In this document: piece after piece, positions 1 to 48,675 of the stretch
Layout of the letters: the number at the start of each line of letters is the position of its first letter
Numbering within the stretch: the first letter of the stretch is position 1
Source: a virus
Length of the DNA stretch: 48,675 nucleotides
Strand: one strand, 5' to 3'
IMG/VR virus record: IMGVR_UViG_3300021368_001402
Coordinates: 1-48,675 of that record
The notes under the pieces: model-generated
Told to the model about the DNA's origin: nothing
Database searches by the model: none
What the model saw: only the letters and a program-made list of their open reading frames with translations
Position numbers and translations under genes: made by a program

Positions 1-192
1 AGCGACCTCTAAAGCGCCTCTGACCGCCTCCTGACCCTGATCTATGAGTGAGTATAATTCACCACGGGTATATTCATAGTCTTTTACCCTGTCATCCTTA
101 TCTACTTTAGGGGGTGCAGGTTTGCTAGGCACTGGATCTACATCAACACTAATGTTGAGCATCTCCTCCATGTTATCTTCTAGGCTACTCAT
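1..192 (-). CDS. gp16: gp16, small terminase subunit (N-terminal 64 residues, cut by window edge)
   Basis: Translating the minus strand from the ATG at 192 gives an open frame to the window edge, beginning MSSLEDNMEEMLNIS and continuing with KDDRVKDYEYTRGELYSLI. I recognise this as the N-terminus of cyanophage gp16, the small terminase subunit that recognises DNA and regulates the large terminase gp17 during head filling. The start overlaps the stop of gp15 as ATGA (189-192), the usual arrangement in this neck-to-packaging operon. Only the acidic, proline-containing N-terminal arm and the start of the helical region are present, so no catalytic statement is possible. The assignment rests on the recalled YEYTRG-LYSLI signature and on position after gp13, gp14 and gp15. 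Confidence 0.85.
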   Translation of the reverse strand, partial: MSSLEDNMEEMLNISVDVDPVPSKPAPPKVDKDDRVKDYEYTRGELYSLIDQGQEAVRGALEVA

Positions 193-989
193 AAGAATTC
201 AATCCCTTCATTAAATCCGAAGTCATCACCAGAGTCAAGTAGCAGATCATCTGCTGCATCAATTTGACCATCTGTATTGATATCTGTTTTTGCTTTCGGT
301 GTGTATGTACGTGTAATAGTTCTACGGTTGACAGCAGCATCACCAAGAGTTTCGTGAATGATTGCTTTCTTGATAACATCAGAAGTGTTATAAGGACCGT
401 ATAGGTAAGTCTTAACTGTAAAGTTTAGAGTATAGATGATATATCTACGCTCATAAAAACTGTCATCCCACTCATCTTCATAACTAACATTGTTTAAAAC
501 AATGGCAACATCTTTCTTCTCATTCATGTCAGGAATCATGTTGAGAGTGATGCTAAACGATGGTTGGAAATATGGTAGGATCTGTTCAGTAATCTGTAGT
601 GCGTCGTCTTGAGACTTTGCAATAATTCCTAATTCAAAATTTAGATTATAAGGAACAGGAACATATTGCACTCGGACTTCGCCACCATTACCATCAATGA
701 TAGTTTTGTATTTTTGAATTGGTGATGTCTTACGGGTAGAATCGTAATCAATGCCTGTCATCTCAAAGTAGAGACGTGGTAAAGTAATTGCTACTTTCCT
801 GTTCGTATTGTTTTCTTCTAGACGAACAAGAAACTTTTGTTTTGGACCATATGCCAATGGCACTTTGATCTCTTCCAGAACAGTTCCATCGCTAGGATCT
901 GTGCTCTTCATTGTGATGTTATTGAAGAGCGTACCAAACGCTACAATGTTCTTACGAACAATCTGATTATAAAAATGTGATCCTAACAT
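189..989 (-). CDS. gp15: gp15, tail sheath stabiliser and completion protein
   Basis: 266 residues, close to T4 gp15 (about 272). In T4, gp15 forms the hexameric ring that caps the tail tube and sheath and joins the tail to the neck. The N-terminus (MLGSHFYNQIVRKNIVAFG) and the middle (QKYKTIIDGNGGEVRVQYVPVP) match the cyanophage gp15 pattern as I recall it. The gene starts on a TAATG overlap with the gp14 stop and ends in an ATGA overlap with gp16, consistent with translational coupling. The last 30 residues are acidic and contain a dockerin or EF-hand-like calcium loop, DINTDGQIDAADDLL, at about residues 236-250. I do not expect that loop from T4 gp15. It may be a lineage-specific calcium-binding tail. 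Confidence 0.9.
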   Translation of the reverse strand: MLGSHFYNQIVRKNIVAFGTLFNNITMKSTDPSDGTVLEEIKVPLAYGPKQKFLVRLEENNTNRKVAITLPRLYFEMTGIDYDSTRKTSPIQKYKTIIDGNGGEVRVQYVPVPYNLNFELGIIAKSQDDALQITEQILPYFQPSFSITLNMIPDMNEKKDVAIVLNNVSYEDEWDDSFYERRYIIYTLNFTVKTYLYGPYNTSDVIKKAIIHETLGDAAVNRRTITRTYTPKAKTDINTDGQIDAADDLLLDSGDDFGFNEGIEFL

Positions 990-2110
990 TAGATACTACC
1001 TGTAAAATTACCAGCTTCACCAAACGGATTACCCTCCGTCCAATCAATGATGTCATCAGCGGCATCTTCAATCTGCCTATTTTGATCGTAGTTACTGCTG
1101 ACGTTATTTAGAGTGTCAAATGTTTCAGGACTCCACTTAGCACCCGATGTTAGACCAGTTACTACTTCATCAGTGGTAAAGGTTCCTGTTCTGTTGATGA
1201 CTTGGAGAGATCTAGTTGCACTATCCCATGACTTGACTTCTGCTCTGTTATCTTTGGGAGAGTAGTCAATTGTGACAGTAGGCGCAGAACTATAACCGCT
1301 CCCACCACTGGTGATAGTAATGCCGTTAACAATGCCAGTGGAGCTAACCGTAGCAGTAGCTGTTGCACCTGTTCCATCTCCTGTAATAGTTACTGTGGGT
1401 GGTGTAGCAACTTTATAGTGCGATCCACCGTCTGTGATTGTAATACCTGTTACAGCATCTCCTGTAATAGTAGATGTTGCTTTTGCTAAGAACTCATCTC
1501 CAACAACTTCCTCACCTACAGTAAAGTCTCCTGTACCACCAGGATCCATAAAGAGTTTGATAGCATTATCAAAGAGTTGTTCTACTGCATCAATCTCTGC
1601 AACACCAGTGTCAAAGTCATCTTGACCAACCTCGTAGATCTCAGCGGTGATGGCATAGAACTGGATCTTACCAAACTGGAAGAATGGTTCTTCTTTTCCT
1701 ACAAATTTAATTTCGTAAATATCTTGTGTTAACGGGAAGTACAATAAGTCTCCTTCGTTAGGTCTACTGGTAACAGTAAGGTTGGGAGTATGCTCTGCTA
1801 CTTCTTCATCCCAACGTCTAGTTGAAACTCTGAAGATAATTTCGTCTGTAATTCTTAAACCGAACTTGGAGATGAACTCAGCATTGTCACCAAAACCTGT
1901 GACATTCTGAAGAAGCATTTCAATCTGGAATTGTTCTTGATACTTAGAGTATCTAACTTCATCCAGTGTGCTGTCTTGCAGAACTATCCTAGGGATATAG
2001 TATACATCTGAACCAAACAGTTTGATTTGCTCATCCACAAGATCCTGAACGAGACCCTGTTCGCCACTGTGACCTGCGTAGTAAGTTGGAAAGTAAGGAC
2101 TGGTAGGCAT
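989..2110 (-). CDS. gp14: gp14, neck protein
   Basis: 373 residues against about 256 in T4. The N-terminal half (MPTSPYFPTYYAGHSGEQGL, then VDEQIKLFGSDVYYIPR) is the characteristic gp14 neck segment, and IQFYAITAEIYEVGQDDFDTG continues it. gp14 and gp13 form the neck collar that closes the filled head and docks the tail. The extra length is explained by a glycine/threonine-rich insertion at about residues 205-290, made of two copies of a beta module (TGITITDGGSHY... and NGITITSGGSGYSSAPTVTI). The same module occurs in the baseplate and fibre proteins of this window. After it comes the gp14-like C-terminus (QNRQIEDAADDIIDW). The start lies 1 nt after the gp13 stop and the end overlaps gp15. 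Confidence 0.9.
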   Translation of the reverse strand: MPTSPYFPTYYAGHSGEQGLVQDLVDEQIKLFGSDVYYIPRIVLQDSTLDEVRYSKYQEQFQIEMLLQNVTGFGDNAEFISKFGLRITDEIIFRVSTRRWDEEVAEHTPNLTVTSRPNEGDLLYFPLTQDIYEIKFVGKEEPFFQFGKIQFYAITAEIYEVGQDDFDTGVAEIDAVEQLFDNAIKLFMDPGGTGDFTVGEEVVGDEFLAKATSTITGDAVTGITITDGGSHYKVATPPTVTITGDGTGATATATVSSTGIVNGITITSGGSGYSSAPTVTIDYSPKDNRAEVKSWDSATRSLQVINRTGTFTTDEVVTGLTSGAKWSPETFDTLNNVSSNYDQNRQIEDAADDIIDWTEGNPFGEAGNFTGSI

Positions 2111-2111
2111 G

Positions 2112-2912
2112 TTATCCGATCATATCCATTGGTGGGATTGCGTACTTGCTAAGAACTTCAGATTCAATCTTCTCAATCTCTGCAAGTGCGTCTGTGTAGA
2201 TTTCTCTACCGTTAAGTGTTACACCGCCAGGTAGTTGAACGTTGTTATACTTGATCAAGTTCATACCCCACTGTCTCTTCATTAGAGCAGTGGCATACTT
2301 TTTGACAAACATATCGTTGTTCATCTCTGTAGCATCTGTAGGATCATTGAGACGATGACACTCAATAAGAACATTGGTTCCTTCTTTGAGGAAGTCTTTA
2401 TCAATATCTAAGTACAGACGATCACGGCGTGCTGTAAATCTAAACTGCTGGAAAGATCCATTGTTTAGAACCATATCTAGAGTTTCTAGATATTGCTTAT
2501 TCATATAATAGTTGAGGATATCAAGTGATCCAAATGCATAGAGATCATTCAAGAACAACTGATACTCAACACCAAAAAGATTTGAACGGATTGAGTTACT
2601 AACAAGACCAAAAACTCTAGTAATACCAACTACATGATCTGGAATTGGAATATAGTTTGTAGCTTCCAACCAGTTAGTAGAACCTTCTGTAGTAGTTACA
2701 CTAGCAGCAAACCTTGTCTTATCGTCAGCAGTAATTTCGTGGTATAAGTAAGCACGCTCCATACCGTTGTAGCAGTTCTCTTGGAAGAACTGAAACGTGT
2801 CGTCAATTACGTTGTTGACCTGTTCGTCATCAATGTTAACTTGCAACACGGGTTCGCCAAGTTGCCTCTTGCAATATGTGATGAGTTCAGCTCTAGAACT
2901 TGGAGATGCCAT
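2112..2912 (-). CDS. gp13: gp13, neck protein
   Basis: 266 residues from the ATG at 2912 (MASPSSRAELITYCKRQLGE). The frame is open to a TTG at 2921, but the family N-terminus MASP...ELI-YC-RQLG points to the ATG. The body (LNDLYAFGSLDILNYYMNKQ, KYATALMKRQWGMNLIKYNN and the end IPPMDMIG) is typical of T4-like gp13, which with gp14 forms the head-tail connector neck. T4 gp13 is about 309 residues. No canonical ribosome site sits at the usual distance. The nearest purine run (AAGGGA) lies in the 3' arm of the hairpin just upstream, about 13 nt from the ATG, so the hairpin could affect initiation. Confidence 0.9.
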   Translation of the reverse strand: MASPSSRAELITYCKRQLGEPVLQVNIDDEQVNNVIDDTFQFFQENCYNGMERAYLYHEITADDKTRFAASVTTTEGSTNWLEATNYIPIPDHVVGITRVFGLVSNSIRSNLFGVEYQLFLNDLYAFGSLDILNYYMNKQYLETLDMVLNNGSFQQFRFTARRDRLYLDIDKDFLKEGTNVLIECHRLNDPTDATEMNNDMFVKKYATALMKRQWGMNLIKYNNVQLPGGVTLNGREIYTDALAEIEKIESEVLSKYAIPPMDMIG

Positions 2913-2920
2913 TACACACA

Positions 2921-2957
2921 AAAAATCCCTTCTTACCTATTTAGGAAGAAGGGATTT
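2921..2957 (-). terminator. Rho-independent terminator in front of gp13
   Basis: On the minus strand a perfect 12-bp stem (AAATCCCTTCTT pairing with AAGAAGGGATTT) encloses an 11-nt loop and runs into a U tract. The arms are 2946-2957 and 2923-2934. The U run faces the minus direction, so it would stop transcripts coming from the oxygenase and 65-residue genes. It lies between the 65-residue gene and gp13, immediately after a late-promoter-like octamer. Confidence 0.8.
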
Positions 2958-2959
2958 AG

Positions 2960-2967
2960 TATTTATT
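2960..2967 (-). promoter_or_regulatory. Late promoter-like octamer AATAAATA for the gp13-gp16 operon
   Basis: The minus strand reads AATAAATA, one base from the T4 late consensus TATAAATA and a match to NATAAATA, which I recall as the cyanophage form. It overlaps the stop of the 65-residue gene, as other late octamers in this window do with the preceding stop codon. Initiation a few bases downstream would fall inside the 5' arm of the terminator hairpin, which is unusual. Confidence 0.5.
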
Positions 2968-3160
2968 CTGCTGCAGGTGCTTCAGGTTCACCCTCTGGTG
3001 CTGTTCCTTCACCTTCCAGTAGTCCTAGAGTTTCAAGACCACCTTGTAGTTTAATCTTATACTCATTTGCTTTCTTGAGATTTTCTTCTAGTTCTGCAAT
3101 TTGCTTTTCTGTAGTAGCAATTTGCTCCTCAAAATTTTTCTTTAGTGCTGCTGGATCCAT
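2963..3160 (-). CDS. Small coiled-coil protein common in T4-like cyanophages
   Basis: 65 residues from the ATG at 3160 (MDPAALKKNFEEQIATTEKQ). Residues 1-45 are a charged heptad-rich helix (QIATTEKQIAELEENLKKA) ending in LQGGLETLGLLEGE. The tail is rich in Ala, Pro and Glu. A GTG three codons earlier is also in frame, but MDPAALKKNFEEQ is the start I associate with this cyanophage family. Its function is unknown to me. It sits between the oxygenase cassette and the neck operon, with a late octamer in front and a terminator behind, so it may be a separately expressed late gene. A structural or assembly-scaffold role is only a guess from the coiled coil. Confidence 0.75.
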   Translation of the reverse strand: MDPAALKKNFEEQIATTEKQIAELEENLKKANEYKIKLQGGLETLGLLEGEGTAPEGEPEAPAAE

Positions 3161-3187
3161 AGTAATCACATGAAATGGTGTGTGTAT

Positions 3188-3195
3188 TATTTATT
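3188..3195 (-). promoter_or_regulatory. Late promoter-like octamer AATAAATA before the 65-residue gene
   Basis: The minus strand reads CCTATAATAAATAATAC. The octamer AATAAATA lies about 28 nt before the ATG at 3160 and overlaps the stop of the upstream oxygenase gene. It has one mismatch to TATAAATA. No ribosome site is obvious between it and the start. Confidence 0.5.
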
Positions 3196-3721
3196 ATAGG
3201 TAATTAATGTTAACTACAACTCTCTTTCTTGGAGAAGTGCAAGTAACACCTGCGTGTTTAAAATGTGATGGGAAGATAACTAGTCTGTTTTTATTACCTT
3301 CTACTTTAGTTTCTACACCATCATCATCTCTAATCATAGTGTATCCATTAGTGCCATTTACATAGTAAATTGCTGTTTTTGTTTTATGTTCTTTGCCCCA
3401 AGAATCAATTACATCAGTATGCCATCCCGTAAGAATATTTTTTTCTGTGCAAAATGTTAGATTAGCTTTGACCCGAATCATAACACTAGCATTTAACTTA
3501 TAAAAAAGAGGTTCCAAACATCTATAATCTGGAGACAAAAATGTAGGATTCATATAAAACAAATGTGTCATTTGCTGATCATATTTTTTCTCACACTCTC
3601 TCTGTTCTTCGGCAACAATATTTTCATTCCAGTTCCAAAGAATGTCTTGTCCCATTAGATGACCTTCAATTGCAGCCATCTCCATTGGCGCTAAAGCATC
3701 ATCAATAATTTCAATAGTCAT
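3194..3721 (-). CDS. 2OG-Fe(II) oxygenase, third of three in tandem
   Basis: 175 residues. Near the middle is the iron-binding H-x-D pair (GWHTDV, H101 and D103). The distal histidine is in FPSHFKHAG (H156, with H153 as an alternative). The likely 2-oxoglutarate-binding arginine precedes the last strand (RKRVVVNINYL, R167). This order on a short double-stranded beta-helix is that of the prolyl-hydroxylase-like superfamily, which uses O2 and 2-oxoglutarate to hydroxylate a protein or small molecule. The substrate cannot be read from sequence. The start abuts the stop of the preceding oxygenase gene with no gap, so the two are probably translated together. Codon use looks visibly AT-rich beside the gp25 end of the window. 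Confidence 0.85.
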   Translation of the reverse strand: MTIEIIDDALAPMEMAAIEGHLMGQDILWNWNENIVAEEQRECEKKYDQQMTHLFYMNPTFLSPDYRCLEPLFYKLNASVMIRVKANLTFCTEKNILTGWHTDVIDSWGKEHKTKTAIYYVNGTNGYTMIRDDDGVETKVEGNKNRLVIFPSHFKHAGVTCTSPRKRVVVNINYL

Positions 3722-4237
3722 TTATATAAAGGTTGCGATAAGAACAATTCTGTTTCCAGACGATGGTGGTTCATTGTAATGTGGTCCAGCAAAAACAATT
3801 GGTAAATCTTCTACTGGTTTTGATTTATGTATTTCATCCTCATCACATACTACAGTAGAACCATCTTCAAAAGAACTGAGGTATACTAACAAATTTTTGT
3901 GTGGGAATGGATGATCTTCGTGTTTTGGACTTCCAACTTTAGTGTTAAATGTAAAGTTGACTGCCATACGATAAAACGTTTCAAACTCAACTTTATTGTA
4001 ATTTAAAATTTGTTCAGCAACATGCACAGACAAATCGGTATAGTTGCTACACTGTTTTGTAAATCTTGATCCTGGTCCTGGTCTTTGTAGTAGAGGGTGG
4101 CAAAACAATTCACAATCATCTTCTCCACAATCAATGTTCGTAGTTTTACTATACAACCACGGAAAATCTGATGAGGTTACAATGTTTTTAAATTGTTTAT
4201 AATCTACAGTAACAGGATTACTTAGATTGTAAATCAT
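3722..4237 (-). CDS. 2OG-Fe(II) oxygenase, second of three in tandem
   Basis: 171 residues. The metal site reads PKHEDHPFPHKNLLVYL (H106-x-D108), followed by a strand and turn with FEDGSTVV. The distal site is FAGPHYNEPPSSGNRIVLIA (H153, with R163 ten residues later as the expected 2-oxoglutarate anchor). All four key residues are present, so the enzyme is likely active. Residues 35-60 contain four cysteines (IDCGEDDCELFC, KQCSN), which may be structural. The start overlaps the stop of the gene before it as ATGA (4234-4237). The three enzymes share little beyond the active-site pattern, so they are better seen as different enzymes than as recent duplicates. Confidence 0.85.
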   Translation of the reverse strand: MIYNLSNPVTVDYKQFKNIVTSSDFPWLYSKTTNIDCGEDDCELFCHPLLQRPGPGSRFTKQCSNYTDLSVHVAEQILNYNKVEFETFYRMAVNFTFNTKVGSPKHEDHPFPHKNLLVYLSSFEDGSTVVCDEDEIHKSKPVEDLPIVFAGPHYNEPPSSGNRIVLIATFI

Positions 4238-4794
4238 TTAGATGGTTCACTTTCAATTGCTTTCTCTCTAATGATATCATATTGATCGGCAGTTGCAAAG
4301 GAAAAAGCAACTGAAGTTCTTAATTCATCAGTATGAGAGTTTGGAGGATCACCCCAATGCATCCACTTGGATGGAATCAACACACCCCAATTAGATGCAT
4401 AGTGATAATATTGATGTTTTTTTACTTCTGGATTTATAACATTAAATCCACCACCTAACCTAACATCCCAAAACTTATTAGTAAATAAAATAAAAGTCCA
4501 AACGTTATCTGTCCAAAAATCAACATGAGCAGCGCCATCTTGACCTGTTGTTTGTCCGTTGCAGTGAATTCTAACTAACTTAATACTTTCGTCAGTGTAT
4601 TCTTTTACTTTTTCTAATACAATATTTCCAGCTCTATTGAAAATTGGATTATCTACTTGATGCTGCGTCCAGAATCTTTTTGTTCCCTTCGCAGATTTGT
4701 TTGATAGTCTCCAACCTTTCTTAAATAATTCTTCCCCAATTTCATCAAATAAATCTTTTGGTAAAACATCACCAAATTCAATAGGTTCATTCAT
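4234..4794 (-). CDS. 2OG-Fe(II) oxygenase, first of three in tandem
   Basis: 186 residues. The metal site is GAAHVDFWTD (H90-x-D92). The strand GVLIPSKWMHWGDPP carries the distal H146, and R159 lies in ELRTSVAFSF. The pattern HVD...H...R with a following beta strand identifies a 2OG-Fe(II) dioxygenase of the cyanophage small-oxygenase type. A TNKFWDVRLGGGF segment between the two halves matches the usual glycine turn. The gene begins 1 nt after the third adhesin paralogue and ends in an ATGA overlap with the next oxygenase, so adhesins and enzymes appear to share one transcript. The substrate is unknown. Modification of a virion protein or of a host component are both possible. Confidence 0.87.
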   Translation of the reverse strand: MNEPIEFGDVLPKDLFDEIGEELFKKGWRLSNKSAKGTKRFWTQHQVDNPIFNRAGNIVLEKVKEYTDESIKLVRIHCNGQTTGQDGAAHVDFWTDNVWTFILFTNKFWDVRLGGGFNVINPEVKKHQYYHYASNWGVLIPSKWMHWGDPPNSHTDELRTSVAFSFATADQYDIIREKAIESEPSK

Positions 4795-4795
4795 A

Positions 4796-5884
4796 TTATT
4801 TCACAAGTAGATAAGTATATCCGTTAATTCTGTTATTAATAGCTGGGTTAAAATAAGGTCCGAATCCAGAACCACCACCAGATCCTGTATAATATTTGTG
4901 GAAAATTGGCAGAATCATCGCATCTGTAAGTAATCCTGATGGAGATCCGTTTGAATTATTAAATCCACCACCAGTATTATACCTAGAAAAAGTAGTTCTT
5001 GTCCAGACATAAACACAAGATTCATTATTATTAGAGAACGCATTCATCAGTCTTTGGATATTGCCATTCAAATCCCTAATCCAAGTGGTGTGTCCATTAC
5101 TAAGACCACTAGTATTATAAGAATTCCATGAAGTATTGGAGTTGCCAGAACTATTTCTATCTGAGTCAGAATCAACACCAATCCATGGAGTCTCTGACGA
5201 TAGAACAGAAATTGATGATGCAATTGCTCTTATCTGATCATCAGCAAAATGACTGCATGTAGCGTGGTTATAATAAAAATATGGATACCATGCATACATG
5301 TTACTACTGTTATCAGACGGAGCATAAGATCCACTGACACTAGTTTCTAATTGACCATAGTTTGCGTTATCAGTAAGTCCAAAAAGAGATCTGACATTTT
5401 GTGATCCTTGACCTAAACCAATATCCACATTCTGTGTATATGATTGTTTCATGATGTCATTATCTGACATGTTATATCCAGCACCACCAAACGTATATTT
5501 TGAGTTTCCTGTTCCACCAGGATAATTTTGTGGAGTAATTACATACCAAGGACCACCAGCAGCATCAAAGTCAACTAAGACTTTGAACGGCATGATGTTG
5601 CTTCCTTGACCTGCTGTAGTCCACAGAACTTGTTGTCCCGAATAAGCTCCAGCAACTTCACTTAAACTATCAAATGCTGATGTAGGATTACTTCCTTTTT
5701 TAGTTCCAGCAATTTGTTTCCACTGATTGACAGCATAATATTCTAAAGCTTTATCTTCTGTATTAAATCTAAAATATCCAGGCTGCGGGGTTGATGGTCT
5801 CTCTGCTGTTGTTCCAACAGGAAGTTTCATGGCTCCAGTGTCGCCACCTACCGTTACAAAGAGATTAGCTTGTACTGTGCTCAT
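4796..5884 (-). CDS. Adhesin-like virion protein, paralogue 3 of 3
   Basis: 362 residues. The N-terminus (MSTVQANLFVTVGGDTGAMK, then PVGTTAERPSTPQPGYFRFN) is a phage fibre-type attachment segment ending in LEYYAVNQW. The body shares landmarks with the two upstream genes: SAFDSLSEVAGAYSG, LWTTAGQG, DFDAAGGPWYV, FYYNHAT, DSDSD, WIRDLNGNIQR, and the tail MILPIFHKYYTGSGGGSGFG. It is the most divergent of the three. The C-terminus NRINGYTYLLVK replaces the NNR-VFL ending of the others. The domain after residue 70 faintly recalls fibrinogen-related or intelectin-like lectins (SAF...GLY...GGPWY). It probably serves as a receptor-binding tip. That role is inferred from composition, N-terminus and position. 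Confidence 0.7.
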   Translation of the reverse strand: MSTVQANLFVTVGGDTGAMKLPVGTTAERPSTPQPGYFRFNTEDKALEYYAVNQWKQIAGTKKGSNPTSAFDSLSEVAGAYSGQQVLWTTAGQGSNIMPFKVLVDFDAAGGPWYVITPQNYPGGTGNSKYTFGGAGYNMSDNDIMKQSYTQNVDIGLGQGSQNVRSLFGLTDNANYGQLETSVSGSYAPSDNSSNMYAWYPYFYYNHATCSHFADDQIRAIASSISVLSSETPWIGVDSDSDRNSSGNSNTSWNSYNTSGLSNGHTTWIRDLNGNIQRLMNAFSNNNESCVYVWTRTTFSRYNTGGGFNNSNGSPSGLLTDAMILPIFHKYYTGSGGGSGFGPYFNPAINNRINGYTYLLVK

Positions 5885-5888
5885 GACT

Positions 5889-6980
5889 TTATTTGAATAA
5901 AAATACTACTCTGTTGTTCTTTCTGCCAATGTTTGAATTATAGTAGGCACCAAATGCAGCACCGCCGCCCGATCCCGTATAACCAAACCATTGTGCTGGT
6001 AGAATCATCTTACTATTTAACAAACCATATGGTTCAGCACCAACACCAGCTTCCTCACCATCAATATAATTTCTAACTCTTTGGAATGTATTTTCTGTCC
6101 AAAGGTATGCTTGTCCATTATTTGATGGATCTGATTGTCCTACACATGCCATCTGTGTATTTCCATCTACATCACGAATATACACAATATGTGCATATCC
6201 TGTTCCACTTTCAGCATAACGATCCCAAGGTCTTTCCCAACCAATTTGAGTTTGTTGGTTACCATCAGAGTCATAATCAGAACCAACAAAAGGAGTTGCT
6301 GGACACAACTTACTAATAATATTTCTCAATGCATTTAATTGTCCAGTTGAGAAATTGGAATTAGTTGCGTGGTTGTAGTAATTAATATTTCTAACACTTG
6401 TAGTACCACCAGAAGATCCTGTTGTTACTTCTCCTGTTACCGTAATACCCTCACCTTGAGTAGCAGTAACACTGTGCCCATACAAAGAAGGAAAGTTTTG
6501 TGGTCCATATCCAACATTTACATTTTCATTATATGCACCTTTGAATCCATCATTTGTAGCACTGTTGGTGACATGACACATATCATTATTCATACCACCA
6601 CTAGTAATACCATCTGGGAATGCAAAAGAAGCTTCAAACCAAGGTCCACCAACAACATCAAAATTTACACTAATCTGGAATGGAGAAACTTGTCCACCAG
6701 CGGTAGTCCATAAATTCTGAGTGCCAGTATAAAGACCTTCTACTTCATGTAAATATCCAAATGCGGAAGATGAAGTAGATCCATCAGCACCTCCAGTACC
6801 GAAACTGGACCATGCACTATTTGCATATAACTCAATTCCTCCAGTGGTCTCATTGTAACGAAGACCAGCTTGGGGTAAATTACTTACTGGTTTTTCATTT
6901 TCCTGACCCTTAGGGAGTCCTATAGCACCCGTTGATGCTGAACCAGCACTATAAAAATTATCTGCTTCTACTCTACTCAT
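5889..6980 (-). CDS. Adhesin-like virion protein, paralogue 2 of 3
   Basis: 363 residues. It has the same plan as its neighbours: a fibre-type N-terminal segment (MSRVEADNFYSAGSASTGAI ... LRYNETTGGIELYANSAW), a linker rich in Gly, Ser and Ala, then the shared body (SAFGYLHEVEGLY, QNLWTTAGG, VVGGPWFEA, INYYNHATNSNF, YDSDGN, YIRDVDGNTQM) and the C-terminal YTGSGGGAAFGAYY plus NNRVVFLFK. AGGTAA lies about 6 nt before the ATG as a ribosome site. Only 5 nt separate it from paralogue 1 and 4 nt from paralogue 3. The central region (residues 125-200) is not alignable by eye between copies, which suggests a variable surface. It is probably a virion-exposed binding protein. The ligand is unknown. Confidence 0.7.
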   Translation of the reverse strand: MSRVEADNFYSAGSASTGAIGLPKGQENEKPVSNLPQAGLRYNETTGGIELYANSAWSSFGTGGADGSTSSSAFGYLHEVEGLYTGTQNLWTTAGGQVSPFQISVNFDVVGGPWFEASFAFPDGITSGGMNNDMCHVTNSATNDGFKGAYNENVNVGYGPQNFPSLYGHSVTATQGEGITVTGEVTTGSSGGTTSVRNINYYNHATNSNFSTGQLNALRNIISKLCPATPFVGSDYDSDGNQQTQIGWERPWDRYAESGTGYAHIVYIRDVDGNTQMACVGQSDPSNNGQAYLWTENTFQRVRNYIDGEEAGVGAEPYGLLNSKMILPAQWFGYTGSGGGAAFGAYYNSNIGRKNNRVVFLFK

Positions 6981-6985
6981 TTTTA

Positions 6986-8092
6986 TTACCTACAGAGAAA
7001 TACAGCACGGTTATTGATTTTGCCTACGGCACCACTGAAATAAGTTCCAAATGCACTACCACCACCTGATCCAGTATATCCTTTAATTTCATTTGGAATA
7101 ATTAAAGCATTAGTTTTCAATCCTTGAGGATCTCCAACTGATTGTGCCCAACCCCAGTTGTAAGGAATAGAAGTTCTGGAGTATTGATTGTGAGTCCAGA
7201 AACCGCAAAAACCATTGTTATCAGAAGATTCAAAACCATTACTGGTTCTTTGTGCTTGACCATTTTTATCTTTGATCCAGTTGCAATGTCCATAACCTAG
7301 AGTTGTTTCATCATTGTCAACTGTCCAATCACCAACACTACCTGAAGCATTACCATCACTATCAGCTGTAAATGAATAGTGTGGCGTCAAATGAGATAAC
7401 TGAGTAACGGTGTCTCTTAAAGCATTTAATTGACCATTGGTAAAATCACCATTTGTTGCGTGGTTGTAGTAATTAATACCAACATATCCACTGTTTCCAG
7501 CTCCACCATTGGTTTGGTTATATCCAGAAGTGCCAGAACCACCAATTCCTGCCATATCTTCTCTATTTCTTTCGGCATTTGCCATCTGCCAACCATATTG
7601 ATTGCCAGATCTAGAGAAGTGATGATGAACGAAGTCATCGTGGATATTTTTTAAGGCACTTGAAGTTGTAGTATTATATGCCCATGACCACAATGTATCA
7701 TTAACTTCATTAAATCCGTATGTTGGAAATCTGAAACTTAAAACATACCAAGGACCGCCATGATCAAAACAGATGGGCATTTGAAATGCATTGACATTTC
7801 CACCAACAGTGGTCCACAAATTATGTGTTCCATTGTCGTACAATCCGACAATATCTTCTAAATTTGCAAAAGCGTTTGCTGATGTAGATCCATCTGCTCC
7901 ACCAGCAGCGCCAGAAGAAAGTTTATTCCAAGCACCAGAATAATAAATTTCAATGGCACCAATATCAATGTTGTATCTTGCAAATCCTTCCTGAGCAGGG
8001 CTGGGTCTCTGTGCAGTAGTTCCAGTAGGGAAACCTAAAACACCAGTAGACCCACCCGTGGAAGTAAAGATATCAGCTTTTACAGCTCCCAT
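6986..8092 (-). CDS. Adhesin-like virion protein, paralogue 1 of 3
   Basis: 368 residues. The N-terminal 60 (MGAVKADIFTSTGGSTGVLG, then TGTTAQRPSPAQEGFARYN) follow the short attachment motif common at the start of phage fibre and tip proteins. Shared body landmarks are SANAFANLEDIVGLY, NLWTTVGG, CFDHGGPWYVLSF, INYYNHATNGDF, ADSDGN, WIKDKNGQAQR and YTGSGGGSAFGTYF, ending NNRAVFLCR. AAGGAA sits about 6 nt before the ATG, and a perfect late promoter lies about 25 nt upstream, so this gene opens the adhesin and oxygenase unit. Cysteines are few (FCGF, GHCN, LCR). The DSDGN loop could bind calcium. It is likely displayed on the virion for host binding. Whether it trimerises cannot be seen. Confidence 0.7.
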   Translation of the reverse strand: MGAVKADIFTSTGGSTGVLGFPTGTTAQRPSPAQEGFARYNIDIGAIEIYYSGAWNKLSSGAAGGADGSTSANAFANLEDIVGLYDNGTHNLWTTVGGNVNAFQMPICFDHGGPWYVLSFRFPTYGFNEVNDTLWSWAYNTTTSSALKNIHDDFVHHHFSRSGNQYGWQMANAERNREDMAGIGGSGTSGYNQTNGGAGNSGYVGINYYNHATNGDFTNGQLNALRDTVTQLSHLTPHYSFTADSDGNASGSVGDWTVDNDETTLGYGHCNWIKDKNGQAQRTSNGFESSDNNGFCGFWTHNQYSRTSIPYNWGWAQSVGDPQGLKTNALIIPNEIKGYTGSGGGSAFGTYFSGAVGKINNRAVFLCR

Positions 8093-8116
8093 GTCTATTC
8101 CTTAAGGCGTGTTAAT

Positions 8117-8124
8117 TATTTATA
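8117..8124 (-). promoter_or_regulatory. Late promoter TATAAATA for the adhesin-oxygenase unit
   Basis: The minus strand carries an exact TATAAATA, the T4 late promoter consensus. It overlaps the stop codon of the giant fibre gene and lies about 25 nt before paralogue 1. No terminator separates it from the seven genes down to the hairpin at 2921-2957, apart from a second late octamer at 3188. Confidence 0.75.
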
Positions 8125-11100
8125 ACACGACCCATACACCACCAGATTGTACGGTTACCACAGCAGCACCAGTAACTTCAATAGGTCCAGTAGACATACA
8201 TCTATCATTAGAACTGATAGTTAGACTTTCAGAAACGGTATTGCTGTTTCTCTTGACAATTCCTTTGGTGTCAATATATTGTTTTTCTCCATTTGCTTCT
8301 AATACATCATCGCATTGTCCGCTAGTGAAGGTATTACCTTTGATATTGACATTACCAGAAATTTCTAATGTGTCTGTTGGATCAGCAACATTAATACCTA
8401 CTTTAGATAGTCTATAGATATCATCTTGGTTAGAAGCTTCTGTCCATCTAGAGGTAACAAATTCTGCATTATTCTGGAAGAACTGACCATTTAAGTTCAT
8501 ATCTCCCTGAACATTCAGGATATAATCTCTAGCAACATTAGGTGTGACAGTAGTGTCTGTACCGTTGAAAGTGTTAGTATTAATACCAACTCTGTTGTTG
8601 GTGCCTTGAATTGCGAGTGCTGGAGGTAATGAATTAGGAGTCGCAAGACTCTTCCAATCATCACTACCATTAGTTTCAGATGCATAGATTTCAAATAGAT
8701 CTGCACCACCACCAATATTAGATCCTAATCTGAATCCTCTACCGCCACCAGCTCCAGATCCGCCACCTCTAAATTGTAGATCTGCTTCTTGGTTTGCGGT
8801 TCCTTTAGCAATTCTTACACCGCTTAATGCGTGTGTAACATCGCTATAAAGATTTTGCCATCTTACACTATCACTACCTAGATCTTGATCGCTATCAGTA
8901 CCAGGAAGAACATTTCCGTCATTACTAATTTTGAGTCTTTCAGCAGAAGTAGCATTAGCTGTTCTAGTTCTGATAATTAATTCACCAACATTAGCACCTG
9001 TTCTATGTGCTGTAATACCCCACTGAGCAGCAGCAGAAGCACCATGTTGTAGAATGATACCTGCTTCACCACCATTTACTTGATTGAATACACTTGATTG
9101 ATATAGTGTTGATTGTGAAGATAGTGCTAGGTTAGACTGGAAGTTGAGGGAACCAGAAGCACTGTAAACATTAAACTTGACTGCGTTAGCATCTGCAGTC
9201 TGACCAATGTTAACTCTATCATTAGTGGAGTTGACATAGAGAGTTCCACTATCAACTAGAAGATCGGCACCAAGAGTTGTATTTCCACCAACATCCAAAC
9301 TACCAGTTCCTTGAATATTGATATTGTTATTTCCAGTGATGGTTAAACCACCAGTCATTGTATCACCAGTCTTCAACACGTTAAGTGAAGCAGCACCAGT
9401 TAAGGAAGCAGTGATGGTTCCAGCAGAGAAATTACCACTGGTGTCTCTCATTACAGCAGACTTAAGTCCAGCAGTTGAGACTACATTAGAAGAGTTGAAT
9501 CCAACATTACCTGCGTTCCAAATAATGTTATTGTTGACTTTAAGTTCGTTTTCGTTAACGACTTTAAACTCAAGAGTACCAGATCCTTCGGTAGCGTTAC
9601 CACCATCTGCAATAATAGCAGCATTGTAAGTGGCATCTCCATTATTATCTACTGCTTGTGCTTGAGAAGAGTTGAAATAGATGTATGGTTGAGTAGCAGC
9701 AATACCATCATTTCTTCCAAGTCTCAGGAAACCAGTTCCAGAAGCATTACCCAGTTCTGCATATTGAACAGTATTATCATCATAAATTTCCCAATGCTCA
9801 AATTCTCTTTCATCACCTGCATATCCGAGATAGATAGCAGCATTGATATTTCCACCAGAAGAAAGTCTTCCGATTAACATCGTATAGGTATTAGAAGAAT
9901 CATTTTGATCAATATCTTGATCAGTTGCAGTAATTGTAAAGTCGCCAACACTAATCTTATTGACATCAAACATGTCAATTGTTTTGTTAGCTTCAAAATC
10001 TCCACCAGGAGAAATATCTAGATTTTGTCTTACCAGAATTCTATAGAATGTTTCTGCTCCAGCATAAGATTTAACTTCAATCTTATCTCTAAACGCAGTA
10101 GAACTTCTCCATGTTGGTAGTCTAGTATCAAAGATTTCATTCTTCTTAATATTCCAACCATCTTGATACCATACACCTTGCTTATTATCAAGTTTGTCAG
10201 CATCTAGACCTGAGTCAATACCCATGTTTCCAGAGTTCCAAACTTCATACCAAGAACCGTAAGAAGTTACAGCATCACCAGAACCACGGAAGTAAATTCT
10301 ATCATCATTAGCAAATGCAAGCTGTCTTACACCACCAAATGTAGCATCACCACCAGACTCACCATTACGGAGAGTCATGACTAAATGCTTAGCAGAGTTA
10401 GATGATCCAGTATCTACGCTTGGGAAAGCTGATAGTAGACCATTAGAACTGTTAAACAGAGTCTGTAGTGTTATACCTTGTACTGCATCACTTGGACCTG
10501 GGTTAGCATTAGCGTTACTAGTACCAGTGTCTAGACGAAGTGTATTAGTAGATCTACCACTAATATCAATACTATATGTTCCACTAGCAAGTTTGTCTGG
10601 ATTAATACTGCTATCAACGAAGAAGGCACCATTGAGGTAGTAATTACCTTGCTGACCATCTAGCAAGTCAGCGTCAAGACCACTATCTGGACCCATCTTA
10701 ATGGATACAGATCCATTTCCTTCATCGCCAATGTTAAACTGAGACTTCTTAAATCTAGCAACACCAATGGTTCCAAAGAGATCCTGGGAAATTGTTAGAT
10801 CAGAAACTCTTTGAACGTCTAGTGCGATATTAGCAAACTGTTTCTGTGTGGTTGCTACTTTTGCAAGTAAAACTAAGTTAGAACCAGCTCCAATAACAGT
10901 TGGGTTAGGAGTAACTTGGAAATCTGCAGTGTATCCAGAACCAGCATTGGTTACAGTACATGTAGTGACTTGACCAGATTGACCATTTTCACCAACAATA
11001 ATATTGACTCTTAGGTTATTGCCATTTGTTCCTGCAGGTGCATCTAGAGGAATATCAAAATATTGACCATCAGTAAATCCTGTTCCAGGATTTGCAATAA

Positions 11101-14100
11101 CAACCGAATCAATAAATTCTCCACCAGTATTAGTAGAATCAAAGATTAGTGGAGAAGTACCACGATTAAATTCAATGACTGTTCCAGCAGCAATAGTGGA
11201 TGTAATTGGATTATTGAAAGAAACTGTTGTTAGATTACCAACAACCGTTACACCGTTTACAGTGGTATCATTAGCAATACCACCAACATTAGCTACAATG
11301 TCATGCCCTTTAAGAACGTCTGATAGTCCTTGGAAAATAAAGGAACTTGCACCTGTAGATGCTTGTGCATATAGTCTTGCAAAATATCTTGTTTCTGCAC
11401 CCTTGAGAGATTGAACAACCTTTGCGTATCTTTGGTCTCCTCTTAAGAATGTGAAAGAGTTTGCTGCTTCAGAACCTAGTAAGGTCGTTGAAATGAGACC
11501 AGGACCAGTAAGAGATCCAACACCAACGGAATCACTACTTAGTGATACCCAGTTACTTATAGTAGACGATGAGGTATTAACAACTCTAGTAATATTAACA
11601 GTATTTGCAGATGGAGAATCACTATCATCAAATGTATCAGTGTCAAGCATTTTGATATTGTTGACAATGTTGCCATACAATCTATTTTCAATAAATGCAT
11701 CTGCAGTAGCTGCTGATCCTGCTCCTGCAGGAGCACTGATGTTAACTGATGGTTGAGTAGTGTATCCCTTACCACCAATAAATCCAGCATTTTCTGTAAT
11801 TGTAATAGTAACAACTTCACCGTTTGCAATTGTAGCAACAGCTGTTGCAGCAACTGCTCCAGTAGCAGGGTTTCCTCCAGTAATTTGAACCGTTGGAGCA
11901 ACGGTATATCCAGAACCACCATCGGTAATATTGATAGTGTGAACTACACCCTCTCTGTATTCGGTTGCCTGAATTCTACCTGTAGATGGTGTTCCTGTAT
12001 ATACATCACCAACATTAAACACAAGACTAGAATCAACAGCAAATCCTAGATATAGACTTGTTAGGTCATTGTTCAGAATGAATGATGTGGAAGTATCCTG
12101 TTGGATAGCGATATCACCAGCAAGTGCTCCTTCCAGTGCTAGTCTTTCTGCTTGATCAGCAACAGTAAAGACACTAAATGGTCTTAGTGCTGGAATTTGA
12201 TCAAGAGAGATCTTACCAGAGTCAGTAAGTTCAACCAATGCTCTAGGAACTGCGTTCGTAGAATATGGTTTATTGATGTAAGGTCCAAGAGAGTTTGTGA
12301 TATAATCTTTAACTGCCTTTTGAGTAGGTAGTTTGGAGTCGCTGGAGTTAGCACCACCAAGTGTGTTGCTATTATCAAATCCAGTAACAACAACGTCACC
12401 ACCTTTCAGTTTCAAGAATTCAACTTCCGAGATCGTAACCGTTCCAGTAAATGTGATGTTACCAGTTCTGTTTTCAATTCTTGCAAATGTACCAACCTTG
12501 AAGTCACCTAGTTCGTCAGTACCAGAGACATATACACGTCCATAGTTTTCAGAAACTTGTTCGTTTGCCTCAACTTTAGTACCACCGTTTTCAGGTAGAG
12601 CAAGGTAGTTAGTACCAGAACCTGCAAATTCCCAGGTGTGGGAAGAAGAGTTGACGATAGAAGGTCTGTGTAGTCTTAAGGTTGCGTTTGCTGCGTTAGA
12701 AGGAGTAAGAGCATTTTGTAGTGCAGTTAGACCAGAAATAGTAGCTCCATCAGACTCTCTAATCAGAGTAAGACCATTTCCTACACCATCATCAATGGTA
12801 AGTGTTGCAGAGAAAGGAGGTCCAACAGTGACTGCACTTACAGCATCAATAAAGAATTCTTTATCTGGATCTGCATTTCTGTAACCATCAAACTTACAGA
12901 TGTAATGCTCAAGTGGTTCTCTACCGATACCACCAATAGTAAGAGTAGTTCTACCAGTTGGCGTTTGAGATACAACGTTAACTGTAGCTACATCAAATTC
13001 ATATGGATCTCTACGGAAACCTGTTCCTCTTAGAGCATATGTACCAAAGTTGGTAGCAGAGTTAGTGATAGATGCATAACCACCAGACTCACAAAGGACA
13101 CCATCTTGACAGAAGATAACAAAGACAGAAACTAACTGTGTATAACCATCTTCAATAACCTTATAACCTGTACCACCAAAAGATACAATCGTGAATGCTG
13201 CCGCAACCATAGATTTACCTTGGTTGGGGAAGGATGCTGTTCCGTCTGGTTCTAGACCAGGGAAAGGACAGTTAGGTTGCTTAACTTTTGTACCATCAAT
13301 TAGAGCACCACTACCACCTCTGAATGAGATAACAGAAGCATTCTGTGTGTATGGCGAAGCTTCAATAATTGGGAAGTCATCATATCTACCACGAACCGCC
13401 ATGCGGTTGTTATTGAAATCATTAATATAACTATCTGGATATGTGATAATATCATTGGTGTCATATAATGTTCCAAACGTTTGCGTTGTAGAACCAGCAA
13501 CAGTTGTACCATCTAAAATGTCTTCAAACAAGTCTAATGCTGTATTAATAGTAGATTCTACACCTGCACAAATTGATCCAGAAGTAGAAGAGTAAGCACT
13601 TACAGAATCAGCATTTGTTCTTACAAAGGTGTGTGCAGATTGTGGAGAATGAGATACCGCATTGGTAGAAGCACTTACAAATGTGTGTGCAGATTGTGGT
13701 TCATGCTTAACAGCATTTGGTTGAGCACTTACAAATGTATGAACAGAACCAGAAGCAGATCCAGCACCACCTACATTAACTGTAAACGTACCAGTTTGGC
13801 GCTCAAGACCATTAGCAGATGCACTTACAAATGTATGAGCACCTTGATAAGAAGATCCACCAACGTTAATGTCAAATGTATTTGTAGTGACATTAGAGAT
13901 TTCTAACCAGCGACCACTTGGATAATCGTAACCAGCACGAGGATATGTCTTCTGTACTGTATTGCCATCTAAATCACATGTATATGTTAGAGATCCATCA
14001 GCAACCTTGACATAATCTCCATTTGCAAATCCATGACCAGCAATAGTCAGTGTTACAATACCAGTCGTTGCATCATATGGAGCATCGGTAACAGTATGAG

Positions 14101-17100
14101 ATGTAGTGCCAACAGCGGTAATTGCTAGAGAAGCACCAGATGCGGGGTCAGTAGAACGTGGATATGTTTCATTTGAAACATTACCATCAATATCGCAAGT
14201 AAATGTAAGTGAATTATCTTCAATTACAACGCCACGTCCAACACCAAGACCATGTTGTCCAACAGTAAGAACTAGATCTCCTGTGGAAGGATTGTAGTTA
14301 GCTCCAGTTGGTTGGAAATACTTATTAGGACCAGAAATACCAGCATTGACTGTGATTGAGGTTGCTGTCTTTCCTGTGATAGGCATGGACCTACCAGCAA
14401 ATGGATCAATACCAGGGCGAGGATAAGTCTTAGTAGACTGGTTTCCATCCATCACACAAGTGAAGGACAATGAATTGTCAGCAATAACAACACCCTCACC
14501 AACGTCTAGAGTATGACTGCCGATTTCTAATACCAATGCTCCCGTTGAAGGATTATATGTTGCAGCACTTGGTGTAAACTGTACGTTAGGACCAGAAGCA
14601 CCAACGTTAACAGTGACTGTATTTGTTGTTGTTCCAGTAATTACAAGGTTATTACCATATGCTGCTTGACCGTCTCCTGGTAAAGCATGTTCAGTTTTAT
14701 TGCCATCCATTGTGCATGTAAACACAAAGGATTCTGGTTGTAAACGAATAGTATTGGATGTTGTTAATCCATGACCATTCATGGTCAATACAAAGTCACC
14801 AGTCGCAGTATCGTAAGTAGCATTAGATGGAGTGAAGATACCAATAGGAGCAGATGCATTGACATCAGTTAGAATACTCCAATCTTCAAACTTAGGAATT
14901 GGGGAAGTAAGTGTAATTGGACCATAAATGATCTTAGTTCCATTAGCAATGGCACTTACAAAAGTATGTGCATCAGTATTGCTTCCTGCTGCACCAACAT
15001 TTAAAGTAATAGTGGTATTACCGCCACTTGATACAACGTTTGAAATTAAGAAACTTTGTCCGAAGTTAGTATCAGTTCTGTATGGACTTGCATCATTTCC
15101 ACCACCAGCATGGGCGCAACTGTATGTAATTGCTCCTTCAGCAAAAGCAATTCTATCCGAGTTAGCTACAGGTAATACTGCTGGATCTGGAATGGTTACC
15201 GTCATTGCTCCTGTAGTAGGAACATATGTAGATCCAGTTGGAGTGGTTTGTAATACGTTTCCATCAGACCAGTTACGCATTGCGTAAATGGCATATAGTT
15301 TTACTCTCTCAAATGCATAAATTGTTTGTGGTCTTTGTGCTTCGGAAATGCCAGAAAGAGATGTTCCACTGAAGTATGACTCTGCTGTAGAAACAACACC
15401 ATGGTTTCCACCAAGAACTAAGTCTCTTACTAAACCTTCTAATACAATCTTGATATCTCTACGACACTTTCTTTGATGTAAATCACTAAGATTTAAAGTT
15501 GGATAAGCAATTTCAGTATCAATAAGTGCTTGATCTGCAATAAGATCGGCATTTCTAGCAATTAGATATGCAGCATCAAGATATGTTCCATTTTGATTAT
15601 TGGTAATGATATCTACCCAAAGGAATGATAGAGTATCAATAGCAGACCTTACATCATCACAAGCAGGTGTTCCTGCAGTTGTATTGATAATAGTAGTGTC
15701 AGTATATCTTGGAGTAGTAGCGTGCTTTGTTACATACAGAGGATCAGCAGTTGTTCTGTTCTTGATCCTCCAATTACACATTGCATAAATTGCTAGTTCT
15801 CTAGCATATTCAATAGCGCGTACATTTTGGATAATTTCATCTTCAATGAAAGCAATCTTACCACCGACAATATATTTTTTAGCAGCTTCAATAACATTGT
15901 GGTTAGATCCAAATTCAAGGTCTCTTACTAGAGCATTCAAGAAGTGGATAATATCTTGCTTGCACTGTGTATCACCATCTGTACCAGTGTTGTTTCCAGA
16001 AGTTGGAGAACTATATGCTGGATAAATTTTCTGACCAGCACTACAGGAAATAAGAATGTCTGCTAATTGAACAGTATCATCCTCAGACAATGCAGCAACG
16101 GCAGCTGCGGTGGTTGTAATTGTAGCGACACCTGTTACTGAAGTGTCGTAAACAAAACCACTAATAGCATAAGAAGTTCCACCAAACGTTACTGTACCAC
16201 CACTAACATAAGTATTTTCGTGGTCTAGAGGACCCAAGTAAATATCAAATGTGTTGTTAACAGTATCAATGTTGTATACTGAATAGTAATCAGACTTAAA
16301 TTGATCGTTGATAATACCAATTACTTCTTCAGCAATGTAATCTCTATTATTTCTAATTAACTGACAAGCATCTTGATATCTTCTCTCTACAGGAGTCGCA
16401 AGTGGGAACTTGTTTGGTGAGTTAAGTAGAGATAGAGTAATAGATTTTGAGTAAGACTTTACGACAGCAAATTCACTTGGTTGGAAATTTGCTGTTGATA
16501 GAGAAGGAACTTTCTTAGGAATAACAAAACGTCTTGCTCTTCCATCAGCATCTTCTAGAACTTTGTAAATTCTTTGTTTTCCGTTTAAGAAAGATAGATC
16601 AGGATTTGAAGTAGGAAGATTTTCAAGAATAATTTCTTGACCTTCTTTAAATTCGTGAGTATTAGTTCTACCTACAAGAGCACTGGTATATACAACAATA
16701 CCACCAAGATCTTCTGCGCTACCAAACTGCTGCTCTTGGAAACCACCTGTTGCGATACTAGGGTCTCCCTGCAAGGAGAAGTCTAATCTAGTAATTGGTA
16801 GGGTGGATGTAACGTCTTCGTCATACGAAACAACTTCACCTTCAGCTCTAATTGACTTTAAATTAACCGTGTCAATTGTATTAGTTGTTGGGGAAGCAGA
16901 GTTAATTGTAATAGTCTCTGTCAAGGTTGAGTTCCAACCCTGTGCTCCTAAAATAGGAGTGAAGGTAACATCCCAATAAGTTGGAGCATTACCGTTATTG
17001 ATAACAGAAACTTGATAGTATCCTTGGGTGAACGATGAATTATCAGTATCATCCAGATAAACAACATTACCTACAGGAAGATCTGTAGTTGGATCTGTTG

Positions 17101-18700
17101 TAAATCTTAGAGTATTTTCCCCAGCAGTTCCACTAATGGTTTGTGTTAATGCACCACCTGTAGCAGCAGAAGAAATATAACTATATTGGTCACCTTCAAT
17201 AAAGGAACCAGCAGTCAACTGTACATCAATAGTACCAGCAACATATGCATTGGAACCAGTAGTTGAGCTGAAGTTTACATCAAATACATTTGCTCTAGCA
17301 CCAGTGTTCAATCCTAAAATTTGAACACCCGATGCGAGAAGTGCTAATCCTGTATTGTTCTGGAAACTAATTCTAAATCTGTCTGGTCCAAAAATTTGAT
17401 GACCAATTGGAAACTCAACACCAAAGTCTCCATTTACTTCGTTGTCAATAATGATTCTTTGCTTGTCATCAAAGACCATAGCAAAGTCCCAAGTTCCAGT
17501 AGGATCTCCGTTAGAGTCAACCTTATCTCTATAGGTAACTCCAGTAACGTAGTTCTTATCACCAAACTTAAAGATGTGTTTGCCAACGTTTCCTGGTCTG
17601 ATAATTACCAGACGAAGGTTATCACCAACAACCGAGCAATCAGGTGGTAGAGAGATTGGGTTATCTTCTACATAATCACCACCAGAGATAATCAGTGTTT
17701 CTTTAACACCAGGAGTAGACCATGCGATCTGTGCCGCTTTCTTAATAGTACGGACTGGGTTAACTGCCGAACGACCATCGTTCAGGTCAGAACCAATCTG
17801 CTGAGAGACATAAACACGACCACCAACGTCATTTGTTGCTAGGTTAAGGACGTATTCTGTAGTTGCAATCTTGTCTGATCTATCACCCAAGATTGGAGTA
17901 ATAGAACGTGGGAAGGTTCCTGCTTCTCCCGTATTTAAATAATTAAAATCTGTGGCGTTATTTACTCTGAAACCAATATGCTTGAATTGAACCTCGCCAT
18001 TAGTTTCAACTCCATCCTTATGCTCTGGTGCCAAAGCTCCAGTGGTTCCTGTATTTAATGCTTGATATACATTAGAAACAGAATATCTATACTGTCCTTT
18101 CTGGACAATAACATTGGCAGCCCATGGCGTGCCAGTGCCGTTCATAAACGTTTTTAAGTTTGGTGCTCTCAGATTCAAATCTGGAGTAACAAAGTTTTCA
18201 ACATCAATATTCAGAATTCTTGCAGTATCCGAAATGATAGATGTTGAAGTTCTAATAGCACCATTAATGTCTAATTCAAATTCAACAGTATCAAGGAAAG
18301 CAGTTGCAGAAGCTCCAGAACCATTTCCTCCTGTAAGGACTACATTTGGCGCAGAAGTATATCCACTACCAGGATCATTAACAACAACAGATGTAACTTT
18401 ACCATTAAAGATACTAGCTGATGCTTGCGCTTGAGTTCCTCCAGCAGGGGGTGGATCAATTTCTACAAGTGGAGCTTGATTATATCCAGATCCTTGGTTG
18501 TCAATGTCAATATTATTGACTTTTTGACCACTTCTATTGATACCTACACGAGGGAGACCACTAACAGGGTCTTTCTGAAGTCGCATGATTTCAACTTCAT
18601 CTACCCCAGTACCAACTCTGATAGTTGCTTCATTATCACCGATAAGTTTAGGGTTGACGCCCCTAATTTTTTCTTTATCGGAATTAATATGAAAACTCAT
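8120..18700 (-). CDS. Giant mosaic tail fibre or baseplate-attached structural protein
   Basis: 3526 residues. In order: an N-terminal segment (MSFHINSDKEKIRGVNPKLI); two GSGY beta modules (residues 60-140); a pectate-lyase-like beta-helix start at about 290-430 (VYVSQQIGSDLNDGRSA, GNVGKHIFKFGDKNYVTGVT); two helical modules at about 773-1145 (DACQLI..., DAAYLIARNADLI..., AMRNW); a block of tandem beta repeats at about 1155-1700; the end of the helical module (CAGVEST, about 1710); more beta-helix (ISFRGGSGALIDGTKVKQ, YASITNSATNFGTYALRGTG); further GSGY modules; then GLDADLLDGQQGNYY and GLDADKLDNKQG shaft repeats and a fibre-like C-terminus (GTDSDQDLGSDSVRWQNL) ending TVQSGGVWVVL. The composition is that of a long trimeric fibre of cyanomyoviruses. 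Which T4 protein it replaces (gp10, gp12 or gp34-37) cannot be decided from sequence alone. Confidence 0.8.
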   Translation of the reverse strand: MSFHINSDKEKIRGVNPKLIGDNEATIRVGTGVDEVEIMRLQKDPVSGLPRVGINRSGQKVNNIDIDNQGSGYNQAPLVEIDPPPAGGTQAQASASIFNGKVTSVVVNDPGSGYTSAPNVVLTGGNGSGASATAFLDTVEFELDINGAIRTSTSIISDTARILNIDVENFVTPDLNLRAPNLKTFMNGTGTPWAANVIVQKGQYRYSVSNVYQALNTGTTGALAPEHKDGVETNGEVQFKHIGFRVNNATDFNYLNTGEAGTFPRSITPILGDRSDKIATTEYVLNLATNDVGGRVYVSQQIGSDLNDGRSAVNPVRTIKKAAQIAWSTPGVKETLIISGGDYVEDNPISLPPDCSVVGDNLRLVIIRPGNVGKHIFKFGDKNYVTGVTYRDKVDSNGDPTGTWDFAMVFDDKQRIIIDNEVNGDFGVEFPIGHQIFGPDRFRISFQNNTGLALLASGVQILGLNTGARANVFDVNFSSTTGSNAYVAGTIDVQLTAGSFIEGDQYSYISSAATGGALTQTISGTAGENTLRFTTDPTTDLPVGNVVYLDDTDNSSFTQGYYQVSVINNGNAPTYWDVTFTPILGAQGWNSTLTETITINSASPTTNTIDTVNLKSIRAEGEVVSYDEDVTSTLPITRLDFSLQGDPSIATGGFQEQQFGSAEDLGGIVVYTSALVGRTNTHEFKEGQEIILENLPTSNPDLSFLNGKQRIYKVLEDADGRARRFVIPKKVPSLSTANFQPSEFAVVKSYSKSITLSLLNSPNKFPLATPVERRYQDACQLIRNNRDYIAEEVIGIINDQFKSDYYSVYNIDTVNNTFDIYLGPLDHENTYVSGGTVTFGGTSYAISGFVYDTSVTGVATITTTAAAVAALSEDDTVQLADILISCSAGQKIYPAYSSPTSGNNTGTDGDTQCKQDIIHFLNALVRDLEFGSNHNVIEAAKKYIVGGKIAFIEDEIIQNVRAIEYARELAIYAMCNWRIKNRTTADPLYVTKHATTPRYTDTTIINTTAGTPACDDVRSAIDTLSFLWVDIITNNQNGTYLDAAYLIARNADLIADQALIDTEIAYPTLNLSDLHQRKCRRDIKIVLEGLVRDLVLGGNHGVVSTAESYFSGTSLSGISEAQRPQTIYAFERVKLYAIYAMRNWSDGNVLQTTPTGSTYVPTTGAMTVTIPDPAVLPVANSDRIAFAEGAITYSCAHAGGGNDASPYRTDTNFGQSFLISNVVSSGGNTTITLNVGAAGSNTDAHTFVSAIANGTKIIYGPITLTSPIPKFEDWSILTDVNASAPIGIFTPSNATYDTATGDFVLTMNGHGLTTSNTIRLQPESFVFTCTMDGNKTEHALPGDGQAAYGNNLVITGTTTNTVTVNVGASGPNVQFTPSAATYNPSTGALVLEIGSHTLDVGEGVVIADNSLSFTCVMDGNQSTKTYPRPGIDPFAGRSMPITGKTATSITVNAGISGPNKYFQPTGANYNPSTGDLVLTVGQHGLGVGRGVVIEDNSLTFTCDIDGNVSNETYPRSTDPASGASLAITAVGTTSHTVTDAPYDATTGIVTLTIAGHGFANGDYVKVADGSLTYTCDLDGNTVQKTYPRAGYDYPSGRWLEISNVTTNTFDINVGGSSYQGAHTFVSASANGLERQTGTFTVNVGGAGSASGSVHTFVSAQPNAVKHEPQSAHTFVSASTNAVSHSPQSAHTFVRTNADSVSAYSSTSGSICAGVESTINTALDLFEDILDGTTVAGSTTQTFGTLYDTNDIITYPDSYINDFNNNRMAVRGRYDDFPIIEASPYTQNASVISFRGGSGALIDGTKVKQPNCPFPGLEPDGTASFPNQGKSMVAAAFTIVSFGGTGYKVIEDGYTQLVSVFVIFCQDGVLCESGGYASITNSATNFGTYALRGTGFRRDPYEFDVATVNVVSQTPTGRTTLTIGGIGREPLEHYICKFDGYRNADPDKEFFIDAVSAVTVGPPFSATLTIDDGVGNGLTLIRESDGATISGLTALQNALTPSNAANATLRLHRPSIVNSSSHTWEFAGSGTNYLALPENGGTKVEANEQVSENYGRVYVSGTDELGDFKVGTFARIENRTGNITFTGTVTISEVEFLKLKGGDVVVTGFDNSNTLGGANSSDSKLPTQKAVKDYITNSLGPYINKPYSTNAVPRALVELTDSGKISLDQIPALRPFSVFTVADQAERLALEGALAGDIAIQQDTSTSFILNNDLTSLYLGFAVDSSLVFNVGDVYTGTPSTGRIQATEYREGVVHTINITDGGSGYTVAPTVQITGGNPATGAVAATAVATIANGEVVTITITENAGFIGGKGYTTQPSVNISAPAGAGSAATADAFIENRLYGNIVNNIKMLDTDTFDDSDSPSANTVNITRVVNTSSSTISNWVSLSSDSVGVGSLTGPGLISTTLLGSEAANSFTFLRGDQRYAKVVQSLKGAETRYFARLYAQASTGASSFIFQGLSDVLKGHDIVANVGGIANDTTVNGVTVVGNLTTVSFNNPITSTIAAGTVIEFNRGTSPLIFDSTNTGGEFIDSVVIANPGTGFTDGQYFDIPLDAPAGTNGNNLRVNIIVGENGQSGQVTTCTVTNAGSGYTADFQVTPNPTVIGAGSNLVLLAKVATTQKQFANIALDVQRVSDLTISQDLFGTIGVARFKKSQFNIGDEGNGSVSIKMGPDSGLDADLLDGQQGNYYLNGAFFVDSSINPDKLASGTYSIDISGRSTNTLRLDTGTSNANANPGPSDAVQGITLQTLFNSSNGLLSAFPSVDTGSSNSAKHLVMTLRNGESGGDATFGGVRQLAFANDDRIYFRGSGDAVTSYGSWYEVWNSGNMGIDSGLDADKLDNKQGVWYQDGWNIKKNEIFDTRLPTWRSSTAFRDKIEVKSYAGAETFYRILVRQNLDISPGGDFEANKTIDMFDVNKISVGDFTITATDQDIDQNDSSNTYTMLIGRLSSGGNINAAIYLGYAGDEREFEHWEIYDDNTVQYAELGNASGTGFLRLGRNDGIAATQPYIYFNSSQAQAVDNNGDATYNAAIIADGGNATEGSGTLEFKVVNENELKVNNNIIWNAGNVGFNSSNVVSTAGLKSAVMRDTSGNFSAGTITASLTGAASLNVLKTGDTMTGGLTITGNNNINIQGTGSLDVGGNTTLGADLLVDSGTLYVNSTNDRVNIGQTADANAVKFNVYSASGSLNFQSNLALSSQSTLYQSSVFNQVNGGEAGIILQHGASAAAQWGITAHRTGANVGELIIRTRTANATSAERLKISNDGNVLPGTDSDQDLGSDSVRWQNLYSDVTHALSGVRIAKGTANQEADLQFRGGGSGAGGGRGFRLGSNIGGGADLFEIYASETNGSDDWKSLATPNSLPPALAIQGTNNRVGINTNTFNGTDTTVTPNVARDYILNVQGDMNLNGQFFQNNAEFVTSRWTEASNQDDIYRLSKVGINVADPTDTLEISGNVNIKGNTFTSGQCDDVLEANGEKQYIDTKGIVKRNSNTVSESLTISSNDRCMSTGPIEVTGAAVVTVQSGGVWVVL
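13600..14860 (-). repeat. Tandem beta repeats inside the giant fibre
   Basis: About five units of 60-80 codons with the pattern YNPSTGDLVLTVGQHGL, then VIEDNSLTFTCDIDGN, then YPR..D..G..L.I. They are followed by at least four short HTFVSA-xxNA units, near-identical at DNA level around 13620-13700 and more diverged at 13730 and 13830. A further HTFVSA lies near 14960. Units are well conserved in protein and partly in DNA, so copy number may vary between relatives. Confidence 0.8.
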
Positions 18701-18744
18701 GGTGTTCCCGTGCCCTTGACTTTTTTCCTATCTTATATTTAGCA

Positions 18745-19245
18745 TTAAGCCCAGGCAATACTTATAACTTCTGTAGATACTGCCCACTTAATTGTTTGTA
18801 CAGTTCCAGTTCTCACAGTGGAATAACTAAAACGATTTGTTGCTGTGAAAGATTCAATAGTCCAAGATTCATTGCTTGGAACATCATGTTTAATAATTGT
18901 CAACATATTTGAAAGTTCGCTGACAGCTCCAACTGGACTGCAGTATACTGCACTTTCAATTTTTCCTGCATAAACAACACCTGTTGGATTTACTGCGATA
19001 AAATGACCAGTAATAAAATTCATTGTATTGTTATCAATAGTAATTGATGTTCCAACATCATCCAGTTGAAGTGTTGCAGTATTAACACCTCTCAAGATAT
19101 AGTTTGTTGTTTTACTATCAGTATAAAAAGAATTTTTCATCTCAATAGAATTAAATTCTTTTGCATTATGAAGTTCATCTACATGAACTGTTTCCTGTAC
19201 AGAAAACCCACCTGCGGATTCAAGTTTTCCTAAATTTGCTGCCAT
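18745..19245 (-). CDS. Small structural protein of unknown function between two giant genes
   Basis: 166 residues (MAANLGKLESAGGFSVQETV). It is predicted mostly beta, rich in Thr, Ser, Val and Asn, with no signal peptide and no recognisable catalytic motif. Its end, TVQTIKWAVSTEVISIAWA, is hydrophobic and aromatic, as at a packing interface. It starts 1 nt after the 1396-aa protein, with AGGAAA about 9 nt before the ATG, so it belongs to the same transcript. The 44 nt after it contain no clear late octamer and no terminator before the giant fibre. Size and position suggest a baseplate or fibre adaptor, but I do not recognise the family and claim no function. Confidence 0.65.
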   Translation of the reverse strand: MAANLGKLESAGGFSVQETVHVDELHNAKEFNSIEMKNSFYTDSKTTNYILRGVNTATLQLDDVGTSITIDNNTMNFITGHFIAVNPTGVVYAGKIESAVYCSPVGAVSELSNMLTIIKHDVPSNESWTIESFTATNRFSYSTVRTGTVQTIKWAVSTEVISIAWA

Positions 19246-19246
19246 T

Positions 19247-22200
19247 TTACTTAATTTCCTGAACTAGTACGGTAAAGTTGATGATATCTGATGTAGCGTG
19301 ATCATTTGACAGAGTAAATGTAACTCTTGGTTCAGAAGAACCAGTGAAATCAAATGCTGCTGTAAATTGATCTAACGATGTATTCAAAGATCCATATTCG
19401 TTATGGAAAATATCAGTACCATTATCTATAACATTATACTCGGCCATAGATCTCTTTCCAGAACTAGACTTTGATATTGCAGTTACTTTACAACCCTTTG
19501 CTGTGCTGGTATTGTATAAAACAACCGCAGAAGATTCAGAACCACCTTTAATTAGAGAGAATGTAAATGTTCTGATAGCGTAATCAGCTAGTTCAAACTC
19601 TTTAAGATCTCCATCAAAAATCTTGACTCCATTGAATGATCCAGTTCCAAATGTTGTATTAAAATAAATATCACCTTGATTATCTAATCTCAAAACAGGG
19701 TCTACATTTAGACCAGAAGATAATCCAAGATCCAAATACTGTTTCGTTGTACTGATAAAGGATGAAGATGCATCACTGTTATCAATAGTAGTATCTAAAC
19801 TATTGAGAGTAAATATTTCTGTATTAATTGCAAGTGTATTACCACCACTAGTAGTAATCGTGTCAATGTTAGTAAAGTCTAATGCATTTGCGGATAGTTG
19901 TAATGTATTGGAGTTGTTATTGTAGAAATAAAGGATGTTCTCATTTGCTGCAGGAGCAGTTTCTGGAATAATGTATGTGTTTCCATCAACGTCTCTAACA
20001 CCACCAAGAGAAGACCAGTTGCTTCCACTATATCCTTCATACTGCTGGATTTCTGTATTGAATCTAATAGATCCAGGACCAGCAGGTGCAATAGACTTTT
20101 GATTATTGTTACCAGCAGGAATTCTGAAGTGAGTTACAGAGTCAACAATAACTTGTTTTCCAGCATTTGGTTGAATAACCAAGTCTTGAACGCTAGTAGA
20201 GATTGTGTTATCATCTAACTTAAGTTCTGATCCAACAATTAGAGAACAATCTTTATTGGGACCAATTCTTATTTCAGAAATTTCTTCAAACGTTAATGGA
20301 TCTACTGCACTGGAATGCCAAGTAAGTTGGGCATTACCATTATTCTCAGCTCCTGTTGTATGTGTTGGTTCATTTCCTGAAGAACCTGTTGTTCCTGCGC
20401 TAGTTACCCTATAAAGATTATTTCTGTATTTGATGTAGTCGTCAACAGAAACGGGTGTATTGGAAGTCCATTCGCTAAATGTTGGTAAACCTAACTTACC
20501 AGAAGAGATTTTTTTAACGCTTCTGAAATCTAAGAACGATGGAGTTAACTTGAGTGTATTTGTAGCATCATTGAAGAAATATAATGTGTTATCGTTTGCA
20601 CCTACAGTTTCTTCTGCTAAAATATAAGTATTTCCATCTAAGTCTCTTACACCGCCAAGAGAAGACCATGAAGCAGATCCTGCACTGTATCCTTCATATT
20701 GTGCAGTTTCAGAGTTAAATCTGATGTATCCATCTAAACTTGTCGTTGGTCTATCAGCAGTAGTACCAGAAGGAATTTTAAATGCGGTTGTTCCATTGAC
20801 CTTAGCAACTTGATTAGTTGCTGGAGTCATTTCAATATCTTGACCACTGCTACTACTAATAACTGAATTTGTAATTAATAGTTGATCATTTACGTTTAGA
20901 GAATCTGTAGTTTTTAGTTCTCCAGTTGTTGCTAAATCTCCAGTGAGTTTATCAAGACTAAAATTAAGTCCTACAGTAACGTTAGCATTAACATCAAAAC
21001 TTGAGGCATTAACATTAATACCAGAAGAAGAAGTTAGAATTGGTGTTGATACCGAACCAGTAGCTGTGAGATTCTGTACAGAACCAGTTCCAGTTGCTGT
21101 AAATCCAGAAAAATTTGCATTAGTTCCTGTAAATGTAACCGCTGTTACTGTTCCTGTGTCAATATCATTTACAATTAAATCTTGGGAATTAATTGTATCT
21201 GCTGTAAATAATAATCCACTACCAAATACTTTTGGATTATTTGGATCAATGGTAATCGTAGCTTCATCATTATCCTTGCCACCCATATCTGGGTGATTTG
21301 AACAATAATAATATAACGTAGGAGTAGTTTCACTAACAGAAATTTCTAGTCCATTTCCTGTTTGCTGAACACCATCTTCATATTCATTACCACTAAACTG
21401 TAAAGTTGCTGATCCAGCAGTAGTTGGTGTTTCTGATAATTGAATAGTTGTTGCATCAATAACAGATTCAACAGTTGTATCACCAGCAAGAGCACCCGTA
21501 CCACCAGTAGTAGTTACAGACATTCCTGCTAAAATACCAGTAGTTGATGTTACTGTAATTTGATCGGAAGCATCACTTAATGTAGTAGAAACACCTGCAA
21601 TTAAACTTGGTGAATAAGTACCATCTCTAAATTTTGATAGTACAAATACATGAGAAGATAACTGAGATGTGTTAAAAATATACTTACTACCAGCATATAA
21701 TGTTAGGTCTGGAGTAATCGTTGCTCCACTGCCAGTATCAATAAAAAATCTTTTGGTGTCTGTAGCTGTATCTACAGTGTTTCCACCAGAAACAGCATCT
21801 CCATTTGCAGTTGAGACAACATCAACTAACATTGAAGAAATATTACTACCACTAGTATAAATTTGTCGGACAACAGTATCTGTATCTCCCTCTCCTGTTG
21901 TAATAGTGATAGTATTACCAACAGTATATGCGGAAGATGAAACTGTTCCTTGTAAAACAAGTTCTGTTAAATCAGATGCAGTTACAGTATATGTGATCGG
22001 TTGTGATAAAAGAGTATTGTTAATACTCAACTGATCTCCAGCATCATAACCAATTCCACCACTTGTAATAGTAAATGAATCTACTACTCCAGTATCTGCA
22101 ACAGTATAGAACCATGGAGTTGTTCCCACACCAAAAGGTGGTGTAAAGCTTAGAGTTACTGGACCTGCTTGAGTTGCATCTTCGCTTATACTAATCGTAT

Positions 22201-23437
22201 TAAATTCTGCATTGATGCTACTAATTGTAGCAGTTGCTGGAATAGATCCAGTTCCAGCAGTTACACTAATAGCGGAGTTTACTACGAGACCAGCAATACT
22301 GCTAACTACAATCTCAGTTAATCCTCCAACAGATTGAAATGTTAGAGATGCTGTACCAGGACTGTTTGGTATTGCAGATAAAGTAATTTCAGTAGCACTA
22401 TCAACAGATTGAACTGTAGTCTGTTCTGCTAAATTACCAACAGATCCATCTTCTGTATTAACTTGCATTCCAGCTAGAATACCAGTTGTAGATGCTACAG
22501 TGATTACTGCACTTAAATCACTTAATGTTGTTGATACTCCAGTGACTTGTCCGTTTGTATTACCAGTTACTCCAGTAATAACTCCTGGGAGATTTAGTAC
22601 ATCTCCTGTTTGATATCCAGATCCTTGATCCTCAAATACAAAGTTTTGAATTACTCCTGGTGCTGTACTTACTGTGAATTGGAATCCAGATCCAGTTCCA
22701 CCAACATCACCTGCATTGACAGTTAATACATCACCATTAATATAGTTCTGACCATTTAGAACAATTTCACATTGTCCAACTTCTCCAGCACCAACATCAA
22801 TATTTGCTGTAGCGCCACTGCCAGTTCCACCTTGAAGAGGAACATCAACATAATTTCCATCTGTATATCCAGATCCAGGATCTGTAATATTTCCATCAAT
22901 TCCCTCAACTAGAAAACTACCAGTAGCACCTGATCCATTACCACCAACTAGAGCAATACTATTGTATGTTCCTTCGTTATAATTAAGACCATTATTACCA
23001 ATGGTTCCATTAAATGCAATAACATCAGCACTGATAATTGCACCAGCTCCAGATCCTCCTTGAAGAGCGATGCCTGAATATGATCCAACATCATAACCAG
23101 ATCCAGAACTAGTTTTTGTTAGTCCTTCTGTAGTTAATTCTCTTTTAGTAAACTTAAAATCTTTATAGATCTGAACTAATGATGTTTCAAAATCAATAAT
23201 GTTTTTTCCATTAGAAACAAATCCAAGTCTACCAATACCAGATTTATATAAACCCAGATCTGCAGCACTAGTAAATGCTAAAGAAGGAATTGGTTTTGTT
23301 CCATCTCCAAGTTTTAAAATACCTGTAGATAGGTCACTACCTCCAGCAGAAATATTAAAAATCTGAGTTCCAATATCATTAATTTTTTGTCTTTGAACTT
23401 CAAATGTATCAGTTCTAGCGACTTGAATTGCTGGCAT
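19247..23437 (-). CDS. Mosaic virion structural protein with a cupredoxin-like domain
   Basis: 1396 residues. The N-terminus MPAIQVARTDTFEVQRQKIN, then DIGTQIFNISAGGSDLSTG, is one I associate with cyanophage structural proteins near the baseplate. It is followed by GSGY-type modules (about residues 105-290: GNGSGATGSFLVEG, DPGSGYTDGNYVDVPLQGG), three 'TSTTGILAGM' modules (about 296-366, 368-430 and 612-680), and a cupredoxin-like domain whose ligands would be H596, C712, H715 and M718 (TLYYYCSNHPDMGG). Then come two long repeats of about 110 residues (YEGYS-xxSWSSLGGVRD-DGNTYI) and a beta C-terminus ending FTVLVQEIK. It overlaps the 71-residue gene by 23 nt. It probably forms fibres or pins on the baseplate. 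The T4 counterpart is uncertain (gp9 or gp10 position). Confidence 0.8.
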   Translation of the reverse strand: MPAIQVARTDTFEVQRQKINDIGTQIFNISAGGSDLSTGILKLGDGTKPIPSLAFTSAADLGLYKSGIGRLGFVSNGKNIIDFETSLVQIYKDFKFTKRELTTEGLTKTSSGSGYDVGSYSGIALQGGSGAGAIISADVIAFNGTIGNNGLNYNEGTYNSIALVGGNGSGATGSFLVEGIDGNITDPGSGYTDGNYVDVPLQGGTGSGATANIDVGAGEVGQCEIVLNGQNYINGDVLTVNAGDVGGTGSGFQFTVSTAPGVIQNFVFEDQGSGYQTGDVLNLPGVITGVTGNTNGQVTGVSTTLSDLSAVITVASTTGILAGMQVNTEDGSVGNLAEQTTVQSVDSATEITLSAIPNSPGTASLTFQSVGGLTEIVVSSIAGLVVNSAISVTAGTGSIPATATISSINAEFNTISISEDATQAGPVTLSFTPPFGVGTTPWFYTVADTGVVDSFTITSGGIGYDAGDQLSINNTLLSQPITYTVTASDLTELVLQGTVSSSAYTVGNTITITTGEGDTDTVVRQIYTSGSNISSMLVDVVSTANGDAVSGGNTVDTATDTKRFFIDTGSGATITPDLTLYAGSKYIFNTSQLSSHVFVLSKFRDGTYSPSLIAGVSTTLSDASDQITVTSTTGILAGMSVTTTGGTGALAGDTTVESVIDATTIQLSETPTTAGSATLQFSGNEYEDGVQQTGNGLEISVSETTPTLYYYCSNHPDMGGKDNDEATITIDPNNPKVFGSGLLFTADTINSQDLIVNDIDTGTVTAVTFTGTNANFSGFTATGTGSVQNLTATGSVSTPILTSSSGINVNASSFDVNANVTVGLNFSLDKLTGDLATTGELKTTDSLNVNDQLLITNSVISSSSGQDIEMTPATNQVAKVNGTTAFKIPSGTTADRPTTSLDGYIRFNSETAQYEGYSAGSASWSSLGGVRDLDGNTYILAEETVGANDNTLYFFNDATNTLKLTPSFLDFRSVKKISSGKLGLPTFSEWTSNTPVSVDDYIKYRNNLYRVTSAGTTGSSGNEPTHTTGAENNGNAQLTWHSSAVDPLTFEEISEIRIGPNKDCSLIVGSELKLDDNTISTSVQDLVIQPNAGKQVIVDSVTHFRIPAGNNNQKSIAPAGPGSIRFNTEIQQYEGYSGSNWSSLGGVRDVDGNTYIIPETAPAANENILYFYNNNSNTLQLSANALDFTNIDTITTSGGNTLAINTEIFTLNSLDTTIDNSDASSSFISTTKQYLDLGLSSGLNVDPVLRLDNQGDIYFNTTFGTGSFNGVKIFDGDLKEFELADYAIRTFTFSLIKGGSESSAVVLYNTSTAKGCKVTAISKSSSGKRSMAEYNVIDNGTDIFHNEYGSLNTSLDQFTAAFDFTGSSEPRVTFTLSNDHATSDIINFTVLVQEIK
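19870..20780 (-). repeat. Two long internal repeats in the 1396-aa protein
   Basis: Two copies share the order: FRIPAG or FKIPSG, IRFN, QYEGYSG, SNWSSLGGVRDVDGNTYI, a variable six residues, N-LYF-N, NTLQLSANALDFTNI. They lie at about 19,870-20,130 and 20,520-20,790, separated by a unique beta segment (YRVTSAGTTGSSGNEPTHTT). The DNA is diverged, so this is an old duplication maintained as protein. Confidence 0.75.
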
Positions 23438-23630
23438 TTTTAATTAACTCTCTAAGTAAAGATTTGATCTCAGAAACTTCATTCTTCAAGATATTTATGT
23501 CTTCCAACGCGGAACCGAGCTGTTTTGATTTGCGTCTTGCAACGATAGCAGAATCGTCCAGATTGATTATGGCACCAGTGTTTTGGTCTCTTACGAGACC
23601 ATCATGACCTTCAACTTTAATATAGTCCAT
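23415..23630 (-). CDS. Small coiled-coil protein typical of cyanomyoviruses
   Basis: 71 residues (MDYIKVEGHDGLVRDQNTGA). The N-terminal 25 residues form a compact start with HDGLVRD-NTGAI. From about residue 33 the sequence becomes a heptad-like helix (LEDINILKNEVSEIKSLLRE). I recognise the overall shape as a small protein found between baseplate genes in marine T4-like phages; its function is unknown. It lies 9 nt after the DUF4815 gene and overlaps the start of the 1396-aa gene by 23 nt in another frame. A coiled coil here could act as a trimerisation or assembly factor for one of the neighbouring large proteins. That is inference. Confidence 0.75.
   Translation of the reverse strand: MDYIKVEGHDGLVRDQNTGAIINLDDSAIVARRKSKQLGSALEDINILKNEVSEIKSLLRELIKNASNSSR
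23492..23499 (-). promoter_or_regulatory. Possible internal late octamer CATAAATA before the 1396-aa gene
   Basis: The minus strand reads CATAAATA inside the 71-residue coding sequence (DINI codons), about 55 nt before the ATG of the 1396-aa gene. One mismatch to TATAAATA. Because it is in coding sequence it could be chance, but spacing and direction fit. Confidence 0.35.
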
Positions 23631-23639
23631 ACGCGGAAA

Positions 23640-26600
23640 TTAGAATGCCGCCACAGCGCGAATGTCTTGGATCTTAGGAGCAAATGCAGGATCAACACCA
23701 CGCATTACAATTTTGATAGCGAATGAAGAATATTCATCAATATCAGACACGCTGTACTTGAGATCTTGATAAGAAGATTGTTTCTCAACAACACTGGAAA
23801 TAGTATTTTCTGTAGTTGCTAACTCTAATGTATCTGGTTGTCCATCGCCATTGAACAATACCCAATCAATGTCCTCAAAGTTTTCTTGACTAGATGCTTT
23901 CTTAAACTTATAAAGAACTTGGATATTTGAAATGTCTTTGACATTTGCCATCAGATGTACATCAATTGCAGTTGCTGGATTGCTGATGACAACTTCCTTA
24001 GTTACATACTTAGCAACTGCAGAACCATTCTTAGAAGTATCTTCGGCAACAAAGTCAATACCATTTGTATATGTGACTTTACCTACCTCTAGATAGTTTG
24101 CTTCTTCATCTGGTTGGTTAGGATACTTGATAAAGTCTCCTACACGGAAGATGTCTGCAATCTGATCACCTACAACAGCGTTTCTATTGTATAGTGTATT
24201 ATCAATAATTCTATCAGTGTAGTTATCATTGATTGGGTTAATATCAACTCTAGCAGTTAATTCTTGAGTTTGACCATTCCAGATAACAGTCTTACCAGTA
24301 ATGATATTGTCATAAGTCTCAAGAATAACAGATGGATTACGTGCTACGATAGTAGAACCATCATCAATAGACGTAAATACTTGTGTTGGATTAGAATCAA
24401 CACTAACATTCGTTAATTGAGTTTGATTTCCTAAAGAAACAATTTCACCTTTTTGGAAGAATTGACTTGTCTTAACTCTGACATATACAACTTGACCATT
24501 GACTCTAGCGATAGTTCCAGTTGTCTTTGATGTTTGACCTTCAATTGTTTGATTAGCTTGTATTTCAGTCCCCGCATTACCAGCAAGTTCAAACTGATAT
24601 ACAGGATAGAACTCAATAACTTGATCTCTTCTACCAAATCTATTTTCTTGTCCATTAGCATTTTCTATTCTGTTACTAACTGTTTTAATAGATGCACTAG
24701 AAAGATCAATGATTGGGGAAAGATTACTAGATGAGGAAGATAGTTTCATCTTATAAGTTAGAGATCTCTCAAGATTGTTAAGAGTCTCATTAATTTCAGA
24801 AGCAATCATCTTCTGGTTTGTGAAGTAATGTGGTTCATTCAAGAAAGTTCTTTCATATTCTGATTGCGAATAAGAACTATAATTTGTAGTTGATGAATCC
24901 ACAGGAATTACATTGGTTGTCTTAACAGAAACATCTAATGTTGTGCCTGTAAATGTCAAGTAGTGAACTTGTGGGTATAGAGTCTCAAATTTTCTGTTAT
25001 GACTTGCATAAACAGAAGTTCCACCACCAAGAGAGTTGCCCGCAGATTGAGATGGAGAAAGAATGTTGTATGTGTCAACACCAGAATTGGTAACTTGGAA
25101 CAAATTACTATTAAGAGTAGAAGCAGTAATACCACCTGTTTCTAGAGCAGTTCTGTAGAAGACATAAGACTTGCCACTATCTTCAAAACCATGATCTCTA
25201 TGGTTCACTTTAACAACTGCATTGTTGTTTTTGAATAAAGTAGATGTAGATGCGGAATTAGAACTTGCATTCGTTTCAATTGGATTTGCATCCAAGAGTT
25301 CATAACCAAGATTAACATTCTTAAGAAGAAGTTCTGCAGGTCTAGTAGTATCAAATTCTGCTCTGTAAAGAGTAAACTTGAGATCCTCAAAAATATCTTC
25401 AGTCCAACTTTCTGTATTCTGAGAACGGTATACCGAACCTAGAGATGGTTGAGTTGTAATGACCGTACTTGTAGCAATGTCGGTTTCACCTAGTCTGGAT
25501 ACCCACAGTTCATAATCAGTAGAATCAGTTTCTACTACTAGAGCGTACTCTGTATCATTCTGTAGATAAACGGGATAATCAAATGCAAAGTGTGTAGGTG
25601 TTGTGGAGTTTGTTACCTCTCCTGCATCAATTGCTACACCCATTCTAACCGCTGGTGTATCAATCTCAATAAACGTTTGGATCTCACACCCTCCAGCTCC
25701 GTTTCCTACGCCTTTGACGACCACAGAAGGCGCTTCTGTGTAACCAAAACCACTTAGTGATACCTCAGCATTGTAAATTCTACCACCAGAAACTTCAATG
25801 CTTGCTGTAGCAGTAGATCCGCCAGGTAATTGTGGACTCTCAATAGTAAGAATCGCACTGTCGTAATTTTGACCAGTGTTAGTGATTCTCATTCTAGAGA
25901 CCTTACCACTGTCTTTTGCAATTGCAAGAACTAGATCTGTAGCGTCTTTTGCATTTGCTTCAGTAACAGAAGGAATAATTAAATCCTCGTTCTGTACAAA
26001 AGATTTGCCATTATGATTACTTAGAACAACAGTATAGACTTGCTCATTAGTGAGACTATACTTACCAGATGCAGTTGCAACTAGTTCTACATTGTTCTTA
26101 TCAAAGATTTTAAGAATAGGACCAGATGCAGCAGAAGATGCACCTGTTACACTCTCACCCTTATAAACTGCTATATTACCACTAGCAAAACACCTGAGGA
26201 AAGTATTTGGAGAAAGTGTCTTTTCGGAACCAGGAACAATATTTTTAGCTGGTTTCTCCGCATCAACATTAGAGATATATGCTTTGACTGGAATGTTAGT
26301 GCTCTTCTTACTAAAGAACATATCAACACCAGTAACGAAACAACCACCTTCTAGGTTTTCAACCTTAAATGTTTGTGCAAGAGGATTAGGTCTGATAGGA
26401 TTATCAGTATTGCTTTCAATCAACTGAACACCTTCATTAGACTTAAAGTAAGAAGGTTTAGTGGATACAATACTAGAAGGATTTTCTGGAAGAAGACCAG
26501 TAGCATAATACTTGACTTCGGTGTAACTATCTACTTCTTCTTTAGGAGCATTAGTTGCACTAGAAGTAAATCTAAAGGTTAGCACACCAGAAGTAATTGA

Positions 26601-29600
26601 TACTTCTTCAGCGGAAGTGTCATATGGTAGAGTATCTACATCACCAGTCCAGGTTGCATTCTCAAGTGGAGGCAAACCAGCAGGAACAACAATTAGTCCG
26701 CTAGCATTACCATACTCATCGGTAGTAATCTCACCATTAAATGCAGATAGCGAGTTACCAGCAATACCTGTGAATCTTAGGTCTGGGTTTACCCAACGAC
26801 CAATGTCTCTTCCCTCCAAGAAGACATACATCTTCGTGTTGGGTTTCATTCGTCTGATGACATATCTGACAGGAATGCTTCTAGCAAAGAATGCTAGAGA
26901 AGTTGAAACTAAACTCTCACCAATACTCTTAGTTTGAACTCCTTTACCTACCTCATTGTTCTGAGGACTAATATTGGAAGAACTTGCAACAGACGCACTG
27001 GCAACAGAAGTTACAGCTTGCTGTGTATTGATTTCACCTAGAGAGTTGATAGAAGTGAATGATGTGGATGTTCCAACCCAGTTAACTACAAAAGAATTGA
27101 ACAGACTAGAAAAACTCTCTTTGACATTCTCTTTTGCAAGGAAGATGTTGAATAGATCCGTGTTGGTATCTACTACCAATGGTTCTTCAGTTTGATCATA
27201 CCAATGATCAATAGAAGGTGAAATTTCTCCATCACCAACATATTGAAGAACAACAAATGGATTTGGATTTAAAGTCTTAGACGCAAAACCATTTCCCAGT
27301 AAGTTTAAAGGAGAGAAAGGTAAAGTTACCATATCCCCAGACTTCTTATAACCAGAAACAGATCTTTGATCTTCTCTTACATTTACTTCTTCTAAATTTA
27401 CAGAATCTTCTTTTGCTTGAGGACGCAGGACACTTTGCTGACTGTCCACTGCACATCTATAATCAAGAGAAGAAAGATTACCAACTTTGTGTGCCTCAAA
27501 GTTATCAACAAAGAATCCAGACTTGAATCTATCAAGTCCAATTTCATCTTTGACTTGCATGTTAAGAGCTTGCTGCTCTAGGATGCTAAGTGTGGTATAA
27601 TACTCAAGACGTTCAATACGCTTCTCTAGTTTACCGATGTCACGCATGGTGTAACGACGGTTATCAACTGGAGTAATTCTTACATCTTTAGTTGTCTTTG
27701 TAAATGCAGGGATATACGCATAGAAAAGAGGTACAGCATCATCAATAGGATCTGGTTTAGATGGGTTGAGAGAAGAATTGCCTTCTTTAACAATAAAGTT
27801 TCCTTTATTATCCAAGAAAATACCATCAATACGATCCAAGTATTGAATCTGACTGAATGAGAATGTATATTCTATTCCCAAATCTGGAGCTGGTGTGCTT
27901 GCTAAGATAGCACCAGGACCAGCAAAAGATCCAGCAGTAGACTCAAGAGACGCAATATTGAGGAAACCAGGAATAATGGCACTACTATCAACTTTAGGTC
28001 TGAAGTCAATTACATTCTTGAGTTCTAAATTACCATGAACTGAAGAGTTGAAAGATGGAATTTCATCTTCTGGAACACCTGCCTCATGTAGATAACTATC
28101 AATCGTGCAGAAGTCTCCTTGAGATTGCTCAAAGTAATCAAAAGCAATGAGTAATTGTCCAACTGCAGGATCAAATCCAGGTTTTAGAACAATTCTAGAA
28201 ACATCATATAATGTATCTCTTTGTCCATTATCAAATGTGTATCTAGCAGTAACATCAGTTCCAGAGATTAGATTACCTGCAGAGTCTACATCTGGTGCTT
28301 GAGAAGATGTTCCTTCATAAACATATCTCAATTTGAAAGCATCAGAATATGATAGAGTTTCTACAACTTCATTATCATAGTCTTGTCCTCTAAATGGAAC
28401 GATGCGATCACCAGCAGAAGCAATAACGATTCTCTTGTTTCTTACTGCAGTCTTAAGTCTTGGTTTTGCGTTAGATACTTCAAGAGTTGCTGTTAACTTA
28501 AGTTTAGGGAATGTTCCGTTAGAGGGAATAGTTCCAAAATATGTTGATGGCAACTGTAAACTGATACTGCCAGATGTGAGACCACTAGCAGTGTCAGTTG
28601 CAGATGTGATTTCTACTGCGTCATTAGAAACATAAACAATATCTCCTTTGATGATATTAGGAGCGTCACCTGGATCTAATACAGTGATGATAAAGTTGCT
28701 CTCACTGAAAGCTGCAAATCTTTGTGTTCCGAATGGTAACTGTGCAGCAAATGTAATTGTGCCACCACCAGAGGATGCAGTAGTTACAAAATCTCTACGG
28801 AAGTAATACTTAATTTTAGTATCTTCTCCACCAGCAGAGATTTGAGATACTTGCTTACTACCAGTTGGGAATAGTAATGTACCAGAGTTAGTATTTTGTA
28901 CTTTTGGACGTAAACGTACAATGCTAGTGTTAGTAACATCCCCAGGAAGACATGTATCTAGATAAATTCTAGATTTTGATGCTCCTTCTTGTTTTGTAGC
29001 ATATTGTACAATTGCACGAACCAAGTTGTTGCTATCATCTGAGAATTGTACAAGATCTCCTTGCTGTAGAATTGGAGATGCATCAGCACTGAAACTAGTA
29101 GATTCAATAAAGTTTGCACCTTGCGATCCAAAGAATGTGTAGTTGGTAACTGCTTTGATCTCGGATTTTTCTTGACTATCTACAACAACGTCTGCAGAGA
29201 AAGAATTGGAGTTTCCAGATCCATAGGAACAACCAATAGACTTTACATTTTGTGGTGTGTAAGTAGTAACAGTATTTCTGAATAGAACTGGTACAACGGC
29301 AGCAGCAGAACTAGGTGTAGCTGCTCCGTCAGGATTCTTAACAGTTACTGCTGGTGGTTGTGCATACTCAATATTTACTGCTTTTCTATTAATAATGGTT
29401 GCATTGTAAATGTTACCTGCAATAGTCTTACCTAGAGAAATTTTAGATGCATCAAATTCAAGACCATTAATTAATAGAGATACACCATCAGCATATCCTA
29501 AACCTCTATTTTGGACTACGAAGTGAGAGATTGTATTATCTTTTGCAACCTTTACGGTATTACCATCTTCATCTCTAATTGTTTCACCAGATTTAAATTT

Positions 29601-31736
29601 ACCTGATAAAGTTTTAACAAACAGAATTCTACCTGTACTGTAAACACCAGCAGAAGATCCTTCTACAACACCATATGCATTGCTATCAATACCAAATACA
29701 TACTTACCTTCATCAAATGCATTAGCACCAGAAGGAATACTTTCTAAAGTAATTTTAGTAAAGAATTGAGGATCAAAATAAGAGTATCCAAAAGTGGTAT
29801 TATATGCAGAAGTTCCTGCCTCTAAACGACCTTTTGATAATACGATATCAGAATCGGAATTGAATCCAGCACCTCTGTTTTGTAGGAAGAAGTTGCTTGG
29901 TTTTGTTTTTCCAATAACAGGAGTAATAATATCAGAGTAATCTACGACAAATCCAAACTCATTGGTATTTGCTGCAGCATCAGCTTCACTTAAGAAAATT
30001 CTTCTCTTATACTCATTATCGGAAAGATCATATTCCAATGTAAGCAATTCTAATTCACTCTTATTACCATAAACTGTCAATTCTAAGAACTGAACAGATT
30101 CAGAAGAGTTGATTAGTGGTTTATTTGTAGTTGCAAAAGATAATGTCTTGAAAGAACTAATAGCGGTTGGTGTTCCAAGATCACTCCTAGTCTTAATATA
30201 GAACAATTCACCAAACTGTGTTTGGAATGTAGCATCTGTAACTGCACCAATCAGAGTAACAGTATTTGTAATTTGTAAAGTGATGGTCTTAATTCCATCA
30301 TCAGTATTGAAGATCTTGCCTCTTCTATCAATAGTTTGTCTGTGATCTGTTGGAAGTTCTGTGTTACTTAAACCAATAGATCCATCATTAAATGTAGAGT
30401 ATAAGAATACATCAGGATATGCTGTTAGTTCTGATCCTTCTTTGTTGAGAGGAACACTACCATATACATTAGTAATACTATAAGTTGGGAGACCCTTACT
30501 CTTAAGATTTACATTGTCGCTAGAAAGACTTTCTCTTGCTTTGTTAATTTCAAGATACTTAGTCTCTTTGTTGACAATTTCATATCCTTTGATATATGCT
30601 TTACCAGGACCAATGCTGGCAACCATCTTTCTGGCAGCTTCTGCTGCACTCTTTCCGTTATAAAGACCAAACTCATCAGCACCATAGATGCCTCTGTTTC
30701 CATCTTTTTGAGCAAACTCTCTAATATCAACAGAGAAATTATCTACAACATAGTCACCAGACTCGTCAAAAGTTCTACGAGCAAGTGTTTTTTCTAGGAC
30801 GCTAAAATCTGTAGAGGAAATTTTACTTTGAATTTGACCTCTAGAAACATTCAGTAATTGAATGAAATTCTTATCTGTAATTGCATTTAGAGCAAACTCT
30901 TTTAACTCTAGAGAAATTTTGAGTCTATGTGCTCCAGGAGCTGTATAGTTTGCAGATCCGATAGAATTATCATATAGAGATGCATCTGCCTCTGGTGTTA
31001 CAACTTCTTCTTTAATTGTAAATCCTACTTTTGCAGATGGTTTGTTATAATATTCGTCAATAACTAAAAGTGCTTCATCATTGCGAACAAAATATCCATT
31101 GACAAAGTAAATTCCTTCTTCTACCTTTACAGCAGATCCATAACCCATCGCAGGACTTTCCAGAGAAGTAGTTTCTCCTGTATCAGGGTTAGTGATCTCA
31201 ATACTAGTGGGAAGAACACTTCCGTCTGTACCAACAACTAGAAGTGGTGTATTGACACCATCAACAACTTCTAGAGTCTCACCTTGACGGAAAGTTGGTT
31301 CAGTATTTGAATTACCACTATTGATGTAATTAACAAACAAAGTATCAGCAGCAGTCTCTGTTGCCAACTTAGTTGCTAGAATAGTTGCAGTAACACCAGA
31401 AGTAAGACCTTGTACTTGCTGCCCTACTAATTGTCCGATGTCATACTTTTTATAAACGATATCATCACCTTCAGAGATAGCAACCTCAGAAACAGAAGAT
31501 AATTTAACGTAATCTAATTTTGTATTGAGACCTACCTCACCAGGGATGACAAGTTCACCCTGCTTGAATGCGTACTTTCCAAAACTCTCAATTTGATTTT
31601 GAAGAATGGATTGTACCTGTGTTAGCTCCCTACTTTGAATAGAGTATCCAGGACGGAATAGAATCTTATAAAAATTCTTACTCGCGTCAAAGTCCTCGTA
31701 ATAAGGATTTACATTTAGGTTAGTCTTCTGAGGCAT
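23640..31736 (-). CDS. DUF4815-type giant virion structural protein
   Basis: 2698 residues. The N-terminal 45 residues (MPQKTNLNVNPYYEDFDASK, then NFYKILFRPGYSIQSRELTQ) are the DUF4815 signature of cyanomyovirus virion proteins. Later parts include VVQNRGLGYADGVSLLINGL and a GSGY pair (SGFGYTEAPSVVVKGVGNGA, about residue 2000). A central coiled segment MRDIGKLEKRIERLEYYTTL lies at about 1365, and a tail-like region (TPTHFAFDYPVYLQNDTEYA) near 2040 recalls carbohydrate-binding jelly rolls. The C-terminus is VMRGVDPAFAPKIQDIRAVA. A good ribosome site (GGAG, 5-7 nt) precedes the ATG, and an exact late promoter and a terminator lie just upstream, so it starts its own transcription unit. It sits where T4 has gp9-gp11 and is probably a baseplate periphery protein. 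Confidence 0.85.
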   Translation of the reverse strand: MPQKTNLNVNPYYEDFDASKNFYKILFRPGYSIQSRELTQVQSILQNQIESFGKYAFKQGELVIPGEVGLNTKLDYVKLSSVSEVAISEGDDIVYKKYDIGQLVGQQVQGLTSGVTATILATKLATETAADTLFVNYINSGNSNTEPTFRQGETLEVVDGVNTPLLVVGTDGSVLPTSIEITNPDTGETTSLESPAMGYGSAVKVEEGIYFVNGYFVRNDEALLVIDEYYNKPSAKVGFTIKEEVVTPEADASLYDNSIGSANYTAPGAHRLKISLELKEFALNAITDKNFIQLLNVSRGQIQSKISSTDFSVLEKTLARRTFDESGDYVVDNFSVDIREFAQKDGNRGIYGADEFGLYNGKSAAEAARKMVASIGPGKAYIKGYEIVNKETKYLEINKARESLSSDNVNLKSKGLPTYSITNVYGSVPLNKEGSELTAYPDVFLYSTFNDGSIGLSNTELPTDHRQTIDRRGKIFNTDDGIKTITLQITNTVTLIGAVTDATFQTQFGELFYIKTRSDLGTPTAISSFKTLSFATTNKPLINSSESVQFLELTVYGNKSELELLTLEYDLSDNEYKRRIFLSEADAAANTNEFGFVVDYSDIITPVIGKTKPSNFFLQNRGAGFNSDSDIVLSKGRLEAGTSAYNTTFGYSYFDPQFFTKITLESIPSGANAFDEGKYVFGIDSNAYGVVEGSSAGVYSTGRILFVKTLSGKFKSGETIRDEDGNTVKVAKDNTISHFVVQNRGLGYADGVSLLINGLEFDASKISLGKTIAGNIYNATIINRKAVNIEYAQPPAVTVKNPDGAATPSSAAAVVPVLFRNTVTTYTPQNVKSIGCSYGSGNSNSFSADVVVDSQEKSEIKAVTNYTFFGSQGANFIESTSFSADASPILQQGDLVQFSDDSNNLVRAIVQYATKQEGASKSRIYLDTCLPGDVTNTSIVRLRPKVQNTNSGTLLFPTGSKQVSQISAGGEDTKIKYYFRRDFVTTASSGGGTITFAAQLPFGTQRFAAFSESNFIITVLDPGDAPNIIKGDIVYVSNDAVEITSATDTASGLTSGSISLQLPSTYFGTIPSNGTFPKLKLTATLEVSNAKPRLKTAVRNKRIVIASAGDRIVPFRGQDYDNEVVETLSYSDAFKLRYVYEGTSSQAPDVDSAGNLISGTDVTARYTFDNGQRDTLYDVSRIVLKPGFDPAVGQLLIAFDYFEQSQGDFCTIDSYLHEAGVPEDEIPSFNSSVHGNLELKNVIDFRPKVDSSAIIPGFLNIASLESTAGSFAGPGAILASTPAPDLGIEYTFSFSQIQYLDRIDGIFLDNKGNFIVKEGNSSLNPSKPDPIDDAVPLFYAYIPAFTKTTKDVRITPVDNRRYTMRDIGKLEKRIERLEYYTTLSILEQQALNMQVKDEIGLDRFKSGFFVDNFEAHKVGNLSSLDYRCAVDSQQSVLRPQAKEDSVNLEEVNVREDQRSVSGYKKSGDMVTLPFSPLNLLGNGFASKTLNPNPFVVLQYVGDGEISPSIDHWYDQTEEPLVVDTNTDLFNIFLAKENVKESFSSLFNSFVVNWVGTSTSFTSINSLGEINTQQAVTSVASASVASSSNISPQNNEVGKGVQTKSIGESLVSTSLAFFARSIPVRYVIRRMKPNTKMYVFLEGRDIGRWVNPDLRFTGIAGNSLSAFNGEITTDEYGNASGLIVVPAGLPPLENATWTGDVDTLPYDTSAEEVSITSGVLTFRFTSSATNAPKEEVDSYTEVKYYATGLLPENPSSIVSTKPSYFKSNEGVQLIESNTDNPIRPNPLAQTFKVENLEGGCFVTGVDMFFSKKSTNIPVKAYISNVDAEKPAKNIVPGSEKTLSPNTFLRCFASGNIAVYKGESVTGASSAASGPILKIFDKNNVELVATASGKYSLTNEQVYTVVLSNHNGKSFVQNEDLIIPSVTEANAKDATDLVLAIAKDSGKVSRMRITNTGQNYDSAILTIESPQLPGGSTATASIEVSGGRIYNAEVSLSGFGYTEAPSVVVKGVGNGAGGCEIQTFIEIDTPAVRMGVAIDAGEVTNSTTPTHFAFDYPVYLQNDTEYALVVETDSTDYELWVSRLGETDIATSTVITTQPSLGSVYRSQNTESWTEDIFEDLKFTLYRAEFDTTRPAELLLKNVNLGYELLDANPIETNASSNSASTSTLFKNNNAVVKVNHRDHGFEDSGKSYVFYRTALETGGITASTLNSNLFQVTNSGVDTYNILSPSQSAGNSLGGGTSVYASHNRKFETLYPQVHYLTFTGTTLDVSVKTTNVIPVDSSTTNYSSYSQSEYERTFLNEPHYFTNQKMIASEINETLNNLERSLTYKMKLSSSSSNLSPIIDLSSASIKTVSNRIENANGQENRFGRRDQVIEFYPVYQFELAGNAGTEIQANQTIEGQTSKTTGTIARVNGQVVYVRVKTSQFFQKGEIVSLGNQTQLTNVSVDSNPTQVFTSIDDGSTIVARNPSVILETYDNIITGKTVIWNGQTQELTARVDINPINDNYTDRIIDNTLYNRNAVVGDQIADIFRVGDFIKYPNQPDEEANYLEVGKVTYTNGIDFVAEDTSKNGSAVAKYVTKEVVISNPATAIDVHLMANVKDISNIQVLYKFKKASSQENFEDIDWVLFNGDGQPDTLELATTENTISSVVEKQSSYQDLKYSVSDIDEYSSFAIKIVMRGVDPAFAPKIQDIRAVAAF

Positions 31737-31770
31737 CGTGCTCCGCCAAATACTAGTATCTAGTCCCTAG

Positions 31771-31778
31771 TATTTATA
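31771..31778 (-). promoter_or_regulatory. Late promoter TATAAATA for the DUF4815 gene
   Basis: An exact TATAAATA on the minus strand, 35 nt before the ATG at 31736 and 5 nt past the U run of the gp8 terminator. A small inverted repeat (TACTAG/CTAGTA, 31751-31772) lies between it and the gene and could give the leader a short 5' hairpin. Confidence 0.8.
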
Positions 31779-31783
31779 GAGAT

Positions 31784-31816
31784 AAAAAAAATCCCCCGAT
31801 TGCTCGGGGGACTTTT
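31784..31816 (-). terminator. Strong Rho-independent terminator after gp8
   Basis: The minus strand reads TCCCCCGA, a 4-nt loop, TCGGGGGA, then a run of eight T. The arms are 31804-31811 and 31792-31799, an 8-bp GC-rich stem with flanking A/T pairs. It begins about 15 nt after the gp8 stop. It is the clearest transcription stop in the window and separates the baseplate wedge unit from the DUF4815/fibre unit. Confidence 0.92.
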
Positions 31817-31831
31817 AAATATGTGTTTGAA

Positions 31832-33646
31832 TCAGAATTCAATAACTAGTTTGATGTCTTCAATCTGGTCAGGAGCACGAGTGATTAGACGACGGTTCTC
31901 AACGTAAATAACGTCACCAGAGTTGTTTTCAATCTCAGGTGCCGCTAGTCCACTTGCGAAAGTGACACCTAGTAGAGCAGAACCATATCCAGTGTCTACG
32001 TTACCAGAAGCTGTAGAAGACTCTCCAGTAATAGCATTAGCACCGTTGGACTCAAACGCTCTTACAACACCTTGATCAGTGTGTGCATCATTGGTTTGGA
32101 TGTACTTAAGAACACCAGCGGTTGTAGAACCACTGTCAAGTGTCCAGGAAACAACTGTACCATATGCAGTACCACCAGTTACAGTCTGTGTGATCTTCTC
32201 GTCAACAGAGAAGTCTGCAGTAGCACCAGTGATCTTAACTGCCTTTAGACCAGAAAGAGTGTCCGAAGTAGCAAATGTTGTGGTTCCCCAGTTGTATGGA
32301 TCAGCAATGATACCAATACGACGGAAGTCGTTATCTACTGGGAAGTCACCAGAACCTTCAGAGTAAGTTAGGCGGATGTTTGTCATCACACGCTTACCAT
32401 TAAGTTCTGTTTCATGGTCAGAACCATGACCACCTTCAGGAGGTAAGACAATCTCAATAGCACCAACAGCGGAAGCACCAGTTGCAACTGCGCTGCTTAA
32501 ACCAGTGTCAGAGAAGAGGTTGCCATTTCCTAGAAGGACATTAGCATAAGTATAGTCTTGTCCACGAGCTTGAATACTCGCAGATGTAATTGTACCAGAA
32601 CCGTTTGTTACTAGTTCTACAACACCACCTGTGCCATCACCTTTGATACTAGTGTAAAGAGTCTGAGAAGCAGGAAGTCCCGATCCAGCATCTTCAATTA
32701 GAGCAACATCACATGCACCTGCAACTGCTTGTCCAACAACACCAGTTCTTGATGCGTTAGCAGGAAGAACAATTGGAAGGAAGTCAGAGGAGAGGAACTT
32801 TAGAACATCATCAGTTGGGATGGTGTACATATACTTCCAAATGTAACCAGCACCAGTAGATTCGGTATAAAGACCAGTTCCAGCAGAGTAGTTACCACCA
32901 GCAGTAGTTGGTTCTTCTGTTGCATTCTGACCAGTGCTATTACCAGGACCCTCGCCATTGTAAAGGCACTTGAATACTTCATATGCAGAGTTCATTACAT
33001 AGAACTTAGCATCTGCGATTGTATTTGCACCTGTCGCAGTTTGCTTACCAATTTGACCACCGCCACCAGGAGTAGCAGAGTAGTCAGGTTTCCACATGTC
33101 AAACTTAGGGTTAGCAACTAAGTCCCAGTTATAACGACGGATAACTGTTCTTGCAAAAGCATCAGTAATACGCTTAGCTGCAATCAATTCGTCATAAAGA
33201 CCAACTTTTTCTCTTTGGTTATCAAGAGGAAGAGGAGGAACGTCTTCAGTTGCATAACGATAAACGCCAGACTTAGCAGTAGCACCTGTATCGGAACCAC
33301 CTGCTCCACCAGTTCTACCTTTTAAGTCAGAACCAAGAGGAGGAGCGGAGTTAACACCATTGCTGCCAAAAACGTCGGTCAGGAGGAGGGCACTATCATA
33401 AACTGCAGCAACTGTGGCGCGGAAAGCGGTGGAACCATACGTTCCAACATAAACTTCGTTTCCTACGGTAAACGCGGTTGCGTTTTTAGAATAAATCTCT
33501 AGATACGCTCTCCAAGGTTGTGGACGACCCACAAAGAAGTACATTCTAGAACGCTCTGAACTGGTGTCCGTTGCACCTTCCGTTAGAGACTCTAGGAATT
33601 GTTTCGCGTTAAAGATGCGAAACTTATCAGAAATAATAGCAGCCAT
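31832..33646 (-). CDS. gp8: gp8, baseplate wedge subunit
   Basis: 604 residues; T4 gp8 is about 334. The N-terminus MAAIISDKFRIFNAKQFLES, the segment RSRMYFFVGRPQPW and the run VGLYDELIAAKRI with RYNWDLVANPKFDMWKPDYS are typical of cyanophage gp8, which with gp6, gp7 and gp10 builds the six baseplate wedges. Extra length comes from inserted glycine-rich stretches, including a GSGY-like module (VALIEDAGSGLPASQTLYTS, GRGQDYTY-type) in the second half. GAGYIWKYMYTIPTDDVLKF, near the middle, is another family landmark. Two overlapping late octamers lie about 38-50 nt upstream and a strong terminator follows the stop, so gp8 may also be made from a single-gene transcript. Confidence 0.9.
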   Translation of the reverse strand: MAAIISDKFRIFNAKQFLESLTEGATDTSSERSRMYFFVGRPQPWRAYLEIYSKNATAFTVGNEVYVGTYGSTAFRATVAAVYDSALLLTDVFGSNGVNSAPPLGSDLKGRTGGAGGSDTGATAKSGVYRYATEDVPPLPLDNQREKVGLYDELIAAKRITDAFARTVIRRYNWDLVANPKFDMWKPDYSATPGGGGQIGKQTATGANTIADAKFYVMNSAYEVFKCLYNGEGPGNSTGQNATEEPTTAGGNYSAGTGLYTESTGAGYIWKYMYTIPTDDVLKFLSSDFLPIVLPANASRTGVVGQAVAGACDVALIEDAGSGLPASQTLYTSIKGDGTGGVVELVTNGSGTITSASIQARGQDYTYANVLLGNGNLFSDTGLSSAVATGASAVGAIEIVLPPEGGHGSDHETELNGKRVMTNIRLTYSEGSGDFPVDNDFRRIGIIADPYNWGTTTFATSDTLSGLKAVKITGATADFSVDEKITQTVTGGTAYGTVVSWTLDSGSTTAGVLKYIQTNDAHTDQGVVRAFESNGANAITGESSTASGNVDTGYGSALLGVTFASGLAAPEIENNSGDVIYVENRRLITRAPDQIEDIKLVIEF

Positions 33647-33683
33647 GGGTTTCTTTGTCCGACGTTGTAATTTGTGCCTGAGT

Positions 33684-33697
33684 TATTTATATTTATA
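33684..33697 (-). promoter_or_regulatory. Double late promoter motif before gp8
   Basis: The minus strand reads TATAAATATAAATA: two exact TATAAATA octamers overlapping by two bases, 38-50 nt before the gp8 ATG and just after the gp7 stop. Two registers could give two start sites or a stronger promoter. Confidence 0.75.
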
Positions 33698-33704
33698 GCA
33701 ATAT

Positions 33705-36700
33705 TTAGGAGATTGCAAACGGAATCAACTCATGTCCGTTTGAAATGTTGTTTGGACCTCTAGTTAAAGTACATCCTGTGAATGATGTTGATGTCTTTCC
33801 TGTATACTGAATTACAGTTCCACCTGATGTAAACAAGTATCCTGTTGTTGGGAAGAATGTTGTATCTTGAACAACAATACTTCCGCCAATTGTTCCTGCT
33901 GAAGAACTAATAGCGACGGGATTTTGAATAGATGGTGGCATCAATACAAATTTATCACCAGCAAGTGTGTAACTAGAGTTTCCTCTTTCTTCAAAGTCTC
34001 TAATAGTTAGAGATCCGAAATACAAATCAAGTTCTGCAAGTGACAATCCAGAGACTCCACATACACCATCATCAAAAATACCTTCAAAGTGACTAATCCT
34101 ATGACCAGCATTTGTCTTAGTATATTGACCAACATAATCAGATCCAAAACCAAATAGTGCATTAGTAATCAACTGTTCTGATGTATCTCTTAGTGTGACA
34201 AAATATTTGCCATTTACATCTATCAGATCAACCTCACCATCATGTTCACCAGTTGTGTTACCAGATCTAGTAGGAACTGGATCTGTCAAGAATAATTCTT
34301 CCTGATAACCATCAACAACACCACCTGGTGGTGGGGTAACAACAACTTCTGTTGCTGCTCTAGTGATTGCTAGTTCATCAGAAGAACCAACTTGTCTCTG
34401 TATTTTTCTTTCAAATCCACCTGCTGTCGCAGATGCACTAACCATCTTAACATCACTTTCAGATTGTACCTGAACGATACCAACAGGAGCAACAGATACA
34501 AGTTCAGGAATCTGACGCAAGAAAGTACCAGCAGTCCAGTTCTGTTCTGTAGTTCCTCTCTGACCTCTGAGAATATTGAGGAATCTATCAGAAAGCTTTC
34601 TATGGTATCTTACAACTTCATCACCAATGAGAAGTAGACCCATTGGATCAAACTTCGTAGTATCTGGGATGTAAGCAATAGAATCGCCAATATTGAAGTC
34701 AAGATCAAGATATGCAGCAGTCTCAAAGAAGTTGATGTTAGACAGAGCATCATTTGGAATGACATTCTGTACCGTGCTTGTAATCGCTTTACTTACTGTT
34801 GAAATAGAATTAACAGTAACAATATCTTGAATCTCTGCAGAAACAACAGTTGTGGAATCTTGTAGTCTTAATACACCACCAACTCCTTCAATCTCAACAG
34901 GTTCTGGTTCAATGTATACAATCTGAGCACCACCAGGTTGCTCAGTGCCTTCTGGCATGTCAGCTCCAGTACCAGACAGAATAGATGATGGTAACTTAGT
35001 ATCTCCAGTTTGAATTACTGCGATAATCTTACGACCAACATCTGCAGGACTGGAAAGATCTACGGAAGAGAAAGAGGTTACATCAACTAGTCTGTTACCA
35101 AGAACATCAATTGTTGATATAACTGTTCCACTTTGAGCAACATTAAGATAAGGTCTATAAAAACTATTGATCTTTGATACACCAATGTCTCTCTCAGAAA
35201 GAATATCAAATCTTCTTGTTACAATAACTTTTGGAGCTTCTGTATATCCAGAACCACCATCAATAATATCAACACTAATTACTTGACCTTTACTTACCAA
35301 GACATTTGCTCTTGCACCACCACCTTCGCCATTTGCAGGTACAAACTTAAGAACTGGTGGTGTATAATACTGATATGCAGTTGGTTGTGTAATAGGATCA
35401 TAACTACGTTGGTTCCAAGTCAATTCTGTGATACTACCGTTCTCAACAGTAGCAATTACAGAAAGACCCTCACCTCTAGTAATTCCAGTATAAGACTCAA
35501 CTGAGACTGTTCCGAAAATATCATCAGTTAATTGTTCTCCTGGTCTACCATCTTTACTAGTAGCTTTTGTTGGTAGTTTTTTAATGCTACGGAATCCTTC
35601 TTCACCTTCTACACGAATTCTATCTCCATTTGATAGAGACACAAATGGTTGCTTGTATGTTTTTCCGTAATTACTTCCAGACCAAATACCATTATCATCT
35701 GTTAGAATTTTTCTTCCAGAATCATCTACCTCATATGTAAGGATTACATTAGAAATGTCTGCATCTAAAATTGTAAACTGTCTATCATAATATCCTTTTG
35801 GTGCAAAAATAAAATCTAGTCCACTCTCAATTACAGCATTTTGACCTTTAATATCAAATTGAACATTGTTTCCAATTGAAAGTGGATTGCTAATTTCACC
35901 AATAATATTATATGTTCCGTTAGATCTCTGTTGCCAAACATGAATTGGAAGACCGATTGCATCGCCCATCCAAGAATAACCTAATAAATCTGTTAGTACA
36001 TTAGTGTCAAACGATAATGTACCTCTTGCAAAGTAGACATCTGGAGCATAATCATAGATGTTGAGAACTTGTCCAACATCTCTTCCATAGAGATAACGAA
36101 TGTCAATCTTCATCTCTTTCTGGATTGGAACATTAAATGTCATGTTCGGACCAGATACAGTATAAGAGAATCCTTTACGTTGTAAAACTCCGTCTAGGAA
36201 GACATACAAGCAATCTTCCTGTTCAATATTTTGTACAGTATAATCTTCTACATCCAGGATTAAGAAAGGACCATTTCTAACACCATCAACTAGATTATAA
36301 TCAATAGTAAGTCTCTTATAATTACCAACACCAATACCAGCAACTTTTTCTACTGCTGTTGGTTCGCCAATAGTCTTAGCTCCAAGATCTTGATCCCAAA
36401 TAGGAGCAACATCAAATTTAAGTACATTAGGAATTACAGTTCTGTCAATAAAGTAAGAATCTTCTAGTGGGTAACCTTCCGTAAACTTAGGTCTCTGTAA
36501 TACTGCGTTGATTGTCAAGAATAGATCTTCATCCTCTTCAGTATTGACAACAGTATTATCATCCCAATACAACTCAAACTCTTTGTTTTCTCCATCAATA
36601 TAATCTGGAAGTGCTCTAGTAACAGATTGCTCTGTCAACACATCACTTAGATTATCATATAGAGAATCAACGGAAGAAATAACAGTATTGCATTCTTGAT

Positions 36701-39700
36701 CAGGAAGTAATGGGTCACCTAAAATATTGTAATTAGAATATGTCAAAGTAGGAGTCCAATTACCTGCTTTATTTGGATTTTGTGGAGTTTTCTCTACAAG
36801 TCCTCTACCTTCTGTTAAAATAGTATCAACAATACTATGATAGGTATTCAAAGCACTTTCAACTTCTACACATGCTGGAGAATTAGAATCAGTAATTACA
36901 CTTGGATCTGTATTTGGCAATTGATTTCTCATTGCCTGAATCATTAAATTCTTTGCATATGAGAATGTCGCAACTGTTTCTGTAAGTTGTCCAGAGATAT
37001 AGTAGAGTTCTTCACCATATGGGTAGTCATTCTTTCTATAGTAAAGTTGAGCTGCTTCTACAATTTTTTCATTGCCACCAAACTTAAGATGGTAAACATA
37101 TGCATCAATAATTAATCCAATATCTCTACCACACTTTGTAGCATAAGATCCCCAGTTCAATCCAGGATACTGTGCTTGTGCCCATGTCAATGACTCTGCA
37201 ACAATATAAGATCTGTTTAATGTAATTAAATTAGCAGCATCATAGAATGTGCCGTTATTAATTCCACTCCATGAGAATGTTGCTGAGTCACTACCAGAGA
37301 ATGATGTAGGAACAGTAACAATAACACCAGGTGGAATATTAAATTCATCATTAGGAGCAACAGCACCTGTACTAGTAGCAATAGGTCCTGTGCTTGCTGT
37401 GCCACTTAATAAAGTAGTTCCAGTTGGAGCTCCACCTCCGCCAGCAGAGTTTGCTAGTGCCTCACTGCTAAGCGTTAGTTCTGTTTCACTATCAATAGAT
37501 ACGATTTTTGTTCCAACTGGGTATGAACTGCCAGAACTGACAAACATACCAACAGCAATATCTTTTGTGCTGGTTACTACCATTTTAGAACTACCAGCAA
37601 AATAAGATACACCTACATCAGTGTAATCCCAGTTTCTGATAGCAAGTCTTGCCAATCTAGTAGCATAAGCAAAAATTGCATTAGACTGAGTTCTATTATT
37701 CTGAATGTACAAATAGTCACTACTAGAATTAAAAATAGAAGTATAATCAACTGTTTTTACATTTCCACCAAATCTAATGTCATGCTGATAAGCATCTAGA
37801 ATTGCACGAATATTTGTTTCATAATCATCTTGCTTTGTACTCCAATCTAAAGTAGGATATGTTTGCTTGGCATATCCAATAGTTTCATTAACAATAAATT
37901 CTACGTTTCTTTCAATTTGGTTTGCTGCATCAATCCAAGTACCACCACGTTGGAAGATATTTCTAATCTTTCTTAGGTGTTTGGTATTGTATTGGTCATC
38001 CTTAAACTGGAATACCTTTCCATAGAAAGTAACACCTTTATATGGAGTTACTTCTCCACCATCACCAGTCAATTTGTTTCCTGGTCCTAGAGGTGGAGCA
38101 GAGAAAACAATTTGATCACCAGAGATTGTGTAAGAAACTCCAGGTTCTTGCAGAACGCCATCTAGAGTTACAATAATGCCTTTATCTGATGCTGGGAAGA
38201 AAGGTGTTCCATTGTTTAGAATCTGGAATGATGTTGTTCCTTGTAGTCTTCCATCAGTATCATAATAACCATCAAAAGGTGCATTAAGAGTAAACTCAAA
38301 TGCACGAACCTCATTGAATAAGAATTCACTGGTAGCTGCAGTACCAAAAGATTTACGAACTCTTTGACTTTGTACACTTTGTACTGTCTGTGTAGTTACT
38401 TGCTTTGTGCTTTCAACAGTGATCTTATTTTTATCTGGATCCCAAAGTTGTACAACACTAAAATGAGATGCCTTTGGAAGTTCTGCTGGCATCTCACTGC
38501 TGGCAGTAGCTTCTACATCAACCTGTCCAAATAGTTTAAAACCAGCAGGGTGTGTAGTAGACTTGATTAGTTCACGCCACTGATCAATAGGAGTCTTAGA
38601 TTTTACAACATAAGAATAATCTTGATAGAATTCACTATCTAATAATTTTTGATTTGATACACCAAGGCGACCTTTATCAGATTTGTAGAATCCTAGGTTA
38701 TCATAGAAACTAGAAATTTCTTCTGTAAATGTACTGACAAAAACTGAATGAACAATGCCAGATACAGGCATATTATAAGATTCAATCGCAACATTTTCAC
38801 GAATGATACCGATTGCATTTTCCAGTTTTAATAGTCTTGATCCAAATCTCCATTCAACAACTCTTGCTCTGAATACCTCTACACCATTTACTCTCTGTAC
38901 TACTAATTCACCTTTTCTAAAATCTCCATTATAATCTTTAAGTACAGCAACATAGTTGGAAGTAAACGAAGAAGAAACAGTCTTATCTAGATGGAATGCA
39001 CTACCGTTTCTTACAAAAGTTACACTTTGAGGAACACCAATTGTGACACTGTTTGCAAAAGCTTCAACATCACTTTCAATAATCTGGATTGTTGGTGCTT
39101 TTGTATATCCTCTTCCTGGTTTATCTACAGTCAGAGAGAAAATCTCACCATTTCTGGCAACAATATTGAATGATGCATCAACTCCATCGCCATCAATAAT
39201 TACAACTTTTGGATTGACATAATTTGAACCTTTATTATCTACTCTAACACCAGTGATGGTTTGTGATGCACTGTCAAACAATACTGTAGCAGATGCTCTG
39301 AAACTTTCAGAAGGATCAACACCAATAATTGCAGGTACTTTTTTGTAATTTAATCCAAGGTTGATGATGCTGACTTCATTGATCTCACCAATAGCGAACT
39401 GACCAGTAGTAGTATAAGAAATGGATCCAGAACCATCCCAAAGAGGCTCACTAGTAATATCATAAACAAAACGGTTTGATGTAACATAGTTGAGAGTCTT
39501 AGTTCCTTGTAATGGGTCTGTGATAATCTTAAAGAATGCACCACCAGAACTTACTACATTTTTCTTATCAAAGTAATAGAAGTTTGTAAAATCAGTTCCT
39601 CTCTTAGTTTGATAGTTGTTATCAGAAAGTCTAGAACCAAATCCAAACTTCACATTAGTAAATGCACCTGGGTTACCAGGAAGAGTCGTAGATGCTTCTT

Positions 39701-42700
39701 TCTCCTCGGTAATCAAGTTAAAATTATTACTTGGACTAATATCAAAATAAGTTCCAGTAAGACTAGAATGAGACGTGTCAAAAGTATATTTGTAGAACTC
39801 TTGTAGATTTACATTAGGATTAGGTACAAACGTACTATTGTCTTCAGAGAATTCAAATTTGTAAACTAAGTCATCAGCAGACTTGACAGAAACTAGTCTT
39901 TGTGGATTACTAGAGTCAAAGAAACTAGAACTTAGAGTAACTTCATTTGCAGTAGATAAAAGTGTACCATAATCATATACAATAATAATTTTTTGTGTTA
40001 CAGGGTCATAAGATTGAACATATCCAGAACCAGACCCTGTGAAAATTTGATAGTTTTCTGTAAAATTATATCTTGGATTGTATAGAGTTACTTCTTGTCC
40101 ATCAAAATGATCTACATCCGAAGTTCCTTCTTGAGCTCTGATGACACTAAAGTCACTACCATTAATACTTGCAATCTGTAAAATTTCAGCACCAATTTGG
40201 ATTTGATCATTAACAGCAAAACCTGATGGATCATCAACTGTTACTTTTGTACCGCCAGCAGGAACACCAACGTGTCCAATATAGATTGTAAACCTTGCAG
40301 TAGACTGAGATGCACCAGATCTTACTAGATCTTCATCAGCAACAGATAGATAATCTCCTCTTGCATATCCAGATCCAGCATCTTGAATTTGAATACCAGA
40401 AACTACACCTGCATCAGATACAGTAAAGATAGCAGTCGCACCAGATCCCGATCCACCAGTAAGAGCAACATTGTTGTAAGTGCCAGCAGTATAGTCAGCT
40501 CCACCATTAAGGATTTCATAACGACCAATTCCAGTAAAGTTGATAGCAGTTTTTCTGCTAGGAGGAATCAGAACAGCTTCCTGATACAACCTCTTTCTGA
40601 GATAGTAGGTCTTAGTTTTAGTTGTGTCATCAGGATTGATGTCAATTGTTACTTGATCTCCAATTCCTAATCCATGAGGTTCTTGAGTTTCAACTAACGC
40701 TACACTTTGATTTACCTCAAATGGATTGAGTCCATCACTGAGGGAAGTTAGTGTTACTACTTTAGTTCCAGAAGTATTGAATAAGTTACTTGATTGTAAG
40801 AAATAATCATCATCTACAATCCATGTACCAGTAAGAACCTTGATCTGGACTGTGTTTTGAGATGATGTTCCTTCTAATACTTCTGCTGTTGCAATAGGAG
40901 CATTTACACCATCAGTCAAACTTAAAATTGCACCTTTAGTGTAAGAACTTCTTTGATCCAATAAGATCAGAAAAGTTTTGATAGTTGCAGAGAAAGTTCC
41001 AGTTTCATCAAAAGTTCCACTTACATTTCTGAGTACAATTGTGTTGTCATTTCTAACTGTACCAACAATAGAACCAAATGCACCAGATGATGGTTGATTT
41101 AATGTATCATCAGCAAATAGATATGCACTTTGGATTGTTGTTAGCTTTACAACTCTATCTTCTTTGCATTCTAGGTAATTAACATCCTTTCCTTTTACAG
41201 AAGAGATGATAGACTCAACTTCAGATCCTTCTGTTCCTCTATTATCAAAATACAATTGTGAGTTAACAGAGAAGTTGTCAGAAGATCTAATTACATCAAT
41301 ACTATCAACGGTTCCAGATTTTACTTCTCCAATAGAAGCAATAACACCTTCACCATTACCTTGCATTCCAGGAATCAAATACTTCTTGGAATTTTTTGGA
41401 ATGTCATCTTGATTGATGTTAGAGTTGTAATTACTATCAACAGGAAGAGAATAGAAGTTCTCTCCTAAAATGTACGGATATTGCGGTACTTGATTGCTAT
41501 CAATAGTAATGAAATAAGCATAAGTTCCTTTCGGAAAGTCTGGGGTAACTGTAAATCTTCCATTATTCTCGTCTAATGTGCCACTCTTGTGAGTGTACGT
41601 GTAATCATTATTAAATGATCCAAGAGGATAATTAGAAAGAGAAGGACCCTCTTTACGAGTTCCATTCAAAGAATAACTAGATGTCATTCTTACAATAGGA
41701 GAATTAGAGTCTAGAGGGTTCTCATGACCAAATGGACCATAGATTGGATTACCGTCATAAGCGAATCCAATAATTGGAGAATGAGTTTTTGTAGCAGGTT
41801 CAGTTCCTGCATTGTTGATGTTGTCGTTAAGAGCAACACGTAAAGCTTTAGGATTACCAACATATCCATAACCATATTCTAATGAAATGTTATAATTTTG
41901 AAAAATATAACCATACTCAGTATCAAGATTATTTTCAATTTTATTAAATCTGTTGAAGTTCCATTCTTTTAGTAATGGGATACCTGTTGCATCCTCTCCA
42001 ACTGGAATAATATCTACAATAACAGTATTTTGATTATAAAAGTTTCCTTCATCAATTTTATCAAATCCTGTGATATTGCCATCAGTGTTTACAATTGCAT
42101 TATAAGTTGCAAATCTTCCTCTTCCAGCATTATCTCTAATTCTTACAATTGGAGGAGATGAATAAAACTCGCCAGGATTATCAATGACAAGACTTGTTAC
42201 TTTACCACCAGTTACGATTGCACGAACAGAGGCATTTCTACCAGAAGTAATAGTAATCTCTGGAGTTTTTGGAAAAATATCTTCTGTGTCTACAATAATT
42301 CTTTCTACAACTTGACCAGTCAAAACTGCTCTAGCTTTATTTGGAACCTGATCAATCAATACAAAAGGTGGTTTTGCATAACCTCTTCCTTGTGTGTTAA
42401 TTCTAATTTCTTCCAGTTTTCCAAAACGAATACTATCGTGATCCCTGAAACCGTAGACAGGGACACCGTTTAGAAGGATGCCAACGTCTCTGTTTGGAGT
42501 CTTATATTTTTCTGTGGTCCTTGTTGCTTCTTTTCTAATAATGCGAAGAATTCTTTGATCTAGTAATGTCTCGCTTACTGTAGATCCATCTAAAATTTTA
42601 TGTGATGGGAAAGAAGAAGATGTGATATAATAATATTGATCATCTGCAAAGATAGATGATACATCTGTAGTCAATTGATTCAAAGATGTTTGAATACTTG

Positions 42701-44051
42701 GTAATGTCGGAATGACTGGTGCAGTACCTTGATTCAGTAACCATCTCGTTTGATTAGTTCCAGTCTGAACAATTTTAGGATCTGCAGTTTCAAATCCAGG
42801 TCTGGACACAAGAATCTTATCACCAGGACTAGAATATGGTTGAGCAGATTCTGGTTTTAAATTATAGACAACACCAAATGTAAGCAAAGTTACATCGGAA
42901 TTTTCAATCGTTACTGGTTTGTATACTGCTGTTCCTTCTTGATATGCAATAGCTCCAGAAGGTTGTCTTTCATCAATAATAAACTGAGTTACTGTTTTTT
43001 CTTTAAATGTAATTGTCTCAGTTCCAAGCAGAATAGAACCAGTCTTTCCCCAACCAAGGGTAGATGACACATTAATTCTATCACCAGTGCTATCTGTTCC
43101 AGCAACTGATTTTTCAAGTTTAGTTTTAGTTGAGATTGCAAAAGAACCATTAACTGTTTCTGGTGCTAATACAATGTTATAGATTACTTCGTTATCTGCA
43201 GTACCGTCAGCATATACGTTATCTACGACTGCATCGGCATATCCATATTCTGCTGTGGCGATCTGAACAACTTTCTTTCCAATCAGACTATTAACATCAC
43301 CAGATACAACCTTACACTTAAGAGCATATACATTAGTCCAATCAGATTCAGATGATTTGTAAGTGAAATCTCTTGGTTTGTATACTTCTGGTTTATTGTT
43401 TACATCTTTAGCAACAATCGTGTTAAAGATGAATTTAATAGAACTAGTAGTTCCTTTTGCTTTGTAGAACTTCTGAATATTCTTAATCAGAGTTCTCTTA
43501 TCAACTTCTCCCTTAAGATACTTTTCTGGGAAAGAACCTAGATATTGATTTTCAAAGTTTTTAACGAATGCATACAAGAAAAGGTTACTTACATTAAGAA
43601 CCTTTTGCCCAGCATTATGCGGTGCCGCATCTGTACTAGTAAAATTGCTTGCTTCATATAGATCACCAAGAGATGTGTTGCCACTAACACCTCTAGAGCA
43701 GTCTTGGAACTCTGTGTCGGTCCTTGTAGCATAGAAGATGATCTCATCATCAATGCGGATGTATCCGTTCTTCTTTGGGAAGGATTGTGCATCTGTGACA
43801 GTGATCGTAGTATCGCTATCAGTAATAGTAGCTGCTAGACTATCGTGCTGCTTGAGAATATTCTTCTCATAAAAATTAATGTCAGCATACTTTTGGAGGT
43901 TACTAATAACATCCAAAGTACCACCTTGTACTTCCTGAGCTTCGTAATACTTCTGAACGAACTTACTAAACAGTTCATATTCATCTGTAATAAAAGCGGG
44001 AAGCTGCGTCTCAATGAGAGTAGAAATTCTCTTAGTCTTTACAGCAGGCAT
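33705..44051 (-). CDS. gp7: gp7, giant baseplate wedge initiator
   Basis: 3448 residues, over three times T4 gp7 (1032). The N-terminus (MPAVKTKRISTLIETQLPAF, then ITDEYELFSKFVQKYYEAQE) and FIFNTIVAKDVNNKPEVYKP are the cyanophage gp7 signature; in T4, gp7 nucleates the wedge by binding gp10 and gp8. Inserted modules: a YHYH-like domain at about residues 755-870 (SPIIGFAYDGNPIYGPFG); several GSGY-type modules (TQGRGYAKPPFVLI, DKPGRGYTKAPTIQI, DGGSGYTEAPKVIV); two helical modules at about 2035-2140 and 2265-2415; a 'VTSTKDIAVGM' module at about 2150-2205; and two clear LDGVLQ-GxSYT units plus a degenerate third. gp6 ends 5 nt upstream with no promoter between, so gp7 depends on the gp25/gp6 transcript. 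The frame is unbroken. Confidence 0.88.
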   Translation of the reverse strand: MPAVKTKRISTLIETQLPAFITDEYELFSKFVQKYYEAQEVQGGTLDVISNLQKYADINFYEKNILKQHDSLAATITDSDTTITVTDAQSFPKKNGYIRIDDEIIFYATRTDTEFQDCSRGVSGNTSLGDLYEASNFTSTDAAPHNAGQKVLNVSNLFLYAFVKNFENQYLGSFPEKYLKGEVDKRTLIKNIQKFYKAKGTTSSIKFIFNTIVAKDVNNKPEVYKPRDFTYKSSESDWTNVYALKCKVVSGDVNSLIGKKVVQIATAEYGYADAVVDNVYADGTADNEVIYNIVLAPETVNGSFAISTKTKLEKSVAGTDSTGDRINVSSTLGWGKTGSILLGTETITFKEKTVTQFIIDERQPSGAIAYQEGTAVYKPVTIENSDVTLLTFGVVYNLKPESAQPYSSPGDKILVSRPGFETADPKIVQTGTNQTRWLLNQGTAPVIPTLPSIQTSLNQLTTDVSSIFADDQYYYITSSSFPSHKILDGSTVSETLLDQRILRIIRKEATRTTEKYKTPNRDVGILLNGVPVYGFRDHDSIRFGKLEEIRINTQGRGYAKPPFVLIDQVPNKARAVLTGQVVERIIVDTEDIFPKTPEITITSGRNASVRAIVTGGKVTSLVIDNPGEFYSSPPIVRIRDNAGRGRFATYNAIVNTDGNITGFDKIDEGNFYNQNTVIVDIIPVGEDATGIPLLKEWNFNRFNKIENNLDTEYGYIFQNYNISLEYGYGYVGNPKALRVALNDNINNAGTEPATKTHSPIIGFAYDGNPIYGPFGHENPLDSNSPIVRMTSSYSLNGTRKEGPSLSNYPLGSFNNDYTYTHKSGTLDENNGRFTVTPDFPKGTYAYFITIDSNQVPQYPYILGENFYSLPVDSNYNSNINQDDIPKNSKKYLIPGMQGNGEGVIASIGEVKSGTVDSIDVIRSSDNFSVNSQLYFDNRGTEGSEVESIISSVKGKDVNYLECKEDRVVKLTTIQSAYLFADDTLNQPSSGAFGSIVGTVRNDNTIVLRNVSGTFDETGTFSATIKTFLILLDQRSSYTKGAILSLTDGVNAPIATAEVLEGTSSQNTVQIKVLTGTWIVDDDYFLQSSNLFNTSGTKVVTLTSLSDGLNPFEVNQSVALVETQEPHGLGIGDQVTIDINPDDTTKTKTYYLRKRLYQEAVLIPPSRKTAINFTGIGRYEILNGGADYTAGTYNNVALTGGSGSGATAIFTVSDAGVVSGIQIQDAGSGYARGDYLSVADEDLVRSGASQSTARFTIYIGHVGVPAGGTKVTVDDPSGFAVNDQIQIGAEILQIASINGSDFSVIRAQEGTSDVDHFDGQEVTLYNPRYNFTENYQIFTGSGSGYVQSYDPVTQKIIIVYDYGTLLSTANEVTLSSSFFDSSNPQRLVSVKSADDLVYKFEFSEDNSTFVPNPNVNLQEFYKYTFDTSHSSLTGTYFDISPSNNFNLITEEKEASTTLPGNPGAFTNVKFGFGSRLSDNNYQTKRGTDFTNFYYFDKKNVVSSGGAFFKIITDPLQGTKTLNYVTSNRFVYDITSEPLWDGSGSISYTTTGQFAIGEINEVSIINLGLNYKKVPAIIGVDPSESFRASATVLFDSASQTITGVRVDNKGSNYVNPKVVIIDGDGVDASFNIVARNGEIFSLTVDKPGRGYTKAPTIQIIESDVEAFANSVTIGVPQSVTFVRNGSAFHLDKTVSSSFTSNYVAVLKDYNGDFRKGELVVQRVNGVEVFRARVVEWRFGSRLLKLENAIGIIRENVAIESYNMPVSGIVHSVFVSTFTEEISSFYDNLGFYKSDKGRLGVSNQKLLDSEFYQDYSYVVKSKTPIDQWRELIKSTTHPAGFKLFGQVDVEATASSEMPAELPKASHFSVVQLWDPDKNKITVESTKQVTTQTVQSVQSQRVRKSFGTAATSEFLFNEVRAFEFTLNAPFDGYYDTDGRLQGTTSFQILNNGTPFFPASDKGIIVTLDGVLQEPGVSYTISGDQIVFSAPPLGPGNKLTGDGGEVTPYKGVTFYGKVFQFKDDQYNTKHLRKIRNIFQRGGTWIDAANQIERNVEFIVNETIGYAKQTYPTLDWSTKQDDYETNIRAILDAYQHDIRFGGNVKTVDYTSIFNSSSDYLYIQNNRTQSNAIFAYATRLARLAIRNWDYTDVGVSYFAGSSKMVVTSTKDIAVGMFVSSGSSYPVGTKIVSIDSETELTLSSEALANSAGGGGAPTGTTLLSGTASTGPIATSTGAVAPNDEFNIPPGVIVTVPTSFSGSDSATFSWSGINNGTFYDAANLITLNRSYIVAESLTWAQAQYPGLNWGSYATKCGRDIGLIIDAYVYHLKFGGNEKIVEAAQLYYRKNDYPYGEELYYISGQLTETVATFSYAKNLMIQAMRNQLPNTDPSVITDSNSPACVEVESALNTYHSIVDTILTEGRGLVEKTPQNPNKAGNWTPTLTYSNYNILGDPLLPDQECNTVISSVDSLYDNLSDVLTEQSVTRALPDYIDGENKEFELYWDDNTVVNTEEDEDLFLTINAVLQRPKFTEGYPLEDSYFIDRTVIPNVLKFDVAPIWDQDLGAKTIGEPTAVEKVAGIGVGNYKRLTIDYNLVDGVRNGPFLILDVEDYTVQNIEQEDCLYVFLDGVLQRKGFSYTVSGPNMTFNVPIQKEMKIDIRYLYGRDVGQVLNIYDYAPDVYFARGTLSFDTNVLTDLLGYSWMGDAIGLPIHVWQQRSNGTYNIIGEISNPLSIGNNVQFDIKGQNAVIESGLDFIFAPKGYYDRQFTILDADISNVILTYEVDDSGRKILTDDNGIWSGSNYGKTYKQPFVSLSNGDRIRVEGEEGFRSIKKLPTKATSKDGRPGEQLTDDIFGTVSVESYTGITRGEGLSVIATVENGSITELTWNQRSYDPITQPTAYQYYTPPVLKFVPANGEGGGARANVLVSKGQVISVDIIDGGSGYTEAPKVIVTRRFDILSERDIGVSKINSFYRPYLNVAQSGTVISTIDVLGNRLVDVTSFSSVDLSSPADVGRKIIAVIQTGDTKLPSSILSGTGADMPEGTEQPGGAQIVYIEPEPVEIEGVGGVLRLQDSTTVVSAEIQDIVTVNSISTVSKAITSTVQNVIPNDALSNINFFETAAYLDLDFNIGDSIAYIPDTTKFDPMGLLLIGDEVVRYHRKLSDRFLNILRGQRGTTEQNWTAGTFLRQIPELVSVAPVGIVQVQSESDVKMVSASATAGGFERKIQRQVGSSDELAITRAATEVVVTPPPGGVVDGYQEELFLTDPVPTRSGNTTGEHDGEVDLIDVNGKYFVTLRDTSEQLITNALFGFGSDYVGQYTKTNAGHRISHFEGIFDDGVCGVSGLSLAELDLYFGSLTIRDFEERGNSSYTLAGDKFVLMPPSIQNPVAISSSAGTIGGSIVVQDTTFFPTTGYLFTSGGTVIQYTGKTSTSFTGCTLTRGPNNISNGHELIPFAIS

Positions 44052-44056
44052 TTACT

Positions 44057-45853
44057 TTACTCTTTGTATGCAGTGAACGAGGAATTAGCAACATCAACGT
44101 CAAGATAGACCTCACGGACTGCCTTGATATCATTAGAAAGTGGTTTTACTCTTAGTGAAATGCGATTATCAAAGAAACTGCCCTTAATGATAGTCAGAGC
44201 ATACATTTTAAGTTCACCTTTTACATAATCAATATCGCCAATATCGCTGTCAAGGACAACCTTTTCGCCAGTTACGCTATCTAGTCTATATAGGACAATT
44301 TTGCCCGACCTATCTTCAACGTACACATCAAAGTTAGGATACTCAGTAACTCTAAATCCAGTGCTGGAAAGGATTGGATCGTCGCAGTTAACATCAAATG
44401 CGTTCTGGAAACATACCTCATAATAGAAGGTAGAATTTAGAGAAGGATAGAAATCCTTTCTCATTGTAACTTCAGTTAGGTTTGAATTGATAGACTTATC
44501 TGCATCATCAATAACACCAACCATTTTACTGTATCTAAATTTACCATTGAACTTCTCAGTATCACTAGTATCAAGATAAGACTGTACAGCACCAATAACT
44601 TTGTCTCTAATTTGTGCTGGTGTTTGATCTGTTGACTCACGATTGTAATAGATCTTACTCATCAGCTCAACATATAGAATAGAAGGATCAATTAATTTTG
44701 GTTCCACAGATGCCACAACATACTTCTTGAGTTCTTCAATAATCTGATTCTTAGTTAGAGATGTCAAGTAACTAGCATCCTTTGGTTTGAGTGCAATAAA
44801 GACTCTACCATACTCAGGTGGATCTTGATCTTCTCCACCAAAGATAATGATATCACTTGTAGCAGGATACACTTGACGGACAATTGCTTCATAGTCCTGA
44901 GCGGTCACTGCACGGTCCTGTGTGCCGTATGCCTTAGGAGCGGTATATTTGATCTTCTGGGTGCTTTCAATCTCTTCACCGCCCGCTGAGGCAGTAGTAG
45001 AAGTGATGTTAGTGGTAAATGCGCTAGGAGATACACCATTAGGGTTCTCAAGAACACCAGAGAAGACAAATGTCCTCACTCCATTGCTTTCTGGACCAGA
45101 TGTTGTTAGGTAAGAAACTTCAATTCTTGCATTGTTCTCTAATTTTTTACCTAAAACACCGTCACCAATAAGAATTTCATATCTCTCATCCTCAATCTCG
45201 TCAAGGAAGAAGACTTTTGAGTTGCCATCAACACCTAGAATGTTATCTGCTACAAGGTATGGTTCACTGAAGCTGCCTCCAGTAGGATATACCTTCACTC
45301 TAATTGTGTTGGTGTCAATATTTTGGTTGTCAAGGATGAACCTCTGACCCTTCAATGCAGTGTTTACAGTGAAGGTATTGATTAGTTGTGTGCCCTCGTT
45401 TACGGCAACATCAGTAAATGTTGCAACATCATTAACAACTTGTGCTTTTACATCATCAAGTACAACATACTGATACACATTGTTGTCATAAGTTGCAATG
45501 AAACCACTTCCTTTCTTCAGTAGGAGTTCAGTATCAGTTGTTGGGTTAGTATAATTTACAGTAAAAGAGACATACGCAGTAGGAGAGGTAGCACTCTTGG
45601 GTCTATACCCTAGTTGCTTCGCAATCGCTACTACGTTGTCTCTTAAGGTGGCAGAATCAATGAATAGTTCATTGACTACCATATTAGTGTTAAACGCCGT
45701 GTAGTACGTGTTATACGCTAATACATCAATTAGGTTGGATAATGCACTGCCTTCAAAATCATAGTCAGTAAAATCCGTTTGTGCTCTCATGTAATCTTTG
45801 AGAGCAACTTTGATATCTTCAAAGTCTAAGTTGGCAACCTGAGTATAAGGCAT
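44057..45853 (-). CDS. gp6: gp6, baseplate wedge subunit (baseplate J-like)
   Basis: 598 residues; T4 gp6 is about 660. The N-terminus (MPYTQVANLDFEDIKVALKD, then YDFEGSALSNLIDVLAYNTY) and FNTNMVVNELFIDSATLRDN with AKQLGYRPKSATS are the classic T4-like gp6 / baseplate J pattern. gp6 forms the continuous ring that holds the six wedges around the hub and drives the baseplate's switch at infection. The middle keeps KYTAPKAYGTQDRAVTAQDY and RVFIALKPKD, also typical. The start overlaps the gp25 stop as TAATG, so translation is probably coupled. gp7 follows after 5 nt. I see nothing odd in this gene. Confidence 0.93.
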   Translation of the reverse strand: MPYTQVANLDFEDIKVALKDYMRAQTDFTDYDFEGSALSNLIDVLAYNTYYTAFNTNMVVNELFIDSATLRDNVVAIAKQLGYRPKSATSPTAYVSFTVNYTNPTTDTELLLKKGSGFIATYDNNVYQYVVLDDVKAQVVNDVATFTDVAVNEGTQLINTFTVNTALKGQRFILDNQNIDTNTIRVKVYPTGGSFSEPYLVADNILGVDGNSKVFFLDEIEDERYEILIGDGVLGKKLENNARIEVSYLTTSGPESNGVRTFVFSGVLENPNGVSPSAFTTNITSTTASAGGEEIESTQKIKYTAPKAYGTQDRAVTAQDYEAIVRQVYPATSDIIIFGGEDQDPPEYGRVFIALKPKDASYLTSLTKNQIIEELKKYVVASVEPKLIDPSILYVELMSKIYYNRESTDQTPAQIRDKVIGAVQSYLDTSDTEKFNGKFRYSKMVGVIDDADKSINSNLTEVTMRKDFYPSLNSTFYYEVCFQNAFDVNCDDPILSSTGFRVTEYPNFDVYVEDRSGKIVLYRLDSVTGEKVVLDSDIGDIDYVKGELKMYALTIIKGSFFDNRISLRVKPLSNDIKAVREVYLDVDVANSSFTAYKE

Positions 45854-46245
45854 TATCGTGTACGCTCTAAGAAGAATTCTACAGCTACTGGTGCGTCTTC
45901 TCTACCAACAATAGTATAGTACAGTTCAACATCATAACCATTAGTATTGTAGTCAGGTGTACAGATGATATCTGCAACACTAACTCTTGGTTCGTAACGG
46001 TTAATGGTTTCTTTGATAGCAGTTTTAATCAACGCTGCAGAACCATAGTCTAATGGTTCAAACAACATATTACGAACATCACAACCCAAGTTAGGTTGAA
46101 ATGGTCTTTCTCCCTTATTCGTTAGAAGTAAGGCAGTAATCGCTTGAACGATAGCTGCCTTATCTTTCACCTGCACCAAATCATCGGATACAGGATGTTT
46201 CTTAAACGTAATGCTCAGATCTTTGAATGTCTGAAAGGAAGGCAT
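45853..46245 (-). CDS. gp25: gp25, baseplate wedge subunit (lysozyme-like GPW/gp25 family)
   Basis: 130 residues, as in T4 gp25 (132). Landmarks are FQTFKDLSITFKKHPVSDDL, AITALLLTNKGERPFQPNLG, CDVRNMLFEPLD and the conserved YEPRV turn with IICTPDYN after it. gp25 sits at the inner wedge next to the tube and sheath and is found in nearly all contractile tails. A late-promoter-like GATAAATA lies about 25 nt upstream. No clear ribosome site precedes the ATG (the leader reads GTGTCTAAATG). It leads the gp25-gp6-gp7 run. Confidence 0.95.
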   Translation of the reverse strand: MPSFQTFKDLSITFKKHPVSDDLVQVKDKAAIVQAITALLLTNKGERPFQPNLGCDVRNMLFEPLDYGSAALIKTAIKETINRYEPRVSVADIICTPDYNTNGYDVELYYTIVGREDAPVAVEFFLERTR

Positions 46246-46269
46246 TTAGACACAGCAACAGGCTGTTTC

Positions 46270-46277
46270 TATTTATC
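46270..46277 (-). promoter_or_regulatory. Late promoter-like octamer GATAAATA before gp25
   Basis: The minus strand reads GTGATAAATAGAAAC. GATAAATA differs from the T4 consensus only at the first base. It overlaps the stop of the 57-residue gene and lies about 25 nt from the gp25 start. Confidence 0.6.
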
Positions 46278-46449
46278 ACTTACCACAGAATCCGTCCGCC
46301 CACTCTTCTTGGTTATCAAAGATTTCACCCTCTTGGACATCTTTTCTCTTACCTGCTTTACGCAAATATTTGTCACTCTCAACTTCAGTAATCAGGGTCA
46401 TCCCTTCTTTGATAAATTCTTGACTTTTATCAACTCTACTGTTGCCCAT
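46276..46449 (-). CDS. Small charged protein of unknown function
   Basis: 57 residues from the ATG at 46449 (MGNSRVDKSQEFIKEGMTLI). An in-frame ATG lies ten codons upstream, but a strong ribosome site, AAGGAGG (46453-46459), directly precedes the chosen start, though the spacing of 3 nt is short. The protein is rich in Lys, Glu and Asp, with a probable helix (DKYLRKAGKRKDVQEGE) and an aromatic/acidic end (NQEEWADGFCGK). It overlaps the end of the oxygenase gene by 14 nt in another frame. I do not recognise a family. Its place between the oxygenase and gp25, with a late octamer on its stop codon, fits a small late accessory gene. Confidence 0.65.
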   Translation of the reverse strand: MGNSRVDKSQEFIKEGMTLITEVESDKYLRKAGKRKDVQEGEIFDNQEEWADGFCGK

Positions 46450-47059
46450 AGTCCTCCTTAATTTTAGTTCTCCAATCATAATCTAGGTCACCTTTATTTA
46501 GATCGCTGTCAGTATATGCCAGCGGTCCCGCACTTCTAACGTAATGTAAGAATATTTGACCATAGTTTTCCCCTTCATACGCTCCACTACGAGAGTGTCG
46601 TGAGACACATCCGAGATAAAGTACCGCATCACCAGGATTTTTTAATGTAACATGTTGAAAATTGCCGCTTGGGCGCTCCATTACGAGATCCCAAGGTTTA
46701 TCACCACCCAAATGTAGCGTCAAAGAGATCTCACAAGCTGGTCTGTCCGCATGTTGTAACAATTGTGAACCATTTTTGTACAATCTCATCCAAGAATATG
46801 TCGGAAATAGATTTTCTTGTACAATTTTAGTTACAATAGGAGTCAAATAGTACAATAACTCTTGACCAGGACGCGCTTTGTACGCATTATAAATGTCACC
46901 TGCCGTGTATTCATCGTATGATGCATCATTTTCTCTACCAAAGTTCTCTTCGGTTTGTCCATTGTAAAGTAAATCCTTATACAATGTATCAGCATACTTT
47001 GGATCAATGAATTTTGGCAGAACAATATAATTATTCTTCGTCAGTTCGGGATTCAACAT
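46436..47059 (-). CDS. 2OG-Fe(II) oxygenase of cyanophage type
   Basis: 207 residues from the ATG at 47059 (MLNPELTKNNYIVLPKFIDP). The frame is open 26 codons further upstream, but that part would overlap the previous gene by over 100 nt and looks unrelated. The metal site is QLLQHADRPACEISLTLHLG (H103, D105) and the distal histidine is in CVSRHSRSG (H155). The strand that usually carries the 2-oxoglutarate arginine reads YGQIFLHYVRS, with Gln where Arg is expected; R157 or R175 could take that role. I recall this form from cyanophage P4H-like proteins, so it is probably active rather than degenerate. The target is unknown. It is unrelated in detail to the oxygenase triplet at 3-5 kb. Confidence 0.85.
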   Translation of the reverse strand: MLNPELTKNNYIVLPKFIDPKYADTLYKDLLYNGQTEENFGRENDASYDEYTAGDIYNAYKARPGQELLYYLTPIVTKIVQENLFPTYSWMRLYKNGSQLLQHADRPACEISLTLHLGGDKPWDLVMERPSGNFQHVTLKNPGDAVLYLGCVSRHSRSGAYEGENYGQIFLHYVRSAGPLAYTDSDLNKGDLDYDWRTKIKEDYGQQ

Positions 47060-47708
47060 CAGTTTCTCTTTCTTTCTTAGTTTCCCAGAAATATTCATCA
47101 GTGTCCCCAAGGCGTCCCCAGTCCGTTCCTGACTCAACTTGGTATTCTATGGTAGAAACCTTGAAGTCTGGTCTCTTGGGCGTCTCAGGGGTGATAGAGA
47201 GGTCGTAGAACCGTGTCCTGTTATTAGGATACAATGCAAACTGACCATTCTCTAATGCAATGCAGTTATGTGACTTATGCTCCTGGGGAACTTCACTAAC
47301 GTTATTGTCAATTACATCAGGGTTTGCATGATAGTTGTCTAAAGTGAACAAATACTGTCCCTTCATGAACCCATGGTCCCTGGTGTAGATCTCAGCGTCC
47401 ATAGAGCTTACAAAACCCTTATTGATCGCCATGACCCCATAGTCCATACAATTCCAAAATTGTAGGTTCTCTAGACTCATATCTGGCGTCGGTGTTTTCG
47501 GCGCTCGGAGAAAAGCACTAATAGGTAACTTATCATACATTGCACCGTACTCAGGTAAGTACGTCTCAAAGTAAAAAGCACGTCCAGGTATTGACTTTGC
47601 AGATACCCAGACGCCTTCAACGAATTCTCCGTGACCGTCCTGATGATCTCTGAGGTATTCCTTACGGACCCACACCTTCTCAGCAGGAAGATTACAGATT
47701 AGATTCAT
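47031..47708 (-). CDS. Cyanophage-type protein of unknown function
   Basis: 225 residues (MNLICNLPAEKVWVRKEYLR). The first 120 residues are rich in aromatics (GRAFYFETYLPEYGAMYDKL, ENLQFWNCMDYGVMAINKGF), followed by HGFMKGQYLFTLDNYHANPD and a segment reading FALYPNNRTRFYDLSITPET that looks like packed beta strands. The last 35 residues are acidic and probably loose. I recall proteins of this kind between the small genes and gp25 in marine T4-like phages but know no function. The start overlaps the stop of the 48-residue gene as ATGA (47705-47708), and the end overlaps the oxygenase by 29 nt. No transmembrane helix or metal motif is visible. Confidence 0.75.
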   Translation of the reverse strand: MNLICNLPAEKVWVRKEYLRDHQDGHGEFVEGVWVSAKSIPGRAFYFETYLPEYGAMYDKLPISAFLRAPKTPTPDMSLENLQFWNCMDYGVMAINKGFVSSMDAEIYTRDHGFMKGQYLFTLDNYHANPDVIDNNVSEVPQEHKSHNCIALENGQFALYPNNRTRFYDLSITPETPKRPDFKVSTIEYQVESGTDWGRLGDTDEYFWETKKERETDVESRTDEE

Positions 47709-47851
47709 CTTCCCTGTCCCCGATAACGCTTCTTCTTGCCGTTGCGAGAACTGGCAGCGTACTTTGTGTGCTGCCCTGCACCTTGTCGCGTTTTCTTGGG
47801 TTTAGACTCAATGGTAGGTCCGCCAGACAGACCAACTTTGCTTCGTGCCAT
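47705..47851 (-). CDS. 48-residue strongly basic cyanophage protein
   Basis: Translating from the ATG at 47851 gives a 48-residue protein starting MARSKVGLSGGPTIESKPKK, continuing TRQGAGQHTKYAASSRNGKK and ending KRYRGQGR. I recognise the KKTRQG...TKYAASSRN-KKRYRGQG pattern as a short protein repeatedly seen in cyanomyovirus genomes. Its many Lys and Arg residues suggest nucleic-acid or ribosome binding; the function is not known to me. It starts 6 nt after the PAAR gene and ends in an ATGA overlap with the following gene. It is short enough to be missed by length cut-offs, and a slightly longer out-of-frame ORF covers it. Confidence 0.85.
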   Translation of the reverse strand: MARSKVGLSGGPTIESKPKKTRQGAGQHTKYAASSRNGKKKRYRGQGR

Positions 47852-47857
47852 AGGTTA

Positions 47858-48235
47858 TTATAAATTAGAACCAATTACTATTGTAGGGTGTTGGAACGGT
47901 CCTGTCAAGGGTCTCGGTGTACGTCCTACCACTAACTGAGCTTCGTCCCCAGTAACAGCAGGTAACTGTCCGTTGATATAGACAGTAGTATTAATTGCTG
48001 GTTTGATAATCCTTGTACCTGGTTGACATGGTAAAGGACTGAGAGGATTAATCTTTACCCCTACTACATCATCACATGCATAGGGCACAGGAGCGCCTGC
48101 AACGATCTCTAAGGTCTCTCCACCTACTTTCACCGTTGTCGGTATTGGAGTCCCTCCTATGGGTGATGCAGCGTACACACAGGTCGCATCAGAAGATACT
48201 GTATCAACTGTCTCTGGTCCTACAAGGTTTGGCAT
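47858..48235 (-). CDS. PAAR-like tail spike tip protein
   Basis: 125 residues (MPNLVGPETVDTVSSDATCV). The C-terminal half has the PAAR-type layout: PLPCQPGTRIIKPAINTT followed by VYINGQLPAVTGDEAQ, where NGQLPAVTGD stands for the NG-PAAR-GD turn. PAAR proteins form the sharpened conical tip on the central spike (gp5.4 in T4) and usually bind a metal ion. Candidate ligands here include C69 in PYACDD-like and CQPG segments, but I cannot assign them. It is somewhat longer than T4 gp5.4 (97). The start overlaps the stop of the 78-residue gene as TAATG. The place just before the wedge genes fits baseplate hub assembly. Confidence 0.8.
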   Translation of the reverse strand: MPNLVGPETVDTVSSDATCVYAASPIGGTPIPTTVKVGGETLEIVAGAPVPYACDDVVGVKINPLSPLPCQPGTRIIKPAINTTVYINGQLPAVTGDEAQLVVGRTPRPLTGPFQHPTIVIGSNL

Positions 48236-48471
48236 TAGTACGCAACCGATTTTGCTATCTTCACGAGATCTCCTTTGATCCCTTCAATATTATTATGTAG
48301 ATAGTCTAATGTCTGAGCAACCGTCTCGTACTCCTCAGCACTCGGACGCTGATACATCAACGTGGGGCGCTCTATCTGGGATATCCGTTGGTCCAGGCTC
48401 GTCAACTTCTCTGACTGCCATAGGAGCGTTCTCTCCAACTCGTTCAATCTCTCCAGTAACTCTTCCATCAT
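48235..48471 (-). CDS. Small coiled-coil protein before the PAAR gene
   Basis: 78 residues (MMEELLERLNELERTLLWQS). Residues 1-35 form a long amphipathic helix with leucine/isoleucine heptads, then RPTLMYQRPSAEEYETVAQT and a second helix ending GIKGDLVKIAKSVAY. A canonical ribosome site AGGAG (48478-48482) lies 6 nt before the first ATG and 9 nt before the second, which decides the start. It overlaps a second ORF in another frame by 137 nt. The stop overlaps the PAAR start. I recognise the general form (MEELLERL ... EEY-TVA-TL-YLH-NIEGIKGDLVKIA) as cyanophage-like but know no function. Confidence 0.75.
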   Translation of the reverse strand: MMEELLERLNELERTLLWQSEKLTSLDQRISQIERPTLMYQRPSAEEYETVAQTLDYLHNNIEGIKGDLVKIAKSVAY

Positions 48472-48583
48472 TTTGATCTCCTTTCATGAATGCATTGGAC
48501 GCACGACTCTCAAACTCATCACAGAACTCGTCAAAGTTTGCTAAGATCTTGTCGTAGTCGCTAAAGTCAACTTTTTGGGGCAT
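48335..48583 (-). CDS. 82-residue ORF overlapping the coiled-coil gene out of frame
   Basis: 82 residues (MPQKVDFSDYDKILANFDEF). The first 38 codons, which do not overlap another gene, read like a real acidic amphipathic helix (DKILANFDEFCDEFESRASN). The last 44 codons share DNA with the coiled-coil gene in another frame and look less protein-like (proline, valine and charged residues, ending DVSASEC). No strong ribosome site precedes the ATG, but a late octamer lies about 58 nt upstream and no other gene fills 48472-48640. Either it is a true overlapping gene, or its real product is short or produced by a frameshift into the next frame. A decision needs homologues. Confidence 0.5.
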   Translation of the reverse strand: MPQKVDFSDYDKILANFDEFCDEFESRASNAFMKGDQNDGRVTGEIERVGENAPMAVREVDEPGPTDIPDRAPHVDVSASEC

Positions 48584-48640
48584 TTTTTTGCTGGGAAAAT
48601 TTTTTCTATTTCAAGGTTTTGAAAAACCAATTTCCAAATA

Positions 48641-48648
48641 TATTTATC
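48641..48648 (-). promoter_or_regulatory. Late promoter-like octamer GATAAATA at the head of the small-gene run
   Basis: The minus strand reads CCGATAAATATATTTGG. GATAAATA has one mismatch to the T4 late consensus. It would drive the 82-residue ORF and the genes down to gp25. As elsewhere, it overlaps a stop codon of the frame that enters from the window edge. Confidence 0.55.
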
Positions 48649-48673
48649 GGTCGTCTGGATACTTTTGTAGGTT
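48644..48673 (-). CDS. Possible last codons of an upstream gene
   Basis: At the right edge one minus-strand frame reads NLQKYPDDR and stops at the TAA inside the late octamer. That placement mirrors other genes in this window, whose stops overlap the next late promoter, so it may be the end of another tail gene. Nine residues are too few to identify it, and another frame is also open here. Confidence 0.25.
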   Translation of the reverse strand, partial: NLQKYPDDR

Positions 48674-48675
48674 AG

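Follow-up and report, generated by a model that had tools for sequence, protein, structure and literature searches.

Three tandem adhesin-like genes (A1-A3) followed by three tandem 2OG-Fe(II) oxygenase genes (O1-O3) form one tight unit at 3194-8092 on the minus strand of the window, i.e., the whole stretch of 48,675 nt analysed here (Table 1). We consider it somewhat more probable than not that this unit is a late adhesin-plus-hydroxylase module, in which the putative enzymes would modify adhesins or fibres in the course of assembly. The anatomy of the unit, intact catalytic residues, purifying selection, co-inheritance and a recurrent location were all observed. That the pairing is kept in related viruses points to a chemical finishing of attachment proteins by these enzymes, a putative hydroxylation. 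Few genes without a known purpose are as numerous in marine cyanophages as those for 2OG oxygenases, which are usually filed as metabolic helpers; tying a defined subset to fibre/adhesin operons supplies a concrete, testable substrate. If this is true, phage receptor-binding proteins would carry an enzyme-written modification, which bears on host range in the ocean and on phage proteomics, a field in which a +16 Da residue is often taken for accidental oxidation.

Table 1. Features of the adhesin/oxygenase unit and its borders in the window.
Feature	Position	Strand	Remarks
Giant tail fibre gene, upstream border of the slot	8120..18700	-	ORF, 3526 aa
T4-type late promoter TATAAATA	8117..8124	-	exact octamer; overlaps giant-fibre stop codon; 25 nt before A1
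A1, predicted tail-fibre-type, adhesin/fibre-tip-like protein	6986..8092	-	ORF, 368 aa
A2, paralogue of A1	5889..6980	-	ORF, 363 aa
A3, paralogue of A1	4796..5884	-	ORF, 362 aa
O1, predicted 2OG-Fe(II) oxygenase, prolyl-hydroxylase-like	4234..4794	-	186 aa; H90-x-D92...H146...R159
O2, predicted 2OG-Fe(II) oxygenase	3722..4237	-	171 aa; H-E-D...H...R
O3, predicted 2OG-Fe(II) oxygenase	3194..3721	-	175 aa; H-T-D...H...R
ATAAATA, possible next late promoter, ahead of phrog_580 gene	3188..3194	-	one base off TATAAATA
Small conserved phrog_580 gene, closes the slot	2963..3169	-	GTG start; phrog_580 1.7e-19
Intrinsic terminator between phrog_580 gene and gp13	~2921..2958	-	folding; hairpin, then U run
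gp13 neck protein, downstream border of the slot	2112..2906	-	phrog_211 4.5e-45

The arrangement described by the sequence-only reading, six tandem ORFs with 0-5 nt gaps or ATGA overlaps, was recovered, with all six on the minus strand: the gaps are 5 nt (A1/A2), 4 nt (A2/A3), 1 nt (A3/O1) and 0 nt (O2/O3), and O1/O2 overlap by ATGA. Its placement of the unit between the fibre gene and the neck operon stood as far as the giant fibre gene and gp13 are concerned, but the phrog_580 gene and a terminator hairpin (MFE -20.1 kcal/mol, z = -5.8; 0/200 shuffles) separate the unit from gp13. In Sf-CH1b, S-RSM4 and others, the counterpart of the giant fibre gene is annotated as 'tail fiber protein'. A1-A3 and O1-O3 are under purifying selection; dN/dS was 0.09-0.19 across all six genes (0.12-0.14 for A1, 0.10-0.12 for O2). 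A near-DNA search of phage records with the cassette gave no match.

The perfect late promoter was confirmed: positions 8124-8117 read exactly TATAAATA. In the window, the octamer is no rarer than expected by chance (4 found vs. 4.1 expected); all four copies lie on the gene strand, about 25-45 nt ahead of the start of a structural gene. Of the 122 copies in 12 related genomes, 91 sit 15-70 nt ahead of an ORF start, and L100 (6715-6722) and S-RSM4 (96886) likewise have a late promoter placed at the stop of the fibre gene. The A1-O3 unit is thus predicted to be transcribed late; nothing directly relevant to transcript timing was found in the open-access papers searched.

A1-A3 proved to be real paralogues (34-39% identical, full length), whereas their label 'adhesin' is what we infer, because no named adhesin family matched them in Pfam, PHROG and PDB sequence searches. 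A1 and A3 match phrog_1325, 2803, 5621 and others in the PHROG search, and have an N-terminal module in common with phage fibre and structural proteins; a slot protein of S-CAM4 with the same N-terminus belongs to phrog_15727 'virion structural protein'. The AF2 model of A1 is only moderate (pLDDT 66). Using Foldseek, it gave a weak fold match to 5k31 (E 8.9e-3, prob 0.96) and a 39-column match to CBA120 TSP3, the TM to target of its fold matches being ~0.45 at best; matches in BFVD were cyanophage proteins named 'Fibrillar collagen NC1' and 'Fibrinogen C-terminal'. A1 therefore weakly resembles the fold of fibrillar procollagen C-propeptide (COLFI/NC1) and fibrinogen-C-like domains, but A1-A3 have no Pfam or PDB sequence match to COLFI or fibrillar collagen NC1, and no collagen repeats. 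From sequence and model, they are predicted to be tail-fibre-type proteins with a short fibre-shared N-terminal module, a lectin-/collagen-propeptide-like body and a glycine-rich C-terminus, and are probably located on the virion. A tblastn search of phage records with A1 gave no match, and the open-access papers searched yielded nothing directly relevant on collagen-C-terminal domains in phages.

O1-O3 are members of the 2OG-Fe(II) oxygenase superfamily of T4-like cyanophages. Each carries the H-x-D...H...R set reported for it earlier, with HVD in O1, HED in O2 and HTD in O3 as iron-binding motif, and the Arg after the distal His (2OG-binding position) is present in O2 and O3, R159 taking this place in O1. 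In the family alignments, H90, D92, H146 and R159 of O1 are all invariant; for O3, H101 and H156 are invariant and D103 is nearly so. All three match phrog_274 (O1 1.2e-17, O2 2.5e-26, O3 5.9e-41), and only O3 passed the Pfam 2OG cut-off (PF13640, 1e-6). They are thus predicted 2OG-Fe(II)/O2 oxygenases with intact active sites. The predicted structure of O1, computed from an alignment of window and IMG/VR sequences only, has a pLDDT of 86 and a double-stranded beta-helix fold. Foldseek returned 524 PDB matches at E ≤ 0.001, of which the best 50 were all 2OG oxygenases; PHD2 (8e-10) dominates, in part an effect of the large number of PHD2 entries in the PDB. The O1 profile matched OGFOD1 (1e-6) and PHD2/EGLN1 in the PDB, and profile or model also matched P4H and the EF-Tu hydroxylase PPHD of Pseudomonas. 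O1 shares the double-stranded beta-helix and the H-x-D...H...R residues with PHD2/EGLN1, OGFOD1 and PPHD, but is only 13-18% identical to them in fold alignments and, at 186 aa, has no extra domains. O1 is accordingly predicted to be of prolyl-hydroxylase type, with prolyl hydroxylases as its closest relatives in sequence and modelled fold. Neither O3 by itself nor the O3-family alignment gave more than chance matches in PDB sequence searches, and no prolyl hydroxylase was matched; searching bacterial genomes with O1 gave only Pseudomonas relatives of 27-30% identity, which have no fibre context.

T4-type phages have hypervariable tail-fibre/adhesin slots (g37-g38 logic), in which adhesin-like genes stand at the end of the giant fibre gene. 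The slot between giant fibre gene and gp13 is likewise hypervariable, with adhesin-like genes after a giant fibre gene that are swapped between close relatives; unlike the T4-type slots, the swapped cassette adds putative modifying enzymes and adjoins gp13. In the divergent phage L100 from another lineage, the order A1'-A2'-A3'-O1'-O3' is kept (ortholog identities: A1 59%, A2 59%, A3 55%, O1 64%, O3 42%), O2 is absent, and a phrog_580 homologue follows directly after O3' at 11142. The gp13 and gp14 of L100 are only 42% and 31% identical to those of the window. Sf-CH1b, in contrast, has a gp13 of 95% identity, yet a different cassette in the same slot. Since the cassette is kept in divergent L100 but replaced in close Sf-CH1b, the adhesins and enzymes travel together; this co-inheritance at cassette level comprises two lineages, the window phage and L100. 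The coupling of A and O genes exceeds a shared promoter, and the adhesin + oxygenase cassette is, judging from these comparisons, apparently exchangeable between phages.

A survey of 35 distinct complete neck-adjacent slots, sampled by gp13, found oxygenases in 25 (1-8 each) and none in ten. No slot of the 35 had oxygenases without other ORFs of ≥ 150 aa, and the counts of oxygenases and other ORFs correlate (rho 0.52 and 0.58, shared ancestry ignored). Oxygenases make up ~35% of slot ORFs ≥ 150 aa (63/178) vs. 11% of ORFs of 150-700 aa genome-wide. The 3:3 numbers, which the sequence-only reading had found suggestive, are meaningless: slot ratios run from 0-8 : 0-7 and O2 is missing from L100, which rules out one-to-one pairing. 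An oxygenase is not obligatory, given the ten slots that lack one and the fibre chaperone of S-WAM2, which occurs there with no oxygenase.

As oxygenase models, 15 cluster HMMs seeded from Pfam/PHROG-positive genes were used. A single iterated HMM was discarded, as it drifted (42 of 225 matches without H-x-D) and lost O2. With the cluster HMMs, too, a simple triad pattern fits only 107 of 141 reference genes; some of the listed 'oxygenases' may thus be degenerate, or the pattern may fail to recognise them. Twelve complete genomes contain 137 oxygenase genes, 5-23 per genome. Of these, 62 follow a giant structural ORF at a distance of ≤ 8 kb downstream vs. 38.2 +/- 4.8 for size-matched genes, in a chance control where ORF length stands in for 'fibre' and shared ancestry is ignored. 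No enrichment was found at ≤ 2 kb from the giant ORF in the 12 genomes (19 vs. 14.6); it emerges at 4-8 kb, which fits adhesins being placed between giant ORF and oxygenases. At a second fibre locus, a conserved overlapping operon has the order fibre - oxygenase - tail assembly chaperone (phrog_4697) - oxygenase - oxygenase (O1 type) in five phages, S-CAM4, ACG-2014i, Syn1, Sf-CH1b and S-RSM4, the last with one small ORF in between. Co-occurrence of adhesins and oxygenases thus held in part: the ordered genes are kept in L100, and oxygenases are enriched at fibre loci and interleaved with the chaperone in five genomes. The refuting condition set by the sequence-only reading, oxygenase genes being equally frequent with and without adhesins, roughly applies to the superfamily, because about half (~55% of the 137) are located away from giant fibre genes; it does not apply to the O1 subfamily, in which 7 of 8 are at a fibre locus.

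These distributions bear on three other explanations. The oxygenases might act on host proteins or surface molecules (translation factors, envelope glycans) and merely share the late promoter; OGFOD1 and PPHD, which among solved structures are nearest to O1, have ribosomal or elongation factors as substrates, and many phage 2OG genes are found outside fibre loci. We regard this as unlikely, since it leaves the co-inheritance with one adhesin type, the interleaving with a fibre chaperone and the near-constant fibre-locus position of O1-type enzymes unexplained. Hitch-hiking, with the slot as a recombination hot spot gathering accessory genes among which oxygenases are abundant, agrees with the hypervariability of the slot and the high number of 2OG genes, about half of them elsewhere. 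It is less probable still, as the enrichment exceeds that of size-matched genes, the ordered cassette is preserved across lineages and the operon at another fibre locus is conserved. A role in lowering or sensing 2-oxoglutarate, tuning NtcA and nitrogen metabolism, was proposed in passages of Sullivan et al. 2010 (PMC3037559) and repeated in those on S-SCSM1, which has 24 2OG-Fe(II) oxygenase copies (PMC9602691). Some 2OG genes of S-RIM2 indeed lie among metabolic genes, beside talC, hli and psbA. For the unit described here, such a role is very improbable: metabolic reprogramming would not be expected to go with a late promoter and a fibre-locus position, the many divergent copies point to differing substrates rather than one metabolite sink, and O1 matches protein hydroxylases.

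In the favoured reading of enzymes finishing attachment proteins, the promoter at the fibre stop codon would drive late transcription of the gp55 type into one mRNA, yielding the adhesins and, via coupled start codons, the enzymes. With Fe(II) and 2-oxoglutarate bound, O1-O3 would hydroxylate side chains (as a first guess, proline) of the adhesins or the neighbouring giant fibre, and hydroxylation before or during assembly would alter fold, stability or receptor contact. That A proteins are substrates, which residue is modified and how binding is affected, we infer. Giant viruses encode collagen hydroxylases and thus supply their own 2OG hydroxylase for their own protein; enzyme and target differ, being collagen-like there and, by prediction, lectin-like fibre proteins here. 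More broadly, and only tentatively, T4-like cyanophages may carry interchangeable, dedicated protein hydroxylases that finish receptor-binding proteins; part of the host range would be enzyme-written and exchanged as 'adhesin + modifying enzyme' cassettes, and a large share of marine-phage 2OG oxygenases would be fibre-modifying, not metabolic. The open-access papers found treat 2OG enzymes as metabolic or DNA-repair genes and tie none to fibres; on fibre hydroxylation they contained nothing directly relevant. Passages of PMC3037559 and PMC9602691 concern metabolic or DNA-repair roles, whereas the present comparison links a subset to fibre/adhesin operons and to protein-hydroxylase relatives.

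DNA repair or modification by O1-O3 has been suggested by the database label of phrog_274, 'DNA endonuclease V' (denV), and by a proposal attributed to Weigele et al. 2007, as cited in a passage of PMC3037559. We consider it the most improbable explanation, given that O1 profile and model matches are protein hydroxylases, with no AlkB or TET among the matches listed, and that the label does not hold. No PF03013 Pyr_excise domain was found in O1-O3 or in nine phrog_274-type members, phrog_274 members carry the 2OG triad and hence are oxygenases, and 7 of 15 genomes have the true PF03013 gene at another place, as a separate single copy. The widely copied label is therefore wrong in these phages.

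The window, a T4-like cyanophage fragment of 48,675 bases from IMG/VR, is 85% identical in its gp13-gp16 DNA to Synechococcus phage Sf-CH1b. Further DNA matches of this region were Synechococcus, Prochlorococcus and other cyanophage records, assigned to the Kyanoviridae where classified. All six genes proposed in the sequence-only reading, i.e. the putative adhesins A1-A3 and the 2OG-Fe(II) oxygenases O1-O3, were recovered on the minus strand with the proposed borders and gaps, and each of the oxygenases has the H-x-D...H...R set. Full-length identity among A1-A3 is 34-39%, and the very divergent O1-O3 share just 16-20%. Judged by the residue set, O1-O3 appear to be intact enzymes. Purifying selection acts on all six genes (dN/dS 0.09-0.19).

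O1, O2 and O3 each match phrog_274. For genes of this family the label 'DNA endonuclease V' was rejected, being contradicted by the 2OG triad, 2OG Pfam matches and a separate true PF03013 (Pyr_excise) gene. Nine labelled or related phrog_274 proteins had 2OG Pfam matches, one above the curated cut-off and the others below, and none matched PF03013; 7 of 15 genomes carry the true PF03013 gene, as a separate single copy at another place.

The late promoter claimed ahead of the unit is present as the octamer TATAAATA. Its count in the window (4 vs 4.1 by chance) is no excess; all four copies are on the coding strand, with a structural gene starting about 25-45 nt further on, and in 12 related genomes 91/122 copies precede an ORF start by 15-70 nt. 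A promoter at the fibre stop codon was also found in L100, a divergent phage contig (6715-6722), and in S-RSM4 (96886). The late-promoter position of the compact unit is conserved, and the unit is probably expressed late. It is set apart from gp13 by a near-promoter, a phrog_580 gene and a terminator hairpin, which was not picked up by a simple terminator scan.

Borders of the unit, second fibre loci and examples of Kyanoviridae phrog_274 genes labelled 'DNA endonuclease V'/denV but with 2OG residues and without Pyr_excise
Feature	Genome or locus	Position	Strand	Remark
Late promoter TATAAATA	window	8124-8117	-	overlaps stop codon of 3526-aa fibre gene; 25 nt before A1
Near-promoter ATAAATA	window	3194-3188	-	3' of unit, between unit and gp13
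Small phrog_580 gene	window			between unit and gp13
Terminator hairpin with U run	window	2921-2958		strong; near-perfect 12-bp stem; between phrog_580 and gp13
Second fibre locus	S-CAM4	35976-41527		
Second fibre locus	ACG-2014i	40880-47212		
Second fibre locus	Syn1	42153-48162		
Second fibre locus	Sf-CH1b	43136-47568		
Second fibre locus	S-RSM4	152458-159638		
phrog_274 gene	L113	3633-4148		
phrog_274 gene	L107	11013-11528		
phrog_274 gene	L109	12459-12989		
phrog_274 gene	L108	12022-12606		

Four other IMG/VR contigs carry the exact A1-A2-A3-O1-O2-O3 cassette and a fifth carries its 3' part, all at 91-99% protein identity. L100 represents a different lineage (gp13 42% and gp14 31% identical to the window) and carries, in the same order, A1' (59%), A2' (59%), A3' (55%), O1' (64%) and O3' (42%), each being the best match of its window counterpart. 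O2 is missing there and a phrog_580 homologue comes next. An IMG/VR scan with an adhesin alignment found full-length A relatives in cassette-bearing phages only; the remaining two matches cover just the N-terminal module. On the basis of two lineages, the adhesins thus travel as a unit with O1 and O3 at minimum, whereas the whole unit is swapped in phages with nearly identical neck genes. The 3:3 number, previously taken as a hint of pairing, is coincidental. A PLP aminotransferase-like protein, by eye similar to glutamate-1-semialdehyde aminomutase (HemL), adjoins the L100 cassette (11618-12820).

The slot between the giant fibre gene and phrog_580/gp13 has wholly different contents among related phages. 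In Sf-CH1b, whose gp13 is 95% identical to that of the window, it holds a LamG-type protein, a glycine-rich protein and one oxygenase; in ACG-2014i and ACG-2014e a single 301-aa ORF and no oxygenase; in S-RSM4 at least 8 oxygenases. For a sample independent of slot content, 80 loci were chosen by gp13, which favours close relatives of the window. This yielded 42 complete slots including the window, with 35 distinct architectures; 25 contain 1-8 oxygenases and 10 none. None of the 35 has an oxygenase without another ORF ≥ 150 aa. The oxygenase count correlates with the number (rho 0.52, p 0.0015) and total length (rho 0.58, p 0.0002) of the other slot ORFs, kinship being ignored. Oxygenases make up about 35% of slot ORFs ≥ 150 aa (63/178, rows summed) vs 11% of 150-700-aa ORFs genome-wide.

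The O1-family profile matched OGFOD1 (1e-6), a putative hydroxylase, PHD2/EGLN1, prolyl 4-hydroxylases, PPHD and TPA1 in the PDB, besides a few unrelated entries with weak E-values. The O1 model (pLDDT 86) matches the folds of PHD2 (8e-10) and the EF-Tu hydroxylase PPHD (2e-8); 50/50 among the matches listed are protein prolyl hydroxylases, a list inflated by many PHD2 entries. The O3-family profile gave nothing comparable in the PDB, hence the prolyl-hydroxylase reading rests on O1. Sequence searches of Pfam and PDB with A1 gave no match. Its moderate model (pLDDT 66, pTM 0.67) has the procollagen C-propeptide trimer as top PDB fold match (E 8.9e-3) and a 39-column stretch matching the CBA120 tailspike TSP3, with lectin folds ranking after; viral fold matches come from cyanophages and include one protein named 'Fibrillar collagen NC1' and one named 'Fibrinogen C-terminal'. 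A trimeric fibre-tip or lectin-like protein is the fair description, and 'adhesin' stays putative. A1-A3 would be located on the virion and hydroxylated, possibly at prolyl residues, with a presumed role in receptor binding. Among the competing explanations, the strongest has host proteins as the substrates of the enzymes. Cyanophage 2OG genes have been proposed to act in 2OG/NtcA metabolism, or in DNA repair with reference to Weigele et al. 2007 (PMC3037559, PMC9602691); none of the open-access papers found on such genes connects them with fibres.

Using phrog_274, PF13640 and PF13759, 138 oxygenase genes were mapped in 12 complete genomes, 137 of them in the size range. Of these, 62/137 lie downstream of an ORF ≥ 840 aa at a distance of up to 8 kb, vs 38.2 ± 4.8 for size-matched genes (0/2000 permutations); at ≤ 2 kb these 137 genes show no enrichment. 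Fibre/structural loci therefore account for about 45% of the oxygenase genes, leaving 55% elsewhere. The co-occurrence proposed as a check is seen for A1-A3 with O1 and O3, kept in order in L100, and not for O2 there; across the superfamily, oxygenases lie off such loci roughly as often as at them, though not those of the O1 subfamily. At a second fibre locus, the order fibre - oxygenase - phrog_4697 tail assembly chaperone - oxygenase - oxygenase is found in S-CAM4, ACG-2014i, Syn1 and Sf-CH1b, and in S-RSM4 with one small ORF intervening; S-WAM2 has the chaperone without oxygenases. The final oxygenase of this operon belongs to the O1 cluster in 5/5 genomes, and 7/8 reference members of the cluster lie ≤ 6.2 kb downstream of a giant ORF. 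Coupling of oxygenases to a fibre-assembly chaperone and to fibre operons is thus recurrent. This second operon and the ordered cassette of L100 weaken the explanation by plain hitch-hiking in a hot spot. A counter-example to the coupling is S-RIM2, with three oxygenases beside talC, nadE, hli and psbA.

Another counter-example is P-SSM2 (NC_006883), where about eight oxygenase genes form a run at 120-142 kb, far from giant structural ORFs. O1-like proteins (27-30% identity) also occur in Pseudomonas (L244-L247), with small uncharacterised proteins next in 3/4 loci and no fibre context around the four genes. In Syn9 (NC_008296, 30343-44788), tail-fibre assembly genes on one side and eight oxygenases on the other flank two tryptophan halogenases, which might be further fibre-protein-modifying enzymes.
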